From: Symbiodinium sp. CCMP2592
Taxonomy: Eukaryota > Sar > Dinophyceae > Suessiales > Symbiodiniaceae
Direction: 5' to 3'
Length of the DNA: 64,000 nt
NCBI GenBank assembly: GCA_905221615.1
Contig: CAJNDT010005735.1
Span: forward strand, 62,001 to 126,000
Shown here: piece by piece, positions 1-64,000 of the stretch
Layout: each line of letters opens with the position of its first letter
Position numbering within the stretch: position 1 is the stretch's first letter
Made by a program: the position numbers and the translations under genes
The notes under the pieces: model-generated
What the model saw: only the letters and a program-made list of their open reading frames with translations
Database searches by the model: none
Told to the model about the DNA's origin: nothing

Positions 1-2
1 CC

Positions 3-504
3 TCCACCACCGCCGCCACCGATACCGCCAACCTCGCCAAGGACTCCTTCCAGAAGACCCGGCGTGGGGTGCAATTCGACTCCGGGAGGAACACCCCTAC
101 CTCCCCCTCCGCCGTCTATTCCGTCTCCGGGTCTTGGAGGTGGGATTGTGGCGGGTTACCACGCGTCGGAAGGCTGCCGCCTCTGGTGGCAACGAAGGGC
201 CAGGATGCTGCGGTTGTGGCGGGCGACTGGTTGGCCCAGCTGGAGCCGAGCATGTCGAGTTTGAGCAGCTCCGCGGCTTCATGGTGGCAGGCCTTGATGG
301 AGAGAGTGAGGGTGCTATACACTCGGTGGCTAGAGTCGACGCCTATTTTGAGGCTTCAGATCCGTCAAGAAGTGTTAGCGCAGCGGCCTGCCCTTGACAA
401 GTACCAGAGGGTGGAGCAGAGGGCTTCCATGCTGTTGCTTGACAGCCTGCCGGAGGACTTGCGAGCGGAAGTGGTGAGTGTGAGGGCGGTGACGGCCGAG
501 GCGA
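3..504 (+). pseudogene. copia gag, N-terminal part, cut by insertion
   Basis: The frame is open from the window edge to the insertion point, with no in-frame ATG needed because the start lies upstream. The translation ends in a helical stretch (KYQRVEQRASMLLLDSLPEDLRAEVV) typical of retrotransposon capsid proteins. The next residues of the capsid are found at 9101 onward, after the inserted element. Gag would build the virus-like particle that holds the RNA. TAGC tetramers are almost absent here (one seen, near 378), in contrast to the inserted element. That it is gag is inferred from its place upstream of knuckle and protease. The pieces cannot make one protein in this copy. Confidence 0.7.
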
Positions 505-712
505 GTACACTAGCTAGCGTATCCTCCCGCCACCTCCCTCTACACCTCCAGGGAGTACGTAGCAAGCCTAGCTTTAGCTAACTGGCTTCACGCAGTAGCA
601 CGGACAACACGAACTTCTCTTTTTAGCGTTGTGGCGAAGTCCCGCGTTAGCCCGGAGAAGAACTCTAGCCTTCCCGCGTTAGCCCGGAGAAGAACTCTAG
701 CCTTCGGCTAGC
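505..712 (-). repeat. split direct repeat B2 (outer copy)
   Basis: This 208-bp copy matches 904-1079 apart from an extra 32-bp tandem unit (about 642-673 repeated at 674-705). It starts with GTACACTAGCTAGCG and ends GGCTAGC. It is the outermost 3' end of the minus-strand element, directly against copia gag. Confidence 0.85.
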
Positions 713-903
713 AGCACAATGGCCACGGAGTAGCGCATGCTTCACCGGCCATGTGCAGTCACTCTAGCAAACAGACAGGCTTCGTTCTGTTTAGCTTCAG
801 AGGAAAACCCCTTCGACGTTTTCTAGCGAAACACCTTCGATGTTTCCAACAAGGATACTAGCGCTAGCATACACTGTCGTACCTCGTGCCTCGGCACGAG
901 TGC
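712..903 (-). repeat. split direct repeat A2 (inner copy)
   Basis: This 192-bp sequence is repeated at 8910-9101 with no difference noticed. It runs from CAGCACAATGGCC to GGCACGAGTGC and is sandwiched between the two B copies, as in PAT/Ngaro elements. The A2/B1 join probably mirrors the junction of the circular DNA intermediate. Confidence 0.9.
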
Positions 904-1079
904 GTACACTAGCTAGCGTATCCTCCCGCCACCTCCCTCTACACCTCCAGGGAGTACGTAGCAAGCCTAGCTTTAGCTAACTGGCTTCACGCAGTAGCAC
1001 GGACAACACGAACTTCTCTTTTTAGCGTTGTGGCGAAGTCCCGCGTTAGCCCGGAGAAGAACTCTAGCCTTCGGCTAGC
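904..1079 (-). repeat. split direct repeat B1
   Basis: This is the 176-bp partner of B2 (505-712), lacking its 32-bp duplication. It borders the internal region just after the RNase H stop at 1104. Confidence 0.9.
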
Positions 1080-1103
1080 TAATCTCCTCGCGCAGCCGTA
1101 GGG

Positions 1104-2120
1104 CTACCAGGGACCTAGCTTACGGGCCTTCTTAGCGAACCTCGGAGCCTTCGGCTCTCCGGTCCTCTTCCTCACTCCTAGCTCTTGGAAGTAGCTAGCC
1201 GAGTGTTCGAGGAGACGGCCCAGCACGCGCCACTCTAGCTTTTCCCCCTCCAGGTTCACCCTGAAGTCCGGGGAGAAACTAGCGAAGTTCTCGTTCGTGA
1301 GATCGTCCGCTAGCTGGTTCAGATCTCTGCGGATCCACTGTAGCTGAAGCTCACAGTTCTTAGCGGAGAGTTCCTCTGCTAGCTCCATCAACACCAGGGT
1401 TGACGGGAACTTCGTCGTCATGGCTTTCTTCAGTAGCGCCTCGTTGGACTGGTTTTCAGTGTAGCCACGGATGGCCACCTTGGAGGTCTTCTTAGCGTCT
1501 CCTTCTGGGACCCAGAGCCTCACGCCGACCAAAGTAGCCAGTAGCTCCAGTGCGGCAATGACCTTGTTCGGGTCCCCTTTAGCGAAGGCCCAGGGGGCCC
1601 AGCCCTCCTTCACCTCTAGCGAGAACCAAGGTCCGTGACAGCCGTCCACTGGCTCAAGGAAGCCCCCGATCCAGGCACGACCGTTCTCGGCCTTAGCGTC
1701 GGTGTAGAAAGAAAGCGGCGCTGCTCTGTCCAATAGCGAAGCCGGCTTCTGGAGCCGGCCTCCAGCTTCCAAGCGGTCTGCTAGCCAACCACAGAGGACG
1801 CGAGCCGAAGCCCACACGCCGCTATACGGGTCCACCAGTAGCTCGCACATGATAGCCCGAAGGTCCCCACCAGATTCACGTAGACCGTCTGGCTGTCGGG
1901 GTCCCCCGTATAGCTTCCTCGGTGTCGATCTGACACCCCAGGTAGCCATGCTCTCCCTCGGCATGCTTGTAGCGCCGGTGGGCTTTAGCGATGTCGCCCA
2001 CCACGGAGAAGGCCACCTCATTAGCGTCAATGTGTTCCCGGAGTAGCTGTTTCTTTTCCCTAGCCCCTGGGGCCCGGATCTTGTCTCGGCACTTGATGCG
2101 GTGGTTGACCCGGACCCCAT
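1104..2120 (-). pseudogene. RNase H domain and C-terminus of the element's pol
   Basis: The useful part is the last two thirds. An RNase H-like block is visible with LSFYTDAKAENG (first Asp), IAALELLATLVG (Glu), TENQSNEALL and QWIRRDLNQLADDLT. These fit the D-E-D-D pattern of retroelement RNase H, which removes RNA from the RNA/DNA hybrid. The first part of the frame is out of register: the RT motif-B-like string VGTFGLSCASYWW is read in a different frame around 1800-1890. Between that and the RNase H no YADD-type catalytic box occurs in any frame, so the palm and thumb appear deleted near 1760. The Arg/Lys-rich tail ends at the stop by B1. Confidence 0.6.
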
Positions 2121-2751
2121 GGGTAGCGTCGTGGATCATCCTCTTCTTTCCACTAGCCTCGTCCTCAACTATGACGGCTAGCGCGGCGATGGCTCGGTGC
2201 TCGCCGTAGCGGGCTTTGAACTCGCCTAGCGTCATCTTGGCCATGAGACCCTCCGCCACGTCCTCTTCGAACTTTTCCCTAGCGAAATCACGGTATTCCT
2301 CCACCGAAAAATAGTTCGGCACCCAAACTAGCACCGCCTCCCAAGGAGCGTTTTCCAGGGGCCACTTTAGCTGCTCCTCAAAGACGTGGGGAGTGCGTGG
2401 TAGCGGGTCTCTCACGCCCACAGGTAGCCCCTCCTCGGCCTGGAGGAGGAAGTCCCGGAGCGGCAGCCATTGCCACATGGACCCCGGCCGTGTCCCTTGG
2501 TGCGGGCCCTTAGCGAGGGCTCCAAGGTCTTCCGGCTGCTCCATTGCCAGAAAGGTAGCCGCGCCGTCTGCCACGAGGTTAGCGACCTCGAAGCTGAAAT
2601 CCGCAAAAATGTTGCCCAAGATAGCGCGGTCCCTCTCTGCAGGTGTTAGCGTCTCCAGACCTCGGGGAAACTCGTAGCTTCGCACAGGGCGGGGCCCTTG
2701 AAAATTAGCCCAGGGCGCTCTGGAGAAGCTAGCGCACGGCGGGGAGAGCAC
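1876..2751 (-). pseudogene. methyltransferase-like motifs plus RT fingers, element pol
   Basis: The N-terminus LSPPCASFSRAPW looks like motif IV of cytosine-C5 methyltransferases (Pro-Cys nucleophile), followed about 70 residues later by FLAMEQPED, which may correspond to motif VI. From roughly residue 150 an RT begins: KKRMIHDATHGVRVNHRI and then the motif-A-like VVGDIAKAHRRY. The frame then runs into unrelated codons, and motif B continues in another frame. RT copies the element RNA. The methyltransferase-like part is a common accessory of dinoflagellate retroelements as I recall, but catalytic activity is not shown. The frame joins the 2729-3037 piece by a one-base shift near 2745. Confidence 0.6.
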
Positions 2752-3037
2752 CCTCGTCGAACTCCTTGTTAGCGATCCGGTCCAGGTAGCTCTGCCGAAT
2801 CTTGGGCTGACTCAGGTCGTATTTAGCGTGCCGCAGAAGATCGACACACTCGACCCGCACGTCTCTCCCGAGCTCCGCTGCTAGCTGGTGCAAACACTGC
2901 GCCACATCTAGCCGGCGCGAGGTACCAGAGAAGAGGTAGAGCACCCTTAGCGGCTTTGCAGGCGTAGCGGCCGGCTTTGCAGGCGTAGCAGCCAGTGGGG
3001 CTGGCGTAGCATCCCCCTCCGGGGGGGTCACAGGCAC
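2729..3037 (-). pseudogene. methyltransferase-like N-terminal piece of element pol
   Basis: After a Pro/Ala-rich leader with repeats of TPAKP comes RVLYLFSGTSRRLDVAQCL, which resembles motif I (LFSG) of C5-methyltransferases and would bind S-adenosylmethionine. ECVDLL follows, a possible acidic motif II. The frame ends just before motif IV, which lies in the next ORF in another frame with a 23-base overlap. So this and 1876-2751 are one domain broken by an indel or joined by programmed frameshift. The start ATG at 3037 is 25 bases after the stop of the zinc-finger ORF. Confidence 0.55.
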
Positions 3038-3061
3038 TGAGGGCGCAGCCGCAGTAGCGGG

Positions 3062-3358
3062 TCAGTTGGAGGGCTTGTCCTCCTTAGCGGCCTCCGTCTT
3101 CTTGGTGGGGCACTGCGTAGCGGGGTGCTTGCCGAAGCATAGCGAGCAGACGTGCTCGAAGTGGCACTTGCTGCCATTCTTGCACCCCTTAGCGTTGTAG
3201 CGGAAGCAAATGGGCTTTTCTTGGGGGGTGCGGTCGGCGCCCAATCGCTTCTTAGCTTTGCCCCGGTTGGGGGGGACATCTTTGCCTTTGCAGTTTTCCC
3301 TTGGGGGTCTTAGCGGGCCGCTCCTCGGTCCAGGTCCAGGGCTGCGGCTGCTTAGCAT
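3062..3358 (-). CDS. small basic zinc-finger (nucleocapsid-like) protein
   Basis: A basic N-terminus precedes CFRYNAKGCKNGSKCHFEH, a CCCH-type finger, followed by CSLCFGKHPATQCP, a second Cys cluster. Such fingers in retroelements bind the genomic RNA, as the gag nucleocapsid does. It lies 6 bases downstream of the gag-like ORF stop, in a different frame, so it may be the gag C-terminus reached by frameshifting. The tail is Lys/Glu-rich and ends before the pol pieces. About 98 residues. Confidence 0.6.
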   Translation of the reverse strand: MLSSRSPGPGPRSGPLRPPRENCKGKDVPPNRGKAKKRLGADRTPQEKPICFRYNAKGCKNGSKCHFEHVCSLCFGKHPATQCPTKKTEAAKEDKPSN

Positions 3359-3364
3359 GGAGGG

Positions 3365-4303
3365 CTAGCGGCGTTGTGAAGTGCCAGGGAAGTGCCGCTC
3401 CTTCACACTAGCGTCCTTGTAAGCATGGACTAGCGCAGCACCAAAGGCGTAGCCAGCCGTCGCCATGACCTTGTAGGCGTGCTTTCGGATAGCGTGCTCG
3501 TACCTGAGCACCAAGGGCCACGGGGGCACTAGCGACCCCGAGTCGGCACTGGACCGGAGACCATAGCAATAGTCTCCAAGGAGATAGTCCTTGTAGCGCT
3601 CGAAGAGAGCCATGGTGACATCCTGTAGCTCCTCCCGGTTGCGATGTCGAAGCTGGATCATGATTAGCGTATTCTGGAGGACCGTGAGCCGCAGGCGTAG
3701 CTGCTCCGGCCCCGAGGGGGTGGATGCCCGAGCTCCACCCTTCTTCATGGATAGCGTGCCGTTGCCGTTCCAGACGGGCAGTAGCGTGTCCGGGTCCCAC
3801 TCGTCCCGGCTGATGACCTCGGTTAGCGGCTGGGCTCGGAACTCGCCCGATTCGAGCTCGGCTAGCTTCTTCTCGATGTACTCCTTAGCGGGGGTCTGCT
3901 TGTCTTCCAGGTCCCCAAACTTAGCGGTAAAGGCTTGGCGCATGGCCATATAGTCGGTAGCTGGGATGGGCTTCGCCCAATCCCGGACCTCGCTCGTAGC
4001 TTCCGCCTCCGCTTGCCCCTCGGTGCGGGAATTAGCGGTCCTCCATGCGATGGTGACCCCCGCGGCCTGAGCCCGGCTAGCGAGCGAGGTGGACGGCTCA
4101 ATCGCGAAGCTGTCCTTTAGCATCTTCTTGAGGTCTGCCTCATCAGTCGCCGAGGCGGCGAACTTAGCAACGGTATCGATACCGTTCGAAAATAGCTCGG
4201 ATTGGATAGCATCCGAGACTTTGTGCTGCGCTAGCAGGAAGCGAAGCTCACTGCTTCCGAGGGCTAGCTTCTTTGCCAGAGCCTCTGCCATGGTAGCGGG
4301 CAC
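3365..4303 (-). CDS. gag-like structural protein of the element
   Basis: This ORF of about 312 residues is mostly helical with no membrane segment. It begins MPATMAEALAKKLALG. Its middle contains a charged helix (TPAKEYIEKKLAELESGEF) and its C-terminal half the string LRYEHAIRKHAYKVM. It lies directly upstream of the zinc-finger ORF and pol pieces, the position of gag, so a particle-forming role is inferred. No named domain was recognised. GCTA occurs in its codons as GCT-A and G-CTA, showing that tetramer selection overrides ordinary codon choice. Confidence 0.5.
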   Translation of the reverse strand: MPATMAEALAKKLALGSSELRFLLAQHKVSDAIQSELFSNGIDTVAKFAASATDEADLKKMLKDSFAIEPSTSLASRAQAAGVTIAWRTANSRTEGQAEAEATSEVRDWAKPIPATDYMAMRQAFTAKFGDLEDKQTPAKEYIEKKLAELESGEFRAQPLTEVISRDEWDPDTLLPVWNGNGTLSMKKGGARASTPSGPEQLRLRLTVLQNTLIMIQLRHRNREELQDVTMALFERYKDYLLGDYCYGLRSSADSGSLVPPWPLVLRYEHAIRKHAYKVMATAGYAFGAALVHAYKDASVKERHFPGTSQRR

Positions 4304-4679
4304 GATGGGCCCTACGCCACCCTAGGAAAAATGTGTAAAATGGAAAAACTTCCTGCTAGCACATAGTGCCAGTCGATAGCTTTCGCTGAGAAGGCGCTGC
4401 AGCAGCAGACAGCCCTAGCAGCCCCACTGACTCCCGGCCCGTTGCCCCCCCCTGCAACCCTCGACACTCTCACTCTAGCTCTTCCCTTCTTTCTGGCTGC
4501 CGACATGTGTGTAGCATGGACTGTAGCGTGCCACAGGCAACCGTAGCGGAGCACGACCCTGACTTTTGCTGCGGCTAGCGGTCGGCAGCAGAGGGCGCTG
4601 CAAAGGTAGCCGCGTGCAAATCAAAAGTAGCGGGTGCAGGTAGCGAGGCCGGGGCCTGTAGCGAGGCAGGGCCTGCCTT
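4304..4679 (-). other. non-coding spacer upstream of gag-like ORF
   Basis: No convincing ORF was seen. It still carries 13 TAGC tetramers at roughly even spacing, showing that the comb does not depend on coding. A short pyrimidine-rich stretch is near 4440-4490. It may hold a promoter or leader for the gag-like ORF, but no motif was recognised. Confidence 0.4.
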
Positions 4680-4985
4680 TTAGCGGCCGCCCCAGTCCTC
4701 CCCGCGGCTCCACTTTTTGCACCCGTCACAGCAGTGACTAGCGTGGTCGTCACACTTAAACCACATACGCCTGTTGCAGGCTCTTAGCGAACAGACCTCG
4801 CAGGTCGTAGCGCACCTGAAGATACAGGCGTTAGCGTCCCAGCTTGGCAATAGCATGGCTAGCAGCTCGCTAGCTCTCTCCCCCTGGGGGGTGTTAGCGG
4901 GCGGGTGGACGTAGCGGCACATCAGTGCCACATCCTCCCGGCCTAGCGTGTAGAGATGCTCTCCATGGTGGATAGCACTCTTCAA
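4680..4985 (-). CDS. small Cys-rich protein of the element
   Basis: About 101 residues. The second half is dense in Cys and His: CIFRCATTCEVCSLRACNRR, then CDDHASHCCDGC. Two or more zinc sites are plausible. It overlaps the preceding ORF by four bases (4982-4985), a compact arrangement suggesting one transcript. No family was recognised. It could bind nucleic acid or act in protein contacts. Confidence 0.45.
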   Translation of the reverse strand: MKSAIHHGEHLYTLGREDVALMCRYVHPPANTPQGERASELLAMLLPSWDANACIFRCATTCEVCSLRACNRRMWFKCDDHASHCCDGCKKWSRGEDWGGR

Positions 4986-5461
4986 TAGCGTGCCATCATC
5001 TCCTTTGCCATAGCGGGGGTTGGGCCCCTTGCCCTCCCCTTCTCATAGCGTTGGTCCCACGAACCTAGCGGCCAGAGATCGCGGTCGACACTGGACCACG
5101 ATAGCTCGAGGTACCAATAGCCCTTCCCTTTGGGAAGGCTGTTAGCGTGGGCTCCAGGCGGGGGTCTGGCTCTGCCCTTTAGAGCGGCCCGGAGGTTGGC
5201 GGGCATGCCCCCCGCCTGCTCAATAGCGCGGTCCTGCTGGAGCTCGCGGCGGAGCAGCTCGAGGTAGCGGTCCGGATCCTCGAATAGCGTGTTCCACGTG
5301 CAGTCGAACACATTGCTTGTAGCGGCCGGCTGGGCCTTCCCCTTGCCCTTCTCGCCTCGGCCTTGGCCGCTAGCGGTTCGAGGGAACGAGGGGCTAGCGG
5401 CCCGCGGCCCGACTTCCATGAACCTCCTAGCGCTAGCAGACTCAGCCGGCGTGGGATCCAC
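4982..5461 (-). CDS. unidentified 159-residue ORF of the element
   Basis: The N-terminus is low-complexity and basic (GRGEKGKGKAQP). The C-terminal half has an ordered-looking stretch (TWNTLFEDPDRYLELLRREL) and a Trp/Tyr-rich segment (GYWYLELSWSS). It overlaps the upstream coiled-coil ORF by 20 bases and the downstream Cys-rich ORF by 4. No family was recognised. These three linked ORFs are not part of known PAT/Ngaro elements as I know them. Confidence 0.45.
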   Translation of the reverse strand: MDPTPAESASARRFMEVGPRAASPSFPRTASGQGRGEKGKGKAQPAATSNVFDCTWNTLFEDPDRYLELLRRELQQDRAIEQAGGMPANLRAALKGRARPPPGAHANSLPKGKGYWYLELSWSSVDRDLWPLGSWDQRYEKGRARGPTPAMAKEMMARY

Positions 5462-6200
5462 GGTAGCGGCTGCAGCTGTGGCAGCAGGCCCCGCCGTAGC
5501 AGCTGCTGTAGCGGCAGCAGGTGTTCGGGTCTCTGCTAGCGGCCTCCTCTGCTGCCAGGGAGGCTTTGCTAGCGGCCACCGCCTGCTGGGACTCCAGCTC
5601 GGCGGCCTGCTCCTCTTTAGCGAGCCGCTCTGCGGCTTCTTTCTTCTTCTGTTCCAGCGCGGCCGCTGCGACTCTCTGGTCGTGCTCGGCCTTCTTCTCT
5701 AGCGCCAGCTTAGCGGCTATGGCCTCCGCCTCCTTGCAGGCCTTGGCCTTCGCAGCACTAGCGGCCGCATTGGCTGCGGCAAGTTGGTCTAGCTGGGCCT
5801 TTGCTGCTGCAGCGGCGGCCTCTGTAGCGGCGAACCTCTGAGTGAGGCCCGCGGACATAGCGGCATCCAGGCTAGCGATGTCCTCCTGGGACAGGTCCGC
5901 CCAGCTGGTAGCTGACAGAACTCCTCTGCTGGCGGAGCCCGGCCCCAGCCACTTCCTGGGCGGGGCCTCTTTGTCTAGCCTCTCGATCGCCTCGTGGGAC
6001 ATAGCGATCAGCTCCTGTAGCAGAGGCTTGTCGAGATAGCGGTGCAGCCCGTCGGTGCACTCCGACGGCCGAAACCGTAGCGCCTTCCGCAGACCGCGGA
6101 GGGTCTCCGGCAGACTAGCGGGCCCATCGGCCGTAGCGGGGTCTGCGGCCCCCTTGCCCTGGGGCGAAGTAGCTCGGGCGTCTTTGCCCTTTCCTCCCAT
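5442..6200 (-). CDS. Ala-rich coiled-coil protein of the element
   Basis: About 252 residues, starting MGGKGKDARATSP. Residues about 125-225 form a long Ala/Glu/Lys/Gln helix (for example AAALEQKKKEAAERLAKEEQ) with heptad character, so a coiled coil is likely. The last 20 residues become Cys/Ser-rich and probably run out of frame where the next ORF begins. Function unknown. It could be a structural or RNA-particle protein. Confidence 0.5.
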   Translation of the reverse strand: MGGKGKDARATSPQGKGAADPATADGPASLPETLRGLRKALRFRPSECTDGLHRYLDKPLLQELIAMSHEAIERLDKEAPPRKWLGPGSASRGVLSATSWADLSQEDIASLDAAMSAGLTQRFAATEAAAAAAKAQLDQLAAANAAASAAKAKACKEAEAIAAKLALEKKAEHDQRVAAAALEQKKKEAAERLAKEEQAAELESQQAVAASKASLAAEEAASRDPNTCCRYSSCYGGACCHSCSRYRGSHAG

Positions 6201-6774
6201 AGCGGTGCCCTAGGCACAGATCAGGTGAAACTGCTAAGAAAATCTAGCTAGCAAAGCCGAGGAGGGAGGTTTAGCACAGTCACTGGCTCCTGCGCCTAGC
6301 TCCTTTGTTGCCCTGTTGCCTAGCGGGGTCCAAAACCCGCACGTTTCGTAGCGCCTTCCTCCGCTCCGCTCCTTCCTGCAGGACGGACCTAGCGCAAGCA
6401 CTGGCTCCTCTCCTAGCTCCTGTGTTCCCTGGGTGGCCAGAGAGGGGTCGCCCGGCCCCGGTTTCCTAGCGCCTGCCTTCGCTCCTTGCTCCTCCTGCTT
6501 AGCGGAACACGAAAGCACACACAGGCAACACAGCAAGTGACATGTAGCAAGAACGTGGTTCCCTCCCTCTCTTCTTTCTCCCGCCCCCCCCTCCCCCGCC
6601 CCCCCCGAAAGGCCCCCCCCCCCCCAGCACACCCCTTTTAAAGTCTAGCGGCGTTTCGCAGAGAGAGAGAGAGAGAGAGAGCGAGAGGCAGAGAGGGGAG
6701 GACAGCGGTTCCGACCTAGCAGTCTTTCTAGCCTTGGTGCGAGTGCGAGTTCGGCGGCTTAGCACGCCCTGCGC
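6201..6774 (-). other. non-coding spacer with GA and C tracts
   Basis: No ORF looks protein-like. It holds a (GA)n run at 6660-6683, a C-rich block at 6582-6627 and many TAGC tetramers. Two similar stretches (about 6290-6350 and 6395-6470, both reading GCTCCT...CCTAGCG) suggest an internal duplication. It separates the recombinase gene from the other genes, so it may hold the promoter for the second cluster. Confidence 0.4.
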
Positions 6775-7563
6775 TCAAGGGTGACTGCTAGCGGACCCTG
6801 TTGCGGGATCCTCGGGGGCCTCGTCATCCGAGTTAGCGAGCGACCCTTCGCTAGCGTCTCCTTCGGAGATAGCCCCTTGGTTCGGCCAGCATAGCTTACG
6901 CACATGTGTGTACTCATGCGGCCCCGGAACCGAATCGAGAACCCTAGCGTTGCGGAAAGCGCGGCGCTTTCCCATCCAGCAACCTGTAGCGCCCGCTTTG
7001 TGCAGGCGGAAAATAGCACCTGGGACCTCTACGATCACGTAGCTGCCCTGGCTGCGGTCAGGAACCCTGGCCTGCTTCTTAGCAGGCCGTTCCACGACCT
7101 CTGCAGAGGCCTCGGAGCTACTCCCTGCCACTAGCGGTTCCTCGGGCTCGACCGGTTCCTCGGGAACCTCTAGCTTTTCCGCCTCGGTCGGGACTCCTAG
7201 CAGACCTTCCATCCAGATCTTCCGCAGCCGCGCCGCCATATCGATGGTTAGCTTGGCCCTTTCTTCCAGCCAAGGCTCGAGATCTGCGGCAATTTCGCGC
7301 TCGTCGAGCGCTTCGTAGCGGTCGTCCCCCCTAGCTGTCTTAGCGAAGAGAGCTTGGAGACGGGACACCCTACCCGCATAGGATCTAGCGTACACGTCGG
7401 ACCCTTCGGGTTTCCAACGCCCTAGCAGATCCTTGTCCTGCGGTGGGATCTCCTTTAGCGCCAAACCCGTTGGTAGCACCGAGCGCTCACTGTGCTCCGT
7501 CCAATAGCCCTCGACCTCCCGGGGGTAGCCCATGATAGCCAGCAGCCCCGCAGTTGCTACCAT
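6775..7563 (-). CDS. tyrosine recombinase, C-terminal catalytic part
   Basis: The first 62 residues carry the second half of the recombinase active site: WTEHSERS (HxxR, His24 and Arg27), GRW (Trp50 in the His/Trp position) and VYARSY with Tyr58 as the likely nucleophile. Tyrosine recombinases integrate the circular cDNA of these elements by strand exchange. The rest is an acidic tail of about 200 residues rich in Glu and Pro, with no clear domain. It overlaps the upstream ORF by seven bases: the stop of one lies within ATGGTAG of the other. A shift in frame or a reinitiation would be needed to join the two halves. Confidence 0.7.
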   Translation of the reverse strand: MVATAGLLAIMGYPREVEGYWTEHSERSVLPTGLALKEIPPQDKDLLGRWKPEGSDVYARSYAGRVSRLQALFAKTARGDDRYEALDEREIAADLEPWLEERAKLTIDMAARLRKIWMEGLLGVPTEAEKLEVPEEPVEPEEPLVAGSSSEASAEVVERPAKKQARVPDRSQGSYVIVEVPGAIFRLHKAGATGCWMGKRRAFRNARVLDSVPGPHEYTHVRKLCWPNQGAISEGDASEGSLANSDDEAPEDPATGSASSHP

Positions 7564-8381
7564 AGCGTCCGCTCCAGCTGCCCTGCCCGGCCCAGCCGCG
7601 GCATGAGGTAGTCCCGAGCATAGTTAGCGTAGGCTTTGAGGAGATCGAACCCGGTCACCAGCCAGCCTTTAGCGACCAGGAAGGCGTGCTCCGACACAAC
7701 GACCGGTAGCTCCTTAACCCTTCTTGTAGCCCCGGAAGTCTTTGTCTTCCGGAGGATGGTGGTGAGACGACCCTCCACCATCAATAGCTCCGCCGGCAGG
7801 ATTGCTTGGAGGTCGGACCATCTTAGCGTGGCCCAGACCTTGACCAACTTAGCCCAGGCCCAGACACGCCAGCCCACCGCCAGGGCGGGGTTGACCACCA
7901 CCAGCTCTAGCTGCACCAGCATGTAAACGGGGTAGCGCGGAGCCCTCTTGATCAAAGGGGCTCCCTCCGCTAGCTGTTCCACTATGCTGTCCTTAGCGGC
8001 CCAAACCAGGCGGCCAAAGGTGGTTCGTAGCTCGACCGAAAAGTCGGCCACCTTCTCCATCCAGGAGATAGCCTTGAGAATAGCTTCCGGAACCGACCGG
8101 CCGCAAGGTTCATCGCTCCTAGCGAGGAGGTAGTCCACCAAGTCGGCAGCGGTGCCCGGAGGCGGCCTGAGTTTAGCTGCGTGGAGCCACTGGCGCCACT
8201 GCCTGTAGTAGCTCAGGTAGCGTTTCAGCGTAGAGGCCCGCGTCTTCCCTGGCAGCAGCATAGCTGCCCGCACGGGATCCAGGCTCCCCTGAAGCTTAGC
8301 GAGAATAGGGGCACGCATCTCTAGGCTCCTCATGGAGCTTCCTAGCCCATACTTCCAGCAACCGTTCCTCCCTAGCGGCAC
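7557..8381 (-). CDS. tyrosine recombinase, core-binding and first catalytic half
   Basis: Residues 45-110 resemble the SAM-like core-binding domain (ASTLKRYLSYYRQWRQWL). The catalytic half shows WATLRWSDLQAI, with the first catalytic Arg near residue 191, and LRKTKTSG, a beta-hairpin Lys. The remaining residues are in the overlapping next ORF, so all five expected active-site positions exist across the pair. The N-terminal 15 residues probably belong to another frame; the natural start lies upstream in broken frames (8296-8823). It is the first gene of the element, unlike PAT/DIRS where it is last. Confidence 0.75.
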   Translation of the reverse strand: MPLGRNGCWKYGLGSSMRSLEMRAPILAKLQGSLDPVRAAMLLPGKTRASTLKRYLSYYRQWRQWLHAAKLRPPPGTAADLVDYLLARSDEPCGRSVPEAILKAISWMEKVADFSVELRTTFGRLVWAAKDSIVEQLAEGAPLIKRAPRYPVYMLVQLELVVVNPALAVGWRVWAWAKLVKVWATLRWSDLQAILPAELLMVEGRLTTILRKTKTSGATRRVKELPVVVSEHAFLVAKGWLVTGFDLLKAYANYARDYLMPRLGRAGQLERTLW

Positions 8382-8823
8382 TGATCGTGCCGGGCTGTAG
8401 CACCTTTCGGTTCCGCTCCCCGGGGGGAGGTCTTAGCGGCGCCATAGGCTGGCGCGTAGCTTCTTCGACCCCCTCTGTTGGAGCCGGTAGCGGGGGCATC
8501 CGTGCCCTCCATGCCGTGCTTCCTGTAGCCAGCAGTAAACCTGTCTAGCGTGCGCCTACGTTCCTGCTGGACTGTAGCCTGCGCATCTAGCTCTGCCTCC
8601 ACCTCCCAGCCCTCGAAGAGCACTCCTGTCTGCGGGACCCACGAGGGTACCTCCCTGGAGGGAGCCCCGCGGTGTCGTCCGCCCCTAGCTCCGTGGGAAC
8701 CTCGGTTGGACACGAAGAACTTAGCGGGGGCGGGGAATCCCCAACCACAGTAGCGCAGTCGACGGCTGTAGCAGCTGCACCATCTGGCGTGGTCGGCGCC
8801 AGGGTAGCGTCGCTGTCCGACAT
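8296..8823 (-). pseudogene. recombinase N-terminus, broken over three frames
   Basis: Protein-like text appears in pieces: MSDSDATLAPTTPDGAAA from 8823 to about 8690, then LFEGWEVEAELDAQATVQQE in a second frame (about 8620-8500), then GTISAAREERLLEVWARKLH in the first frame again (about 8400-8330), before the core in a third frame. Short introns or indels would explain this. One stop at 8587-8589 is the TAG of a GCTAG motif, but it lies in a frame already left. Low complexity and high Pro/Thr at the start suggest a disordered leader. Confidence 0.45.
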
Positions 8824-8909
8824 GGCAGCGCACCCAAAGCAGGGCTAATTAGCCCTGTTCCCCTTCCTACCCCCACTCGAAAATTGCCCCCCAGTAGCTG
8901 GGGGCCTTT

Positions 8910-9101
8910 CAGCACAATGGCCACGGAGTAGCGCATGCTTCACCGGCCATGTGCAGTCACTCTAGCAAACAGACAGGCTTCGTTCTGTTTAGCTTCAGAG
9001 GAAAACCCCTTCGACGTTTTCTAGCGAAACACCTTCGATGTTTCCAACAAGGATACTAGCGCTAGCATACACTGTCGTACCTCGTGCCTCGGCACGAGTG
9101 C
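8910..9101 (-). repeat. split direct repeat A1 (5' end of element)
   Basis: This 192-bp copy of 712-903 forms the 5' terminus of the minus-strand element. Immediately beyond it, at 9101/9102, the interrupted copia gag resumes in the plus direction. Confidence 0.9.
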
Positions 9102-9790
9102 TGGTCTTCCTGGTCCACTGCTCCTTCCAACCCGGCGGCTCGGCAGAGAAGGCGTATCTGCTGCAGTTCTTGACGGCGCCGGAGTCCGGAAACTCAGTCG
9201 ACACGGCTTTGTCGTTGGCCCGGAAGTGGGTGAGACTCTTGAGGCGTGGCAAAGAACTTCAGGTTGTGCTGCCGGATCCGAGCCTCTTGTGCCGTGGCTT
9301 GGACAAACTGCATGGGGGAGTCTTTGCGGGCAACAGACACCCCAGTGCGGCCTTTCGCATAGCCAGCTTCAAGTTGGAACGTCAGTTGGACTACAAGGCC
9401 ATCGCCAAGGACGTTGAGGACTATGCGCAGTTGATCCTTGGTGAGTTGGAGGCTGCTTTGCTTGCGCAGCCATTGCCGATGCGGGCAAGGGCAAGGCCAA
9501 GGGCAAATCGCGGCAACCTTGTTGGGCGTGGTCCGATGGTTCGGGCTGCAAGTATGGCCAGAACTGTATGTTTCGCCATGACTCTCTGGGCCCAGGTCGC
9601 TGCTGGACATGTGGAAGCAGTTCCCACCTCAAGCCGCAATGCCCATTGCATGGGCAAGGGGGGGCGGCCCTACTACTACGTCGTCGGCGGCTACGGCTGG
9701 AGGTGGTGGTGGTGGTTCGCAAAATTCGTCTTCGGCTACTGCGACTTCTTCGGCAGCGGCATCGGATGGGAAAGGTGCGGGGGACGATAA
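9098..9790 (+). pseudogene. copia gag, second half after the insertion
   Basis: This continues the capsid cut at 504. It begins VLVFLVHCSFQPGGSAEKA and includes SLARKWVRLLRRGKELQ and LPDPSLLCRGLDKL. The frame is good to about 9500 and then reads through the knuckle region out of register (a run of Trp and Phe at the end is not protein-like). The translation upstream of 9098 belongs to repeat A1 and is fortuitous. Gag function is particle assembly. Broken at both ends in this copy. Confidence 0.65.
9505..9665 (+). pseudogene. gag zinc knuckle in a shifted frame
   Basis: In the frame of the ORF at 9568 the translation gives CKYGQNCMFRHD, a CCCH-like cluster, and CWTCGSSSHLKPQC, a perfect CX2CX4HX4C knuckle. 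This is the RNA-binding nucleocapsid signature of copia and retroviral gag. The capsid lies in another frame upstream and the protease in a third frame downstream, so two frame changes occur within about 150 bases. Confidence 0.7.
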
Positions 9791-10442
9791 ACCTTCGCGG
9801 AGACCGAGGAAGAAGGGCGGTGGCAAAGCCAAAGATGCAGTGAGGAAAGCTGAGGAAGGCTCTGCAGGTGATGGTGGAGCTGCTGCGGCGGCTTCGTCGG
9901 CTACTACCAATACCTCGGTGCCTTCGGCGACTTCGGGTGAATCGGCCCGCGAGGACTTCTTTGAGGAGGCGGCGAAGGCTTTGAAGTCTTTGAGATTGGC
10001 CCGAGCTACTTTGGATCGGGTGAATGCTCTTGGTGTAGGTGCGGTTCGTCGTGCACTGGTGGATTCAGGAGCGACTACCTCGATGAGATCGGCTGGGGAG
10101 CGGGAACTTCAAGGCTTGCCTCAGAGGAAGGTGTTGTTGGCGGAGGGCGGGACGGTGTTCTACCAGCTTCCCGGCGGGACGCTGTTGACCGAGAAGGCGA
10201 CCGCCCCAATCCTTTCCATGAGCGACCTGATGGAGATCGGCTGCCGTGTGGTGTGGAGTCCCGATGAAGGTTGTCACATCACTCACCCGGTGCGCGGGAA
10301 CTTGTGTGCTCGAATCTTCAATGGTTGCCCTGAGTTGGACGAGCAGTTGGGTTTGGACCTTATTGCGGAGGCCGAGGCCACGAAGTTCCGACGTCGGGAA
10401 GCCGAGCTCATGGTGAACAAGCTGGTGATGCAGTGTGCCTGA
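9660..10442 (+). pseudogene. copia aspartic protease region
   Basis: After a low-complexity Ser/Gly/Lys linker, ALVDSGATTSMRSAG near 10050-10095 carries the DSGA active-site signature of retroviral-type aspartic proteases, which act as dimers to cleave the polyprotein. ILSMSDLMEIGCRVVW follows, typical of the C-terminal half. It ends with a TGA at 10440-10442, overlapping the start of the pol frame by ten bases. The stop or a frameshift separates it from integrase. Confidence 0.7.
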
Positions 10443-12796
10443 AGCCTGTGGGCCTGGCTTGGGCCTGGCTGTATCGGGCCTTCCCCAAGGCCCCTTCTTG
10501 GCTTCTCTCGGCCATTCCGGTGGCGGCGTCTATGGATGGAGGCAAGGTTCCATGGAACCGTCGTGAGCGAAAGCGGTGGAGGCAAGCTTCGGCGGTGGCG
10601 GTCCACTTGTTCTGTGGAAAGGACCGTGGGTGCTGGAAGTGCAGGGCTGAGGCGGCCCACGTGGTTACTGTGGACCAGGCGGAGGACATCATGGCTGATG
10701 ATACCTTTGCGGCCTTGCTGGATCTGGCGCTGGCTGGAAAGATCAAGGCGGTCTTTGGAGGGCCGCCTCGTCGAACTTACTCGGCCCTGCGCAATCTGGG
10801 GACGGATGGCGATGGAGGTTCGCGACCGCTACGTGATCGCGATGGACCTGGAAGATGGGGCCGTGAAGGACTTTCGGAATGGGAGCAGTGGAGGGTCCGG
10901 CAGGATACGATCATGGTTTTTCGGATGATCTTTCTTTGGATGGTGGCAGCGGCAGTGGCCAAGGGTAGTGGAGATCGCCTACAGGATTTTCTCATGGAGC
11001 ACCCTGAGGATCCGAAGAAGTTTCTGAAGGAGGCCGCTCCGGCGTCGTTGTGGGCCACTCCGGAGATTCGCCTTTTGGAAAGGACCCTTGGGTGGCACGC
11101 CTGGGCATTTGATCAGGGACCTCTCGGGCATGTTCGTCGACTCCCTACCAGGGTGCTGTCGTCGGTGAGATGTCCGCCGGAGTTTCCATCTACAGTTTCG
11201 GTGGAGGAACGGGACCATGATGGAGCGGGTTTTCGGTCAGCATCCTGGGCGGCATGGGCTCCTCAGCTGCATGTCGTGATCAAGGACGTCATTGAGGCTA
11301 GCCTTGCGGGCGCGGCCTTGGAAACCCTCCGGAAGATGGATGCGGCGTTCTTGGAGCATCTACGACGGGACCACACCCCGTATCGGCGGGACTGTCGGGC
11401 TTGCCTTGCTGGAGCTTTTCGTGGGCACCTTCATCGACGCATTGTCACGCCGGAGGCCTGGTGTTTGTCCCTCGATCTCATCGGGCCAACGCGACAGGGT
11501 CTGGATGAGAATCTGAAGAAGGTGAAGTATGGACTCATCGGGTCTTTGGTGGTTCCGGATGTGCTGGGCAAGCTCCTTCAACCCACCGATCCAGAAGGGG
11601 AACCTGATGATGGAGCCGGGGTGGGTTTCATGGACGACGAGGACCCTGTGCTTGCTGGGGGAAGCGAAGCGGATGATGAGGGTGAGGCTCCAGACGCGCG
11701 TGACACGGAGAAGAACTTAGCCAAGTGGCAAGCGATGGCTGAGAAGGAGAATGTTGAGGGAGCCTCGGTGGTGGAAGTTCCCTTCTTTGTCCCGCTAGCG
11801 TCTAAGGCAGCCCCGGAGGTCTTGTCGGCGACCAAGGAGATTCTTCTACAAGTTCGGCGCCTTGGCTTGGTGGTCCGACGGATCCATACCGATCGAGGGC
11901 GAGAGTTTGTCAATCGAGCCTTCCGAGGAATGTGTCGGGACCGGGAAATTGTGTACACCTCGACCACTGCCGATGACTTCCGAGCCAATGGTCGTGTCGA
12001 AGCTCTGGTGGGCCGCGCAAAGTGTGCGGTGAGGACTTACTTGGCCAGTTCGGGCCTTGGCTCAAATATGTGGGCCTTTGCGATGCGGCACTACACGGTC
12101 CGGATTCGACAGGCGGTGGCTACTCAGCTTGGAGCTCGGCTGCCTCGCCTTCCACCTTTCGGGACCAAGGTCTTCGTGAGGAAGCGGTCGTGGCAGATGA
12201 AGAAGGAGGAGTTCACCGAGAAGGTTGTGGCGGCTCACATCCTTTGTCCTTCTTTGGATGTGTCGCGTGGGTTCTTGGTGAGGACCGAGGACGGCAGCTA
12301 CTTGACGACCATGGTGGCGGTGGAGAATGTCAAGGAGGTGTCCGGTGAGTTTGAGGTTGATGCCCCACCTGCCCCTTCGGGAGAACCGGGAGCCCGGCGT
12401 CGCATTCATGGCAAGCAGCCTATGGTGGCGTCCCTTGAGGAGTCTGAGTACGTGGACAAGCTTGCGGTGTGCGACGATGAGCACCTAATTCAGGATGAGG
12501 AGCTGGCGGAGGCCTTCTTGGATGCTGGTGATTTCTCAATGGAAGCTGTGGAAGAGCTGCTGAATGGATTGTGGCTTGCTGATGTTCGCGCTCCCAATCG
12601 TCGCGGAGGAGCCTTTGACCACAGCCAGTTTATTTCGGTCCACACGGCAGGAATGTTTCGGCATGGAGGAGTTGTTGGAGCCACCAATTTGGCTCGTCAC
12701 CGACCTGCCCTTACGAAGTTTTTGGTGACTGCTATGCATGAAGAACCTCCTTCCAGAAGGCACCACCTTTACTACCTTGTCCCTCAACTTCAATAA
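10433..12796 (+). pseudogene. copia pol: methyltransferase-like block and DDE integrase
   Basis: Residues about 55-125 show VHLFCGKDRG (motif-I-like), VVTVDQAED (acidic motif) and VFGGPPRRTYSALRN, where C5-methyltransferases have Pro-Cys. Here the Cys is replaced by Arg (codon CGT at about 10768), so this copy should be catalytically dead. The integrase core is clear: CLSLDLIGPTRQG (first Asp), RRIHTDRGREFVNR (second Asp), RANGRVEALVG (Glu). Integrase inserts the cDNA. The C-terminal third is acidic, and the frame ends at 12796 after sliding out of register near 12735, where the next domain continues in another frame. Confidence 0.75.
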
Positions 12797-14612
12797 TACG
12801 ATGCAGTGCCACCGGGACAGCAACAATGAGATGGGCACGAAGGCCTACTTGGTGGCTTGTGGAGCGTTTGTTGGCGGTGCTCTATGGTGTCATGACACTG
12901 CCGTCAAGGAGGATGTGACCTGGAACAAGGTGCAAGGCCGTTGGCTTCCTGGCATTGCTCGGCCTACTTATCATCAACTCGTGTCCTTTGACCCTCACCA
13001 ACTTCATCAGCCCCTTCCCTGGGAGGGAATGCGCTACACCATCACGGCCTACACCGTGGGCTGCGGGGGCAATTGCGTCAGCCAGGATCGTCATCTACTA
13101 CAAGGATTGGGATTTCCTCTTCCACCACATGTTCGGGCTGGCCCCGAAGGAGGAGGCAGTGGGGTCAGAGGAGAGATGAAGAGCCTGCGGCGTCCAAAAA
13201 GCGCGTTGAGGAAGTTTTGCGGAGCTTTTTCGTCTTGCGCAGAGTGTGACCTGGTTCCGGGGGAGGATCAGACCTTGGAATCTTCTCTGGTTGGTGGTGG
13301 AGTCAGTCAGGGTGATCCAGTTTGTGTTTGCAAAGGTCGCGAGGTGGATCCGTCGTTGTGTACGTGCAGAGTGTCTGAGGTGAGCGGTGGTGGAGTTCCC
13401 CAGAAGTTCTACATCGGCGACGAGGGCCTCGATTACGGCACCGAGGCTGAGATCAATGAGGAAGGTTCTCGAAGGGATGATGGGGGCCCGGCACAGTGGG
13501 GAGCTTTTGGTCCTCCTACGGTGGCCAAGCTGGAACCTTTGGATGGGAACGACGTCGAGTCCTACTACTTGCTGGGCTCCGAGGTTCCTCTGGAAGTCGG
13601 CTGGGACCTGTTCGAGGGTCACTTGGATGATCTTCGCTTGGCTACCGTGCAGGAAGAGTATGCGGAGAGGGAACAAGCGATTCAGCGAGGAGAAGCCGGT
13701 GATGTGGCTGAAGGGCCGCTGCCTCGTTGGATTGAAGCTCGGGTTCGTCTTGAAAGCCTGATGGAGAACTCGTCGAAATGGGACGAGGAGAAGGCCCTTG
13801 ACTCGGTGCGTAAGACCGAGGTGCTCGAGGATCCCGATGAGGCGCCTTTGCATACGAAGACCATCCCCAACGAGGTGGTGAGACGGGAGCTTCAGCGCTG
13901 GGCTCCTTCTATGTTCTCTGAGTATGAGAGCTTGGTGCGGGAGAATGAAGCCGTTGAGCCTTTCACCGAGGCCCAGCTTCAGGAATGGAAGGATGCTGGC
14001 CGTGATTACGACTTGGTGCCGGGCAAGACCGTGCACACCATCAAGGCGTTCTCTGGGCGCCTGAAAACGAGGGCGGTGATTTGCGGGAACTTTCTGGCCC
14101 AGTCGTTTGCCCGGGAGCAGAAGTATGCGGCCGGAGCGGACAGCGTGCTCATCCGTCTTGTGCTTCGTGAAGCTGCCCGTCGAGGATGGAGACTGGCCGT
14201 GTTGGACGTCAAGACGGCTTTCCTTCTAGCTCCGCTGTTGTTTCAGGAGAAAAGACCTACGTTGGTTTTGGTTCCGAAGCTGTTCCTGTTGGCGGGTATA
14301 TGCAAGGAACCGATGTGGAGAGTTCGCAAGGCTTTGTACGGTTTGTCCACCTCGCCGAAGAGCTGGGAGGCCTACCGCAACCAGGTGATGGCCAAACTTC
14401 GCGGACGTGTGCCCGGAGGTGAAGTTACCTTGATCCCTTCTGGTGTCGATGATAGCCTGTGGTATGTGCAGGTGGGCACTCGACGAGCCGGGGCAGTGAT
14501 CTGCTATGTTGATGATCTGCTGATTGCCGCGGAGCCGGGCGTCGCCGAGGAGGTGGCTCGTATGTTCACTACTACTTGGAAGTGCACGGAGCCACAGTGG
14601 GATGATGTTACC
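12738..14612 (+). pseudogene. copia pol: dioxygenase-like block and reverse transcriptase
   Basis: Residues about 10-110 resemble a 2OG-Fe(II) dioxygenase core: HRD at 12810-12818 (HxD), GALW, FDPHQLHQ with the distal His at 12996 or 13005, and a basic residue in MRYTITAY at 13032. Further on the RT shows TRAVICGNF, LAVLDVKTAFL (motif A), KALYGLSTSPKSW and VICYVDDLLIAA (YVDD motif C near 14505), as in copia RTs. Protein homology fades after WKCTEPQWDD at about 14612, so RT thumb and RNase H are missing. The long frame runs on to 15959 only because a different sequence happens to be in frame. Confidence 0.75.
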
Positions 14613-14904
14613 TTCAACCCACGTCGTGAGCACCATCCTCCTCCATCGGCACGCCCTGGTCTTCAGGCTGAGCCACAGGCACCTCCTCCGGACCTGTGTC
14701 GGCCCCGTCCGCATCCATGGCGCGCCAACGGCTTACGACTCCTTTACCGGAGCGGCGTTGGGCTCATAACCCCCGAATGCGGAGGTCACGCTTGTTTTGG
14801 AACCGAAAAGCCTTTCAAATCAGACGTGTCAACATGCTTTACATATGCGGAACATCCCTCTTCCCAGACACACTTCCAGTTGCGTGCACCCACCCTGGGA
14901 GAGC
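14613..14904 (+). other. junction sequence without a convincing gene
   Basis: This is the stretch between the truncated copia RT and the next coding piece. It is open in the RT frame but the translation is Pro/His/Arg-rich and not RT-like. The end (CCTGGGAGAGCAG followed by GGTAGCC) would suit a 3' splice site, so it may be intron of the downstream gene. Confidence 0.4.
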
Positions 14905-15959
14905 AGGGTAGCCAGGGATTGCCCAAGCCAACAAAGCTCGAGATGATTTCCGGAGGACCATCCAAGGAGTGGGAGGCATGGTGCAGGCATTACCGAAAGG
15001 CTTACGGTATCATGCTTGGCAATTTCGGCTACACGCCTGCCAAGAGCATCAATGGTATCATATACGATGAAGATGGTACCACGGATATCGTGAGTGCACC
15101 TGTCTGGAACCCAGCCGATGCCCTTGTGGCGATCTCGATCCATGGGATCAGAGCGGTTACGACCATGGCCTCCACGATCGCGTTTGGGGGTGCTCCGCCA
15201 ACGATCAAACCGGCGGTTCCCGGCAAGCCGCAGAGATTCGTTGTCATGCACGACGGTCTCTTGACCTTCAGGGCTGCCAAGTCCTGGCACGATGGTGAGA
15301 TGAACGCTCACCTGAAGAACGCGCTGGCCAGCTTTGGGTTCCCAGATTCCGAGGTGCGCGTACAAGCGTTCGATGATGGCTTCAAGCTTAAGGACATGGT
15401 CGACACTCTCGCGATGATGCAGAGCGACGCCTCCGTCCCGTCGTCGAACGTCCACATCCTCATTCTTTGGAGAGGAGAAGACTTGTGGAAGCTGGACCAA
15501 AGCTGGAGTAAGCTTACCGGTGACATCGATACGGCACGATCACAATACGCCAAGACGACTGCCCGGGAAGCTCTCGAGGAATACAACACGATCTACGGGT
15601 CGGTGTCCGTGTCACCGAGCATGGGACACCTTCCGACTCTCCCCGGACCTCTCTTCGAGAAATACAGAGTGGAAATGAGGGCGATCTGGGATACGATCAG
15701 GAGATCCAATTTCCTCACACTGTCTTTTGACGCTATCCTCGAGGGGCTACCGTTCCTGAAGGGGTATCATATTATGCATGAGTCCAAGACGATTGGGGTC
15801 TTGTGTACTCGCATCTGCTCGATGTTCACGCTTGCGGCTCTTGCGCGGTTTCCATCCTACGGGACCCGTCAAGAGTATCAAACCGCAACCGACAAGATGT
15901 GGGAGCGCACCCCGGTCCCGGTAGAAAAGCCGAAAGGCACTCCACGGTGCAGGACCTAA
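14905..15959 (+). CDS. unidentified globular protein, partial
   Basis: The translation from about 14905 is well ordered, with mixed alpha/beta character: LEMISGGPSKEWEAWCRHYR, KSINGIIYDEDGTTDIV, RFVVMHDGLLTFRAAKSW, VHILILWRGEDLWKL and LFEKYRVEMRAIWDTIRR. Composition differs from the copia pol. I do not recognise a family. The alternating hydrophobic strands would suit a Rossmann-like or hydrolase-like fold, but no catalytic motif is clear. The C-terminus slides out of frame near 15930 and continues in another frame as an acidic tail (next entry). The start is unknown: an upstream exon or truncation by the copia element is possible. Confidence 0.45.
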
Positions 15960-16360
15960 TCGAAGGGGCAGATCGCGGTCCCGATAACCGAGCCGCAAAG
16001 ACCGTCAATATGAGTCAATTCGGCTTTGATGACGATGATGATGAAGACCTGGCCGACAGCGCAGGTCCATCTGCACCCAGGATTCCGATCAAACAGGAAC
16101 AGGGAACCTTGGCAGAGCTTCCGGGCGTCCGTCACCCGGAACCGATTGTGCTGCCCGCGACTCCTGTGCCTGGACAGGCAATGCCGGTGTCTCCCAGCCT
16201 TGCTCCGGCTGCTAAGAACGATGAAGAGTCTAGCGGCGATTCCGATGATGAAGAGCAGCAAGGGGACGGAGACACGGAGATGTCTGCCGCCAAGAAAGAG
16301 GAATTCGATGAGGAATTCAATGCTTCTCGACCAGCACGTTGCGGCCGGATCTATAGATAG
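15930..16360 (+). CDS. acidic disordered tail, frame-shifted continuation
   Basis: In the shifted frame the text reads VQDLIEGADRG, then MSQFGFDDDDDEDLADSAGP, a Pro-rich linker, and ESSGDSDDEEQQGDGDTEMS before an Arg-rich end at the stop near 16360. Such acidic Ser/Asp/Glu tails are common in nuclear or RNA-associated proteins. It probably belongs to the protein at 14905-15959, joined across a one-base indel or a short intron. It could also be a separate small protein starting at the ATG near 16011. Confidence 0.4.
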
Positions 16361-16842
16361 AGCCTGTTAGCCACATAGAGCCGGATACCACATAAGTACG
16401 GATGAATAGCTTTTTTTGCTACAGAAAAATTTTAGCCGATCTTGACATCTTCAAGAAGCCGCAAAAAAAAGATTGGAAACGCATCCGTCCATGATCGTTT
16501 CAAAAAAGGTATACCCACGAACCCCTGCGTGGCCGTGTCAGCGCACCATGATCCGAACGAAAAGCCATGTGAACGCAAGCTATATATTCACTTTATACAA
16601 TATATGTTGAAGTTATAGTAATGGATTTTGGAGTCGCTGCAGTATCGCGCACACATATATTATACCCACACCCATACGCTGGACGGCGGAGAAGTAATCG
16701 TTGTAAAAAACGTTGAGTAAATACATATAATCAACAAAACATATGGTATGCATATAGGCGTCCTTATACACTATGTGTATATATATATAAAAAAAAATGT
16801 ATATGTATTATTATGCATAAAAGCAAAAATCTTCTGTGTTTC
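16361..16842. other. AT-rich spacer, no gene seen
   Basis: A T-rich and A-rich stretch at 16410-16510 may be a 3' region of the upstream gene. A short (TA)n run lies at 16774-16790. No ORF of note. Confidence 0.4.
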
Positions 16843-17433
16843 CTGAACGCGCGCGCGCGCCCCCCCAGCGCGCGCGCGCACCTCCCCCCCGCGCGCGCGC
16901 GCGCGCGCACTTCCCACCCCACGCGCGCGCGCGCGCGCCGAGGAGCGCGCGCGCGCGTGACTAAATTGTTTATATACAGGGACATATAAATATTCCATAT
17001 CTAGAACATATCCGCAATCATTCGAGAATCACTTGGTGCTATTTATAAGGAAATCAAACATGTTGTGTGATTTCTGCAATCGGGCGCGCGGGCGCTCCTC
17101 GCACGCGCGCGCGCGGCGCGCGCGCGCCCTCGCACGCGCGCGCGCGCATGCCGCGCGCGCCCCCCTCTCTGGGCGCGCGCGCGCGCATCCCGCGCGCGCG
17201 CGCGGCCAGTAGCGCGCGCGCTTAAATTGTTTATTTTTACGGACATGTCAATATTCCATATCTAGAACGCATCCGCAATCATTCGAGAATCATTTGGTGC
17301 TATTTAAGGAAATTATTTAAAATGCTGTGTGATTTCTGCAATCGGCGCGCGCGCGCTCTTTTGCGCGCGCGCGGTGGAGGCGTGCGCGCGCTGGGGGGGC
17401 GCGCGCGCGCGCGTGGTTTTCGCGCGCGCGCAC
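16843..17433. repeat. about 262-bp tandem repeat with long (CG)n blocks
   Basis: Three blocks of nearly pure alternating C and G (16843-16960, 17081-17221, 17344-17433) alternate with two AT-rich spacers that match each other well (TATTCCATATCTAGAAC at 16991 and 17252; TTTCTGCAATCGG at 17071 and 17333). The period is 261-262 bp. Alternating CG runs favour Z-DNA and hold an extreme CpG density. Arg/Ala-rich ORFs across it are artefacts. Confidence 0.85.
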
Positions 17434-17608
17434 TATACAATTTTCAAATATTTCTATTTCACGCTCCAAAACACAGACTGTGCGTGGTGTTGTCTCCGCG
17501 CGAGCGTTGTTCTTCCTCAGAACGAGTTAACCATGAGAAGCCAGAGTACTGCTTCGTTGCAGCCAATCAAGAGCTAGAATAATGTGCAGCCCATGGGTGA
17601 GAGCGCAA
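17434..17608. other. short unique spacer
   Basis: No convincing gene. On the minus strand it lies just downstream of the two spliced-leader-like fragments, so it could be the 5' part of a retroposed mRNA, but the first ATG there gives only six codons before a stop. Confidence 0.3.
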
Positions 17609-17648
17609 CTTGAGCCAAAAGAGGAAGCAAAATTGAGCTTGAGCCAAA
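17609..17648 (-). other. two spliced-leader 3'-end relics in tandem
   Basis: On the minus strand TTTGGCTCAAG (17648-17638) and TTTTGGCTCAAG (17620-17609) occur 29 bases apart. Both match the 3' end of the conserved dinoflagellate spliced leader, which ends in CATTTTGGCTCAAG. Two 11-12 base matches this close are unlikely by chance. Repeated leader relics are known marks of mRNA retroposition followed by renewed trans-splicing in dinoflagellates. Confidence 0.55.
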
Positions 17649-17750
17649 CAGCGTAAAATCAAAAACATATGCTACAAAAAAATGTCTTATCTGTAACTGT
17701 GTGAGAATATAGTATGTTGTGCATGTTTGCATACAGAAGTATGTATGTAG

Positions 17751-17805
17751 TATACGTATATATATATATATATATCTATATGTATATATATATATATATG
17801 TATAG
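17751..17805. repeat. (TA)n microsatellite
   Basis: An alternating TA run with CTA and GTA interruptions. The Tyr/Ile ORF across it is an artefact. Confidence 0.9.
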
Positions 17806-17901
17806 CTTATTGAGAGGAGGAGGACTGAGGAGCGAGAGGAGAGGAAGGAGAAACATGTGAACACTGTCTGATCTCAGCGCACTTGTCGCACTCAGCTGTT
17901 T

Positions 17902-18813
17902 TCATTCCCGCCGTGCCAAACAGAACTGCAACACATAGCGCAGCAGAACATGCCGCGACATCCAATTAGCATGGCTTCTGAGAGCTAGAGCCTTGGCACG
18001 TCGCACGAAATCTTCTCCTAAAAAGTTGGAGGTATATCGTGGGTTGCGAGGAAGATAATCCAGTACAGCGTGCTCCCACTGATGCAATTTGGGCCTGCAA
18101 TGCCATCTTGGCAGTTGCAGGCTCAAGGCGCGCTGCGCTAGATGATTGTAGCCTCCTCGCATGACGAGGTAGTCATTGTAGAAGCGTTCACAATCAAATC
18201 GATTCAAGAACCGGTCGCCATGCAACATGATTCGCTCCATGGACGCAAACGCCCAGCAAACCCCTGCAATCCAGTAGTGGAAGTTGCTAGCTTGCTGCCC
18301 CAGCTTCTGAAGTGCCATCTCGCCCAAAACAGCGAGGAAGAATATCATGTATCTGCAAGCTGTGGCATTCATCACTTTTTGACTTATCTCGACATACTGA
18401 TTGTTCTTGAGGATAGCCGTACTGAAGAGCTTCCTCTGCGCTCGCTCCACGATGTTTCCATCTTCGCACCATGACCTGTAGAGCTGCCACAGCTCTTCCA
18501 ACCTATCATCACGTTTTCTTCCAGAGAAAATCGATTCATCATCCGTGTATTCCAAGAAAACCGAAACGACCACATCCGGTATCACGGCTAAGTGGAGAAT
18601 GTGCATGACGTCAGGGTACAGTCCTGAACTGCATCGAGATACACGACACACAGTTGAAAATTCACGAGCGAGCTGACATCGCTTTACACACCGGAACGCA
18701 GGCCAGGCACTCCAAGGATCAAACCCAACGATGCTCGTGAGCGGTGTAGCCCCGTTCAAGCCGATGAACTCGTTGACATTCACAAGCCTCGAAACATTAC
18801 CACCAAACCACAA
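17902..18813 (-). CDS. unidentified protein, possibly of a multicopy transposon
   Basis: A clean frame of about 303 residues with globular character: NGATPLTSIVGFDPWSAWP, GLYPDVMHILHLAVIPDVVV, SVFLEYTDDESIFSGRKRDD, RFLNRFDCERFYNDYLVMRG and NFLGEDFVRRAKALALRSHA. The Asp/His-rich YPDVMHILHL and the conserved-looking C-terminus remind me of a repeated dinoflagellate family of unknown function that may be transposon-borne. That is recollection, not a search. No catalytic triad can be assigned. Coding-like pieces of what is probably the same protein lie upstream on the same strand (18891-20355), in other frames. The ORF as given is C-terminal. Confidence 0.5.
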   Translation of the reverse strand: MWFGGNVSRLVNVNEFIGLNGATPLTSIVGFDPWSAWPAFRCVKRCQLAREFSTVCRVSRCSSGLYPDVMHILHLAVIPDVVVSVFLEYTDDESIFSGRKRDDRLEELWQLYRSWCEDGNIVERAQRKLFSTAILKNNQYVEISQKVMNATACRYMIFFLAVLGEMALQKLGQQASNFHYWIAGVCWAFASMERIMLHGDRFLNRFDCERFYNDYLVMRGGYNHLAQRALSLQLPRWHCRPKLHQWEHAVLDYLPRNPRYTSNFLGEDFVRRAKALALRSHANWMSRHVLLRYVLQFCLARRE

Positions 18814-18890
18814 TTATTTCCAAATTCTTTTCGATGAAGTTCTACATTTTTTGAAACAGCAGAACTTATAAGGAAACAAGGCCCATGGCT

Positions 18891-19193
18891 CTACGTAAAT
18901 ATCCCCGCAACAGAATCCCAGCAGAGGCGCGTGTGGCGATGTGCAGCAGTCCTCCCCCAGCGGGTGTACAGGAGTTCCGGGTCGTTGTCTCCCGTCGGCG
19001 GCATGTCGGCTCGCACCCACTGTATTGCTTTGCAACAGTGACAGCATTGCTGCCGCGAAAATACACGCTGTAAATCGAAGAGAATCTTGAGATAATCTTG
19101 GTCGGCTTGCACGCCATCCAGCACAAAAGTATACTCTCCCGCGATTCTCGTGCCTGCCAATCCAGACTCCAGCGGGTTGCCCCATGCATCCAC
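18891..19193 (-). CDS. upstream piece of the 17.9-20.4 kb protein
   Basis: The translation GNPLESGLAGTRIAGEYTFV and LDGVQADQDYLKILFDLQRV looks coding and is followed by QCCHCCKAIQW, a Cys cluster that could bind zinc. It ends before the 303-residue ORF and in another frame; a stop and a Phe/Lys-rich stretch (YKFCCFKKCRTSSKRIW) lie between. Either an intron or mutation separates them. Confidence 0.4.
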   Translation of the reverse strand: MDAWGNPLESGLAGTRIAGEYTFVLDGVQADQDYLKILFDLQRVFSRQQCCHCCKAIQWVRADMPPTGDNDPELLYTRWGRTAAHRHTRLCWDSVAGIFT

Positions 19194-19434
19194 TGAGGGA
19201 TACGTAGAGCTGCCTTAGATTGTTTCGACGAATATATTGCAACCCGTCCAAATCCAGAACATTGCGAGTGTGGTGAGATATCTGTAACCAGATACAGGAC
19301 TCAGAATCATAAGCAATGATACTTTTGCTGTAGGAGACTATTCTCAAAAAGTTTGTGGATTGAATGTTTGGACTGAGCCTTGGAGTCTCGGCCATGGTTA
19401 CCAAAGTCCAGAGTTTATTGTGTAGTTCAGGCAG

Positions 19435-19893
19435 TTAATGTGGCATCGATATATAACCGTCCGGGAAGCTAAGAGCATTGAAGCTCCATGCCAGAACCTG
19501 AAGGATCTTGTTCCGAGCAGCTGCTGTGTGCAATGAAGCGTTCGCACAGGAGAGCCTCAGAATAACTGCACATTCTACAGGTGGACATGGACCCACATGA
19601 CCGCCGTTAACAGTGCTGCCTAGAGACAACCAGCGATTGTTCAAAGTTGTTGAAGACTTCCCAAGAACGCTCTGCAGCACTAGGATTTCGAACTTGTGAG
19701 ATCCTCGGCTTGCTGAGTTATATGAGATCATGCGTGGGCCGACCGCAGACTTTGGCTTTCTTACAAACAGGGTCGCCATATCACACAAGGCAAAAATCCT
19801 GAACCCTGAATTTCCCAACTGCAGAGGATGAAGCCATCGATCACACACTTTGCATGCATGCTGGGTTTCGGAATGCTTCGGCGCCGTCACCAT
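19435..19893 (-). other. ORF of uncertain coding status
   Basis: This 152-residue frame is on the same strand as its neighbours. The text (for example KFEILVLQSVLGKSSTTLNN) could be coding but shows no motif. It lies between two better pieces of the presumed gene. It may be exon, intron or decayed sequence. Confidence 0.25.
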
Positions 19894-20034
19894 AGAGGCG
19901 CAGTGGGATGCACTTGCTCAAGTCGACACCAGCGGAAAGCACAGGATGTTGTCGGAACCATTCGGTGTCCCGTTCCATTTCCCAGTATCGCCTGGCATCC
20001 TCAAGTTGCTGCTGCCCCAACATGCATTTAGTTA

Positions 20035-20355
20035 TCATCGACTAGTGGGCTTTATAAGCACACTACACCACATAGATCGATCAGTCAAGATTGGTTTGCA
20101 CCGCCTATAAATTAGTGTTGCTTCTGCAGAAGAGTGCGGTACCAAATATAAGCCATCACTCCACAGACAGGACTCATCAGCATCTCCCGTGAGTAGGTCC
20201 ATGAGCCCAGAAGCATAGAGCCGGCCGACAACCTCGTGAGGCAATAGCATCTCGTGCTGCTGCGTGTCGGGGATCGCTCGGCCGTGCATATCGAGGCGCT
20301 CCTCAGCTGAATACGCTCTTTTAAGATCATACATAGAAAAATTCAGGGCCGGCAC
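20035..20355 (-). CDS. N-terminal piece of the 17.9-20.4 kb protein
   Basis: About 106 residues. HEMLLPHEVVGRLYASGLMD and LLTGDADESCLWSDGLYLV look like a genuine protein segment, and I recall LLPHE-type text in the same dinoflagellate family. It lies upstream of the other pieces on the same strand. The first 15 residues (MPALNFSMYDLKRAY) may be leader. No function can be given. Confidence 0.4.
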   Translation of the reverse strand: MPALNFSMYDLKRAYSAEERLDMHGRAIPDTQQHEMLLPHEVVGRLYASGLMDLLTGDADESCLWSDGLYLVPHSSAEATLIYRRCKPILTDRSMWCSVLIKPTSR

Positions 20356-20452
20356 ATAGAAGATTCTTAGTCTACCGCGCGTCGGGCTCCGAGTTTGAAC
20401 TTCGGTATTCTAGTGTGTGTTGTGAGGTTGACAATTTTTTCGCACCACGGTT

Positions 20453-20916
20453 CTAGTCCAAGCAGCGATGGGGACTGTCATCGAATAGTTCTGCGGTAGG
20501 ACTTGCCCTCACATAAGGCAAGCATATATACAACCATGAGACTTGTTGCACTGCGCCGCAACCTGGGATAGCATGGCATATTGCATTCGAGATTCGCCAG
20601 GGCTGCTCATTGATCCACTTTGCCAGTGCATTTCCTAGACCTCGAGATGATGCAGCAGCTTGCACAATCTCCAATAACCGCGCAACATCTTGCCTTGGAT
20701 CCACAAAGCAAGTTCAGTTCGGCAGCTTTCACGCACAACGTGAGTCATTGCATTACAAGTCTCGGTATAAGATAATACGGCACATTGTTGAAACGACCTC
20801 AGCATCAGGATGGATCTTCGAGTACATGCGAGATGGCTGAGACCGTGACTCAGCAAGGATCTGAGTCTTTCCATTGGGACCTGCTGCAGCATACCATGTC
20901 TATACTTCAGAAACAC
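20453..20916 (-). other. possible further upstream fragments
   Basis: Two overlapping frames contain fairly protein-like text (DPRQDVARLLEIVQAAASSR; KMLRGYWRLCKLLHHLEV), but neither has a clear start, border or motif. They may be the far 5' part of the same decayed gene. Confidence 0.2.
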
Positions 20917-21996
20917 ATATGTTCGATCTGTCCAGCCTCACCAGCTCCCAGCATTTCGAAAAACTCATTGACTGTATCATGGACGAGCTGCGTAGCCCAT
21001 TGGGCTTTCGACATGCTGACACATTTGAAAGGGTTCACAGTGCTCACATGTTTAGGTTTGGAAGACTAACCTTGTATGATCTTGGAGATTCGGATATAAC
21101 AGAGGCAGGATATGAAAATGAGGTTTCGGGCTTCAGGGTTCATCTAAGGTTTCGTGGGTTTTGGGTTAGATAGTTGCACGAACATTTCGGGTGTGGGATC
21201 TACATAGGCCTTTAATACAATGGAGTAGGAACTAAAGTCTTCAAGCCACGGATGATCGAGGCATCACATCGCTGGCGAAGTTCCTCGAATTATCTCTAGG
21301 AGCGACAACAGACAGCCACACACTCTTTGCACCGGCAGTGCGCACTCGTCTAAAGTCTAGGAGCAGCCTGCGGCAGCTTGCGGGCATATCCCCTCCCAGC
21401 ATCATTGCATGCTGGATTTGACACTGAAGATGCCTCGCTTGATGATGGTCATGGTGACGGTGATAAACCATGAGAAGTTTAAGTAGAATGTTCTTCCGGC
21501 AGTGACAATTCCTCAGTGTTGAACCTGATGATTTGGTGGCTTTGGCTTCTACAGATGGAGCTTGGAGTCTTCAGGCAACCAACATGATCGATGCCAGACG
21601 CCTGCTAAACCCTGCTGCAATGCTTAGCATTGAACAGGCTGCGCCTCGAACATTATCGGCATCCGATGTTTCTTGGATGCTCTAACTCGCTTGCGACCGG
21701 GATCGAGTTGTGGCAGCAGGGCGGAAAGTAGTTCGCTGTAGACTCTGGGGCACTCGATAGGCAATTGAGGCAATTTGCTCTGTCTAAAGGGGTTCAATAT
21801 ACACTGAAAACCACCACACTCGATCCTCAATCAAGGACTCTGCACGGCGCGATCGGCTGACATCGATGACACTGCGACACTTGCCTGATTCATGCAGCCT
21901 CGGGATGTTTTAGAGGTATCAGCAAGCAGTGCACCAACAATCCTACCCGACCAAGCTTACAGCTTGAAAACTCATGACGATGCTCGATAAAGAAGC
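20917..21996. other. gene-poor stretch
   Basis: Nothing convincing was seen. Short ORFs on both strands lack motifs and border signals. It separates the unidentified minus-strand gene from the 3' end of the multi-exon gene. Confidence 0.4.
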
Positions 21997-22143
21997 CTAG
22001 GCATTTTCCTCCCACTCCTCACCCCAATCTTCGGTTTCTCCGGTGTTCCATGCTGCCCATTCATCCTCGGCCTTCGCTTTTTTTGCATTCTCCTCTTCCT
22101 CTTTCTTCTCCTTTTCCCGCTTTCTCTTCTCGGCCGCGACCCC
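21997..22143 (-). CDS. terminal exon, acidic Trp-rich C-terminus
   Basis: This is too short for a usual ORF call but very protein-like. It opens with GVAAEKRKREKEKKEEEENA, a charged helix, then WAAWNTGETEDWGEEWEENA, and stops at TAG (21997-21999). A CAATTAAG acceptor lies directly upstream at 22144-22151. Trp/Glu tails of this type occur in proteins that bind partners through a disordered end. It probably ends the multi-exon gene. Confidence 0.6.
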   Translation of the reverse strand, partial: GVAAEKRKREKEKKEEEENAKKAKAEDEWAAWNTGETEDWGEEWEENA

Positions 22144-22204
22144 TTAATTGTGAGAACAAACTCGATCCGATAGCAACACACATGCATGAGTACACCCAGC
22201 TGAG

Positions 22205-22268
22205 GATGAGACGGCTCTCGTGGGCTTTGACGATGGTTTCTGCTGACGCGACTTGCTTCTCGAAGTCC
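22205..22268 (-). CDS. internal exon, coiled-coil segment
   Basis: After TTGCAG at about 22269 the frame reads DFEKQVASAETIVKAHESRL, a helical stretch, up to a GGTGTAC donor-like site. Its heptad pattern agrees with the charged helix of the following exon. Borders are approximate. Confidence 0.45.
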
Positions 22269-22509
22269 TGCAACTTTGGCTTGGATGCAGCTTACACCTG
22301 GGTCTTTCGGGCTTCGGGGTTGGACGTTCGGTCTTCAGCAGGCTTCATGGGGTTTGTGTAAGGCCGTGGTGCATGTGGGGATTTAGCATGTGGGGTCTAC
22401 GCGCATGAAGGGCTTAGGGTTTGCTCTTGGTGTTTACATTTTTCCTCCTAACTTGTATAGGTATACGACGAACCTACGACGCAGGGCCTGTCTCTATAGT
22501 TCAGGTTTA

Positions 22510-22618
22510 CTTAAAGGATCATGGGACTTAGTAAGTAGGGTTATAAGTAGGTTATAGTTAGGATAACTACACTTAGGGGCAATTATAACCTACTTACTAA
22601 GTCCCATGATCCTTTAAG
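22510..22618. mobile_element. hairpin MITE, family A, copy 1
   Basis: This 109-bp near-perfect inverted repeat (CTTAAAGGATCATGGGACTT and its complement) is flanked by TA on both sides (22508-22509, 22619-22620). It lies in a presumed intron of the multi-exon gene. It has no coding capacity. Confidence 0.85.
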
Positions 22619-22649
22619 TAAGATTATTTGGGAGTTTGTCGCACAACAG

Positions 22650-22752
22650 TCTACAGTCCGGCGCCTCACAGCGCTCTTTCTCCGTATTCAAGACATACGC
22701 ATAGTTCTCGAAGGTGTCGCCGTTAAAGATCATCTCATTGACCCTGTAGCAG
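22650..22752 (-). CDS. internal exon
   Basis: The frame reads CYRVNEMIFNGDTFENYAYV then LNTEKERCEAPDC, clearly protein-like. The 3' border is unclear, since the frame stays open about 30 bases more before a stop next to the hairpin element at 22510-22618. No motif was recognised. Three Cys could be structural. Confidence 0.45.
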
Positions 22753-22997
22753 CAACAGCCCTTTCAATTCCAGGGCAAGCTCCAGACCGACTTAAACACG
22801 AGGATTGCAAACAGGAAGCCTTGCATGCAGCTCCATCAGCTGCCCATAGACCGACTTCAAGCTTTGCACGGTAGCCTGCATGCAGCTGAATATGTGAAGG
22901 CACACAAAAACTCCGAAAAGGAGGCCGGTGAAACCTCCTGGTTCAGGAGCTTTGCATCAATGATATTCTTCGCAGTCACGCGTGCTTTGCTGGCCAG

Positions 22998-23140
22998 AGC
23001 ATGCACCCTCAGAGGCATTCATCACGACATCCAGCACAAAGCATTCGACTCGAGCACGGCTGTCAAAGTCAGGGCACGCTTGCAAATCTCGATCGAACTC
23101 TTTCTGCTGCTTCTCGTCGTGCGTAAGCTCCTGTTCACAC
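22998..23140 (-). CDS. internal exon
   Basis: The frame reads LCEQELTHDEKQQKEFDRDL, QACPDFDSRARVECFVLDVV and MNASEG. It is a charged helix followed by a hydrophobic strand with several Cys. The opposite-strand ORF here is a shadow. Borders are approximate. Confidence 0.45.
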
Positions 23141-23401
23141 AGAACAAAACGGAGGGCCGATGTAGTCTAGTAGGAAAAGCGACAGAAGTAGCTGTGGCTT
23201 CCCAGCTGATGCCGGATTGGAGCCGGCGTTCTTAGGGTGTGGGCTTGAATTTCGTAGATCCTAGGCTCTACTTTAAAAAGCTCAGACGACAAACAATCAA
23301 TCTGGCAGCGCCTAGGATGATATGCTGTTCTTCGGACTTCGGACGATGATCACAATGACGGCGTGGAGACAAAGATGGTACAAGTTATCGTGGCTTTGAC
23401 A

Positions 23402-23593
23402 CTAGCGATGCATATACGAAGTGACATGTAAGGCCTTCTTGTCTTTCTTCGTCTTTGGCTGCTTGTCAGTCTTGCCGGAGCTTTTCGTCATCTCTGCACA
23501 CTTGCTTGCCAAGGACTCCGCCAGGGCATTTCTGGCTGCAGCATTCTTCCCGACCCGCGCCGTGCCACGCAGCTTGGTTGAAAGCTGCGACAC
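23402..23593 (-). CDS. internal exon, Lys/Ala-rich
   Basis: The frame LSTKLRGTARVGKNAAARNA, LAESLASKCAEMTKSSGKTD and KQPKTKKDKKA is basic and probably helical then disordered. The last few residues before the stop at 23402 may already be intron. Lys-rich linkers like this could contact nucleic acid, but that is conjecture. Confidence 0.45.
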   Translation of the reverse strand: MSQLSTKLRGTARVGKNAAARNALAESLASKCAEMTKSSGKTDKQPKTKKDKKALHVTSYMHR

Positions 23594-23689
23594 ATTCGAG
23601 CCTCAGGTACACTCTCGTATGTTTACAAGAAATCAACACTCGGACCGCTTTCGGATTATTGAGCCGAGGGGCTTTTGTCCACTCCAGTC

Positions 23690-23775
23690 TGGTAGACTTT
23701 GTAGAGGCGCATCTCGTTGTTGGAGGGATCCTCGCGATCACATTGAATTGCACACTGACGCTTGCATGAGCATGT
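23690..23775 (-). CDS. internal exon
   Basis: The frame reads CDREDPSNNEMRLYKVYQTG VDKSPSAQ before a TAA near 23660. It is short but has the character of a globular surface strand and helix. The end could be a true stop or an intron. Confidence 0.35.
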
Positions 23776-23834
23776 GTATGTGAAGAGCAGTCCTGTGGGT
23801 GCGGCCGCCCTGGCTGCTTTAAGATGACGTCGGT

Positions 23835-23930
23835 CAAAAAACGAACTTGGGCCGGGCTCGTGTAGGACTTCTTGAGCTCCTCTAGCGGCAATTCCACGAA
23901 CACGTCCGCCGTTTTGCGCTCCGACATCCT
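23835..23930 (-). CDS. internal exon
   Basis: The frame reads MSERKTADVFVELPLEELKK, SYTSPAQVRFLTDVILKQ. It is well ordered (strand then amphipathic helices). CAATAAG upstream at about 23931-23937 could be the acceptor. The Met may be internal. No family was recognised. Confidence 0.5.
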
Positions 23931-23989
23931 TATTGCAGAACGAATCAATGCTGCTGTTCAGTCTGTGGTGCTGAGTGCCATCCAAGTCA

Positions 23990-24190
23990 CTCCTTGAAGC
24001 AAGGCTCCACGTCGATGTTTTCCATGTCGGGGTCCAAAATGAACGCCTTCAAAAACTCGAACCTGCAGGGTGATCCAGTTGGGCTTCTGTGTTGCATGAC
24101 AGCCCGATTGAGGTGCTGGCTTCTGTGTGGTGCCGCTGCAGTTCTGATACTTTTCGAGGAGTCCCGGCTTGAGTCCTGCAATGGTCAGGG
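23990..24190 (-). CDS. internal exon(s)
   Basis: After ATTGCAG the frame reads GLKPGLLEKYQNCSGTTQKP, AP...HATQKPNWITLQ. A second frame from about 24066 reads FEFLKAFILDPDMENIDVEP CFKE. CTGCAG at about 24065 suggests an acceptor between the two. Both are protein-like, so either two exons lie close together or an indel has shifted the frame. Confidence 0.4.
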
Positions 24191-24284
24191 ATAAATTAGT
24201 GGTTCTATGTTGAGTGGCTGAAACGTGATCGGCCTCCACCGAGCAACTTGCGTCGGAGTGCTTCGTTCTGACGCTTCCGCTCCC

Positions 24285-24530
24285 CTGCATCCATCTGGTT
24301 GGGGTGGGTCATGGCCTGCAGACCGACCATCGTGCATGATAAGATCTTCGTCATGCTCTTGATGCAGCTTAAACCCGGCCTTTATGGCCTCTTTCTCCTC
24401 AGGCGACAGCACCTTGACCCTTTTCACCTGACCTTTCTCATCTTTCAACCCCAGAGGCCCAACTTCCGTCGCGCCGTCACCGTTGCTCGTGACGGTGAGG
24501 GATGACAACTGTCTCGGCATTCTCGTCAGC
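24285..24530 (-). CDS. internal exon
   Basis: It starts after CTAATTCCAG (acceptor at 24531-24540). The frame reads RMPRQLSSLTVTSNGDGATE, VGPLGLKDEKGQVKRVKVLS, PEEKEAIKAGFKLHQEHDED and LIMHDGR. It is a well-formed acidic/basic helix region. The donor is not certain. No family was recognised. Confidence 0.5.
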
Positions 24531-24825
24531 CTGGAATTAGGAACCGATAGAGTCGATAGAGCTTGGCCCGAATTTAAATTCTCAGCCCAGGACCGTGGCG
24601 GTGGCTCCGAGGGGCTCGGCGAGGATGCTGGCAGTGTCGGGCTCGCACTGGTGGTGCTGAGGCCTGGATGCAAGGGTGTAAGAATGGGTATCGGTTTTGG
24701 GCACAGGCGTATAATGCTCTGGGAACAGGTAAATATAGGGGTATGGGTATGGGCTGGGCGGGGTATGAGTGTGGGTGAATGCGGGCGTGCGCGATTGTAT
24801 TTTGGGAGTGGGGGGTGTGTTGGGG

Positions 24826-24866
24826 GGCAGGTCGGGGGGGGGGGCGAGGGAAGGGGGGGGGGGGCG
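24826..24866 (+). repeat. G-rich block
   Basis: Runs of 7-10 G separated by short GA-rich spacers give quadruplex potential. It falls in a presumed intron of the multi-exon gene. Confidence 0.7.
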
Positions 24867-24939
24867 GTCGTATGGTTTGTTAGACAACTGTAAAAGCAGC
24901 AAGATTGCCGGCCTGTGTCACGTCGGCTCAGGGTGCCAG

Positions 24940-25261
24940 GCTTCGGGTTCAGCAGCTGCAGCAGGAAGTTGTTGTAGTTCTGCAGGTGCGGAATACAATC
25001 ATTGGTACACATCTCCCACTGGAAGGGGCTTTGGAGAGTCTTGTTGTGCTCCATGTAATCCTGGAAGATGGGGTGGCTTTCAATGTTCTTCTTGCGAATG
25101 CGGACATCATCGCCAACCCAGGCATAGGGAAACTTTTCTTCCAAGACGGTGAGGGGGCACACGAAAGCATCCTTTGTCAGGTTGCTGAAGCACTCACGGC
25201 TCAAATCCCGAAGCGAAGATACCTTCTCAGAAGACTTCTCAGCAGAGGCCACATCATCCAA
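24940..25261 (-). CDS. internal exon, globular core
   Basis: This is the best-ordered part of the gene: VSSLRDLSRECFSNLTKDAF, VCPLTVLEEKFPYAWVGDDV, RIRKKNIESHPIFQDYMEHN, KTLQSPFQWEMCTNDCIPHL and QNYNNFLLQLLNPKPGTLS. The open frame continues 3' through a Pro/Thr/His-rich stretch (24570-24930) that is repeat-derived and likely intron. The fold is not recognised. Its regular spacing of aromatic and acidic residues argues for a real, conserved protein. Confidence 0.55.
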
Positions 25262-25499
25262 TCGCCGCCGCTTCGCCGGGGGTGTAGAGATCTCCGCAGG
25301 GCTTCCGACCTAGAGCGGTGGGTAGATATGACATACATAAAAACCGGTAGATCTACTATGCTCATGTCACATGCACTCAGGTCACACACCATGGACTGTG
25401 ATATCGTGTCTAATGAGCACTCGACAGTGGCATCGGTAGGCATTCGATCCTCCAAGAAACTACATTGGGTGATATTTTCGGAATGATAACCCGGAGCAT

Positions 25500-26440
25500 C
25501 TGGCCTTGCTCTTTCCCGCGCCGTTCTTTCCCTTGCCTGTGTGAACCTCGGTGCCAGGGATAATTTTAATCTTTCCCCCCAGGGAAAATCTTTCCCTTTC
25601 CCGTGCAACCCTCGGTGCTTGCCTCCTTTCCCTTCCCTTTGCCAGCCTCGACGCTTGGGTGTCCTTTTCCCTTGCCTGTCTCAGCCTGGGTCTTTGGGGC
25701 CTTCTTTCCCGTTCCCTTTTCGGTCTCGGTGCTTGGGGCCTCCTTTCTCTTTCCAACCTCGGTGCTTGAGGGCTCCTTTCCCTTTCCTTTTACTGCCGCC
25801 TTTCCCTTTCCTTTTCCAGCCTCGGTGCTCGGGGCCTCCTTTCCCTTTCCTTTTCCAGGCTCGGTGCTCGGGGCGGCCTTTCCCTTTGCCTTTCCAGCCT
25901 CGGTGCTTGGGGTCTCCTTTCCCTTTCCTTTTCCAGCCTCGGTGCTTGAGGGCTCCTTTCCCTTTCCTTTTACTGGGGCCGCCTTTCCCTTTCCTTTTCC
26001 AGGCTCGGTGCTCGGGGCCTCCTTTCCCTTTCCTTTTCCAGCCGCGGCGCTTGGGGCCGCCTTGCCCTTTCCCTTTCCTTTTCCAACCTCAGAGCTTGGG
26101 GCCTCCTTTCCCTTTCCCTTTCCAGGGATTCCAGCCTCGGTGCTTGGCGACTCCTTTGCCTTTTCGTCGGCGCTTGGGGCAGCCTTTCCCTTTCCCTTGC
26201 CCTTCGTTCCCTTTCCTTTGTCAGCCTCGGTGCTTGGTGTCTCCTTTCCTTTTCCCGCGCAGCCCTTGGTGCTCTGGCCCTTCTTTCCCTTTCCCTTTCC
26301 TTTGTCACCCTCTGTGAGTGTGGCTTCGGCAGCGTTGTTGCTTGGGTGGTCAGCCTCGGCACTCTTGCCCTTGCCTTTGTCACCCTTTGTGTTAAGGGCA
26401 GTCTTTCCCTCTCCTTTGCCTGTTTTCGAATCTCTATAGG
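25500..26440 (-). CDS. Gly-Lys repeat segment
   Basis: Some 25 tandem, imperfect units of about 36-45 bases encode GKGKGKEAPSTEAGKGKGK-type text in the sense frame (Pro/Phe-rich text on the other strand and Arg-Glu text in the next frame are shadows). Gly-Lys repeats are frequent in dinoflagellate proteins and may bind RNA or nucleic acid. The frame joins the downstream globular exon only through splicing or frame changes. Confidence 0.5.
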
Positions 26441-26494
26441 CTCAAACCGCAAGTTTCAAGGCACTCTGCAAACACGTGGTAAACACTCACCAAA

Positions 26495-27000
26495 CCGAAT
26501 ATTTGATCGGGCCTAAGCCATGCTTTCCTTTGGCAAGCTGTCCTTTTCCTTTGCTTTCTTCTTCCGTTTCACTTGCCTTTCCCTTGCCCTTCTCTCCTTT
26601 GGCTTCACTTCCCTTTCCTTTGCCCTTCTCTCCTTTGGCTTCACTTCCCTTTCCTTTGCCCTTGTCTCCTTTGGCTTCACTTCCCTTTCCTTTGCCCTTC
26701 ACTTCTCTGGCTCCACTTACCTGTCCCTTTGACTTTCCCTTGCCTCGGCCTTCTTCGCTTGCATCCTCTTCCCTAAGGGCGGCCTTAAGAACCCATACCC
26801 CGTTTGGTAGCCCATCTCGAGGCCTCCAAACCCACTCCTCGGAAGACGAAGGGTTGGAGGGCCACCTGAAGTTTGCTTTCGTCGGAGCCATGGGGTCTTT
26901 CCAACCAGCGGGGATGCGATCGATCACTACTTTAAATCGAGCACAACTGCCAGGAATCTCGGATCGGCGACCATGAGTTGGCAACAGCAGGATACACGAA
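26495..27000 (-). CDS. N-terminal exon with Gly-Lys repeats
   Basis: An ordered N-terminal part (IDRIPAGWKDPMAPTKANFR and WPSNPSSSEEWVWRPRDGLP) is followed by repeated KGKGKGSEAKGEKGKGKGSE units. The donor GGTTTGGTGAGT at about 26490 looks like a good 5' splice site, and CCTATAG around 26440 is a possible acceptor. The frame begins upstream near 27050 but the first 40 residues may be untranslated. Role unknown. Gly-Lys repeats suggest RNA binding. Confidence 0.5.
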
Positions 27001-27050
27001 TTGACACGGCGACCCAAAGGTTTGTGTTCAGCCTGGTTTTGGAGGTACAC

Positions 27051-28189
27051 GCAGATACACGTTTTTAGGGCTCATATAGAGCCACTGACACGCAAATACA
27101 CGCAAATACACGCTCCGGCCGGCTTCCAAGAATTTGGGATCTGACCCCGGTGCCCCCAAACCCGCACGTACACGCAACTACACGGTCATGTCCTCGGATT
27201 CAAACTTCCTAGAACTGCTGGTGCATCCGGGATAATCATTCCAAGGTTTCTATATACGACAGATTTGTACCCGTGGCAACCATGGGGGCACGCAAGCATT
27301 CACACACTACATCCATCCACGCATGCATACCTATACATGTACACATGCACACTAGCAAACATAGATAAAGGAGCACAGCCGTAGGTAGGTATAGGTGGGT
27401 TTTAGAGCTAGTGTAGGTAGCTATAAGACCAGTACAGATACGCATGTGTGCGGTATATAGTGGGTAGGTAGGAAAGCAGGTATAGGTAGGTATAGGTAGG
27501 TACAGGTACAAGTAGGTTGGGGTATAGGACCATATGTATATATACTTTTGTATGTATATATCTACAATGGAGGGTGGAGGGTGGGTGGGTGGGTGGGTGG
27601 GTGCGTGGGTGGGTGGGGGTGGGTGGGTGGGTGGGTGGGGGGGTGGAGGGGGGCATGCGTGCAATGGTGCTGGGAACAACGTGGGTGCACATGTGTATAT
27701 TTGCACGAGCTTGAACGGTACCAAGAGAAAAGAATAAGAATCTGCTTTTCCAGGCAGGCTTGCAGTCCACGACATCCACTAACTGCTTTGCGCAGTTGGA
27801 ATCCAAGGAGGTAGGTTTTGCATATAGAGTAATATAGAGTTTGCTGGGCATGTGGTGCTGAACCTCCTAGCCTTCCGGCCCATTCAAAATCTCATCTAGC
27901 CCGCTATCAGAATCACAGCCGTCCTGTGTGTCCTGAAAGACACATCCCTGGTCGTCCTTCACGAATATTTGATGTTCTGGAAGCTCGTCCAGGAATTGCT
28001 TGATGATGGCGCCAACCTGGAGGCTCTATCGAGGTGGGCATGCCGGTCGTGTGACGTGGCCACGAGAAGAACATTAATGCTTTGCTAGCAGCACGCATGC
28101 CGAATCGACCAGGATACTGCGCTGTATCAGATAGGTGTTTCCCACCGGTCTCAGAGTGCACAGTGTAATCGAGAGAAGCTACACACGTC
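27051..28189. other. gene-poor stretch with simple repeats
   Basis: Short tandem copies of ACACGCAAATACACG lie near 27050-27190. A TAGGTATAGG-type microsatellite lies near 27380-27520 and a G-rich repeat at 27565-27655. No convincing exon was seen. Confidence 0.5.
27565..27655 (+). repeat. (GGGT)n G-quadruplex-prone repeat
   Basis: About 15 runs of three or more G separated by T, CGT or A. This is a strong quadruplex candidate on the plus strand. Gly/Trp/Val ORFs across it are artefacts. Confidence 0.85.
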
Positions 28190-28302
28190 TCATTGGATTC
28201 CAAACTGGAACAAACGATCTGCAATCGAAGGCACCGATCTCTGCTTGCCAGCAGCATCCCGAAACGGGCGGTGTGTCTCGTACTTCATGAAGCTCTTGAT
28301 TC
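28190..28302 (-). CDS. possible terminal exon, unidentified
   Basis: The frame RIKSFMKYETHRPFRDAAGK QRSVPSIADRLFQFGIQ ends at a TAG at 28190 and is preceded by CTGCGTAG, a possible acceptor. It is protein-like but short, with no known motif. It would be the C-terminus of a minus-strand gene whose other exons were not recognised. Confidence 0.35.
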
Positions 28303-28827
28303 TACGCAGTTGCGTCCTGCTTTGTTCGGGTTTGGGTTTTGCGTTAGGGTTATATAGAGTCTGGGATGAAGCTTGCAGTTCCGGGCCTCGAGATTGCACT
28401 CTGAGCATCCGCTATATGGATAAGCCACGGTGCTGTACCGACCAGTTCGACCTGAACTCACATGTGTAGCGCGGTGCCGCATTATGAACCTGCAACTATA
28501 CACTGTAAGAGGGATGCCTGCTTCGGAGTCGGCGCACCGAATTGTCCCAGGGATACAACCACAGATTCGGCTCGATGGCGTTTGATCATCGCCTGGTATG
28601 CATGGATGAAGATAGGCTTGGGTTGAACGTGGTGTTCAATGGCGATGCTGATAAATACTTTGTTCACAAAGCAAGACCAAGCGTGTGCACGGAGATGCAC
28701 AGAATGCAGCAGTTCCCCAAATAAGAAATCTTGAAGCCGAGTCTTCAAGCCACTAGGTTCAATCGCTAAGCACACGAAATCCTGAAGCCCCTTAACTTGA
28801 AAGAATACAGATCCCAAACTTACAGGC

Positions 28828-29137
28828 CACAAAGCTCCTCGATTACGAAGTGGTATTCCGCCAAATCGATACTCGGACCGGAAGATTCGCATGTTTGTCA
28901 TGGATCAAGCAGAGCATGTCGGACTATTACAAGGACGCAATGCATGACATGCCGCTTGGTCTATCGCTTCCTCGTTCCAACCTTAAACTCAGACTGCGGG
29001 GTCGCACAAACATGTCGTCGCAATTTGGGAGTCTTTCAGCTTCGTTTGCGTCGGGATTCGGCGGCAAGGGTGTGAAACCACCCGAAATTCCTCTTTCCTT
29101 CAATCCAAATTGCAACAGCCCTGCGTGCGACGTGTGA
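28828..29137 (+). CDS. possible terminal exon, unidentified
   Basis: After TTACAG at 28822-28827 a frame reads TKLLDYEVVFRQIDTRTGRF, ACLSWIKQSMSDYYKDAMHD, MPLGLSLPRSNLKLRLRGRT, NMSSQFGSLSASFASGFGGK and ends with a TGA at 29135-29137. The first part is globular and the second Ser/Gly-rich. It is one of the better coding candidates in this gene-poor part. No family was recognised, and upstream exons were not identified. Confidence 0.45.
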
Positions 29138-29261
29138 CGATGATGTTGCTCCCAACTGCTGCTTGGTCATGACCTCTTAAGCCAGTAGAACCTGCCAAGA
29201 GTTGAATTAGCCTCAACCCTTGAAAGTAATATATGTATATATATATATATATACATACGTA

Positions 29262-29301
<40 letters not shown>

Positions 29302-29603
29302 CATACCGAATCCCAGCACTGGTTGGTCTTAATCCGGTTTCCAACTGTATGGGGTCTATTGTTTTCCTCATCGAACCCGAACCGAGGTTTCCCTGGAACT
29401 TTGTGGACTCTTGCGACTGTGGTTGCTGCGGCTTTTCAATGACTGGCTGGCTTCAAATTGAATCGGGAGCTTGGACGCAGCCATCCTTTACCCTAGCTAG
29501 ATATGTGTGTGTTAATGTAATTGCACGGCATGGATCGTTCCCATAGAGTGCGATTGTCATGCTGCATGGAAACTCCTCTGCACGGGTAGGTCCACAAGAA
29601 GCG
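29138..29603. other. spacer with a TA microsatellite
   Basis: (TA)n run at 29227-29306. Just after it, 29306-29345 matches one half of hairpin family D (AATCCCAGCACT...CCGGTTTCCAACT), a truncated relic. No gene was seen. Confidence 0.55.
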
Positions 29604-30090
29604 ATCCTGAATTATACAAGTTAACCCGACAAAGCTAAGCCACCGATCTTCGACCCAGTTACTCGCGTACCCAAAATACCAACCCCTACTTGGAAGGGCA
29701 CGGGACTTAGTAAGTAGGTTTTAAGTAGAGTTATAAGTACCCTAAATGGAGTTACCCCAATTATAACCCTACTTATAACCTACTTACTAAGTCCCCTGCC
29801 CTTCCAAGTAGCCTAAACCCGACAGACTTGTGGAAAAAGAGCTAAGAAACCGATCTTCGACCCAGTTACTCGCGACCCCTAGCCTAAACCCGACAGACTT
29901 GTGGAAAAAGAACTTAACCACAGATCTTCGAACCCAGTTACTCGCGTCACCAGAATACCAACCCCGAGCCTAAACCCGACAGACTTCTTCGACCCAATGC
30001 AATTAAGAATGGCAACCCCTAGCCTAAATTCGACAGACCCTTAGTGGAAGAAGAGCCAAGCCACTGATCTTCGACCCACTTACACACATC
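29604..30090. repeat. about 65-bp tandem repeat, interrupted by a MITE
   Basis: Five imperfect copies of a unit containing CCTAAACCCGACAGACTTG and CCGATCTTCGACCCAGTTAC (starts near 29620, 29811, 29882, 29968 and 30019). The CCTAAACCC part is telomere-like. A hairpin element splits the first copy from the second. Confidence 0.75.
29689..29808. mobile_element. hairpin MITE, family A, copy 2 with visible empty site
   Basis: The inverted repeat CTTGGAAGGGC...GCCCTTCCAAG is flanked by TA (29687-29688 and 29809-29810). Sister tandem units at 29876-29885 read CCCCTAGCCT without it, the pre-insertion state, which proves insertion with a TA duplication. Confidence 0.9.
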
Positions 30091-30149
30091 CCTCGACAAT
30101 CGCTGTATGTCACAAAGATAGGTCTATGGCAGCTCGCAAGGCCCGAAAA

Positions 30150-30572
30150 TCAAGATCCCAAACCGGAGCCCAGGTAAAGAACTTGCATGAGGCACGAAAA
30201 CTATGTTCATTTACACCCCGGTTCGATGTGAACATGCCATGTATAACCCTGATCGATTCCTTGCGGGCTCATGCAAACGCCATGCTGTAAAAGTTGCCTA
30301 TACGCACGCAAATGTGTCGTCGCATGTAGTTTCTGTAGTGCAGATTGCAGAGCCGCGCATGCATCAGAATGCATGCTCGTTCTGGATGCCAGGTAACCAC
30401 CAGGCTGAGCTTGATCTCAAATTTCACATGAGATCAACCAAGTCTTTCATATTAAACATATTACTATATGCAACATCAATTTGAACTTGGGTAGACACTG
30501 CCCCACAACAGCACCGGCAAGAGCAACCGCAGCATTGCACTCAAGATCCCAAGCCGGAGCCCAGGTAAAGAA
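30150..30572. repeat. 32-bp direct repeat pair with splice-donor-like core
   Basis: TCAAGATCCCAAACCGGAGC...CAGGTAAAGAA at 30150-30181 recurs at 30541-30572 with one difference. The shared CAGGTAAAG resembles a 5' splice site. The 360 bases between them hold no clear gene. Confidence 0.7.
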
Positions 30573-33146
30573 ACCAATTATCGAATGAGATCTCAGCACT
30601 TCAGACCCCCTATAATAACCGAATCATAGCCAAGGTTATCTGCGAGCTTTGGACAACGATCAGTACGTGTGGATGATACTTGGAATACGTTAGCTCAAAC
30701 CAGGCCTCAAATCTGGCATCGTGCGCGAGACGGCTTACTATAAATCTTAGGGTTTTCTTTCGGTTCTAAGGATTCAGGGTTCTGATGGTTACGCCATTTC
30801 CGCCTCCGTAGTTAAACTTGACTTCTCCGCCGGGTTATCACCAGGGTACGGCGGCCCAACATACTTTGAAGCAAGATCCCCATTTGTTGGCCACGTCCGG
30901 TTAACGACAGCTTAATGGCCTTAACGTTTGCTCGAAAGAATATACTACCCAACAAATGCCATCGATCCGATGTGTAGTCTGTGAGAAAACATTGCCGACT
31001 ATAGAAACACAAACAAGGTGGTGTTGGCCACCCACTGCCGAAAAACAAAACTATGAATGCAGCTGCTCTAGCTGAGAGGGTAAGATACTAGCCCCTAGTT
31101 TCTACAAGCACTTATCCCAAATTCCTATATGTAGTTAATAGCACCCGATGCACCGACGCCTTGCAAGCTCGTACAATAGTTCTAGTGACGCATATGATAA
31201 GCTCAGTGTTTCCACTAGAAGTGAAAGTTAGCTATCTCAATCCTACCATTTCAGCAATTGAAAGCACGATCCCTAACGTTTATAATTCCCTCTAACAGCA
31301 AAGCCAGGCTCCACACCACCCTTTTGACTTCAAGGCATGCAAGTCCGTAAGGATGCTATGTTCTGTCGGGTCACCCCCAATATATGCGAACTCAAGACCA
31401 AGAACTGTTGATAGAACAGAACCCACGACTCTACAGAGCTGCCCGCAAACCCGAGGTATTAGCTATAGGTTGACACCGACGAGGCTTATAGGCTGTAGTA
31501 GTTGTCAGAAGTCCAGCATTTAATGCTCCGTGCAGACGAGAATGACTGCAGCCGAATTGCAAGGACGGACTTGTAGCGAAATACCAGCGATGAACTTGGA
31601 TTCTCGATCACGTAGTAGACACCACGTTGGAACAGATACTCACACCTGCATCCAGGCAAGTGCATGATAGCACGACAAACACACATAGACACATACACAC
31701 TTGTACACACTCACAGCAGTACATGGAAAGGTAATTTGAGTCTGAGGTTCAAATAGCAGACTCGTCTAGCGAGGCGGTTTGCATCTCTGACCTTCTTGTA
31801 GCGCCTGCATCCTGATCCAAGGCTTTGCTGCTGTGGTCAAAACGAACGAGCAGAGTTGCTGGATGCCTGTCCTGATGTTGACAAACGGCTGCGCTTCGTC
31901 GTTGCTCGGCTCCTATAATATCAGAAACGCAGGCAGAGAAGTTTTGATAGTGGTATCAGAATGGACATGTGTACGGCTATTTGCAGCTCAATAGCATCCA
32001 GATCCAGCTTGAGCATGGCACTCCCATCCAGCATACTCCGTTGCTGACCAATCGGCGTAGCTCAGCTTGCAGTTGCTCTGAGAAGCTGAGATGTTTCAGA
32101 CTCCTTTAATGCAGCACGGCGGCCAGCTGTAGCGTCGTCAGGAATCCAATCGTGGTCAATAGGTCAAATTTCCTCGAATATTTCACCTCGTCAAATCTGT
32201 AATCCATGCATATGGAATCACCCAACGTAACAGGGTAGCTTCCCAGCTCGTCAGACGAGGCACATCGGCCACCTTGACCCTGAGACCCGACATTTGGCAG
32301 CCTTCTGCCAGAACCCGCGATCCTCTGTGCAGCCGATGCATGCAATGGTGTGAATACAATAGTTGGATGTCGAGAAGCCTGAAAAGAGTTCGATGACATC
32401 CACACCATCGCACTGCGGCGTCTCACCGAAGCCTCTGGCATCGGACCGGAGAGAGAGAGAGAGAGAGAGATCGAAAGCGAGCAGGAGCAAAAGCCGGAGG
32501 CAGAAGTGTGGGACAGCTGCATGCATATCTCTTTCGTTGCGACAATGCAAACAAGTAACCCAAGGAGCTCATGCATGGTCACACAAAGAGGTTATATGGC
32601 ATGTGACAGACCGCTTTTAGGACAGCAAAAGCTGAGAGACCGGCTGGCCAGCAGAGAGGTGAGCACCAGCGCCAAGTTGGAAAATTTCATTGCACATCTA
32701 AAGATGCGCCGTCGCAGCAACGAGGTAATCTAGGTTTTGGGCGGGGTACCTGGGCAGCCTGAGTGAACTTATGTCTTATGGCTCGTCGATGTTTGTGAAA
32801 TCCCGACTCGGAGTTTGGACCTGTTTGTAGCACACAAACGGCTGGAGGCCCAAGTTGAAGCCACTGAGCGTGTCTCAAAAAAAGCATCGTCCGTGTGAAT
32901 CTTAGCACTTGAGAACAGCGAAGATGGTGTTCTGTAGCTGTACACACCACACAGATCTAAGCATGTGCGTGCACATTGCTTGCAGTGTTTCTCGGGATTC
33001 GAGTGCACGACAGTCACTAGAGGTCGTCGTCGTCGATCTCCTGCATAAGACAAAAATGATTTATCAGCAAAACAAGATACCTCCCCTGCATGACCGTCCT
33101 CAAGGACACTCCTGAGCCGCTTCCATTCGCGACCGCAAACAAGTCT
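30573..33146. other. gene-poor stretch
   Basis: No well-supported gene was seen. A minus-strand frame at 30812-31048 (HLLGSIFFRANVKAIKLSLT) could be an exon. A (GA)n run lies at 32450-32470. At about 33030 the minus strand reads LMQEIDDDDL then stop, possibly a short terminal exon. Confidence 0.4.
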
Positions 33147-33482
33147 GAACCCTAAGGTGGCAAGCAATGAAACTGTGAGCCCAGAAGTGTGCAGTCACAC
33201 CAGTTTGAGCCCTCGGCCATCATCGCAGACCATGTCTTTGTCCATGTCCACCATCTTGTAATAATGTCCCCAGCCCTCTCTCTCAGTAGAAAAGGCGACC
33301 GGGGGGGGGGAGGGGGGGCAACAGTCTGAACCTAAGGTGGCAAGCAATGAAAAACTGTGAGCCCGAAGTGGTGCACTCCACACCTTGAAGCCCCCTCGGC
33401 CATCCTCGCAGACCAGGTCTTTGTCCCTGTCCACCATCTTTTAATAATGTCCCCACCCTCTCTCTCGTAGAAAAGGTCTCCA
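33147..33482 (-). repeat. tandem duplication of an exon-like segment
   Basis: Two about 155-bp copies (33147-33300 and 33327-33482) share most bases, including AAGGTGGCAAGCAATGAAA and AATAATGTCCCC. On the minus strand the right copy reads GDLFYEREGGDIIKRWWTG TKTWSARMAEGA. The left copy is broken by a stop after LFY. A gene duplication with decay of one copy is likely. No family was recognised. Confidence 0.55.
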
Positions 33483-35400
33483 AGGCATAGGACATTGACT
33501 CGTCGTCATTGCACGGAGTAGTTGCACGGGCCCACCGGTGTTTGCGTCCATAATCGTCGTCATCTCCTTTGTCACCACACGTGCATTCTTTGCTATTCTT
33601 TTTTTTTTTTTCGGCGCAGGCTTATCGCCAACAGAACATTCTCTTCGTTGAGTTGTTTGCGCTCTTGTCGCCAGTTCGATTGTGCCGGATTTGCCGCTCC
33701 TCGACTTCCGTGCTGGCTTCTCTTCCGTCTTCTCTTTTTCTGCCTTGCCGCGCTGATGTGCCGTGCGTGCCGTGCAAGCAGTGTCATGTGGTGCGCTACA
33801 TTTGCCGCGCTATATTTGTTCTTCTGGTTGCTGCCTTGATTTAAGAGCAGTTTGTTCTTCAAGTTTCTGTAACCAGCATATATCTCGGCTTTATCAAAAC
33901 GGTACCATGATTTCTGAGCGGAGCCGCCAGCCCAACACATTGAGCACACACATTCTGTACACCCCCCTAACACTTCTCGAAAGATGGTCTCCGCTGCATT
34001 CTCACCCACGGCTGCTTTAACAAAGGCAGCATCCTTGTTGCCTAGCATCGGATCAAATCCCCCTGCGGTGCATCTCCTGATACTGCTGTACTTTGCTCTT
34101 CTTGCCCTAAGTTGCTCTTCATCGCCACCACAATCAATACCCAAAGTCTGCCTCAAACCTCTATGCCAAGTCCACCGGCGGGGATCCAAAGTGCGATACC
34201 TCCTGGTACTCCTAGGACCCTTCATGCCTTCCCCTTGTCTGTGGCGGCATTTCGGTCTGCCTGATTACATACCGAATGCGTTTCGGAAACAAGGTAACCC
34301 AGCCCATCCCATTCATGTCACATCCTGCCAATATACTTATTCCAGAAAGTTTTTTCTTCGCAGTCCCATGGTGGTAACTCTGTCCGTTGTGAGCATTGAA
34401 GGCCACCTTGCCCGTTGTCTTCTTCTTTGTTGCTGCTGCAGCTTTCGTCGTGGGGACCTTGCTTTGCCCTTGGCTTTCGCTTCGGTTATTATTTTTTTTG
34501 GGCTTGCCTTTGTCTCCTTCTCAAGGACAATTTTGATGCTGCTCGGAGTCTTTTTGCGATGTCGATCAATGCTTGGTGTTTTCCCCGCACACATGGACCT
34601 GCCTCTGTCTTCCAAGCTGGGTCTAAAGCCTTCTCCGACTCCTTCCGATCCATGGGTCCTGGTCAGAACAAGGGCAGACCAGTAAGAACCACAAACGGCA
34701 AACAAATCCGAGCCGATAACAAGGACCTCCACCGTGGCTGTTTCCACCGAACCGAAAGTCGATCGCCGGCATTGGTCCGAACACCGCACGCAAGTCACTT
34801 TCGTCACTCTAGAACCGAACCGGCAAGCAACCGCACTGAGCACCACACAACACACACCACACACAAACCAACCGCGCAAACACACACTCACAACCACGCA
34901 GAGCGAGTATTTCATCGAGCTGCAATCGGCCGCATCCTCATCAGCCCAAACCGCTCGTCTTCCTCGCAAGTATTACCGAATCCGCCCAGGGCTCCAAGGC
35001 ACTGTCAAGCCGGCTGCAGGACGCTCCCGACCTCTGATCTCCCAGGACCCTGGTCGTCTTCATCGGAGCCGCAACATCATCAGCAAGCCTGCTGAATGCT
35101 TGCCCTCATTCACAGCTCGTACTAGCTTCAGGCCTTGCAAATCCAGCCCCGCCTTGTCATTCCCTCGAGCAAATCGGCTGCCTGCGGGGTGGCCAGCGAA
35201 TTTGGCTGGGTTTCCCCTCTTGCCACAGTTCAAAACTAGCTCGTGCTCATCTCTTGCAAAACTTGGCTGTTTCAGCCGCCAAATCCCGATCCTGCGTGTG
35301 CCAGCTATCGGCTTTGTACACCCGCTCCCCCTCCTCTCTCTCTTCTCTCTCTCTCTCTCCTCTCTCGTCTCTCTTCTCTCATCTCTCTCTCTCTCTCCCT

Positions 35401-35439
<39 letters not shown>

Positions 35440-38279
35440 TCTCTTGTCCTCTTCGCAGCTTGCAAACCAGGCCTTTGCTCCACGCCTCTTCGCCCCTCCT
35501 CCTCGTCCCTCCCAAAATCGGCTGCTGCAGCCTATCCCGACATTTTCATTGCAATGCAGTTGGGTACCCTCCGTGAATGCGTCTCCCCCTCTCTTGCGAA
35601 TCCGTCCTCTTCCCTCTCCTCTATCTCTCTCTCTCTCTAACCTCGATCTCACACTTTACCTCCTCCTACACTGGATCTTTGTTGGCTCGAAAAGAGTCGT
35701 CGGCCCTCCCATCCATTGGCATTGGGGGGGGGGGGGGGGGGGGGCCATCTCCATCACATCCTGCCGGCTTCACATAAGACCCTTAGTATGTCGGTCTGTA
35801 TGTCTGGATGTATATGAATATCCCACATACAACACATACTCAAGTCCTCAAGTAAAACCCAGCCTGTGCTTCGTGTCAGTCCATTTGTCTTCCGCGTCAC
35901 TGGCAGAAACGCGAGTGATTAAGCCGCACACGAGTCGGTGGGTATACGACCTCGACCCCGAATCCACGAAGAACAACACACGCTTCGTCCTGCCATGTCA
36001 TTCTATAGGCTTGCTTCACACCAGTAAACTCAAACCCAACCTCAATCCTCGTGCCACCCTTCTCGGACCAGTCAATCCGTTGCGCAGTGGCTCCTGACGA
36101 TAAATTTGTGGTTTTGCAAAACGTTTGCTGGCTACCGACTGCACATCGGCCTCCCTCCTCTTACCATTACTTACTACTAACTGTCAGCCCTCTGCTGTGT
36201 AAGGCTCCTGACCACTAATGTGGTATTGAAAGCTCGCTGGCTGAACACTGCAACCCGCCTCCTCGACCAGTGCTCAGTGGCAGGCTTCCTGCCACAAGCT
36301 CCTGCTCATTTTGCCTGCCCTCCACACATTGAGGTTGTAAAGACCTCGTTGGCAAGCAAATGCATGTCGGTCGATTAGCCTGCCCCGGGCCATGTGCTGA
36401 GCTACTGTGCGCTCCTGTAACACCGCCTCCAAAGGGTGGGTACAAACGTTCGTTGGCCAAGCAATGTATCGGCCTCTCCTCGGGCCAGTGCTCCAGCTGC
36501 TTAGGGTCAATTTCTCGCGCGGCTTTTGCGTGCACACAGGTCTCCCAATGCAAAAGCCCTAACAGTCTGAAGCATGATTGGTGATCCGGCCCATGGTCGT
36601 TCCACCGTGTCATCTTCACCCTTACATACAGTGCCATAGTGTTGCGCCAAACAGGTAGCTTCATGAATGCGACACGACTCACTGAGGAGAGGACCCCCTA
36701 CTGCCTCGTTCTCCACCCTCAACAATCATCTTCATCCTTATGAATTTTACCGAAATCAGGTCGTTTCATGTGGCTATCGGATACCAACACTGAACTCGAG
36801 GAAGTCACCGTAGCCATCACTTTCAGCCACAATGGCGCTTTGCATCATCATCCGTATCGTTGCCTGGGCATTTTGTTTCTCTCTCTCCTCTCTCTCCCTA
36901 ACTCTATATAAACCTTAAAACCCCAAAACCCGAAAACGGAACCCTAAACGCTAAGCCCCACAACCCTGACCTTAAACTCCGAAACCTAATCCCGCAGAAT
37001 GCTAGATCACCAAGGCAGCTTTACGCACCAACATGGTGTAAAGATTTGCACACGAAAAGACAACATGTACTGAATTTGGAGTAACACCCTATAGCCTCGC
37101 GCGTCTCTTGATCTTGAGTGGACCCCCTCCGGATCACATTTTCCTACGCATGTAAGACTTCCTATGCCGGCGCGCAACAATTGACGGCCTCTGCTCCGTC
37201 CAGGTCATCTGTCACTTCCCTCTTGACAGCCTTTATCAGCTATTCAATCACCATGACATGCCCACATCAAAAATGTTGAAGCCGGTTCTCCCCCAGGCGT
37301 CGAAGCGTTGGCGCGTCAACGGGAGCAACCCCATCCTCACATTGCACATGAAGCATACACAGCTGAGATAAGCGTTAACCGCCTGAAACAGGCATCTCCA
37401 TCTCATCCGGCACTCCAACAAGCCTGCACTGGCAGCATCAAAATACACAACCGTTGAATTAAGTTTTAACCGACCTGAACCCTTGCGGCTCCACTCTCCG
37501 GATTCAAGGCCATGGCAACGGTCGCAGCGCTCCCAACTGTTCTAACCGAATCTCGGATAAGCTTATGCAATACTCTGACTGGTTCCGTCACCCACGAATT
37601 GAATGTCGACATTACCAGCCACGGAGGCACAACGCCGGCTTTGTGACCAATAGTCGCACATCAGGGTGTCAACATGTCCCACATGTATCGAACCGCACGT
37701 GCTCAAACTGCTTGTCCAACTCAAGAAACCGCCAACCTTCTTAAACCTCAAGGAATCTGCGGGAGCTAGGTTTCCTGAGGCCTCGGAAGAGGCAAGATCC
37801 TACCATCCTGTACAACTCCGGGCCCACCAATGGCCTTTCAGCCTTGCGAGGAGGTAATAGGTTCCTGTGGGCCGAAAGCGCGGTTCGGACGCAGCGAAGG
37901 TACAATGACAGCACTGAATCGACAGCTGAAACTGCAAAATTGCAGAGTTGGAAGACAAAGAGAGCAGAATAAAGAGATTATGGAATATATGGATATATAG
38001 AGATGTACTAATATATACATATATTTTTTACATATAATTCAGTATATATATATATTATATTATATGTATACACAAGAGGCGTGATTGCGTCATTTTTTAG
38101 CAGGTGCATCCACCTTCAAAATTACGCCATCACTTTTTTTTTGCGTTCAGCTTCGCAATCATTTTCAACGCCAGATCAACACATTTCATGCTCAGACTAC
38201 CAAACACTTTGTGTTCCCTATAAGGCCGGATAACAACCTAAGCCGGATAGACCACTTAAAATACGTTTTTTGTTACACG
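33483..38279. other. gene-poor stretch with weak coding candidates
   Basis: Minus-strand text at about 34010-34080 (DAAFVKAAVGENAAETIFRE) and 34420-34560 (KETKASPKKIITEAKAKGKA, a Lys-rich string) may be exon, but borders are unclear. Otherwise it holds simple repeats: CT-rich 35330-35460, poly-G 35727-35745. Degenerate telomere-like text starts near 36897. A (TA)n patch lies near 38010-38070. Confidence 0.4.
35330..35460. repeat. (CT)n-rich microsatellite
   Basis: Long pyrimidine CT runs with TCC/TCG interruptions. The Ser/Leu ORFs over it are artefacts. Confidence 0.85.
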
Positions 38280-38760
38280 TGCTGTTTGGTACCGATAGAG
38301 GCGTTCTTCCTCTGCCCGCCTGCTCGTAGTCCATCGTGGGGTCCACCGGCTTACCGCCCTTGTACAGCACCTTCCCCGTGGTCTGCAAGTCAGCCTCGCT
38401 GGATTTCACGGGCTCCCCCTGTCCGACTTCAATCTCCGACGGACCGTACGATGAGGCCCCACTCTTGACTCCATGGTACGGCGGAGTCGCTTTCCGGCGG
38501 TCCCGCTGGCTCCATCCATGTTGGCGGTCATTGGGCGGCGACTTCCTTCCCTTTGCGCTTCTGTGCCGCCTGACGGCATTTCTTCTGGGGCCACGCAAAC
38601 AATTCTGCATCTTGCTCCGCCTGCCTGCTTCCATACGCTCTCTCTGTCTCCTCCGGGGTGTCCCATAGCACCGTCGGCTTATCGCTCGACGAAGATTGCA
38701 CATCATTTGCCGTCAGGGCTGGCTGCGGTGGCGCTGGCCATGGTCCTGCACACTCTGGTC
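38280..38760 (-). CDS. possible exon(s) of an unidentified minus-strand gene
   Basis: One frame near 38600-38690 reads KPTVLWDTPEETERVWKQAG. Another near 38290-38450 reads GPSEIEVGQGEPVKSSEADL and QTTGKVLYKGGKPVDPTMDY. Both are protein-like and in different frames, so an intron or indel lies between. No function can be given. Further weak text lies upstream at 39225-39370 (VVLSLCAVGASLPFRQAMED). Confidence 0.35.
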
Positions 38761-39956
38761 GTCCACCTTGTCAGCCACCCTTCCTCCTGTGCGCGCGACG
38801 TCACCACACCAGATCAATGACCTGGGGTTAATGCCTCGCTGCCCCTTGTGGGCGACCACACTGCCCTGAAAGGCGCCTCCCAACTCTGGCAGCTCCGCCC
38901 CTGGGCTGGATGCTTCGCATATTCATTGCCATGGCAGTGTTTCCTTCTTCTGGTCGCTGTGCTAATATTCTTCATGAAGCATTGTTTGAACCTCAACAGC
39001 CCATGCTCAAGTTTAGGGATTTGGGTAGGTGTTAAGAAGGCTTCGGGATTAGTGGTTTGGGGTTTATGTTTAGCGCTTTAGCGTTTATAGCCCTTCTTTG
39101 CATGAAACACCTCCTACACTTAGACACCAGTTTTTTTCCGGTATTAAGAGTATCAAGGCTTCCGCTTTGTGTGCCCCTATGGTGCAGAGAGGTGGTAGGA
39201 ATCAGCGCCCAATCGCCGTGCTACCCAGACTCACTGAATTCCTTCGATGCTGACCAATTTTTCACAGCGTCTTCCATCGCCTGTCTGAATGGCAATGATG
39301 CGCCCACCGCACAAAGGGACAGCACCACCGCACGAGGCGCCATCCCTTCCTGATTCTGAACCTCCATCAACCATTTGGTGTCCGTGGCCACCTCCATTGC
39401 CATATGTCTGTTTTCGCCTCGCCTCCCACCGATTTGGCTCCCTCCCGGATCCGATTGCACCACGATCAGACTACGCCGCGTCCGAGGCCATCTGCTCCTG
39501 GTAGGTGGCATCAGTGTTCATCCTCCTCGCAGGCCATTTCGCACTTGCAGAGGGTCCAGCGTGCCCAGTCCTCCATATACGCAGTCGTGCGGCCGTTGCC
39601 TCAGCTGTCCGCGCTTGCTCCTCCTTGCGAGCCGTCACCGTCTAAAGCGAGCCGGCCCTCCTCAAACCCACGAGGAAGTCCTGTTTCGTGAATTGACCAT
39701 TCTTCCGTCAATGGCATATCCGGAAGATATACCAACGTCCTGTCTCTGTTCCATCGATGCTCCCTGTTGATAGCCCAAGCTTCGCGTCAGATTGCGTCGC
39801 GGAAATCTCCGAACTGGAAGGGTCTGGGAAATGCTTCTTCGTGTTCCGGCTTTCCTTATCACCCTGCCTAGATGCGCAAACTGTAACTTTACGTGCAATG
39901 GGCCCCCGCAAGATGAAGCAGTGGCACTTCACCCTGAGGCCGACTTGCAGCCAAAG
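38761..39956. other. mixed spacer, weak coding text
   Basis: Besides the minus-strand string near 39225-39370 nothing convincing was seen. It borders the telomere-like region that begins at 39957. Confidence 0.3.
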
Positions 39957-40157
39957 GGTTTAGGGTTTAGGGTGAGTGGTTAGGGCATGATTGGATCGCC
40001 GGCAATCGGGCATGCTTGAATATCCCAATCTATAGCCGCCTGCTGAGTCCCATGATTTTCACGTGCCTCAATAATGGTACTTTTATAACTTGGACGTCAA
40101 GTCAAGGCTTGGAAATTTTCCTGATATGATGCTGAACTCCAAAGAATAATCGTACTA

Positions 40158-40280
40158 CGTAAGAAAGCCAAAAGTTGGAAACCCAATACCCTTTTCACGT
40201 CCTTAAAGAGAAGTCATAGGGAATCCCAGCACTATTTGGCCTTAGTCCGGTTTATCCAACTTTTAATGGAAGTTTTACTG
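40158..40280. mobile_element. hairpin MITE, family D, copy 1
   Basis: CAAAAGTTGGAAACCC...CCAACTTTTA inverted repeat with the shared core AGGGAATCCCAGCACTATTT. Left flank TA. The end reads TTTTACTG. Confidence 0.7.
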
Positions 40281-40633
40281 TGATTGTTCGGCCACTAGAC
40301 TTGCAATCACAGAGTCAACCGGTGAAACACACGAAATACAGACAATGCACTCCACAACCTTACCCCCGGACCCTTTACCTTAAACCCTAGACCCGACTCA
40401 TTTGATATAGGGGCCGTAACAATTACCTATACTAACTTTTTTTCGAGGGGGGGGAGGCGGGGATGAAGTATCATATACCCCAACACCCTATTCTTCGTTG
40501 TAAGGAAACCCTAAACCCCCTGAACCCCTAAGCCCGAAAGGCCCCGGTATCACCCAGCCGAGAATCGCCAGACCATGGGCCGACACCAGCAAGAAGAAGT
40601 CGCTTGGCTGGCTGAAACAGGTCTTCTCCTTCA

Positions 40634-40743
40634 CAGTAGCCAAAAAGTTGGAAACCCAATAGCCTCAATCCTTAAGGGTACTGTATAGGGAATCCCAGCA
40701 CTATTTGGCCTTAATCCGGTTTCCAACTTTATGGAGTTTGCTG
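40634..40743. mobile_element. hairpin MITE, family D, copy 2
   Basis: It runs from CAGTAGCCAAAAAGTTGG to TTTCCAACTTTATGG...GCTG, the same core as copy 1. Flanks are CA left and TA right. Confidence 0.75.
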
Positions 40744-41083
40744 TAGGGGTTTAAGGGCTTAGGTTTAGGGTTTAGGGGTTTAGGGCAGAAACAAAAAAGC
40801 AAAAACGATTACTACTGAACATCCTAGACTCCAGCTCGTAGCGAAAGGCGGTGGGGCTCTTCGGCGCTTTCTGCAGCCTTTTAGGGGGTTCTTGTTAAGG
40901 AGCTCAGTTTGAGTTACCATATTAGGGATCTATAACACATGACTAACACAGTTTCCTTGTTTTGGTAACTGAAACTAACATCCTGAACAAGGATCCAGGC
41001 TTGGGTACTTGGGGCTTTTTCTGTCGCCATGACAGCAGCGCTTATAAGGTGTAAGTTCAGGGCTCAGCGAAAGCCTACCTGGA

Positions 41084-41160
41084 CCCCAAAAGTATGTAGA
41101 ATAATAGCCTTGTGCAGGTTTTGGGCCATTATTTTACCTACTTTTGGGGGCTTAGGTAGA
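41084..41160. repeat. short palindrome, unassigned
   Basis: CCCAAAAGTATGTAGAATAA pairs with the segment ending ACTTTTGGGG. It is hairpin-forming and similar in size to small MITEs. One copy only. Confidence 0.5.
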
Positions 41161-41845
41161 GTTCAGGCTTCAATTGAGGGTTGCGGGGAAGTCTGGCTTG
41201 CGTTTAGGGATTCGGGTTCATTGTTTTGGGGTTTAGGGTTCATGGTTTGGGTTTAGGGCTCATGGTTTGGGGTTTAGGGTTCATGGCTTGAGTTTAGGAT
41301 TTACTTTTTAGGATTTAGAGTTTGGTTTGGGCTTAGGCTTCAGCGGTTGTTTTCGACCCCTCTCTCTCTGGGTACTTACAACTCCAAATACCATCCACTT
41401 ACCAAGTCCTACGATCTTCAATGCCAACAAGCCGTCTACGACCCTCACACTTGTGGAAGTAGGGAGTAGCAGAAACAAATATCGGTAGTGCCCCTAAACC
41501 CGAAACCCTAAAACCCTGAGTCCCTAAACCCTTGGGAGTTAGGATTAGGGGGACCCTCGGAGATATAGACCCTCTCAACAAGGTCCCTTTTAAGAGAGCC
41601 AGAAGTAGGGTTCGGAAGGGTACCCTTTTAGGGGTCTCCCTCATCATGCTACCCAACCCTAAACCCTAAACCCGGGATTTTTTTTTGGAGCGCCCTCATG
41701 ATAAGCCCTAGCCATGATCCTTGGAGCTTCGAAGCACCCCGCAAGCCAAGAAACAACTGCTGGCTTTTGAAGGACGCGGTGCCTCGGCTTCTCTAAGGAC
41801 GCGAAAAGAAATAGGATCCACTTTAGGGAGGCCTTTTGGAGCATT

Positions 41846-41951
41846 CTTAGTTGCTGAGTTCATAAGCCCGTAAAAAGTGTACAGTTTCAGTTTGGTAGTG
41901 GGTAATCATATTCCGAAAGTGTAATTAAAGTGTATCCACTCAGCTACTAAG
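41846..41951. mobile_element. hairpin-like element, family G, copy 1
   Basis: CTTAGTTGCTGAGTTCATA at the left and TATCCACTCAGCTACTAAG at the right are near-complements. Copy 2 is at 58977-59078. Confidence 0.7.
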
Positions 41952-42280
41952 GCATGAGAAAACCCGGTTACGCCAAGTTTTCACCAAGGCACCCAGCACC
42001 TGCCCAAACTTTCGCGAGCTGCGCAAGCAGGACCACTGCAGTTCCGCAAGGCACCAACCCCGCTGCAAGTACCTCGCATGTCGAAGTTCGCAGGATTTGG
42101 GGCTCCGTTCTCTCCATAAGGGATACCCTAAACCCTAAACCCACACTAAACCCTAAACCCTTCAGGGATCCCTTCAAGGAGCCCTCAAAGGAGCGCTTTT
42201 CACGGATCCTCGGGTAATTTTGTTCACAGAGGGGTTTCTTCTTTTCTGGATTCCTGGGAAGGCTTCGGGTTTGGGGCTTA

Positions 42281-42506
42281 CTTGGAGGATCAGGGGACTT
42301 AGTAAGTTAGGGTCCTTAAAAGGGCCCCTTAAAGGGATCTATAGGGTTCCTTAAAGGGATCTACAGGGTTTTTGCTTTAGGGTCGACTTGGAGGATCAGG
42401 GGTCTTAGTAAGTTAGGTTATGGGTACCCTAATTGGGGTTATACGTAATTATAGGTATGGTTACCTTACTTATAACCCTAGTTACTAAGTCCCATGATCC
42501 TTCAAG
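42281..42506. mobile_element. hairpin MITE, family A, copy 3 with duplicated arm
   Basis: A complete unit at 42387-42506 (CTTGGAGGATCAGGGG to TGATCCTTCAAG) is preceded by a second left arm at 42281-42310 preceded by TA. The space between holds repeated AAAGGGATCTA words. Confidence 0.7.
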
Positions 42507-42922
42507 CAAGGTTTAGGGCTTTTAGACTTAAGGTTTCGGGGCCTAAGTTTTTGGGTTTAGGGTTTAGGGCATAGGGTCTAGGGCTTTGCACTGAAGGTTT
42601 AGGGTCTGAGTTTTAGGGTTTAGGTTTTGTTGGAGTTGTGATGGCACTCTCTTTGTTGTGCCTGAACGCCGTCGGGTATAGGGCTTAAGAAATATGGGCT
42701 AGGGTTTAGGAAGAAGGAATTGGGGTACAGTATAGGGTTTAGGGCTTTAGGGCGTAGGTTCGGAGCCTTAGCGCCCTGGATTTACAGTTGACGGGCTAAG
42801 TGGTTGGGATGCACGGCACGGCTTCGGAACTTTGCCTAAAGGAAGCTTGGCAGTTGGCTTGCAGGTGCGAGCATGGCCAAGAGAACCCAACCAGCCTTCT
42901 AGAAACACCCTAAACCCCGCAA

Positions 42923-42999
42923 ATCCCAATACCCCTTAGTTAAGGAACATACCTGAAACATGACTTAAGGTATATTCCCTAAGTAAGGGGTATTGGGAT
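42923..42999. mobile_element. hairpin MITE, family C, copy 1
   Basis: ATCCCAATACCCCTTAG and its complement CTAAG..AAGGGGTATTGGGAT form a short hairpin related to family B by its AAGGTATATTCC core. Confidence 0.7.
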
Positions 43000-43413
43000 C
43001 TCAAGGACATTAAACCCCCAAATTACGTTGTGCGAATGGGGCCGGAGGCAACCATGATGTCGGTGTCGAGTTTCTTACTCACTGGCCCAAAACCCAAGGA
43101 AAGAAAGTTGAAACTTTCAGAATCGACAACCTTTTATACGAACCTCAAGTTGAAAAGCTGAGTTTACAGCCCATAAGCTTTTTTTTGAACTCCTTTTTCC
43201 GCCCGCTCAAATCCCGACCGGAAGGCTACAGAAGCCAGGAGGCATAAGCCTAAACCCTAGGCATTCCCCTTAACCTTGCCCTGCTGCCCTGCAGCCCAAA
43301 TCCGGGTGACCCTCAACTGAACGCTAAACCCTAAGCCCTGAATGCTAAACTAAACCCGAATCCCCAAGCCCTAAACCCTAAGCGCTATAACCCCAAGACT
43401 GCGAGCCAGCACT

Positions 43414-43562
43414 TGGAGGTTCATGGGTAGTTACAAGTGGGGTTGTAAGTCCCCTAATGTGGGTTATAAAAGAAGTTGCCCTACTTATAACCCTACTTAT
43501 AACTACCCATGAACCTTAAAGGAACACTTATAACTTATAACTACCCATGAACCTCCAAGCAG
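43414..43562. mobile_element. hairpin element with a repeated right arm
   Basis: CTTGGAGGTTCATGGGTAGTTA pairs with TAACTACCCATGAACCT, which is present twice (about 43500 and 43540). The ends resemble family A but the interior differs. Confidence 0.65.
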
Positions 43563-43678
43563 GTTTCACGGCCGAGACACTCTGTGGAGTTTCCTTTCAG
43601 TGCGCCTGGCTGGCAACGCTGCAGGCCCACCACATCCGAGCCGGGCAGCTCGCAATGCAGCCTGGGCTGAGGGTTCTA

Positions 43679-43787
43679 CCCAGAGACTCCAATATCCCTT
43701 AATTAAGGAATATTCCTTAAATCATATTACGGATCCTGTTATGATTTATGGAATATTCCTTAATTAAGGGATAGTGGAGCCTCTGGG
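43679..43787. mobile_element. hairpin MITE, family B, copy 1
   Basis: CCCAGAGACTCCAATATCCC with the complement ending CCTCTGGG, flanked by TA both sides (43677-43678, 43788-43789). The interior AAGGAATATTCC is palindromic. Confidence 0.8.
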
Positions 43788-44910
43788 TAGGTTTAGGTTT
43801 CGGGACAGTGTAGGGTTGTTAAGGAGCTTTAGTGCTGTTAAGGGCTTACTTTCAGGGTACTCTCCGTCCCTCCCATATGGCGAGTTGCCCCTGCCCCCTT
43901 AAAGAGACAGGATTTAGGGTTCCGGTTTAGGGTTTAGGCTTAGGGTTTATGGTGTTGGGGAGGTTCAGGCCTTCGGAGGTTAAGCTGAGTTTGGGCCTCT
44001 AAACCCTAAACCTTAAGTCCTAAACACTAAACCCTAAACCCTAAAGCCTAAACCCTAAACAAGAAAGGAAAAAGTTGTACTTCTGGGGCGATCTGGCTGC
44101 TGCGGGCTGGTGGGGCCCTGCCGGTCCTTCCAGGACCAAGGCGTAAGGCCTGTCAGAGAGACCTGTGCTCTTCTTGAAGATTGAGGGTTTAGGGCTTAGA
44201 GCTTAGGGGTTTGGGGAAAAGGGGTTTAGGGTTGAGGGTTTAGGGTCCAGGGGGCTTTGGGGCTTTGGGTGAAGGGGTTCGCGAGACTTGTATGAAGAAC
44301 TTCTTATCACCACACTTACTCCAAATGAAAACTAGTTCAAGAACTGCCCAGTTGGCGGTGTGTGTCCAGTCGTGCACGTAGAGCAGGTGCATCTGGCAAA
44401 GTGCCTGTTGGAAGGCCTTCTCTTGATGTTTCTGGCGCCGGAACCTGAGTTCGTGTCGGGAAACCCCAAACCTAAAGGATGTCCTTTTCGGCGGCTCCGT
44501 TGCTGAATCTTAGGAAACCGAAGCCGCAAAAATCAAACAGGATCCCTGACATTGACCCTAAACCCTAAACCCTAAATAACCTGAGTCTGCCAACAAATCC
44601 GAACACTACAGAGCTCCAGAACCGGCTTAACATCAAAACAAGAGCCCTGAAAAGCAGCAGTAAACCCTTTTCCCTAAAACTCTAAAGCCAATACAGCCCT
44701 TACACATCCCGAACTCCAAAACTTAAACCTGAATTTTCTGCCGCAGAAGAACTGGTAGAGGCTCATGAAGTCAATAAAGACTCCGACAATCATGGTTGGG
44801 TCTCTCCTGTCTGGAAACGTTCGGGACCTCCATACTAGGGTTTAGGGCTTGCTGTAGGGTTTAGTTGCATTAACGGCATTAGCCTTCTCGGGGCATGCTG
44901 TACCATAGTT

Positions 44911-45017
44911 CCCAGAGACTCCAATATCCCTCAATGAAGGAATATTCTTTAAATCATGAGGGATCCTATGATATTTTAAGGAATATTCCTTAATTAAGGG
45001 ATATTGGAGTCTCTGGG
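44911..45017. mobile_element. hairpin MITE, family B, copy 2
   Basis: Same termini as copy 1 (CCCAGAGACTCC / GGAGTCTCTGGG). The flanking dinucleotide is TT on both sides. Confidence 0.8.
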
Positions 45018-45108
45018 TTGAACGCAGCCCTACGCTCCTCGAGACTCTCTGGGCGCTTTCTGGCTTTAAATTGGAGCTCCTCCTGCGGGTTCCTATGCGG
45101 GTTGCCTT

Positions 45109-45237
45109 GAGATCCCAATACCCCTTAATTAAGGAATATACCTTAAATCGTAATAGTGATCCCCCTATAGTTTAAGGTATATTAGTATATTCCTTAAAGA
45201 AAGGGGTATTGGGATAACGAAGGGGTATTGGGATCTC
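45109..45237. mobile_element. hairpin MITE, family C, copy 2
   Basis: GAGATCCCAATACCCCTTAA with GGGGTATTGGGATCTC. The right arm is duplicated (GGGGTATTGGGAT appears twice, 45203 and 45222). Confidence 0.75.
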
Positions 45238-45278
45238 TGAGTGACTCAGACTGAAGCTTTTGGGGTAGCACAGCCCTA

Positions 45279-45399
45279 CTTGAAGGATCATGGGACTTAG
45301 TAACTCCGGTTATAATTAAGGTAACAGTACTTATAATTACTTATAACCTCAATCAAGGTACTTACAACCTACCTTGCTAAGTCCCCTGATCCTCCCAAC
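45279..45399. mobile_element. hairpin MITE, family A, copy 4
   Basis: CTTGAAGGATCATGGGACTT to GTCCCCTGATCCTCCCAAC, flanked by TA on both sides. The right flank is telomere-like (TACCCTAAACCC). Confidence 0.75.
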
Positions 45400-45569
45400 T
45401 ATACCCTAAACCCTAAACCCTATAGATCCCTTTAAGGAACCCTATATAGATCCCTTGAAGGAGCCCCCCTGATCCTCCAAGTACACCCTTAAGCGTGCTA
45501 TGATTGTATCAGGGAGCCCAAGCGAGTCGGACTGACAGTTCGCAGCAGGAGGTCCATGATATTGCTGTA

Positions 45570-45690
45570 CTTGAAGGATTATGGGACTTAGTAAGTTAGG
45601 GTTATAATTAAGGTAACCATACATATAACTACTTATAACCCCAATTAAGGTACTTATAACCTAACTTACTAAGTCCCCCGATCCTCCAAG
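45570..45690. mobile_element. hairpin MITE, family A, copy 5
   Basis: CTTGAAGGATTATGGGACTT to GATCCTCCAAG, TA on both sides (45568-45569, 45691-45692). Confidence 0.8.
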
Positions 45691-45740
45691 TAGGGGGCCT
45701 GAGTCATTAGTATAGGAATTTGGAGTGTTGCATACTACTA

Positions 45741-45852
45741 CAGTACACCCATAAAGTTGGAAACCGGATTAAGGCCAAATAGTGCCGGAATTCCTTGTGC
45801 AGTAAACTTAAGGATTGAGGCTATTGGGTGTCCAACTTTTGGGCTTCTACTG
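45741..45852. mobile_element. hairpin MITE, family D, copy 3
   Basis: CAGTACACCCATAAAGTTGG to CCAACTTTTGGGCTTCTACTG, TA both sides (45739-45740, 45853-45854). It is inverted relative to copies 1 and 2. Confidence 0.8.
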
Positions 45853-46250
45853 TAAGTCTAGTAGGGCCTAAAATGAAATATTGTCTACACAAAACATGTC
45901 CGACCCATCTGTTACGATCTCACACTCCCCGTTTACACAATCGGGAGCGGGATACTCCGGCTCTATGTTCCAAGTTTACAGTTTCGAGCTTTCGTTTTGC
46001 ACGGAAAGGACAGTCCATGATTCACAGCCTATGATCAACTAGGATCCTTCACAAGAACACCGGTGTTTTCTGGGTCTGCAGCCAAGACTTTGACTGAGCA
46101 GCCTGAAGAATTCCAACGATACTCGGCTTTACAACATGGAGCCCCAAGAAATAGTACACCAGAATTGCTCAAGGCTAAGGCACTCAACCATACACCCTGA
46201 ACCCCCCAAGAGAAATATCCTGCACCCTAAACCCAGAACTAGACCTCCTA

Positions 46251-46446
46251 CGGTTGATGATATAAATCCTGCATTACCCAGAATAAGGAATATAACATAA
46301 TTTCCATAGTCTAAGGTCCTTAAAGTAATGCAGGATTTATATCATCAGCCCTAAACCCTCAAACCCTAAAAAACCCTTAAAGGCACCCCTTAAAGGTACC
46401 CTTATGGATCCCTTCAAAGGAACCCCAGGATTTATATAATCAACCG
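46251..46446. mobile_element. hairpin MITE, family E, copy 1 with telomere-like insert
   Basis: CGGTTGATGATATAAATCCT at the left and GGATTTATATAATCAACCG at the right, TA both sides. A second right arm ends at 46346, followed by about 80 bases with CCCTAAACCC words and AAAGG..CCC repeats before the final arm. Confidence 0.75.
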
Positions 46447-46596
46447 TATGTTTAGGAGGGAGACGCGAGCCTCCAGCCATCTTCCAGGAGGCCGACCAAC
46501 TCACTCGACTGAAATCCTGGGGTCTTGCCAGGGAACCGTGGGTTTAGGGTTTAGGGTTTTTTTAAAAGCTCCTTTTTAGGGTTTAGGGCTTAGGGT

Positions 46597-46768
46597 TTAG
46601 GGTTGAGTAGGGGAACCCCAAACCCTTAAACCCTCAACCCTAAACCCTGAACCCTAAACCCTAACCCCTTACTGTTAACGCTTTATTGTTTTGAGCTTTT
46701 GGAGTCCCGGGTTCAGGGTTTAGTCTGGGGCTGAGGACTTAGGAGTTTGGGCTCAGGGGAATGGAAGC
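46597..46768. repeat. 172-bp flanking duplication X, left copy
   Basis: It runs from TTAGGGTTGAGTAGGGG to GGGGAATGGAAGC and recurs at 51881-52052 with a few substitutions. The two copies exactly bracket the Penelope-like element plus minisatellite. It contains CCCTAAACCC words. Confidence 0.85.
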
Positions 46769-46769
46769 C

Positions 46770-47125
46770 CACTTGGTGCAGACGCTGGCTCGAAGCAGTA
46801 AAGAGGCACCGATTTCTCAAACTCTCGCCACTATGGCTTCACAGGCTGGTTAGGACTTTGCTACCCTAACTGTACCCTTGTCGCTTTAGCGGGTTCAGCC
46901 AAAAAACTTCGATATGCTCATCTTGCATCCGCGTTTAGGATGCTCAAAGAAGCATGTTGAAGCAAGCACTTTAAGGGCTCGCTGTCACGAGAGTGTGTTC
47001 GCTGTCAAGAGAGTGTTAAACAAACTCGCACCTCTAGCCCCAGGCCTGTTGCCCAGGATCTCCTGGAAGTCTGTTCGCCTCAGGCGCGGTGTGGGTTCTA
47101 TCATCCCGAGAGAAACGGAGAGGGA
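46770..47125 (-). repeat. Penelope-like terminal repeat P, 3' copy
   Basis: This 356-bp sequence, from CACTTGGTGCAGACGCTGG to CGGAGAGGGA, recurs at 50438-50793 with few differences (for example CTCG/TTCG near the start). It contains the last codons of the RT ORF. Confidence 0.9.
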
Positions 47126-48342
47126 GTCACCCTCCTTCCATCCCCTTGCTCCTCCATTTGAGTCTCTCCGTATGCTTTCATGACATAGTTGCTTTCGCGG
47201 ACTTTGTGCGTCAAATGCTTATCAGGCAATCGCCAACACATCTGTAAGTCTGCTGGTTGTCCAGTATGGAGATCCATCTGGCACTTCTTCCAGACCCTGT
47301 TGCAGATGTGTGGGATCCTGGATTCACTCCAAGCTTGCCTGTATGGAAGCACCAGTCTGGGCAAATGCTTATGTCCATCTCTTCTCTTCAACCGCGGGCC
47401 GGATTCATCCTCACAGGCTTCAAACCCCGTGTGGTGCCGGTAGCGGTCTTTGAACTTCCGTGCTTCAGCCATGGCTGTAGCAGGGTCGCTGCATCGCATC
47501 TTGATGCGTCTCAGCTGCCCTTTCGGCCATGAAGCGTGCACAGATGGGTGATGCGAAGATGAACATAGCAAACGTGTCCACTGGTTTGTAGGCTTCGTGT
47601 GGAGTCTGTAGTCTAAGACGCCTGTCTTCCTCCACCCTGGGCCCTTGAAAAGCACTACATCAAGCATCGAGATCGATTGTTGGCTCACTTCATCAAAATG
47701 GATAGCAAAAGGTTTGGCTTTCTCTCGGAAAAGTCTCTCGAAACTCCGGCGTTGGTCACGAGAGCCAGATGTGATGATCAATCCGTCATCTTTTAATCTG
47801 GCATAAAAGATGATCCCGAACTGGCTCTGGGTCATATGGTCTGCCGCGAAGTTGCTTTCAGCTAAATGACAAAACGCACAGTCACTCAGCTCTCCACTGC
47901 AGGTGAGTCCCATGCCGGATCCTATACGGACGTCATAGAGGAGATCATGGAAACCGTCTGTTACTATCTGCGATTTGAGTATGTGCTCCACCAGTAAGCG
48001 CGCGGATTCCCGGAACTTCGCTGGAAAAGCTTCTTCTGTAGCTGTACATATCGCAGAGTGTGTCCCAGACATGAAAAACTCCTTGACATCAAAACGGAAA
48101 AGCCAAGCCTCTGGAGGAACTTTTACCTGGCGAAGGACATCAAGAAGGTGATCAGTGTCCTTGAGTATATGGGTATACTGAGCCAAGTGTGTTTTGAGGA
48201 GGGAGGAAATCCACTTCATACCCGGCTTCATGAAATGATCCGGAGCAGCATGTACCAACCTCATCTTCTGTTCTCCTTCAGGCTTGTGGGTCTTGACTGT
48301 TGTCAAGATCTTAGTAACAAAACTTCTGCACCCACTCCTCAA
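47101..48342 (-). CDS. Penelope-like reverse transcriptase, main part
   Basis: The RT core is readable in order: KMRLVHAAPDHFMKPG, then LFRFDVKEFFMSG (motif A), GSGMGLTCSGELSDCAF (motif B), IIFYARLKDDGLII (motif C with DD in a KDDG box), QQSISMLDVVLFKG (motif D/E) and HHPSVHASWPKGQLRRI (thumb). This RT would copy element RNA at a free 3' end. The C-terminal 120 residues have Cys/His and basic residues (CNRVWKKCQMDLHTGQ) but no GIY-YIG. The frame is the same as the ORF upstream, so the nominal start at 48342 (TTG) is not a true start; two stops separate them. It ends inside repeat P. Confidence 0.7.
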   Translation of the reverse strand: MRSGCRSFVTKILTTVKTHKPEGEQKMRLVHAAPDHFMKPGMKWISSLLKTHLAQYTHILKDTDHLLDVLRQVKVPPEAWLFRFDVKEFFMSGTHSAICTATEEAFPAKFRESARLLVEHILKSQIVTDGFHDLLYDVRIGSGMGLTCSGELSDCAFCHLAESNFAADHMTQSQFGIIFYARLKDDGLIITSGSRDQRRSFERLFREKAKPFAIHFDEVSQQSISMLDVVLFKGPGWRKTGVLDYRLHTKPTNQWTRLLCSSSHHPSVHASWPKGQLRRIKMRCSDPATAMAEARKFKDRYRHHTGFEACEDESGPRLKRRDGHKHLPRLVLPYRQAWSESRIPHICNRVWKKCQMDLHTGQPADLQMCWRLPDKHLTHKVRESNYVMKAYGETQMEEQGDGRRVTPSPFLSG

Positions 48343-48360
48343 CGAAGATAGGAGTTAATT

Positions 48361-49089
48361 TTAGAGATCTGCGTCCTCTGTTTGGTGGCCGATGTACTTG
48401 ACTATGTAGGTGTAGTCCTGAGCGATATCCTCAACCATTGCTTCATGAGCAAATCTTTCCCCGTAGACGGGCAAAGATAAGGAATCAAGGACCGCCTTCG
48501 CAAGAGACTGCTTCCAGACGAGAGCATATCCCCCATCCTTGTCTGTACGCACAGCTCCTACCGGGCCCTCGCGCAGCATTTGGATTCCCCATTTTGCTAC
48601 TCTGCTGAGGTTCGAAATGCAAGACTGAGAAAACTTCAAACTGCTTCGCTTCCCATAGGCCGTGGTGAAGACTCCTCTCTTCAATTCATAGATGAAAACT
48701 TCCCATTCATCAGCCAGCTTGTGAGGGCATGGTGGTGTGCTTCTACGGCTTCGCAGCTTCCACCATACCGATCGCTCCTGGCTGTCCCCCTCGGATTCAG
48801 AATGGAATAGCCTCCATCTCAACTTGTTCTCCCATTGGGAGATGGCACGGCTCAGTTCTGACATCGGCGGCAGTCTCTTAGATTGAAAAATATGCTTCGG
48901 ATGTAAACGTAAAACGAATTCCACAGGCCATGGCACCTGGCCTTTCTCCAGAATTGAAGCGCACTTGTATTCAGGAACATAGAAGTAGGCACCCGGGTGG
49001 CCCTTTCCACAATCCATCAAAATTTTCAACTCTGGAGCGGTCATGCTGCGGGTGAGGTCAAGGAACCGTCTCACCATCTCTTCCTCCAT
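48361..49089 (-). CDS. Penelope-like RT, N-terminal part
   Basis: About 242 residues. Near the C-terminus GAVRTDKDGGYALVWKQSL resembles the DKDG/ADKG-type box that precedes the RT core in this superfamily. N-terminal text (MEEEMVRRFLDLTRSMTAPE and CGKGHPGAYFYVPEYK) is globular. It is in frame with the RT below, interrupted by TAA-AAT-TAA at 48355-48363, so the RT polypeptide is split by two stops. It overlaps ORF1 by 19 bases in another frame, which would suit a frameshift or reinitiation. Confidence 0.6.
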   Translation of the reverse strand: MEEEMVRRFLDLTRSMTAPELKILMDCGKGHPGAYFYVPEYKCASILEKGQVPWPVEFVLRLHPKHIFQSKRLPPMSELSRAISQWENKLRWRLFHSESEGDSQERSVWWKLRSRRSTPPCPHKLADEWEVFIYELKRGVFTTAYGKRSSLKFSQSCISNLSRVAKWGIQMLREGPVGAVRTDKDGGYALVWKQSLAKAVLDSLSLPVYGERFAHEAMVEDIAQDYTYIVKYIGHQTEDADL

Positions 49090-50408
49090 CCAGCTTTGCC
49101 TTTTCCTTTCCCTTCCTTGCCTTTTCCAGGCTTGCCTCCTTTGCCTTTTCCTTTCTTTGCGTGGTGCCAGGCATACCCTAAAAAAGACTTCGATGCATCA
49201 CTGGACGGGTGGGAGGATGGTCCTTTGCTCGCCTTTCCTTTCGCGGCTCCTTTGCCCTTCGCCCCTTTGGTGTCCACGCCTTTCCAAGCTCCTTTGCCCT
49301 TGTCCTGTCCTTTTCCTTTTCCTTTTCCTTTGTCTTTGCCCTTTCCTTTTCCTTTTCCTCCTTTGGGGTCTTGCTGAGTCTTGTTGTTCTGCTTGGCGGT
49401 CTCGATCCAGAAGGTCTCGACAGGGTCACTTTGCATTCCACTGGTGGTAGCCACGAACGCACTGGCTGAGTTCAAGTGCGGGTTCACTCCATCTCTGCTG
49501 CTGTTCGCCGAACGTTGCTTCACATTCTCCTTGATGCGCGCGTCAATCGTTTGCTTGAGCAGCTCTTCCGGGGTTTTCAGGAGCATCTTGTTGACCATGT
49601 CCTGCTTCTTCTTCTCCTGGAACTTCAAGTGATCCTTGCGCTTCTTGACTAAAGCTGCCGCCTGGTCCACAGTCTTGTTGTAGACGTTGCTCGCTTTGGA
49701 CTCCACCATGCTGGTTGTGATCTTGTTGGCTTCCGGTTCTTCCTCTTCAAAATCCAGATCTAAATCCCGCCAAGTCTGGACTTTAGACTTGAAAGACTCT
49801 GAGCACTTGTTCACGAACTCAGACTTCTTGGTGGCTTTTCGAAGGTCTACTCGCTGGGCATTAGCTATCATCAGGTCAATCTTCCGCATGGAGTGCAGGT
49901 AGCTGCAGTGGATGATCTTCTTAGCATCCCTCAGCGTAGTTTGCTCTGGGATCTCTACGTGCCATGAACTCTCTCCAAAGGTAAGAGAGTCCAAGAAGGG
50001 AGTCTCGTAGGGGAACGAAACTGGCTTCATCCCATTCGGAACCCTCATCATCTTCAGGCACTCGATGTCTTTCTCATGCTGCATGATGCGGGAGTTGGTC
50101 TTCTGCAGCTGTTCTATCTTCGTTGCAAGTTCCAAAGACACCTTTTTGATCAGCTTCAAAGAGTCTGCTGGGATCACTTTGGCGAACTCATCTTCTACTG
50201 CCATTTTGATATTCCGGATCTTATCCTCTTCTTCTTTCCTCATGTTGAGTTCAGGCTCTTGCTCTGTGCGTGTGTTGGCCTCTTCGGGCTCCCTGGATCT
50301 CGTTCGCGATCTTCTGGGCTCTGCTGTCGGGGCCGGAAACTGCTGGGCCGCCGTTGCTAGAAGAGGCCTTCCTCTTCGCTGACTATCGGAAGCCTCACTG
50401 CCGACCAT
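49071..50408 (-). CDS. Penelope-like ORF1, Gly-Lys-rich RNA-binding-like protein
   Basis: The ATG at 50408 (MVGSEASDSQRRGRP) is preferred; the frame is open a little farther into repeat P. Residues about 55-170 form charged helices (EQLQKTNSRIMQHEKDIECL). A central region has KASNVYNKTVDQAAALVKKR, and the last 90 residues are Gly-Lys repeats (GKGKGKDKGKGKGKGQDKG). A basic repeat tail and helical body suit an RNA-chaperone or particle role like gag or ORF1p, which is inference. It overlaps the RT ORF by 19 bases. About 445 residues, apparently intact. Confidence 0.55.
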   Translation of the reverse strand: MVGSEASDSQRRGRPLLATAAQQFPAPTAEPRRSRTRSREPEEANTRTEQEPELNMRKEEEDKIRNIKMAVEDEFAKVIPADSLKLIKKVSLELATKIEQLQKTNSRIMQHEKDIECLKMMRVPNGMKPVSFPYETPFLDSLTFGESSWHVEIPEQTTLRDAKKIIHCSYLHSMRKIDLMIANAQRVDLRKATKKSEFVNKCSESFKSKVQTWRDLDLDFEEEEPEANKITTSMVESKASNVYNKTVDQAAALVKKRKDHLKFQEKKKQDMVNKMLLKTPEELLKQTIDARIKENVKQRSANSSRDGVNPHLNSASAFVATTSGMQSDPVETFWIETAKQNNKTQQDPKGGKGKGKGKDKGKGKGKGQDKGKGAWKGVDTKGAKGKGAAKGKASKGPSSHPSSDASKSFLGYAWHHAKKGKGKGGKPGKGKEGKGKGKAGWRKRW

Positions 50409-50437
50409 GGTCTGAAAGTCTGACTTGCCACGAAACA

Positions 50438-50793
50438 CACTTGGTGCAGACGCTGGTTCGAAGCAGTAAAGAGGCACCGATTTCTCAAACTCTCGCCACT
50501 ATGGCTTCACAGGCTGGTTAGGACTTTGCTACCCTAACTGTACCCTTGTCGCTTTAGCGGGCTCAGCCAAAAAACTTCGATATGCTCATCTTGCATCCGC
50601 GTTTAGGATGCTCAAAGAAGCATGTTGAAGCAAGCACTTTAAGGGCTCGCTGTCACGAGAGTGTGTTCGCTGTCAAGAGAGTGTTAAACAAACTCGCACC
50701 TCTAGCCCCAGGCCTGTTGCCCAGGATCTCCTGGAAGTCTGTTCGCCTCAGGCGCGGTGTGGATTCTATCATCCCGAGAGAAACGGAGAGGGA
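50438..50793 (-). repeat. Penelope-like terminal repeat P, 5' copy
   Basis: It matches 46770-47125. It precedes the ORF1 ATG by 30 bases and probably holds promoter and leader. At 50794 it passes directly into the minisatellite. Confidence 0.9.
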
Positions 50794-51880
50794 CGGAGAG
50801 GGAGAGGGACGGAGAGGGACGGAGAGGGAGAGGGACGGAGAGGGACGGAGAGCGGAGAGGGACGGAGAGGGACGGAGAGGGACGGAGAGGGACGGAGAGG
50901 GACCGGAGAGGGACGGAGAGGGACGGAGAGGGACGGAGAGGGACGGAGAGGGACGGAGAGGGACGGAGAGGGACGGAGAGGGACGGAGAGGGACGAGAGG
51001 GACGGAGGGACGGAGAGGGAGAGGGAGAGGAGAGGGAGAGGGAGGGACGGAGAGGGACGGAGAGGGAGGGAGGGAGAGGGAGAGAGAGAGGAGAGGAGAG
51101 GGAGGGACGGAGGAGGGACGGAGAGGGACGGAGACGGAGAGGGACGGAGAGGGACGGAGAGGACGGAGGGAGGGAGGGACGGAGAGGGACGGAGGGAGGA
51201 GGGACGGGAGGAGAGGAGACGGAGAGGGAGAGGGAGACGGAGCGACGGAGGACGGAGAGGGACGGAGAGGGACGGAGAGGGACGGAGAGGGACCGACGGA
51301 GAGGGACGGAGAGGGACGGAGAGGAGAGGGACGGAGAGGGAGAGGGACGGAGAGAGAGACGGAGAGGGGAGGAGACGGAGAGGGAGAGAGGGACGGAGAG
51401 GAGAGGGGAGAGGGACGGAGAGGGACGGAGAGGGACGGAGAGGGACGGAGAGGGACGGAGAGGGACGGAGAGGAGAGGGAGAGGGACGGAGAGGGAGAGG
51501 GACGGAGAGGGACGGAGAGGGAGAGGGAGAGGGACGGAGAGGGACGGAGGGACGGAGAGGGACGGAGAGGGACGGAGAGGGACGAGAGAGGGACGGAGAG
51601 GGAGGGAGGGACGGAGAGGGACGGAGAGGGACGGAGAGAGACGGAGAGGGATGGAGAGGGACGGAGAGGGACGGAGAGGGACGGAGAGGGAGAGGGACGG
51701 AGAGGGACGGAGAGGGACGGAGAGGGAGGGACGGAGAGGGACGGAGAGGGACGGAGAGGGACGGAGAGGGAGAGGGACGGAGAGGGAGGGACGGAGAGGG
51801 ACGGAGAGGGAGAGGGACGGAGAGGGAGAGGGACGGAGAGGGACGGAGAGAGACGGAGAGGGACGGAGAGGGACGGAGAG
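50794..51880. repeat. 10-bp minisatellite GGACGGAGAG
   Basis: About 1.09 kb of GGACGGAGAG units with 6-base GGAGAG-type insertions. The first unit is contiguous with CGGAGAGGGA at the end of repeat P, so it grew from the element end. Long ORFs on both strands (Arg/Glu/Gly or Ser/Leu/Pro) are artefacts of the repeat. Confidence 0.95.
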
Positions 51881-52052
51881 TTAGGGTTGAGTAGGGGCAC
51901 CCCAAACCCCTAAACCCTCAACCCTAAACCCTGAACCCTAAACCCTAACCCCTTACTGTTAACGCTTTATTGTTTTGAGCTTTTGGAGTCCCGGGTTCAG
52001 GGTTTAGTCTGGGGCTGAGGACTTAGGAGTTTGGGCTCAGGGGAATGGAAGC
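51881..52052. repeat. 172-bp flanking duplication X, right copy
   Basis: Partner of 46597-46768, starting at the first base after the minisatellite. Differences include AACCCCAAACCCTTAA versus CACCCCAAACCCCTAA. Confidence 0.85.
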
Positions 52053-53499
52053 AAAAAGATAACTTGGTGGGGATATCATATAGCGTGTAAATCCTATTGT
52101 ACCCTACATCCTAAAGCCTGAAACTCCCTAAAAACCCCTAAACCCTGAAAAAGAGCCCTAATCCCTAAACCCTAAACCCCAAACCCTAAACCCTAAACCC
52201 TGAAAAAGAAGCTGCGCAAAAGCCCGGGCGTCCGAAGGGATCGGGATGCTCCGCGGCCTCCCACATGTGCGACACGGAAATCACGCGCTGCTGCTGTGGA
52301 TCTCTGAGCATGGCCTTTGCCCAGGTTACCACCTCATGGGTACAGGGTTCCTTCAAGGGATCTATAGGGTTCCTTAAAGGGATCTATAGGGTTTAGGATT
52401 AACTATAACCTTAGTTTCCACCTCATGGGTTCAGGGTTTAGGGCTGGAGATTGATGTCAGGGCTGAGGGGAAACTGAACCAGATAGGGGCCACGAACCCG
52501 AATGCAGACACGCGTAACGCGTATATCGCATCCCCTGTAGGGCCGTTCTCTGACTGTTTAAAAGAAACCTAGCCAGTGCGAGCCGCCGATCTTTTTTTTC
52601 CGCAGAGATGCTTCACAGTCCTTGCGATGAACATGAGAAAAAAAAGGAAAAAAGTAAAAAAAAAAAAAAAAAAAAGATATCGCATCCCCTAAGGAAAATA
52701 GCAGGAGAAGTGATCATGCAACAATGAGCGAACTGGACGCGTGCGAGACGCGCCTCCTGTGGAGTTTCCCCTTAGCTTGGCGGATTCACAACGCAGTCGG
52801 GACGCGCGTTCTGTGTAGTTTCTTCTTTAGCTTGGCGGATTCAGAACGCAGTCGGGACGCGCGTCCTGTGGGGTTTCCCCTTAACAGCGCTGCGCGACAC
52901 ACCTCGCGTCACACGCGGGCGCTTGCGGACGCTTGCGGACGCTTGCGGACGCTTTGCAGACGCTTCGCGAACGCTTTAACCACGATCGCTGGTCACCTGC
53001 TGGACCCCTGGACCCCAATCTCTTAAACGGGAACCCTTCTGCAGAGCATTCGGGAAAAAAGAGAGAGGGAGACTTCAAAATAGCAGCCCTTTCTGGGGGT
53101 CTCTTGGAACAAGGAGCTCTGTAGAGTCCGGGTCTCTCTCTGCAAAGATCCAAGCTGCAAACTGAAAACTGCTGAACAGGAAGGTAGGAGCCAGTTGCCT
53201 ATAAAGTGGTTTGCTGTCCCTTACGCCTTCGATAAACCTCGCAGTACTGTCAATCCGGTGTCTTACTGGTAAGACAACATAGGGGCCGTTTAATTAAAGA
53301 GAAGGACTTTGGGGGGGTATAATAGACTTCAATCATAACCAGATAGTTATTCAAAATTAACTGGGCTCATAAGGATGAAAAAGCGAGTATGGAAAGCCGG
53401 GGTGGCTTCTCTCGAGGGTTCTTGGGAAGCTTTCCCTAAACCCTATAACCTTGACTCCGATGCCCTAAACCCATGCTTCGCATGAGCAACTTCTATAAT
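52053..53499. other. spacer with telomere-like words and short tandem repeats
   Basis: It holds a telomere-like array near 52130-52205, an A20 tract at 52657-52676, a 54-bp tandem repeat (starts near 52747, 52801 and 52856; GACGCGCGT..CTGTG and CTTGGCGGATTC) and GCGGACGCTT repeated near 52920-52960. No gene was supported. Confidence 0.6.
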
Positions 53500-53861
53500 G
53501 GTGGTGCGCAACTTCTACTAGGATGCCCAGCAACCTAGGAATAAAAAGGGCTGCCTCTTTCTTTGGTATTGGGGAACTTTAGAAGGAACCAGGACTACTA
53601 AAAGGGAATAGGGGTACTACTGGGCATCCTAGTCGATGGTAGGAGTTCCAGGTACAACCCTCGGGAGACCCATGGCTTTTCTCTAGGTTCGGGGACATAT
53701 ACTTGAGCTAAAACCTTGGGTTAATATGGGTGCCGCGAACCGTGAGACTATCATTCTGCGGCTTCTGTTTTTGTTCTATGGTTCTTGTTGGTGTTTGGCA
53801 TGGTCGATGCTTATCACAATTTATGTTTGCCTCATTCTCTGAGACGATTCCAGCCCTCCCT

Positions 53862-53967
53862 ATAGTCTCCATTGTAGTTCCTTTTTTGGGGTTACCTTAT
53901 AGGATCCTTAATATATAATTGGTTAAACCAAAAAAAAGAACTACAATGGAGACTATAGGTCCGGTCC
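53862..53967. mobile_element. hairpin element, single copy
   Basis: CTATAGTCTCCATTGTAGTT pairs with AACTACAATGGAGACTATAG. The interior is AT-rich. Its structure is that of a MITE. Confidence 0.7.
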
Positions 53968-54529
53968 TCCCCACCTCTGCATGACTGAGGAGCGCCGACC
54001 AACCCGAGCGTGTCTTCATCTTCTCCGCCTCTTGCCGACGTGGCCAAACGCCCCTGGACTCATGCAACTCCTCGGTGCGTCGAAGCCCTAAACCCTAAAC
54101 CCTAAACCGAAGTCTAGGTTCAGCTTAGTGCTACGAGTTCAAGGTTTCATGACTGAGCTATTCAAAAGGGTATAACTCTCATATGCTCAGTGGTGTGGGG
54201 CGTATCAAGCTCCGACCCGAAAGCCCTAAAACCAACAGCCTACAACCCTCAATGCCGAATACATCCCTGGACGCTGAAGCCTAAACCCTTTAACCGAAAA
54301 TCCTAAACCCTCAACTCGAAGCCCCCTTTACTGTGACATAAGGGAAAGGCCCAAATATAATAGGTACAGCATTTCAGTAGGGCTTTGGGACATATCGTAC
54401 TGCAGCTATGACAAGCATCCCACAAGGCGATAGCATGACGACGTACTCAAGCTTAGATAGTATCAGGATGATAACATCGAAGCCTAACTAACTAACACGT
54501 TTAGTCCTTACGGTTTCTTCATACATTTA

Positions 54530-54565
54530 TATATATATATATATATATATTTATTTATTTATTTA

Positions 54566-54628
<63 letters not shown>

Positions 54629-54668
54629 GTATGTATATATATATATATATATGTATATATATACATAC
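54530..54668. repeat. (TA)n microsatellite
   Basis: TA runs with TTTA and GTA interruptions. Tyr/Ile ORFs across it are artefacts. Confidence 0.9.
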
Positions 54669-55021
54669 TGCGAAGGAGCCCAAAAAACCTGCAGATCGAG
54701 CAAGGGCTCTCGCAGGAACTCCAGACGCACGAGTCGGATGTCTGCCTCCAGCAAGCTATGCCCCCAAAGCCCGGAAAGCCCTAAACCCTGAACCCTAAAC
54801 CCTGAATCACTGAACCCCAGCTCCTAAGCCCCTAAAGCCCTAAACCCTGAACCCTAAACCTCAAATCACTGAACCCCAACCCCTAAACCCTAAACCTTTT
54901 AAGCCCCAACCTCTAAGCCCAAACCCTTGATGCCTCCAGCAAGAAGAGCGCCAAGTGCATTGGGTCTGCCAACTGTCGCTTTGCTGAGCCGCTTGGCGTC
55001 CTGCGAAGACGCGACTTAGGG

Positions 55022-55140
55022 TTGGAGTTTAGGGTTCAGGGTTTAGGGTTTAGGGTTTGGGGGTTTAGGGTTTAGGGTTTGGGGGTTGAGGATTTAGGAT
55101 TTAGGGGTTTAAGGTTTAGGGCTTAGGGTTTAGGGTTTTT
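55022..55140 (+). repeat. telomere-like TTTAGGG array
   Basis: About ten TTTAGGG or near-TTTAGGG units with GGGGGTTTAGGG variants. One of the denser arrays of the region. Confidence 0.85.
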
Positions 55141-55300
55141 TTAGCTGCCCTGGGCGCGGACTATACAACGTCCCTCCCGTTGGCGGTTTAGGGGTTTAGG
55201 GTTTGGGGGTTTAGGGTTTAGGGTTGAGGGCATTGGCCTTCGGGTTTCGGGTGCGGGAGATCGCTTTGCCCTGCCTCCTCTGCCAGGTGTCGATTTCAAC

Positions 55301-55408
55301 CAAGAGACTCCAATATCCCTTAACTAAGGAATATTCCTGAAACTATAGTAGGATCCCTAGTATGATTTGAGGAATATTCCTTAATTAAGGGATAGTGGAG
55401 TCTCTAGG
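55301..55408. mobile_element. hairpin MITE, family B, copy 3
   Basis: CAAGAGACTCCAATATCCC to GGAGTCTCTAGG with AAGGAATATTCC arms. Flanks AAC on both sides. Confidence 0.75.
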
Positions 55409-55545
55409 AACAGTCTCCCCAAATTGCGCCATAAGGGAAGTTGAAACTTAACCCGAATAGATACCGAGTCTAAACTCCCACAGCCCCCGAACCCGAAACC
55501 GTAATCGCAGTCAGGGCTTGAGGTACGGCCTCCAAACTCGAATAA

Positions 55546-55655
55546 TGCAGGAACCTGATTAAGAAACCCTGGGCCTATAACACCAAAATAGTAGGGATCG
55601 GAACCCTAAGAAAAGCCCAAGGCTTCTTGATCAGGTTCCTATATTATAGAGGTCG
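55546..55655. mobile_element. hairpin element, single copy
   Basis: AATGCAGGAACCTGATTAAG and CTTGATCAGGTTCCTATATT are near-complements enclosing about 65 bases. Confidence 0.6.
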
Positions 55656-55852
55656 ACATGAGTGTATCAGCGAACCCTGCTCAGGAATAGTAACAGTACT
55701 AAGGGCTTCACTGTGGACTAGGATTCTGATGTAATCTATGCTGTGATCATATTCGGGCATAACTCTTAGACTTAGTCAAGCTTCTACCTTAAACTTGCAG
55801 CCCTAACCTCTAAAGAAGGGGATATGACTGCGAAGACTTCCGACTCAGACCC

Positions 55853-56001
55853 CCCAGAGACTCCAATAGCCCCTAATTAAGGAATATTCCTTAAATTTTA
55901 TTAGGATTAATATGCTTTAAGGAATATTCCTTAAATTGTAAGAGGATCCCTATTATGCTTTAAGGAATATCCCTTAATTAAGGGATATTGGAGTCTCTGG
56001 G
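55853..56001. mobile_element. hairpin MITE, family B, copy 4 with an extra arm
   Basis: CCCAGAGACTCCAATAGCCC to GGAGTCTCTGGG. The core AAGGAATATTCCTTAAA is present twice, giving 149 bp instead of about 108. Confidence 0.75.
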
Positions 56002-56116
56002 CCCTACATTCTGGGACTTTGCGGAGGGGGGGGCGAGACTGCAGGACATCCGCGAAAACCTCTGGAAGAAGTCGTCGGGTTCGTTTGAGAGTTTCCGAAA
56101 GTAGGGGACCCTAATA

Positions 56117-56219
56117 TGCTGCTGATGATATAAGTCCTGCATTACCTTAAGGACCCTAGACTATGGGAACTATGGTATGTTCCTTATTATGGGTGATGCA
56201 GGATTTATATCATCAACCG
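56117..56219. mobile_element. hairpin MITE, family E, copy 2
   Basis: GATGATATAAGTCCTGCATTA to GCAGGATTTATATCATCAACCG, right flank TA. The simple form of the family, without the insert of copy 1. Confidence 0.75.
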
Positions 56220-56539
56220 TAGTACCCTAAATCGTAGGATCCTTATTATAAGGACCCCAAGACAAGGCTCCCCGAATTTTCGGAAACTCGCATTTGCTCT
56301 TTGGGGTCCAGTAGGGTTTCTATACCCCCCTTAGAACCATAATAAAAATAATATGTCCAATATTCTCTTGGGTTTTATAAGAACACAAATAAAAAATGAG
56401 TCTTAAGGAGACTATAGGTTTAGGGTGGTTTGGGATGCATAGCTTCACTGCGAGCGTCGAAGGTGAAACCCGCGAAAGATGGCACACGGGATAAGGATAA
56501 TGTGTGTTGGGCTTGTCTCTGCTGAACCTCAAGAACGTA

Positions 56540-56662
56540 CTTGGAGGATCAGGGGACTTAGTAAGTTAAGTTAGGTTACAAGTACCTTAATTGGTTATAA
56601 GTACTTGTAAGTATGGTTGCCTTGATTATAGCCCTAGTTGCTAAGTCCCATGATCCTTCAAA
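56540..56662. mobile_element. hairpin MITE, family A, copy 6
   Basis: CTTGGAGGATCAGGGGACTT to CCCATGATCCTTCAAA, TA on both sides. Confidence 0.75.
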
Positions 56663-57455
56663 TAGGGACCCCAAACCCAAGACCCCAAACTACTTCCGTC
56701 TTTTTGCTTTTGAAAGGTCCTGATGCTCATTGCGAGTCTGAAGCAGCAGAGGAGTGTGACCGACGTGACACCGTACGCGGCTGACGTCGCCGGTCCTGGC
56801 AAAGTTTAACATAGGGGCCTTGATAATATGATAGGCTTTCGGGGATTCTAGGGTCTCGTATAGTATAGTAAAGGTATCAGAAGGAGCCCTCTGCAATGGT
56901 ATTCTTACTTCTTCCGGCTTGTTTTTATTCGCAACGGCATTGGCCAGTCTTCCACTTCAGACTAGAGCGAACTATCGATGGCCGTTTCTATACTCGAAAG
57001 GTTCAGTACTCCTTCCTTGCGTTTACGTTTACGGTTGATAGAACCGTAGGATCTTTGACATGCGCGAGCACAGATTGCAGATTTGCTCCGAGTTGCCGTT
57101 AACGCAACACTCGCTCTGGACACCAGATAAGAATGATAAGAAGGACCCAACAAACATGCCTTGATGCACATTCCAAAATCACACACTGAAGACCCTAAAC
57201 CCCTAAACCCTAAACGTTAATGGGCAGGGCTCTGGGCCCCCGAATCCCGTGAACCGTAAACCCTGCAAATGTAGGACTCCTAAACCATCACCCCAAACGT
57301 AAATCCCTGAACCCCCACACCCATGAACCAAATCCCTACACCCGAACAACCGCAAAACCCCCAAAACCTTAAACCTTGAAGCCCAAAGCCATCAGAAATC
57401 CCTTTCTTGAACCTCTTTGAACCCTCTGCAAACCCAAAAACACAATTAAACCCTA

Positions 57456-57568
57456 CAGTAGAAGCCAGAAAGTTGGCACATCAGTATCCTCATGCCCTGA
57501 AGATAATGTATAGGGAATCCCAGCACTAATCAGCCTAAATCCATGTTCCAACTTTCTGTGATTTACTG
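57456..57568. mobile_element. hairpin MITE, family D, copy 4
   Basis: CAGTAGAAGCCAGAAAGTTGG to CCAACTTTCTG..TTTACTG, TA both sides (57454-57455, 57569-57570). The left flank is TTAAACCCTA. Confidence 0.8.
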
Positions 57569-57871
57569 TACACCCCCCCCTAAAAAAATGAAAAAAAAAT
57601 ACCATTGGATAGCCTGAAAGGATGTCCAGCACCAGGATGCCGGGGCTGACCATCCACCGGGCGAAAGCCATGGCGGTCATCACGGGGAGGCCTGCTCTAA
57701 TGGGCGTAATATAGGGGCCTTAAGAAGTAGCATAGGGTTCATGCTAAAGGGGTCTATAGGGGGCTACTATGAGGGATCTATAAGGGTACTATACTATAGG
57801 GACCTCAGTAGTTAGAAGTGGCTTTAGTGGGATAGCCAAAAAAAGGCCTATGGTGGGCTTAGGATGCCGAA

Positions 57872-57980
57872 CTGAGAGACTCCAATATCCCTTAATTAAG
57901 GAATATTCCTTAAATTATAGTAGGATCCCTAATATGATTTAAGGAATATTCCTTAGTTAAGGGATATTGGAGTCTCTGGG
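57872..57980. mobile_element. hairpin MITE, family B, copy 5
   Basis: GAGAGACTCCAATATCCCTT to GGAGTCTCTGGG with the usual palindromic interior. Confidence 0.75.
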
Positions 57981-58976
57981 AACTTAATGTATGATTTGGG
58001 AGTCGAAGGTTAAGGGTTTTAGGCTGGGCCTCGGACTGATCACCAGCACCATCATCAGGTTTTTTTTTTTTACCCTCTTTTCCGTCTGCCCCGAAGTTTA
58101 GTAGGAACACCAGCTTGGGGAACCATCATCAGGGTTTGGGGTTTAGGGTTTAGGGTTTAGGGTTATCATCATCATCAGCGGCGGCATCGTCATCATCAGC
58201 ACCACCATCTTTGTCATCTAAATCGCTGTTTCAACCACCGCCACCCGTCTCGGATGCTGCAGACAGAGACACACGAAGACAGGTTGCAAGCACTACGCGG
58301 TTGCAAGTGGTACAAACATAAGAAGAAAACGATTACCACGACGAGGTCAATGAGCACGACCACGACTGGTTATAAACTCTATAAAGGTTTATAGATATAC
58401 TCTCGTACTGTACTATTGATCCATGAGCCTTGTGGCCCTGCAGCTTGGGGTTTGAGGGGCTTGCCGGAACAACGGGGGCTCTCTAGATTGACGATAAGTA
58501 GTAGTTGGAATGACGGGGTTTAGGACTTGGGTTTTAGGTTGAGGACTTACATATCAAGACTGTGTTTTGCAATACACTAGATAGCAAAACTTTGGAAACG
58601 TCAAGAATTCACCCAAGCTGCTCAAGCCAAGCACTGCCAAAGTCATCGTCGTGGCAAAGTCTGCCCGGCGACGAGGACTCCAGGCAAAGGGCCAGCACAA
58701 GCAACCTCAGGTGCACCAGGGTGCCAGGTTGGTTAAGTGTTAAGGGACAACAAGGCTCGGCAGTAGTCCCTAAACCCTAAACCCCAAACCCTAGACAGTA
58801 GTGTCTACATTATCCGTCTCCCCTAAACCCTAAACCCAAAAAACGCGCCCAATCTGACCTTACCAAAGGCCTAAAGGAGCCCTGCACAGACTCACCGAAA
58901 CCCTTTCATGAACCCTACGTCATGACATGGCTGAACAGCCTGGCCCAGCAATCCCTTGAAACTAAGTGTGCCTCGA

Positions 58977-59078
58977 CTTAGTTGCTGAGCTCATAGGCCC
59001 CAAAAAGTGCACACTTTGGGTTTTATAGTGGGTAATATTCTCCCAAAAAGTGTACAGTGTATCCACTCAGCTAGTAAG
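58977..59078. mobile_element. hairpin-like element, family G, copy 2
   Basis: CTTAGTTGCTGAGCTCATA to TATCCACTCAGCTAGTAAG. It shares AAAAAGTGTACA and TAGTGGGTAAT with copy 1. Confidence 0.7.
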
Positions 59079-59495
59079 TCTAGAAGCTGTTCCCATGGTT
59101 CAGTTTCACGAACGAGACCCCGAAACAGACAGAGATACAAGGGATAATGGCGACAACAAGGAAATCTATGCAAAGACACAGAAACGAAGATCACGTTTGA
59201 CGTTCGTCGGTGGCTCGTGCGAAAAGCAAGTTCGCAGAACGGGGTCCAGAGGCTTCTCGGCGTTTTGGGCTTCTCCCCATAACCCTAAACCCGACACCCT
59301 ATAGCTAAGTCCAGGGTTCAAGATTTCGGCGTGAACTTAGTGTCCGTATCGCGACCAACGATGTCCTCAACCTATTTGCACTCTTCGCAAGATTGCCCTG
59401 AAAAGCGCAGACTGGAAAGACCCAGGTTTGGGGCATAGGGCGGAGTCGGGCAGAGAGCTTGTTGGGAGTGGGCTAAAAATCAGGGCTTGCGATCC

Positions 59496-59602
59496 CAGAG
59501 ACTTAAATATCCCTTAATTAAGGAATATTCCTTGAATCATATTAGGGATCCTACTATAATTCGAGGAATATTCCTTAATTAAGGGATATTGGAGTCTCCG
59601 GG
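59496..59602. mobile_element. hairpin MITE, family B, copy 6
   Basis: CCCAGAGACTTAAATATCCC to GGAGTCTCCGGG, flanked by AT on both sides. Confidence 0.75.
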
Positions 59603-59689
59603 ATTTCCGGCATGCGCACTCAAGAGGATTCGGGAGGAGCGAGGAGCCCGGAGCATTCGGGCCGTTTTGATCTGAGGGTCCTGATTATA

Positions 59690-59835
59690 ACAGTAGAATA
59701 TAAGGTTCTAGTAGAATAGTATTATAGTAGTAGTTTAGTTGTATTATAGTTGTGTTTTTTCCTAGTATTATAGTATTATAGTAGTAAAATAGTTGTATTA
59801 TAGTAGTATTTAGTAGTATTATAATACTATTGGAC
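59690..59835. repeat. TAGTATTA-type low-complexity repeat
   Basis: Repeated TATTATAGTAGTA and TTATAGT words. Confidence 0.7.
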
Positions 59836-60098
59836 CTCAATCACAAAACTCAGGACTCGGGGCCTGGGCCGATACCACAACCCGAAGCCCCACTGAAGCT
59901 CAAACGAGGCCCCTAAAACCCCCTAAGCCCTCAACCCTGAAACCCGAAGCACTAAACTCCAGAAGCCCTAGGCCCTAGACTCTAGACCCAACACCCTGCA
60001 GACGATCAAAAGCAAATCGATGTCGAAGGCGCAAGCAGACGCTTTCCACAGAGACGTGCGAAGCGCAAAGAAGAGGAGAGCCTGGATGATTGGCTTCG

Positions 60099-60207
60099 TA
60101 CACAGAGCCTCCAACACCCCTGAATTAAGGAATAGACCTCGAAACAAATTAGGAATGCTATCGTCGTCTACGGTATCTTCCTTCGGGGGCTTGGAGGCTC
60201 TGGGTGC
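60099..60207. mobile_element. diverged family B relic
   Basis: CACAGAGCCTCCAACACCCC and GGCTTGGAGGCTCTGGGTG keep the inverted ends, and AATTAAGGAATA recalls the core. Heavily mutated. Confidence 0.5.
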
Positions 60208-60674
60208 ACAGGCCTCAAAACGCAAAGTAGGGCGCTGGGAGTGACTACCGGATACTTTGAGTACCATGAGAACTTAGTAAGTCACTTCAGCTTGGGATCT
60301 AAATGGGGAGTGTCTGAACTATACTTGGAGCCCTAAAACCCTCAAGATCTGCGCACCTGGACCTAAACCCCTAAACTGTCTCAGCCCTCAAGAACCTTCT
60401 AAAAGTCGGCATCAAGTCTGGACCACGGGGCAATGACCGCCACGGCACAGAAAAGTGCTCCGCTTACGGCCCAGCCGACCACAAAGTTCCTCGTGGACGC
60501 AACTTGGGGCTTTTGGGTTTAGGGTTTAGGGTTTGGGAGGGTTGGGTTTTATGGGTTTAGGGTTTATGGGTTTAAGGTTTTGGTGTTTTTTTGGGGATTT
60601 GGGCTTTGGGGTTTAAGGAATCAGATCTCGGGGTTTTGGGGTTTGTTGTTGAAGGTCGCAGGTCTCAGGTTTGG

Positions 60675-60766
60675 GTAGTTGTCAAAAAATTACGGTACCT
60701 TCTTGGGTACCCTAAATATTAGGTGCCGTATTGTAATGGGGACCCAAACATGGGCCATAATTTTGA
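60675..60766. mobile_element. hairpin element, family F, copy 1
   Basis: GGTAGTTGTCAAAAAATTACGG to CCATAATTTTGATATCT, with GGGTACCCTAAATATTAGGTG inside. Confidence 0.65.
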
Positions 60767-60799
60767 TATCTAAGGTTGAGGTCGGTGGCTTTGGATTTC

Positions 60800-60913
60800 C
60801 AGCAGAAGCCAGAAAGTTGGAACATCAGTATCCTCATGCCCTTAGGGCAAAGTATAGGGAATCCCAGCACTCATCATCCTATACCCCATGTTCCAACTTT
60901 CTGGGGTTCACTA
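60800..60913. mobile_element. hairpin MITE, family D, copy 5
   Basis: CAGCAGAAGCCAGAAAGTTGG to CCAACTTTCTGGGGTTCACTA. It is close to copy 4 in its interior (ATCAGTATCCTCATGCCCT). Confidence 0.75.
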
Positions 60914-62400
60914 TAGGTTTCGGCTTTAAGATGGTTTAAGGCTTACAGTCTTACAGGGTTCAGGGTAGGGCCTGGAGTAGGGTTGGCGGTTCCTAAACCC
61001 CAAACTCCGGCGCTTAAGGTGTGGGGGTCTCAGGATGCGGAGTGAACCCTAAACCCCCAACACCCCTAAAACCCGTATACTATGGGGTTTGCGGGTTCTT
61101 CGTCATTGTTGGATAACATTTTACATGTTTACATGGGTACTTGAACCGAATAAGGCATAGAAACACCGATATTGAATCCTATCCCAACAATGAACTAGGA
61201 AAGGACGCAGGATTCATTATGGGATTTACGATTTCTAAAGTTCGGAGCTCTCGGGTCGCTGTTTCAGGCCGCAGGGTTTGAACTTCTCTGGAGTTTAAGA
61301 CTGGGACTTCAACCCTACGGCCGAGGGTTTAGGGGGTTCAGGGTGGAGGGGTTTAGGGTTTGGGTTTGGAGTTTAGGGTTTAGGTGCAGGGCTTTAAGGG
61401 TGTAATATAGGGGCCTTGATAATTAGAACAGGGTTTGGGGTATATTGTGATGTAAATATAACAAGGAACCCCCACAATAGTATAGGGAATTATTAAAAGC
61501 CTCTATGTTAAGGTTTAGGACCTAGGACTTACAGGAATGTAAACAAAGCATTGACTATCTAAGTTTCCACCCGCTGTGCTGCTTTCGCACGCAAACGCTC
61601 CATCCGAGTTCCTTTCTTCAGCTATCCCCTCTACAAGGTTGCAATCTGTAGTGGCACAGGAGGGTTCTGAACAATTAGCCCCATCGTGCATCCTAGCTGC
61701 TAGCAACAGGGCTGCAGTAGAAAGGCCCAGAACCACTATGAAACTGCAATCCCCCACCCCCAACCCATAGAAGGAAACTAATCCCGAAGCCACAACCCGC
61801 CCCCCGGGCCCCCCGCAACCCTAAAAGCTCTAAACCCTAATCCCTAAACCCTGCTCCTCAAGCTCTAAAACCCCCAACAAAAACTCGAAACCCTTATCCC
61901 CAAACCCCAAAACCACCAAAAAAAAAACTACGGCCTCGTATGCTGGTGCCCCACTGAGTTGTACGAGACCAGCAGACTCCAATCGCCACTATCAGCCCGC
62001 CAGGACCTGGCTCTCGCATTTCTCCCTTTCTCTGCTTTGGGTGCTTTGGGTTTCGGGTTTAGGGTTTTGGGTTTTGGGGTTTAGGGTTTTGGGTTTTGGG
62101 GTTTAGGGTTTGGGGTTTAGGGGCTTAGGGTTTGGGGCTCAGGGTTGTTTATGTTCTGTTCTGGCTGTTGTCACCGGCAGTTGCTCTCCTTGCTTGGCGA
62201 AATTTTGGTGGGTGTGGGGCGTGGCGAGTCGCGAAACCCTCACCCTGACTACGCACCCGAAACCCTCAAATCTGAACTACTCTACACTCGACACTTTGAG
62301 CTTCACATCTGACGAAATTAGCCCCTGCCTTTTCAGGGCCTCAGGGTTAAAACCATACAAGCCCTTCTAAGGTAAGCTCTACTTTCAGAACCAGTGGTCT

Positions 62401-62480
62401 CCTAAACCCTAAACCCTAAACCCTAACCCTAAACCCTAAACCCTAAACCCTAAACCCTAACCCTACACCCCAAACCCTAA
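62401..62480 (-). repeat. best telomere-like CCCTAAA array
   Basis: About eleven tandem CCCTAAA or CCCTAA units, the longest clean array in the window. The mixture with CCCTAA is like degenerating telomere repeat. Confidence 0.9.
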
Positions 62481-62634
62481 CCCTAACCCTAAACTTGGCC
62501 CTAAACCCTATACCCTAACCCGAAACCCTAAACCACACCAGCCTCAAGCCCAAAAAGCCCGAGCCCTAGACCCGAAACACTGAACCGCAAAGAAGCCCGA
62601 AGCCCCATCATCCCAGCACTGAACGTAAGACGCA

Positions 62635-62737
62635 TGGGTAGTTGTGAAAATTATGGTTCCTTTTTGGGTACCCTAAATCTTAGGTGCCGTACTATTTTCA
62701 GGACAAAAAAGGGAACCATAATTTTGACAACCACCCA
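62635..62737. mobile_element. hairpin element, family F, copy 2
   Basis: TGGGTAGTTGTGAAAATTAT to AATTTTGACAACCACCCA. The interior again reads GGGTACCCTAAATCTTAGGTG. Confidence 0.75.
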
Positions 62738-62799
62738 CATGACCCTCGATCCTCGGCACTCAAACCTCAATCCTCAAGCCGGTGAGCTGGGTGCAAGCG

Positions 62800-63010
62800 G
62801 GTGGTATGGTTAAGAGTTTTTGGCTTCGGGATTCAGGGCTTGGGCGGCTTAGGGTTCAGGGCTTGGGCGGCTCAGGGTTCAGAGCTTGGGCGGCTCAGGG
62901 TTTAGAGTTTAGGTTCGGGGTTTAGAGTTTATCTAGGTTCGGGGTTTAGGGTTTAGGTTCGGGGTTTAGGGTTTAGGTTCGGGGTTTAGGGTTTAGGGTT
63001 TGGGGTTTGG
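62800..63010 (+). repeat. tandem TTTAGGTTCGGGG-type telomere variants
   Basis: Short tandem repeats AGGGTTCAGGGCTTGGGCGG (three times) and then GGTTTAGGTTCGGGGTTTAG (four times), both built from telomere-like words. Confidence 0.75.
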
Positions 63011-63673
63011 TGTTTACGTCTCAGACTTTAGGGTTTGGGGATTCGGGGCTAGGGGTGTAGGGTTGGAGCTTTGCGGCTTAGGGTGAAGGGGACCACATGG
63101 AATCCTCGCGGAAGCTTCTCTTGGGATTTAGGGTTCAGGCCTCTCTGCAGTATCGGGGATGTGTGTCCACCGTACTGCTTCCGACGATGCTTACCGCAGA
63201 ATAAGCAACATGATAAGTAATAAGAAGAAGAAGAGGAAAAAGAAGCATATTCACAGCAGTTATACCAAACATGATAGGGTCATGAATATCGTTGCTGCTT
63301 GTTCTGCCTTGTGCCTCCGGAGCATAAGCCCGCTACACCCAAACTGAAGAGCCTGCCAACACAACCTGAACCCCAGAACCCCGACTCTGACTTGGGACCA
63401 GACCATACCCCAAACTGAAAACCCCAAACTAATACTAAAACTAATAATACCTATAATACTACTAATAATCCTGATAGAAGTACTAATAAGACTAGTAATA
63501 ATAGTAATAGTTTACCTAGACCATACCCTCAAACTCTTCTGGCCCGTAGAGAAGCCTTGCAGGCTCAAGCACCCAGACAAAGGCTTAAAGAACCCTAAAC
63601 CCACCACCAAAACGTTGGCTCCTCAAGACAACCTCAAAGCCGAAACCCTAAGCCCTAAATCATAGTCCCAGAA

Positions 63674-63776
63674 TGAGTGGTTGTCAAAATTAGGGTCCCT
63701 TTTTGGGTCCCTATTCTAATACGGCACCTAATATTTAGGGTACCCATAAGGGGACCATAATTTTGACACCTACCCA
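63674..63776. mobile_element. hairpin element, family F, copy 3, inverted
   Basis: GAGTGGTTGTCAAAATTAGG to CCATAATTTTGACACCTACCC. The interior CACCTAATATTTAGGGTACCC is in the opposite orientation to copies 1 and 2. Confidence 0.75.
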
Positions 63777-64000
63777 AATCCCAAAACCCAAGCCCTAAAC
63801 CGAGAAACCCGGGCCGGCGGACCAAAGGTCTCCAAAGCTGTCGCTGCGGTTGTCCGCTGGAGCTCCACCATGCAGCCATAGCGTGCCTGACACTCTTGAT
63901 GGTTTAGGGTTTAGGGTTTTAGGGTTTAGGGGCCTGACGCTCTTGATGTTTTTTTGTTTTTTTTTTTTGGGGGGGGGGCTCCTTTTTCCAACTGATTCGC

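Follow-up and report, generated by a model that had tools for sequence, protein, structure and literature searches.

A sense-strand GCTA comb in DIRS-like retrotransposons of Symbiodinium, a possible label for RNA packaging

Introduction

Why should one four-letter word recur about every 30 nucleotides along an entire retrotransposon? The question is raised by a 64,000-nucleotide stretch of contig CAJNDT010005735.1 of Symbiodinium sp. CCMP2592 (the window), in which the tetramer TAGC forms a dense comb of "teeth" between positions 505 and 9101. An initial annotation of this DNA proposed that some process acts on the nucleic acid at the tetramer. Our results bear this out: the word is under selection, obeys a spacing rule and is enriched in 47 of 47 relatives. 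The annotation also offered four guesses as to the process, namely a binding protein, a base modification, RNA packaging or evasion of silencing. RNA packaging fits best, since the comb is restricted to the sense strand, runs through the whole element, coding and non-coding, is maintained by purifying selection and is spaced in a way that suggests a footprint. Base modification is disfavoured. To our knowledge, it is poorly understood what distinguishes the RNA of a retrotransposon from cellular RNA and from that of rival elements; a whole-element comb of a private word, if true, would be a simple and testable solution.

The comb follows the sense strand and ends at the element borders

The interval 505–9101 contains 267 copies of TAGC (31 per kb), compared with about 2 per kb outside the element, where 19 copies lie in 9102–20000 and 100 in 20000–64000. 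TAGC is the commonest tetramer of the interval, at 8.0 times the 1/256 rate and 8.9 times the expectation from base composition, in line with the enrichment first noticed. The local counts are reproduced as well, with 28 starts in 1116–2022 (27 copies wholly inside), 13 in 4304–4683 and 16 in 6199–6762. Three quarters of the TA dinucleotides of the element (267 of 351) sit in TAGC.

The strand bias is pronounced. The plus strand carries 42 copies of GCTA against the 267 of TAGC, and because 32 of the 42 lie inside GCTAGC, where the two words overlap, this leaves about 10 independent copies. The genes run along the minus strand, which makes GCTA the functional sense word; the tetramer had been read correctly as TAGC, but its sense had not. 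The comb is present in coding and non-coding parts, including the terminal repeats, on the sense strand only. All three codon registers are occupied, as had been observed, and unequally so (32, 8 and 27 teeth in the recombinase ORF of the relative L054). The first tooth is at 511 and the last at 9063, with a single tooth (376) among the 504 bases that precede the element. The comb thus stops at both borders (505 and 9101), which were fixed by direct repeats, independently of the teeth.

The carrier is a DIRS-like retrotransposon

TAGC counts and direct repeats delimit a DIRS-like tyrosine-recombinase retrotransposon at 505–9101 on the minus strand. Read along this strand, the repeats have the order A-coding-B-A-B, with unit A1 at the sense 5' end (8910–9101), B1 (904–1072), A2 (712–903) and the terminal unit B2 (505–673). 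A2 and B2 are each 100% identical to their partners A1 and B1.

The gene pieces, all on the minus strand, were assigned by eye and with the help of relatives. The predicted tyrosine recombinase (6775–8432) is split into two overlapping frames, 7557–8432 and 6775–7623. A gagA-like protein follows in a broken frame, with a coiled coil by eye (5442–6209) and a Cys-rich end near 4680–5042, and then a non-coding spacer that contains teeth (4322–4679). The N-terminal and middle parts of gagB lie at 3365–4321, where a SAM-like domain is predicted for the L054 homologue; the C-terminal part, in another frame (3065–3364), has CCCH-type and zinc-knuckle Cys/His motifs. The pol region consists of methyltransferase-like (SPPC) and probable reverse transcriptase (RT) pieces, from which a segment kept in relatives is deleted (1876–3061), and of the probable RT/RNase H end (1104–2135). 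Compared with its relatives, the window copy has frameshifts and missing stretches. L054 retains longer frames and the full gene order, its recombinase being a single ORF of 773 residues.

For the recombinase, a Pfam comparison of 31 relatives at E ≤ 1 listed no recombinase family, and the PDB matches were uninformative. The relatives nevertheless keep R414 (30/30), K441 (28/30), H530 (24/25), R533 (24/24), W556 (23/25) and Y564 (24/24), which we take to be the R, K, HxxR, W, Y catalytic motif of a tyrosine recombinase. The xDD box, presumably the RT motif, was found by pattern in 118 of the best 120 of 735 relatives; the RT/RNase H region gave a weak RVT_3 match (E 0.029) and uninformative matches to solved structures. 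Entries named by organism among these best 120 of 735 come from Symbiodinium and Durusdinium. The methyltransferase-like domain of L049 matches PF00145 at E 0.1, short of the cut-off. By pattern, the last residue of the SPPC motif is Cys in 32 of the best 120 of 735 relatives, Val in one and Ala in one, with 86 giving no pattern match. In the relatives L050 and L057 the motif reads SPPV instead, and the pol frame of L057 that contains it is open over 1045 residues.

The element resembles SymbioDIRS-Dnmt3 and other Symbiodinium DIRS elements as described in the main text of PMC5890265: these share the A-coding-B-A-B order, and the element's predicted recombinase ORF and its methyltransferase-like domain joined to a probable RT parallel their separate recombinase ORF and a methyltransferase-type domain joined to an RT that is too divergent to fit Pfam well. 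Unlike in SymbioDIRS-Dnmt3 as presented there, the methyltransferase-like domain here barely matches Pfam and has SPPV in one family. The main text of PMC5890265 contains none of the terms "GCTA", "TAGC", "tetramer" and "tetranucleotide".

As the terminal repeats are 100% identical despite the broken frames, the window copy was probably inserted recently; it was perhaps mobilised in trans. An amplified non-autonomous subfamily was considered and dropped, because third positions in the window lineage vary far more (0.197) than first (0.034) and second (0.035) positions, indicating that its proteins were constrained until recently.

Teeth are held by purifying selection

We shuffled synonymous codons within each of 13 ORFs from three families (300 shuffles). 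GCTA in the shuffled ORFs fell to about half of the observed number, which exceeded the shuffle maximum in all 13; one ORF, for example, has 67 copies compared with 30.2 after shuffling (sd 3.7, maximum 40). The comb is therefore not a product of codon bias or composition. Codon choice bends towards the word even more strongly than the initial annotation had claimed. In four ORFs of L054, CTN leucine codons are CTA in 89 of 132 cases after a G and in 2 of 95 otherwise, and alanine is GCT in 92 of 121 cases before a codon starting with A and in 18 of 146 otherwise.

The teeth are under purifying selection. In a 1.8-kb region aligned over 19 copies with 57 teeth, variation at fourfold-degenerate sites is 0.023 per cell inside teeth (66 columns) and 0.124 outside (273 columns), a roughly five-fold difference that none of 20,000 permutations matched. 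GCTA is intact in 97.2% of cells, compared with 84.3% for random tetramer windows; of the 146 tetramers with five or more sites, two are intact more often, which puts it in third place. The effect extends to the non-coding spacer of relatives (17 copies and 13 teeth, the window's own spacer excluded), where variation is 0.0023 inside teeth and 0.0617 outside, about 27-fold. At third positions of the window lineage, 4 of 77 differ inside teeth and 105 of 533 outside.

Distance to the nearest tooth decides where the word is used

The gaps between teeth are more even than chance, with a coefficient of variation (CV) of 0.50 in the window against 0.89 for the null, and of 0.47–0.60 across families against about 0.9 for a uniform null. 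In the window, the chance of meeting the next tooth rises from about 10 per kb just past a tooth to about 90 per kb at 40 nt, and is 66 per kb beyond 60 nt. Across three families, the pair correlation climbs from 0.24 at 4–9 nt through 0.52 at 10–15, 0.81 at 16–21 and 0.86 at 22–27 to about 1 beyond. Its flatness past about 28 nt indicates a refractory, gap-filling pattern, and strict periodicity was rejected.

The same rule is seen at the 357 sites in the L054 ORFs where the protein permits GCTA. With another tooth less than 8 nt away, 6 of 55 such sites are used; with none within 30 nt, the word is used at 65 of 66. Ten control runs, with other words in the L054 ORFs or with comb words in control genes, gave an overall use of 0.02–0.33 and no such rise with distance. 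Occupancy is thus set by the distance to the nearest tooth, and selection demands roughly one word in every 30 nt along the sense strand.

We also considered the word as an inserted unit and rejected this, since deleting every GCTA shortened the longest sense-strand frame from 343 to 305 residues. Predicted RNA pairing around the teeth of L054, L049 and L050 showed no consistent hairpin context: teeth of L054 and L049 are about as likely to be unpaired as the same bases elsewhere, while in L050 the G and C of the word pair more often (0.18–0.20 unpaired, against about 0.31).

Relatives carry the comb in word dialects

Besides the window we examined L010–L028 and L030–L048 (38 loci), L049–L054 (6), L055, L056 and L057. 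A sense-strand comb excess is present in 47 of 47, these loci being best matches, some of which overlap or share a contig and could belong to a single copy. None had lost the comb while keeping the proteins, the outcome that the initial annotation had named as fatal to its proposal. In L051 the comb is limited to the first 4 kb.

The word itself differs between families: MGCTA in the window family, GCTANA in L049 and GGMTA in L050 and L057. In the search for degenerate words, control ORFs reached z 5.9–6.9, so that GCTANA in L049 and the best word of the copia family L001, both at 7.3, stand only slightly higher. GCTA and GATA together number 275 in the 8.2 kb of L057, or 33.5 per kb, compared with 31 per kb in the window. 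GATA avoids the vicinity of GCTA in L057 (10 copies within 12 nt, 34.3 expected; six control words near expectation) and in L050, a copy related to it (7, with 25.2 expected). The gap CV in L057 is 0.59 for G[CA]TA, 0.72 for GCTA alone and 1.00 for GATA alone, and gaps between GGMTA in pol have a CV of 0.47. GCTA and GATA thus seem to act as one tooth in L057.

Teeth coincide between families at 46, 56 and 33 positions, against 10.9, 13.2 and 8.7 after codon shuffling (maxima 21, 22 and 18 of 300), with the caution that TGG words, by way of Trp codons, surpass GCTA among positions common to families. Third positions agree between the same families only to 0.36–0.51. Coincidence across such divergence indicates that the comb is old and turns over slowly. 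For the distant clade P0032, 45 genome matches were scored out of 3471 first-look candidates, and those that could be assigned belong to the three families already known. No relative was confirmed in viral contigs or prokaryote genomes.

A mutation bias or editing process could make the word without any function, and would yield teeth in coding and non-coding DNA alike. We consider this explanation extremely improbable. Neighbouring teeth avoid one another at close range and large gaps are filled, likely precursors remain (39 sense GCCA and 60 GCTG, raw counts), teeth are conserved where synonymous sites vary, and two words seem to form a single comb in L057.

Two copia families have combs of other words

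We tested 20 ORFs for any tetramer against codon shuffles, with no word preselected. Five have a comb: three DIRS ORFs (GCTA, z 7.3–11.2) and the copia families L001 and L002. The comb is therefore not confined to one retrotransposon, as had been stated: three DIRS families have it, and two copia families have combs of different words. The L001 ORF (sense 717–3304) is enriched in ATTG (z 8.5, CV 0.43, mean gap 36 nt, 62 copies against 4 antisense). L002 is enriched in CTTT (z 9.7) and ACTT (z 9.0), with a CV of about 0.6 and 58 copies of ACTTT against 3 antisense. The proteins of L001 and L002 are identical at 322 of 708 positions, yet their words differ.

The copia words follow a similar distance rule. 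ATTG occupancy in L001 is 0/15 at less than 8 nt and 28/28 at 30 nt or more; that of ACTTT in L002, a sparser comb with a mean gap of 79 nt, is 0/6 and 35/39. For CTTT the rule is less clear (6/36 and 22/26, but 12/14 at 12–15 nt). Codons in L001 bend accordingly: isoleucine is ATT in 24 of 25 cases before G and 9 of 21 otherwise, and leucine is TTG in 32 of 38 cases after A and 13 of 41 otherwise. L002–L008 are seven near-identical copies of one copia family with the same word. These copies are too alike for extra conservation of CTTT to be clear over all columns (25/2772 against 209/22895); at fourfold sites, the raw counts are 3/434 in CTTT and 48/3126 outside it.

The range of words bears on the possibility that each tooth is a modification site, either of the element's methyltransferase-like domain or of the host, as with hydroxymethyluracil. 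The domain with SPPC in pol would supply an enzyme, but L050 and L057, whose SPPV lacks the Cys, have a full comb, and the words GCTA, GGMTA, ATTG and ACTTT change from one family to the next and keep to one strand. For related elements, PMC5890265 describes enzymes that methylate CG without further preference. The text drawn on from a hydroxymethyluracil map (PMC11071213) mentions no such word, and the main text of that paper lacks "GCTA". We therefore judge modification very unlikely.

The words might also be cut sites of RNase H or another nuclease, the template pieces of about 30 nt then leaving or priming the second strand. DIRS and copia elements both encode RNase H, the comb is sense only and spans the whole length and the terminal repeats at about the fitting spacing, and a family-specific enzyme would permit different words. 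Copia-type elements, however, use a polypurine tract for priming and could do without such a word; we regard this explanation as improbable.

A candidate reader of the word

A further explanation is that the word recruits a host RNA-binding protein for export, stability or the shielding of an intron-less RNA from decay or silencing, with the protein or its site differing per family. A sense-only comb over the whole element, non-coding parts included, would suit such a reader, as would the very different words of the copia families. The gradual drift from MGCTA to GCTANA and GGMTA, on the other hand, would better suit a co-evolving reader encoded by the element, as a host reader would be expected to hold the word fixed. 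We consider a host reader rather unlikely.

The reading we favour, at slightly less than an even chance, is that the word is a family-specific label bound by the family's own Gag or nucleocapsid to coat and package the RNA. The word would be a putative binding site on the genomic RNA, or on the first cDNA. The zinc-finger motifs of GagB would provide binding and its predicted SAM-like domain polymerisation, with one protomer per word and a footprint of about 16–30 nt. A transcript with a dense comb would nucleate a continuous coat and be packaged; host mRNAs and the RNAs of rival elements, carrying the word by chance only, would be left unpackaged. Distinct words could allow numerous families to live side by side in a cell with no cross-packaging. 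A wider formulation, which we hold more tentatively, is a packaging code in which each family, through its choice of codons, keeps a private word of 4–5 letters about every 30 nt of its whole RNA, read by its own Gag, and the words drift like a recognition language.

It is the anatomy of GagB that suggests this candidate reader. The His of the CCCH motif is Tyr in L049, and the CCCH Pfam match of L054 has an E of 0.22, both of which speak against a Gag reader. A Foldseek search with GagB gave no match at E ≤ 0.001; a Ty3 match was weak, and the Ty3 capsid was absent among the structural matches listed. The DIRS dialects seen number three.

DNA uptake sequences, Chi sites and PATC are, like the comb, short over-represented words, some strand-biased, that are read by a dedicated system. 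Unlike the comb, they serve uptake, recombination or chromatin at the genome-wide or host level, and we know of no rule of one per 30 nt inside a single element for any of them. Closer in kind are the dispersed packaging signals of RNA viruses, for which the text drawn on from PMC6281560 describes many sites with a common motif along the genomic RNA, which the coat protein is proposed to recognise when it selects and assembles the genome. Those signals are sequence-structure motifs, whereas the comb is a bare word of 4–5 nt with no consistent predicted pairing. The comb also differs from the signals described there in its near-saturating density, in having a word per family and in its place in retrotransposons, and coat-protein binding is here presumed. 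The open-access full-text literature, judged from search listings, yielded no description of such a comb. A comb of this kind would be a cis-acting constraint on coding sequence of a sort that escapes ordinary codon analyses, and its word, spacing rule and strand form a computable signature for finding elements and pairing Gag with word.

Stretches outside the comb

In the other 15 of the 20 ORFs, from the window copia and 13 further controls, the top z was 2.8–5.5; five pass 95% of their own null, and none of these five is evenly spaced (CV 0.85–1.53). Controls included L058, L059 and L061, presumed host genes, and L062, a repeated methyltransferase ORF that we took for the published LINE type. 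The copia element adjoining the DIRS element (9300–16000) is depleted in TA (0.44) and contains 40 CTAC compared with 8.7 expected from base statistics. It was rejected as the carrier of a CTAC comb at a codon-aware z of 2.9 and a CV of 1.13 (second ORF). CCTT in its first ORF was dropped as well: its z of 5.5 exceeds the null maximum of 4.5, but its CV is 0.95 and its occupancy flat. As the window copia has no comb, elements of this sort do not all use the device.

Among 17 non-comb stretches of the loci compared, each of at least 1 kb, no word combined a high z with even spacing. Likewise, 2.5-kb tiles from the rest of the window gave no such word, except for CGGAG at 50–52.5 kb. This interval (50000–52500) is a dense repeat with 85 and 86 copies of ACGGA and CGGAG, respectively, a CV of 0.50 for CGGAG and several frames open on both strands.
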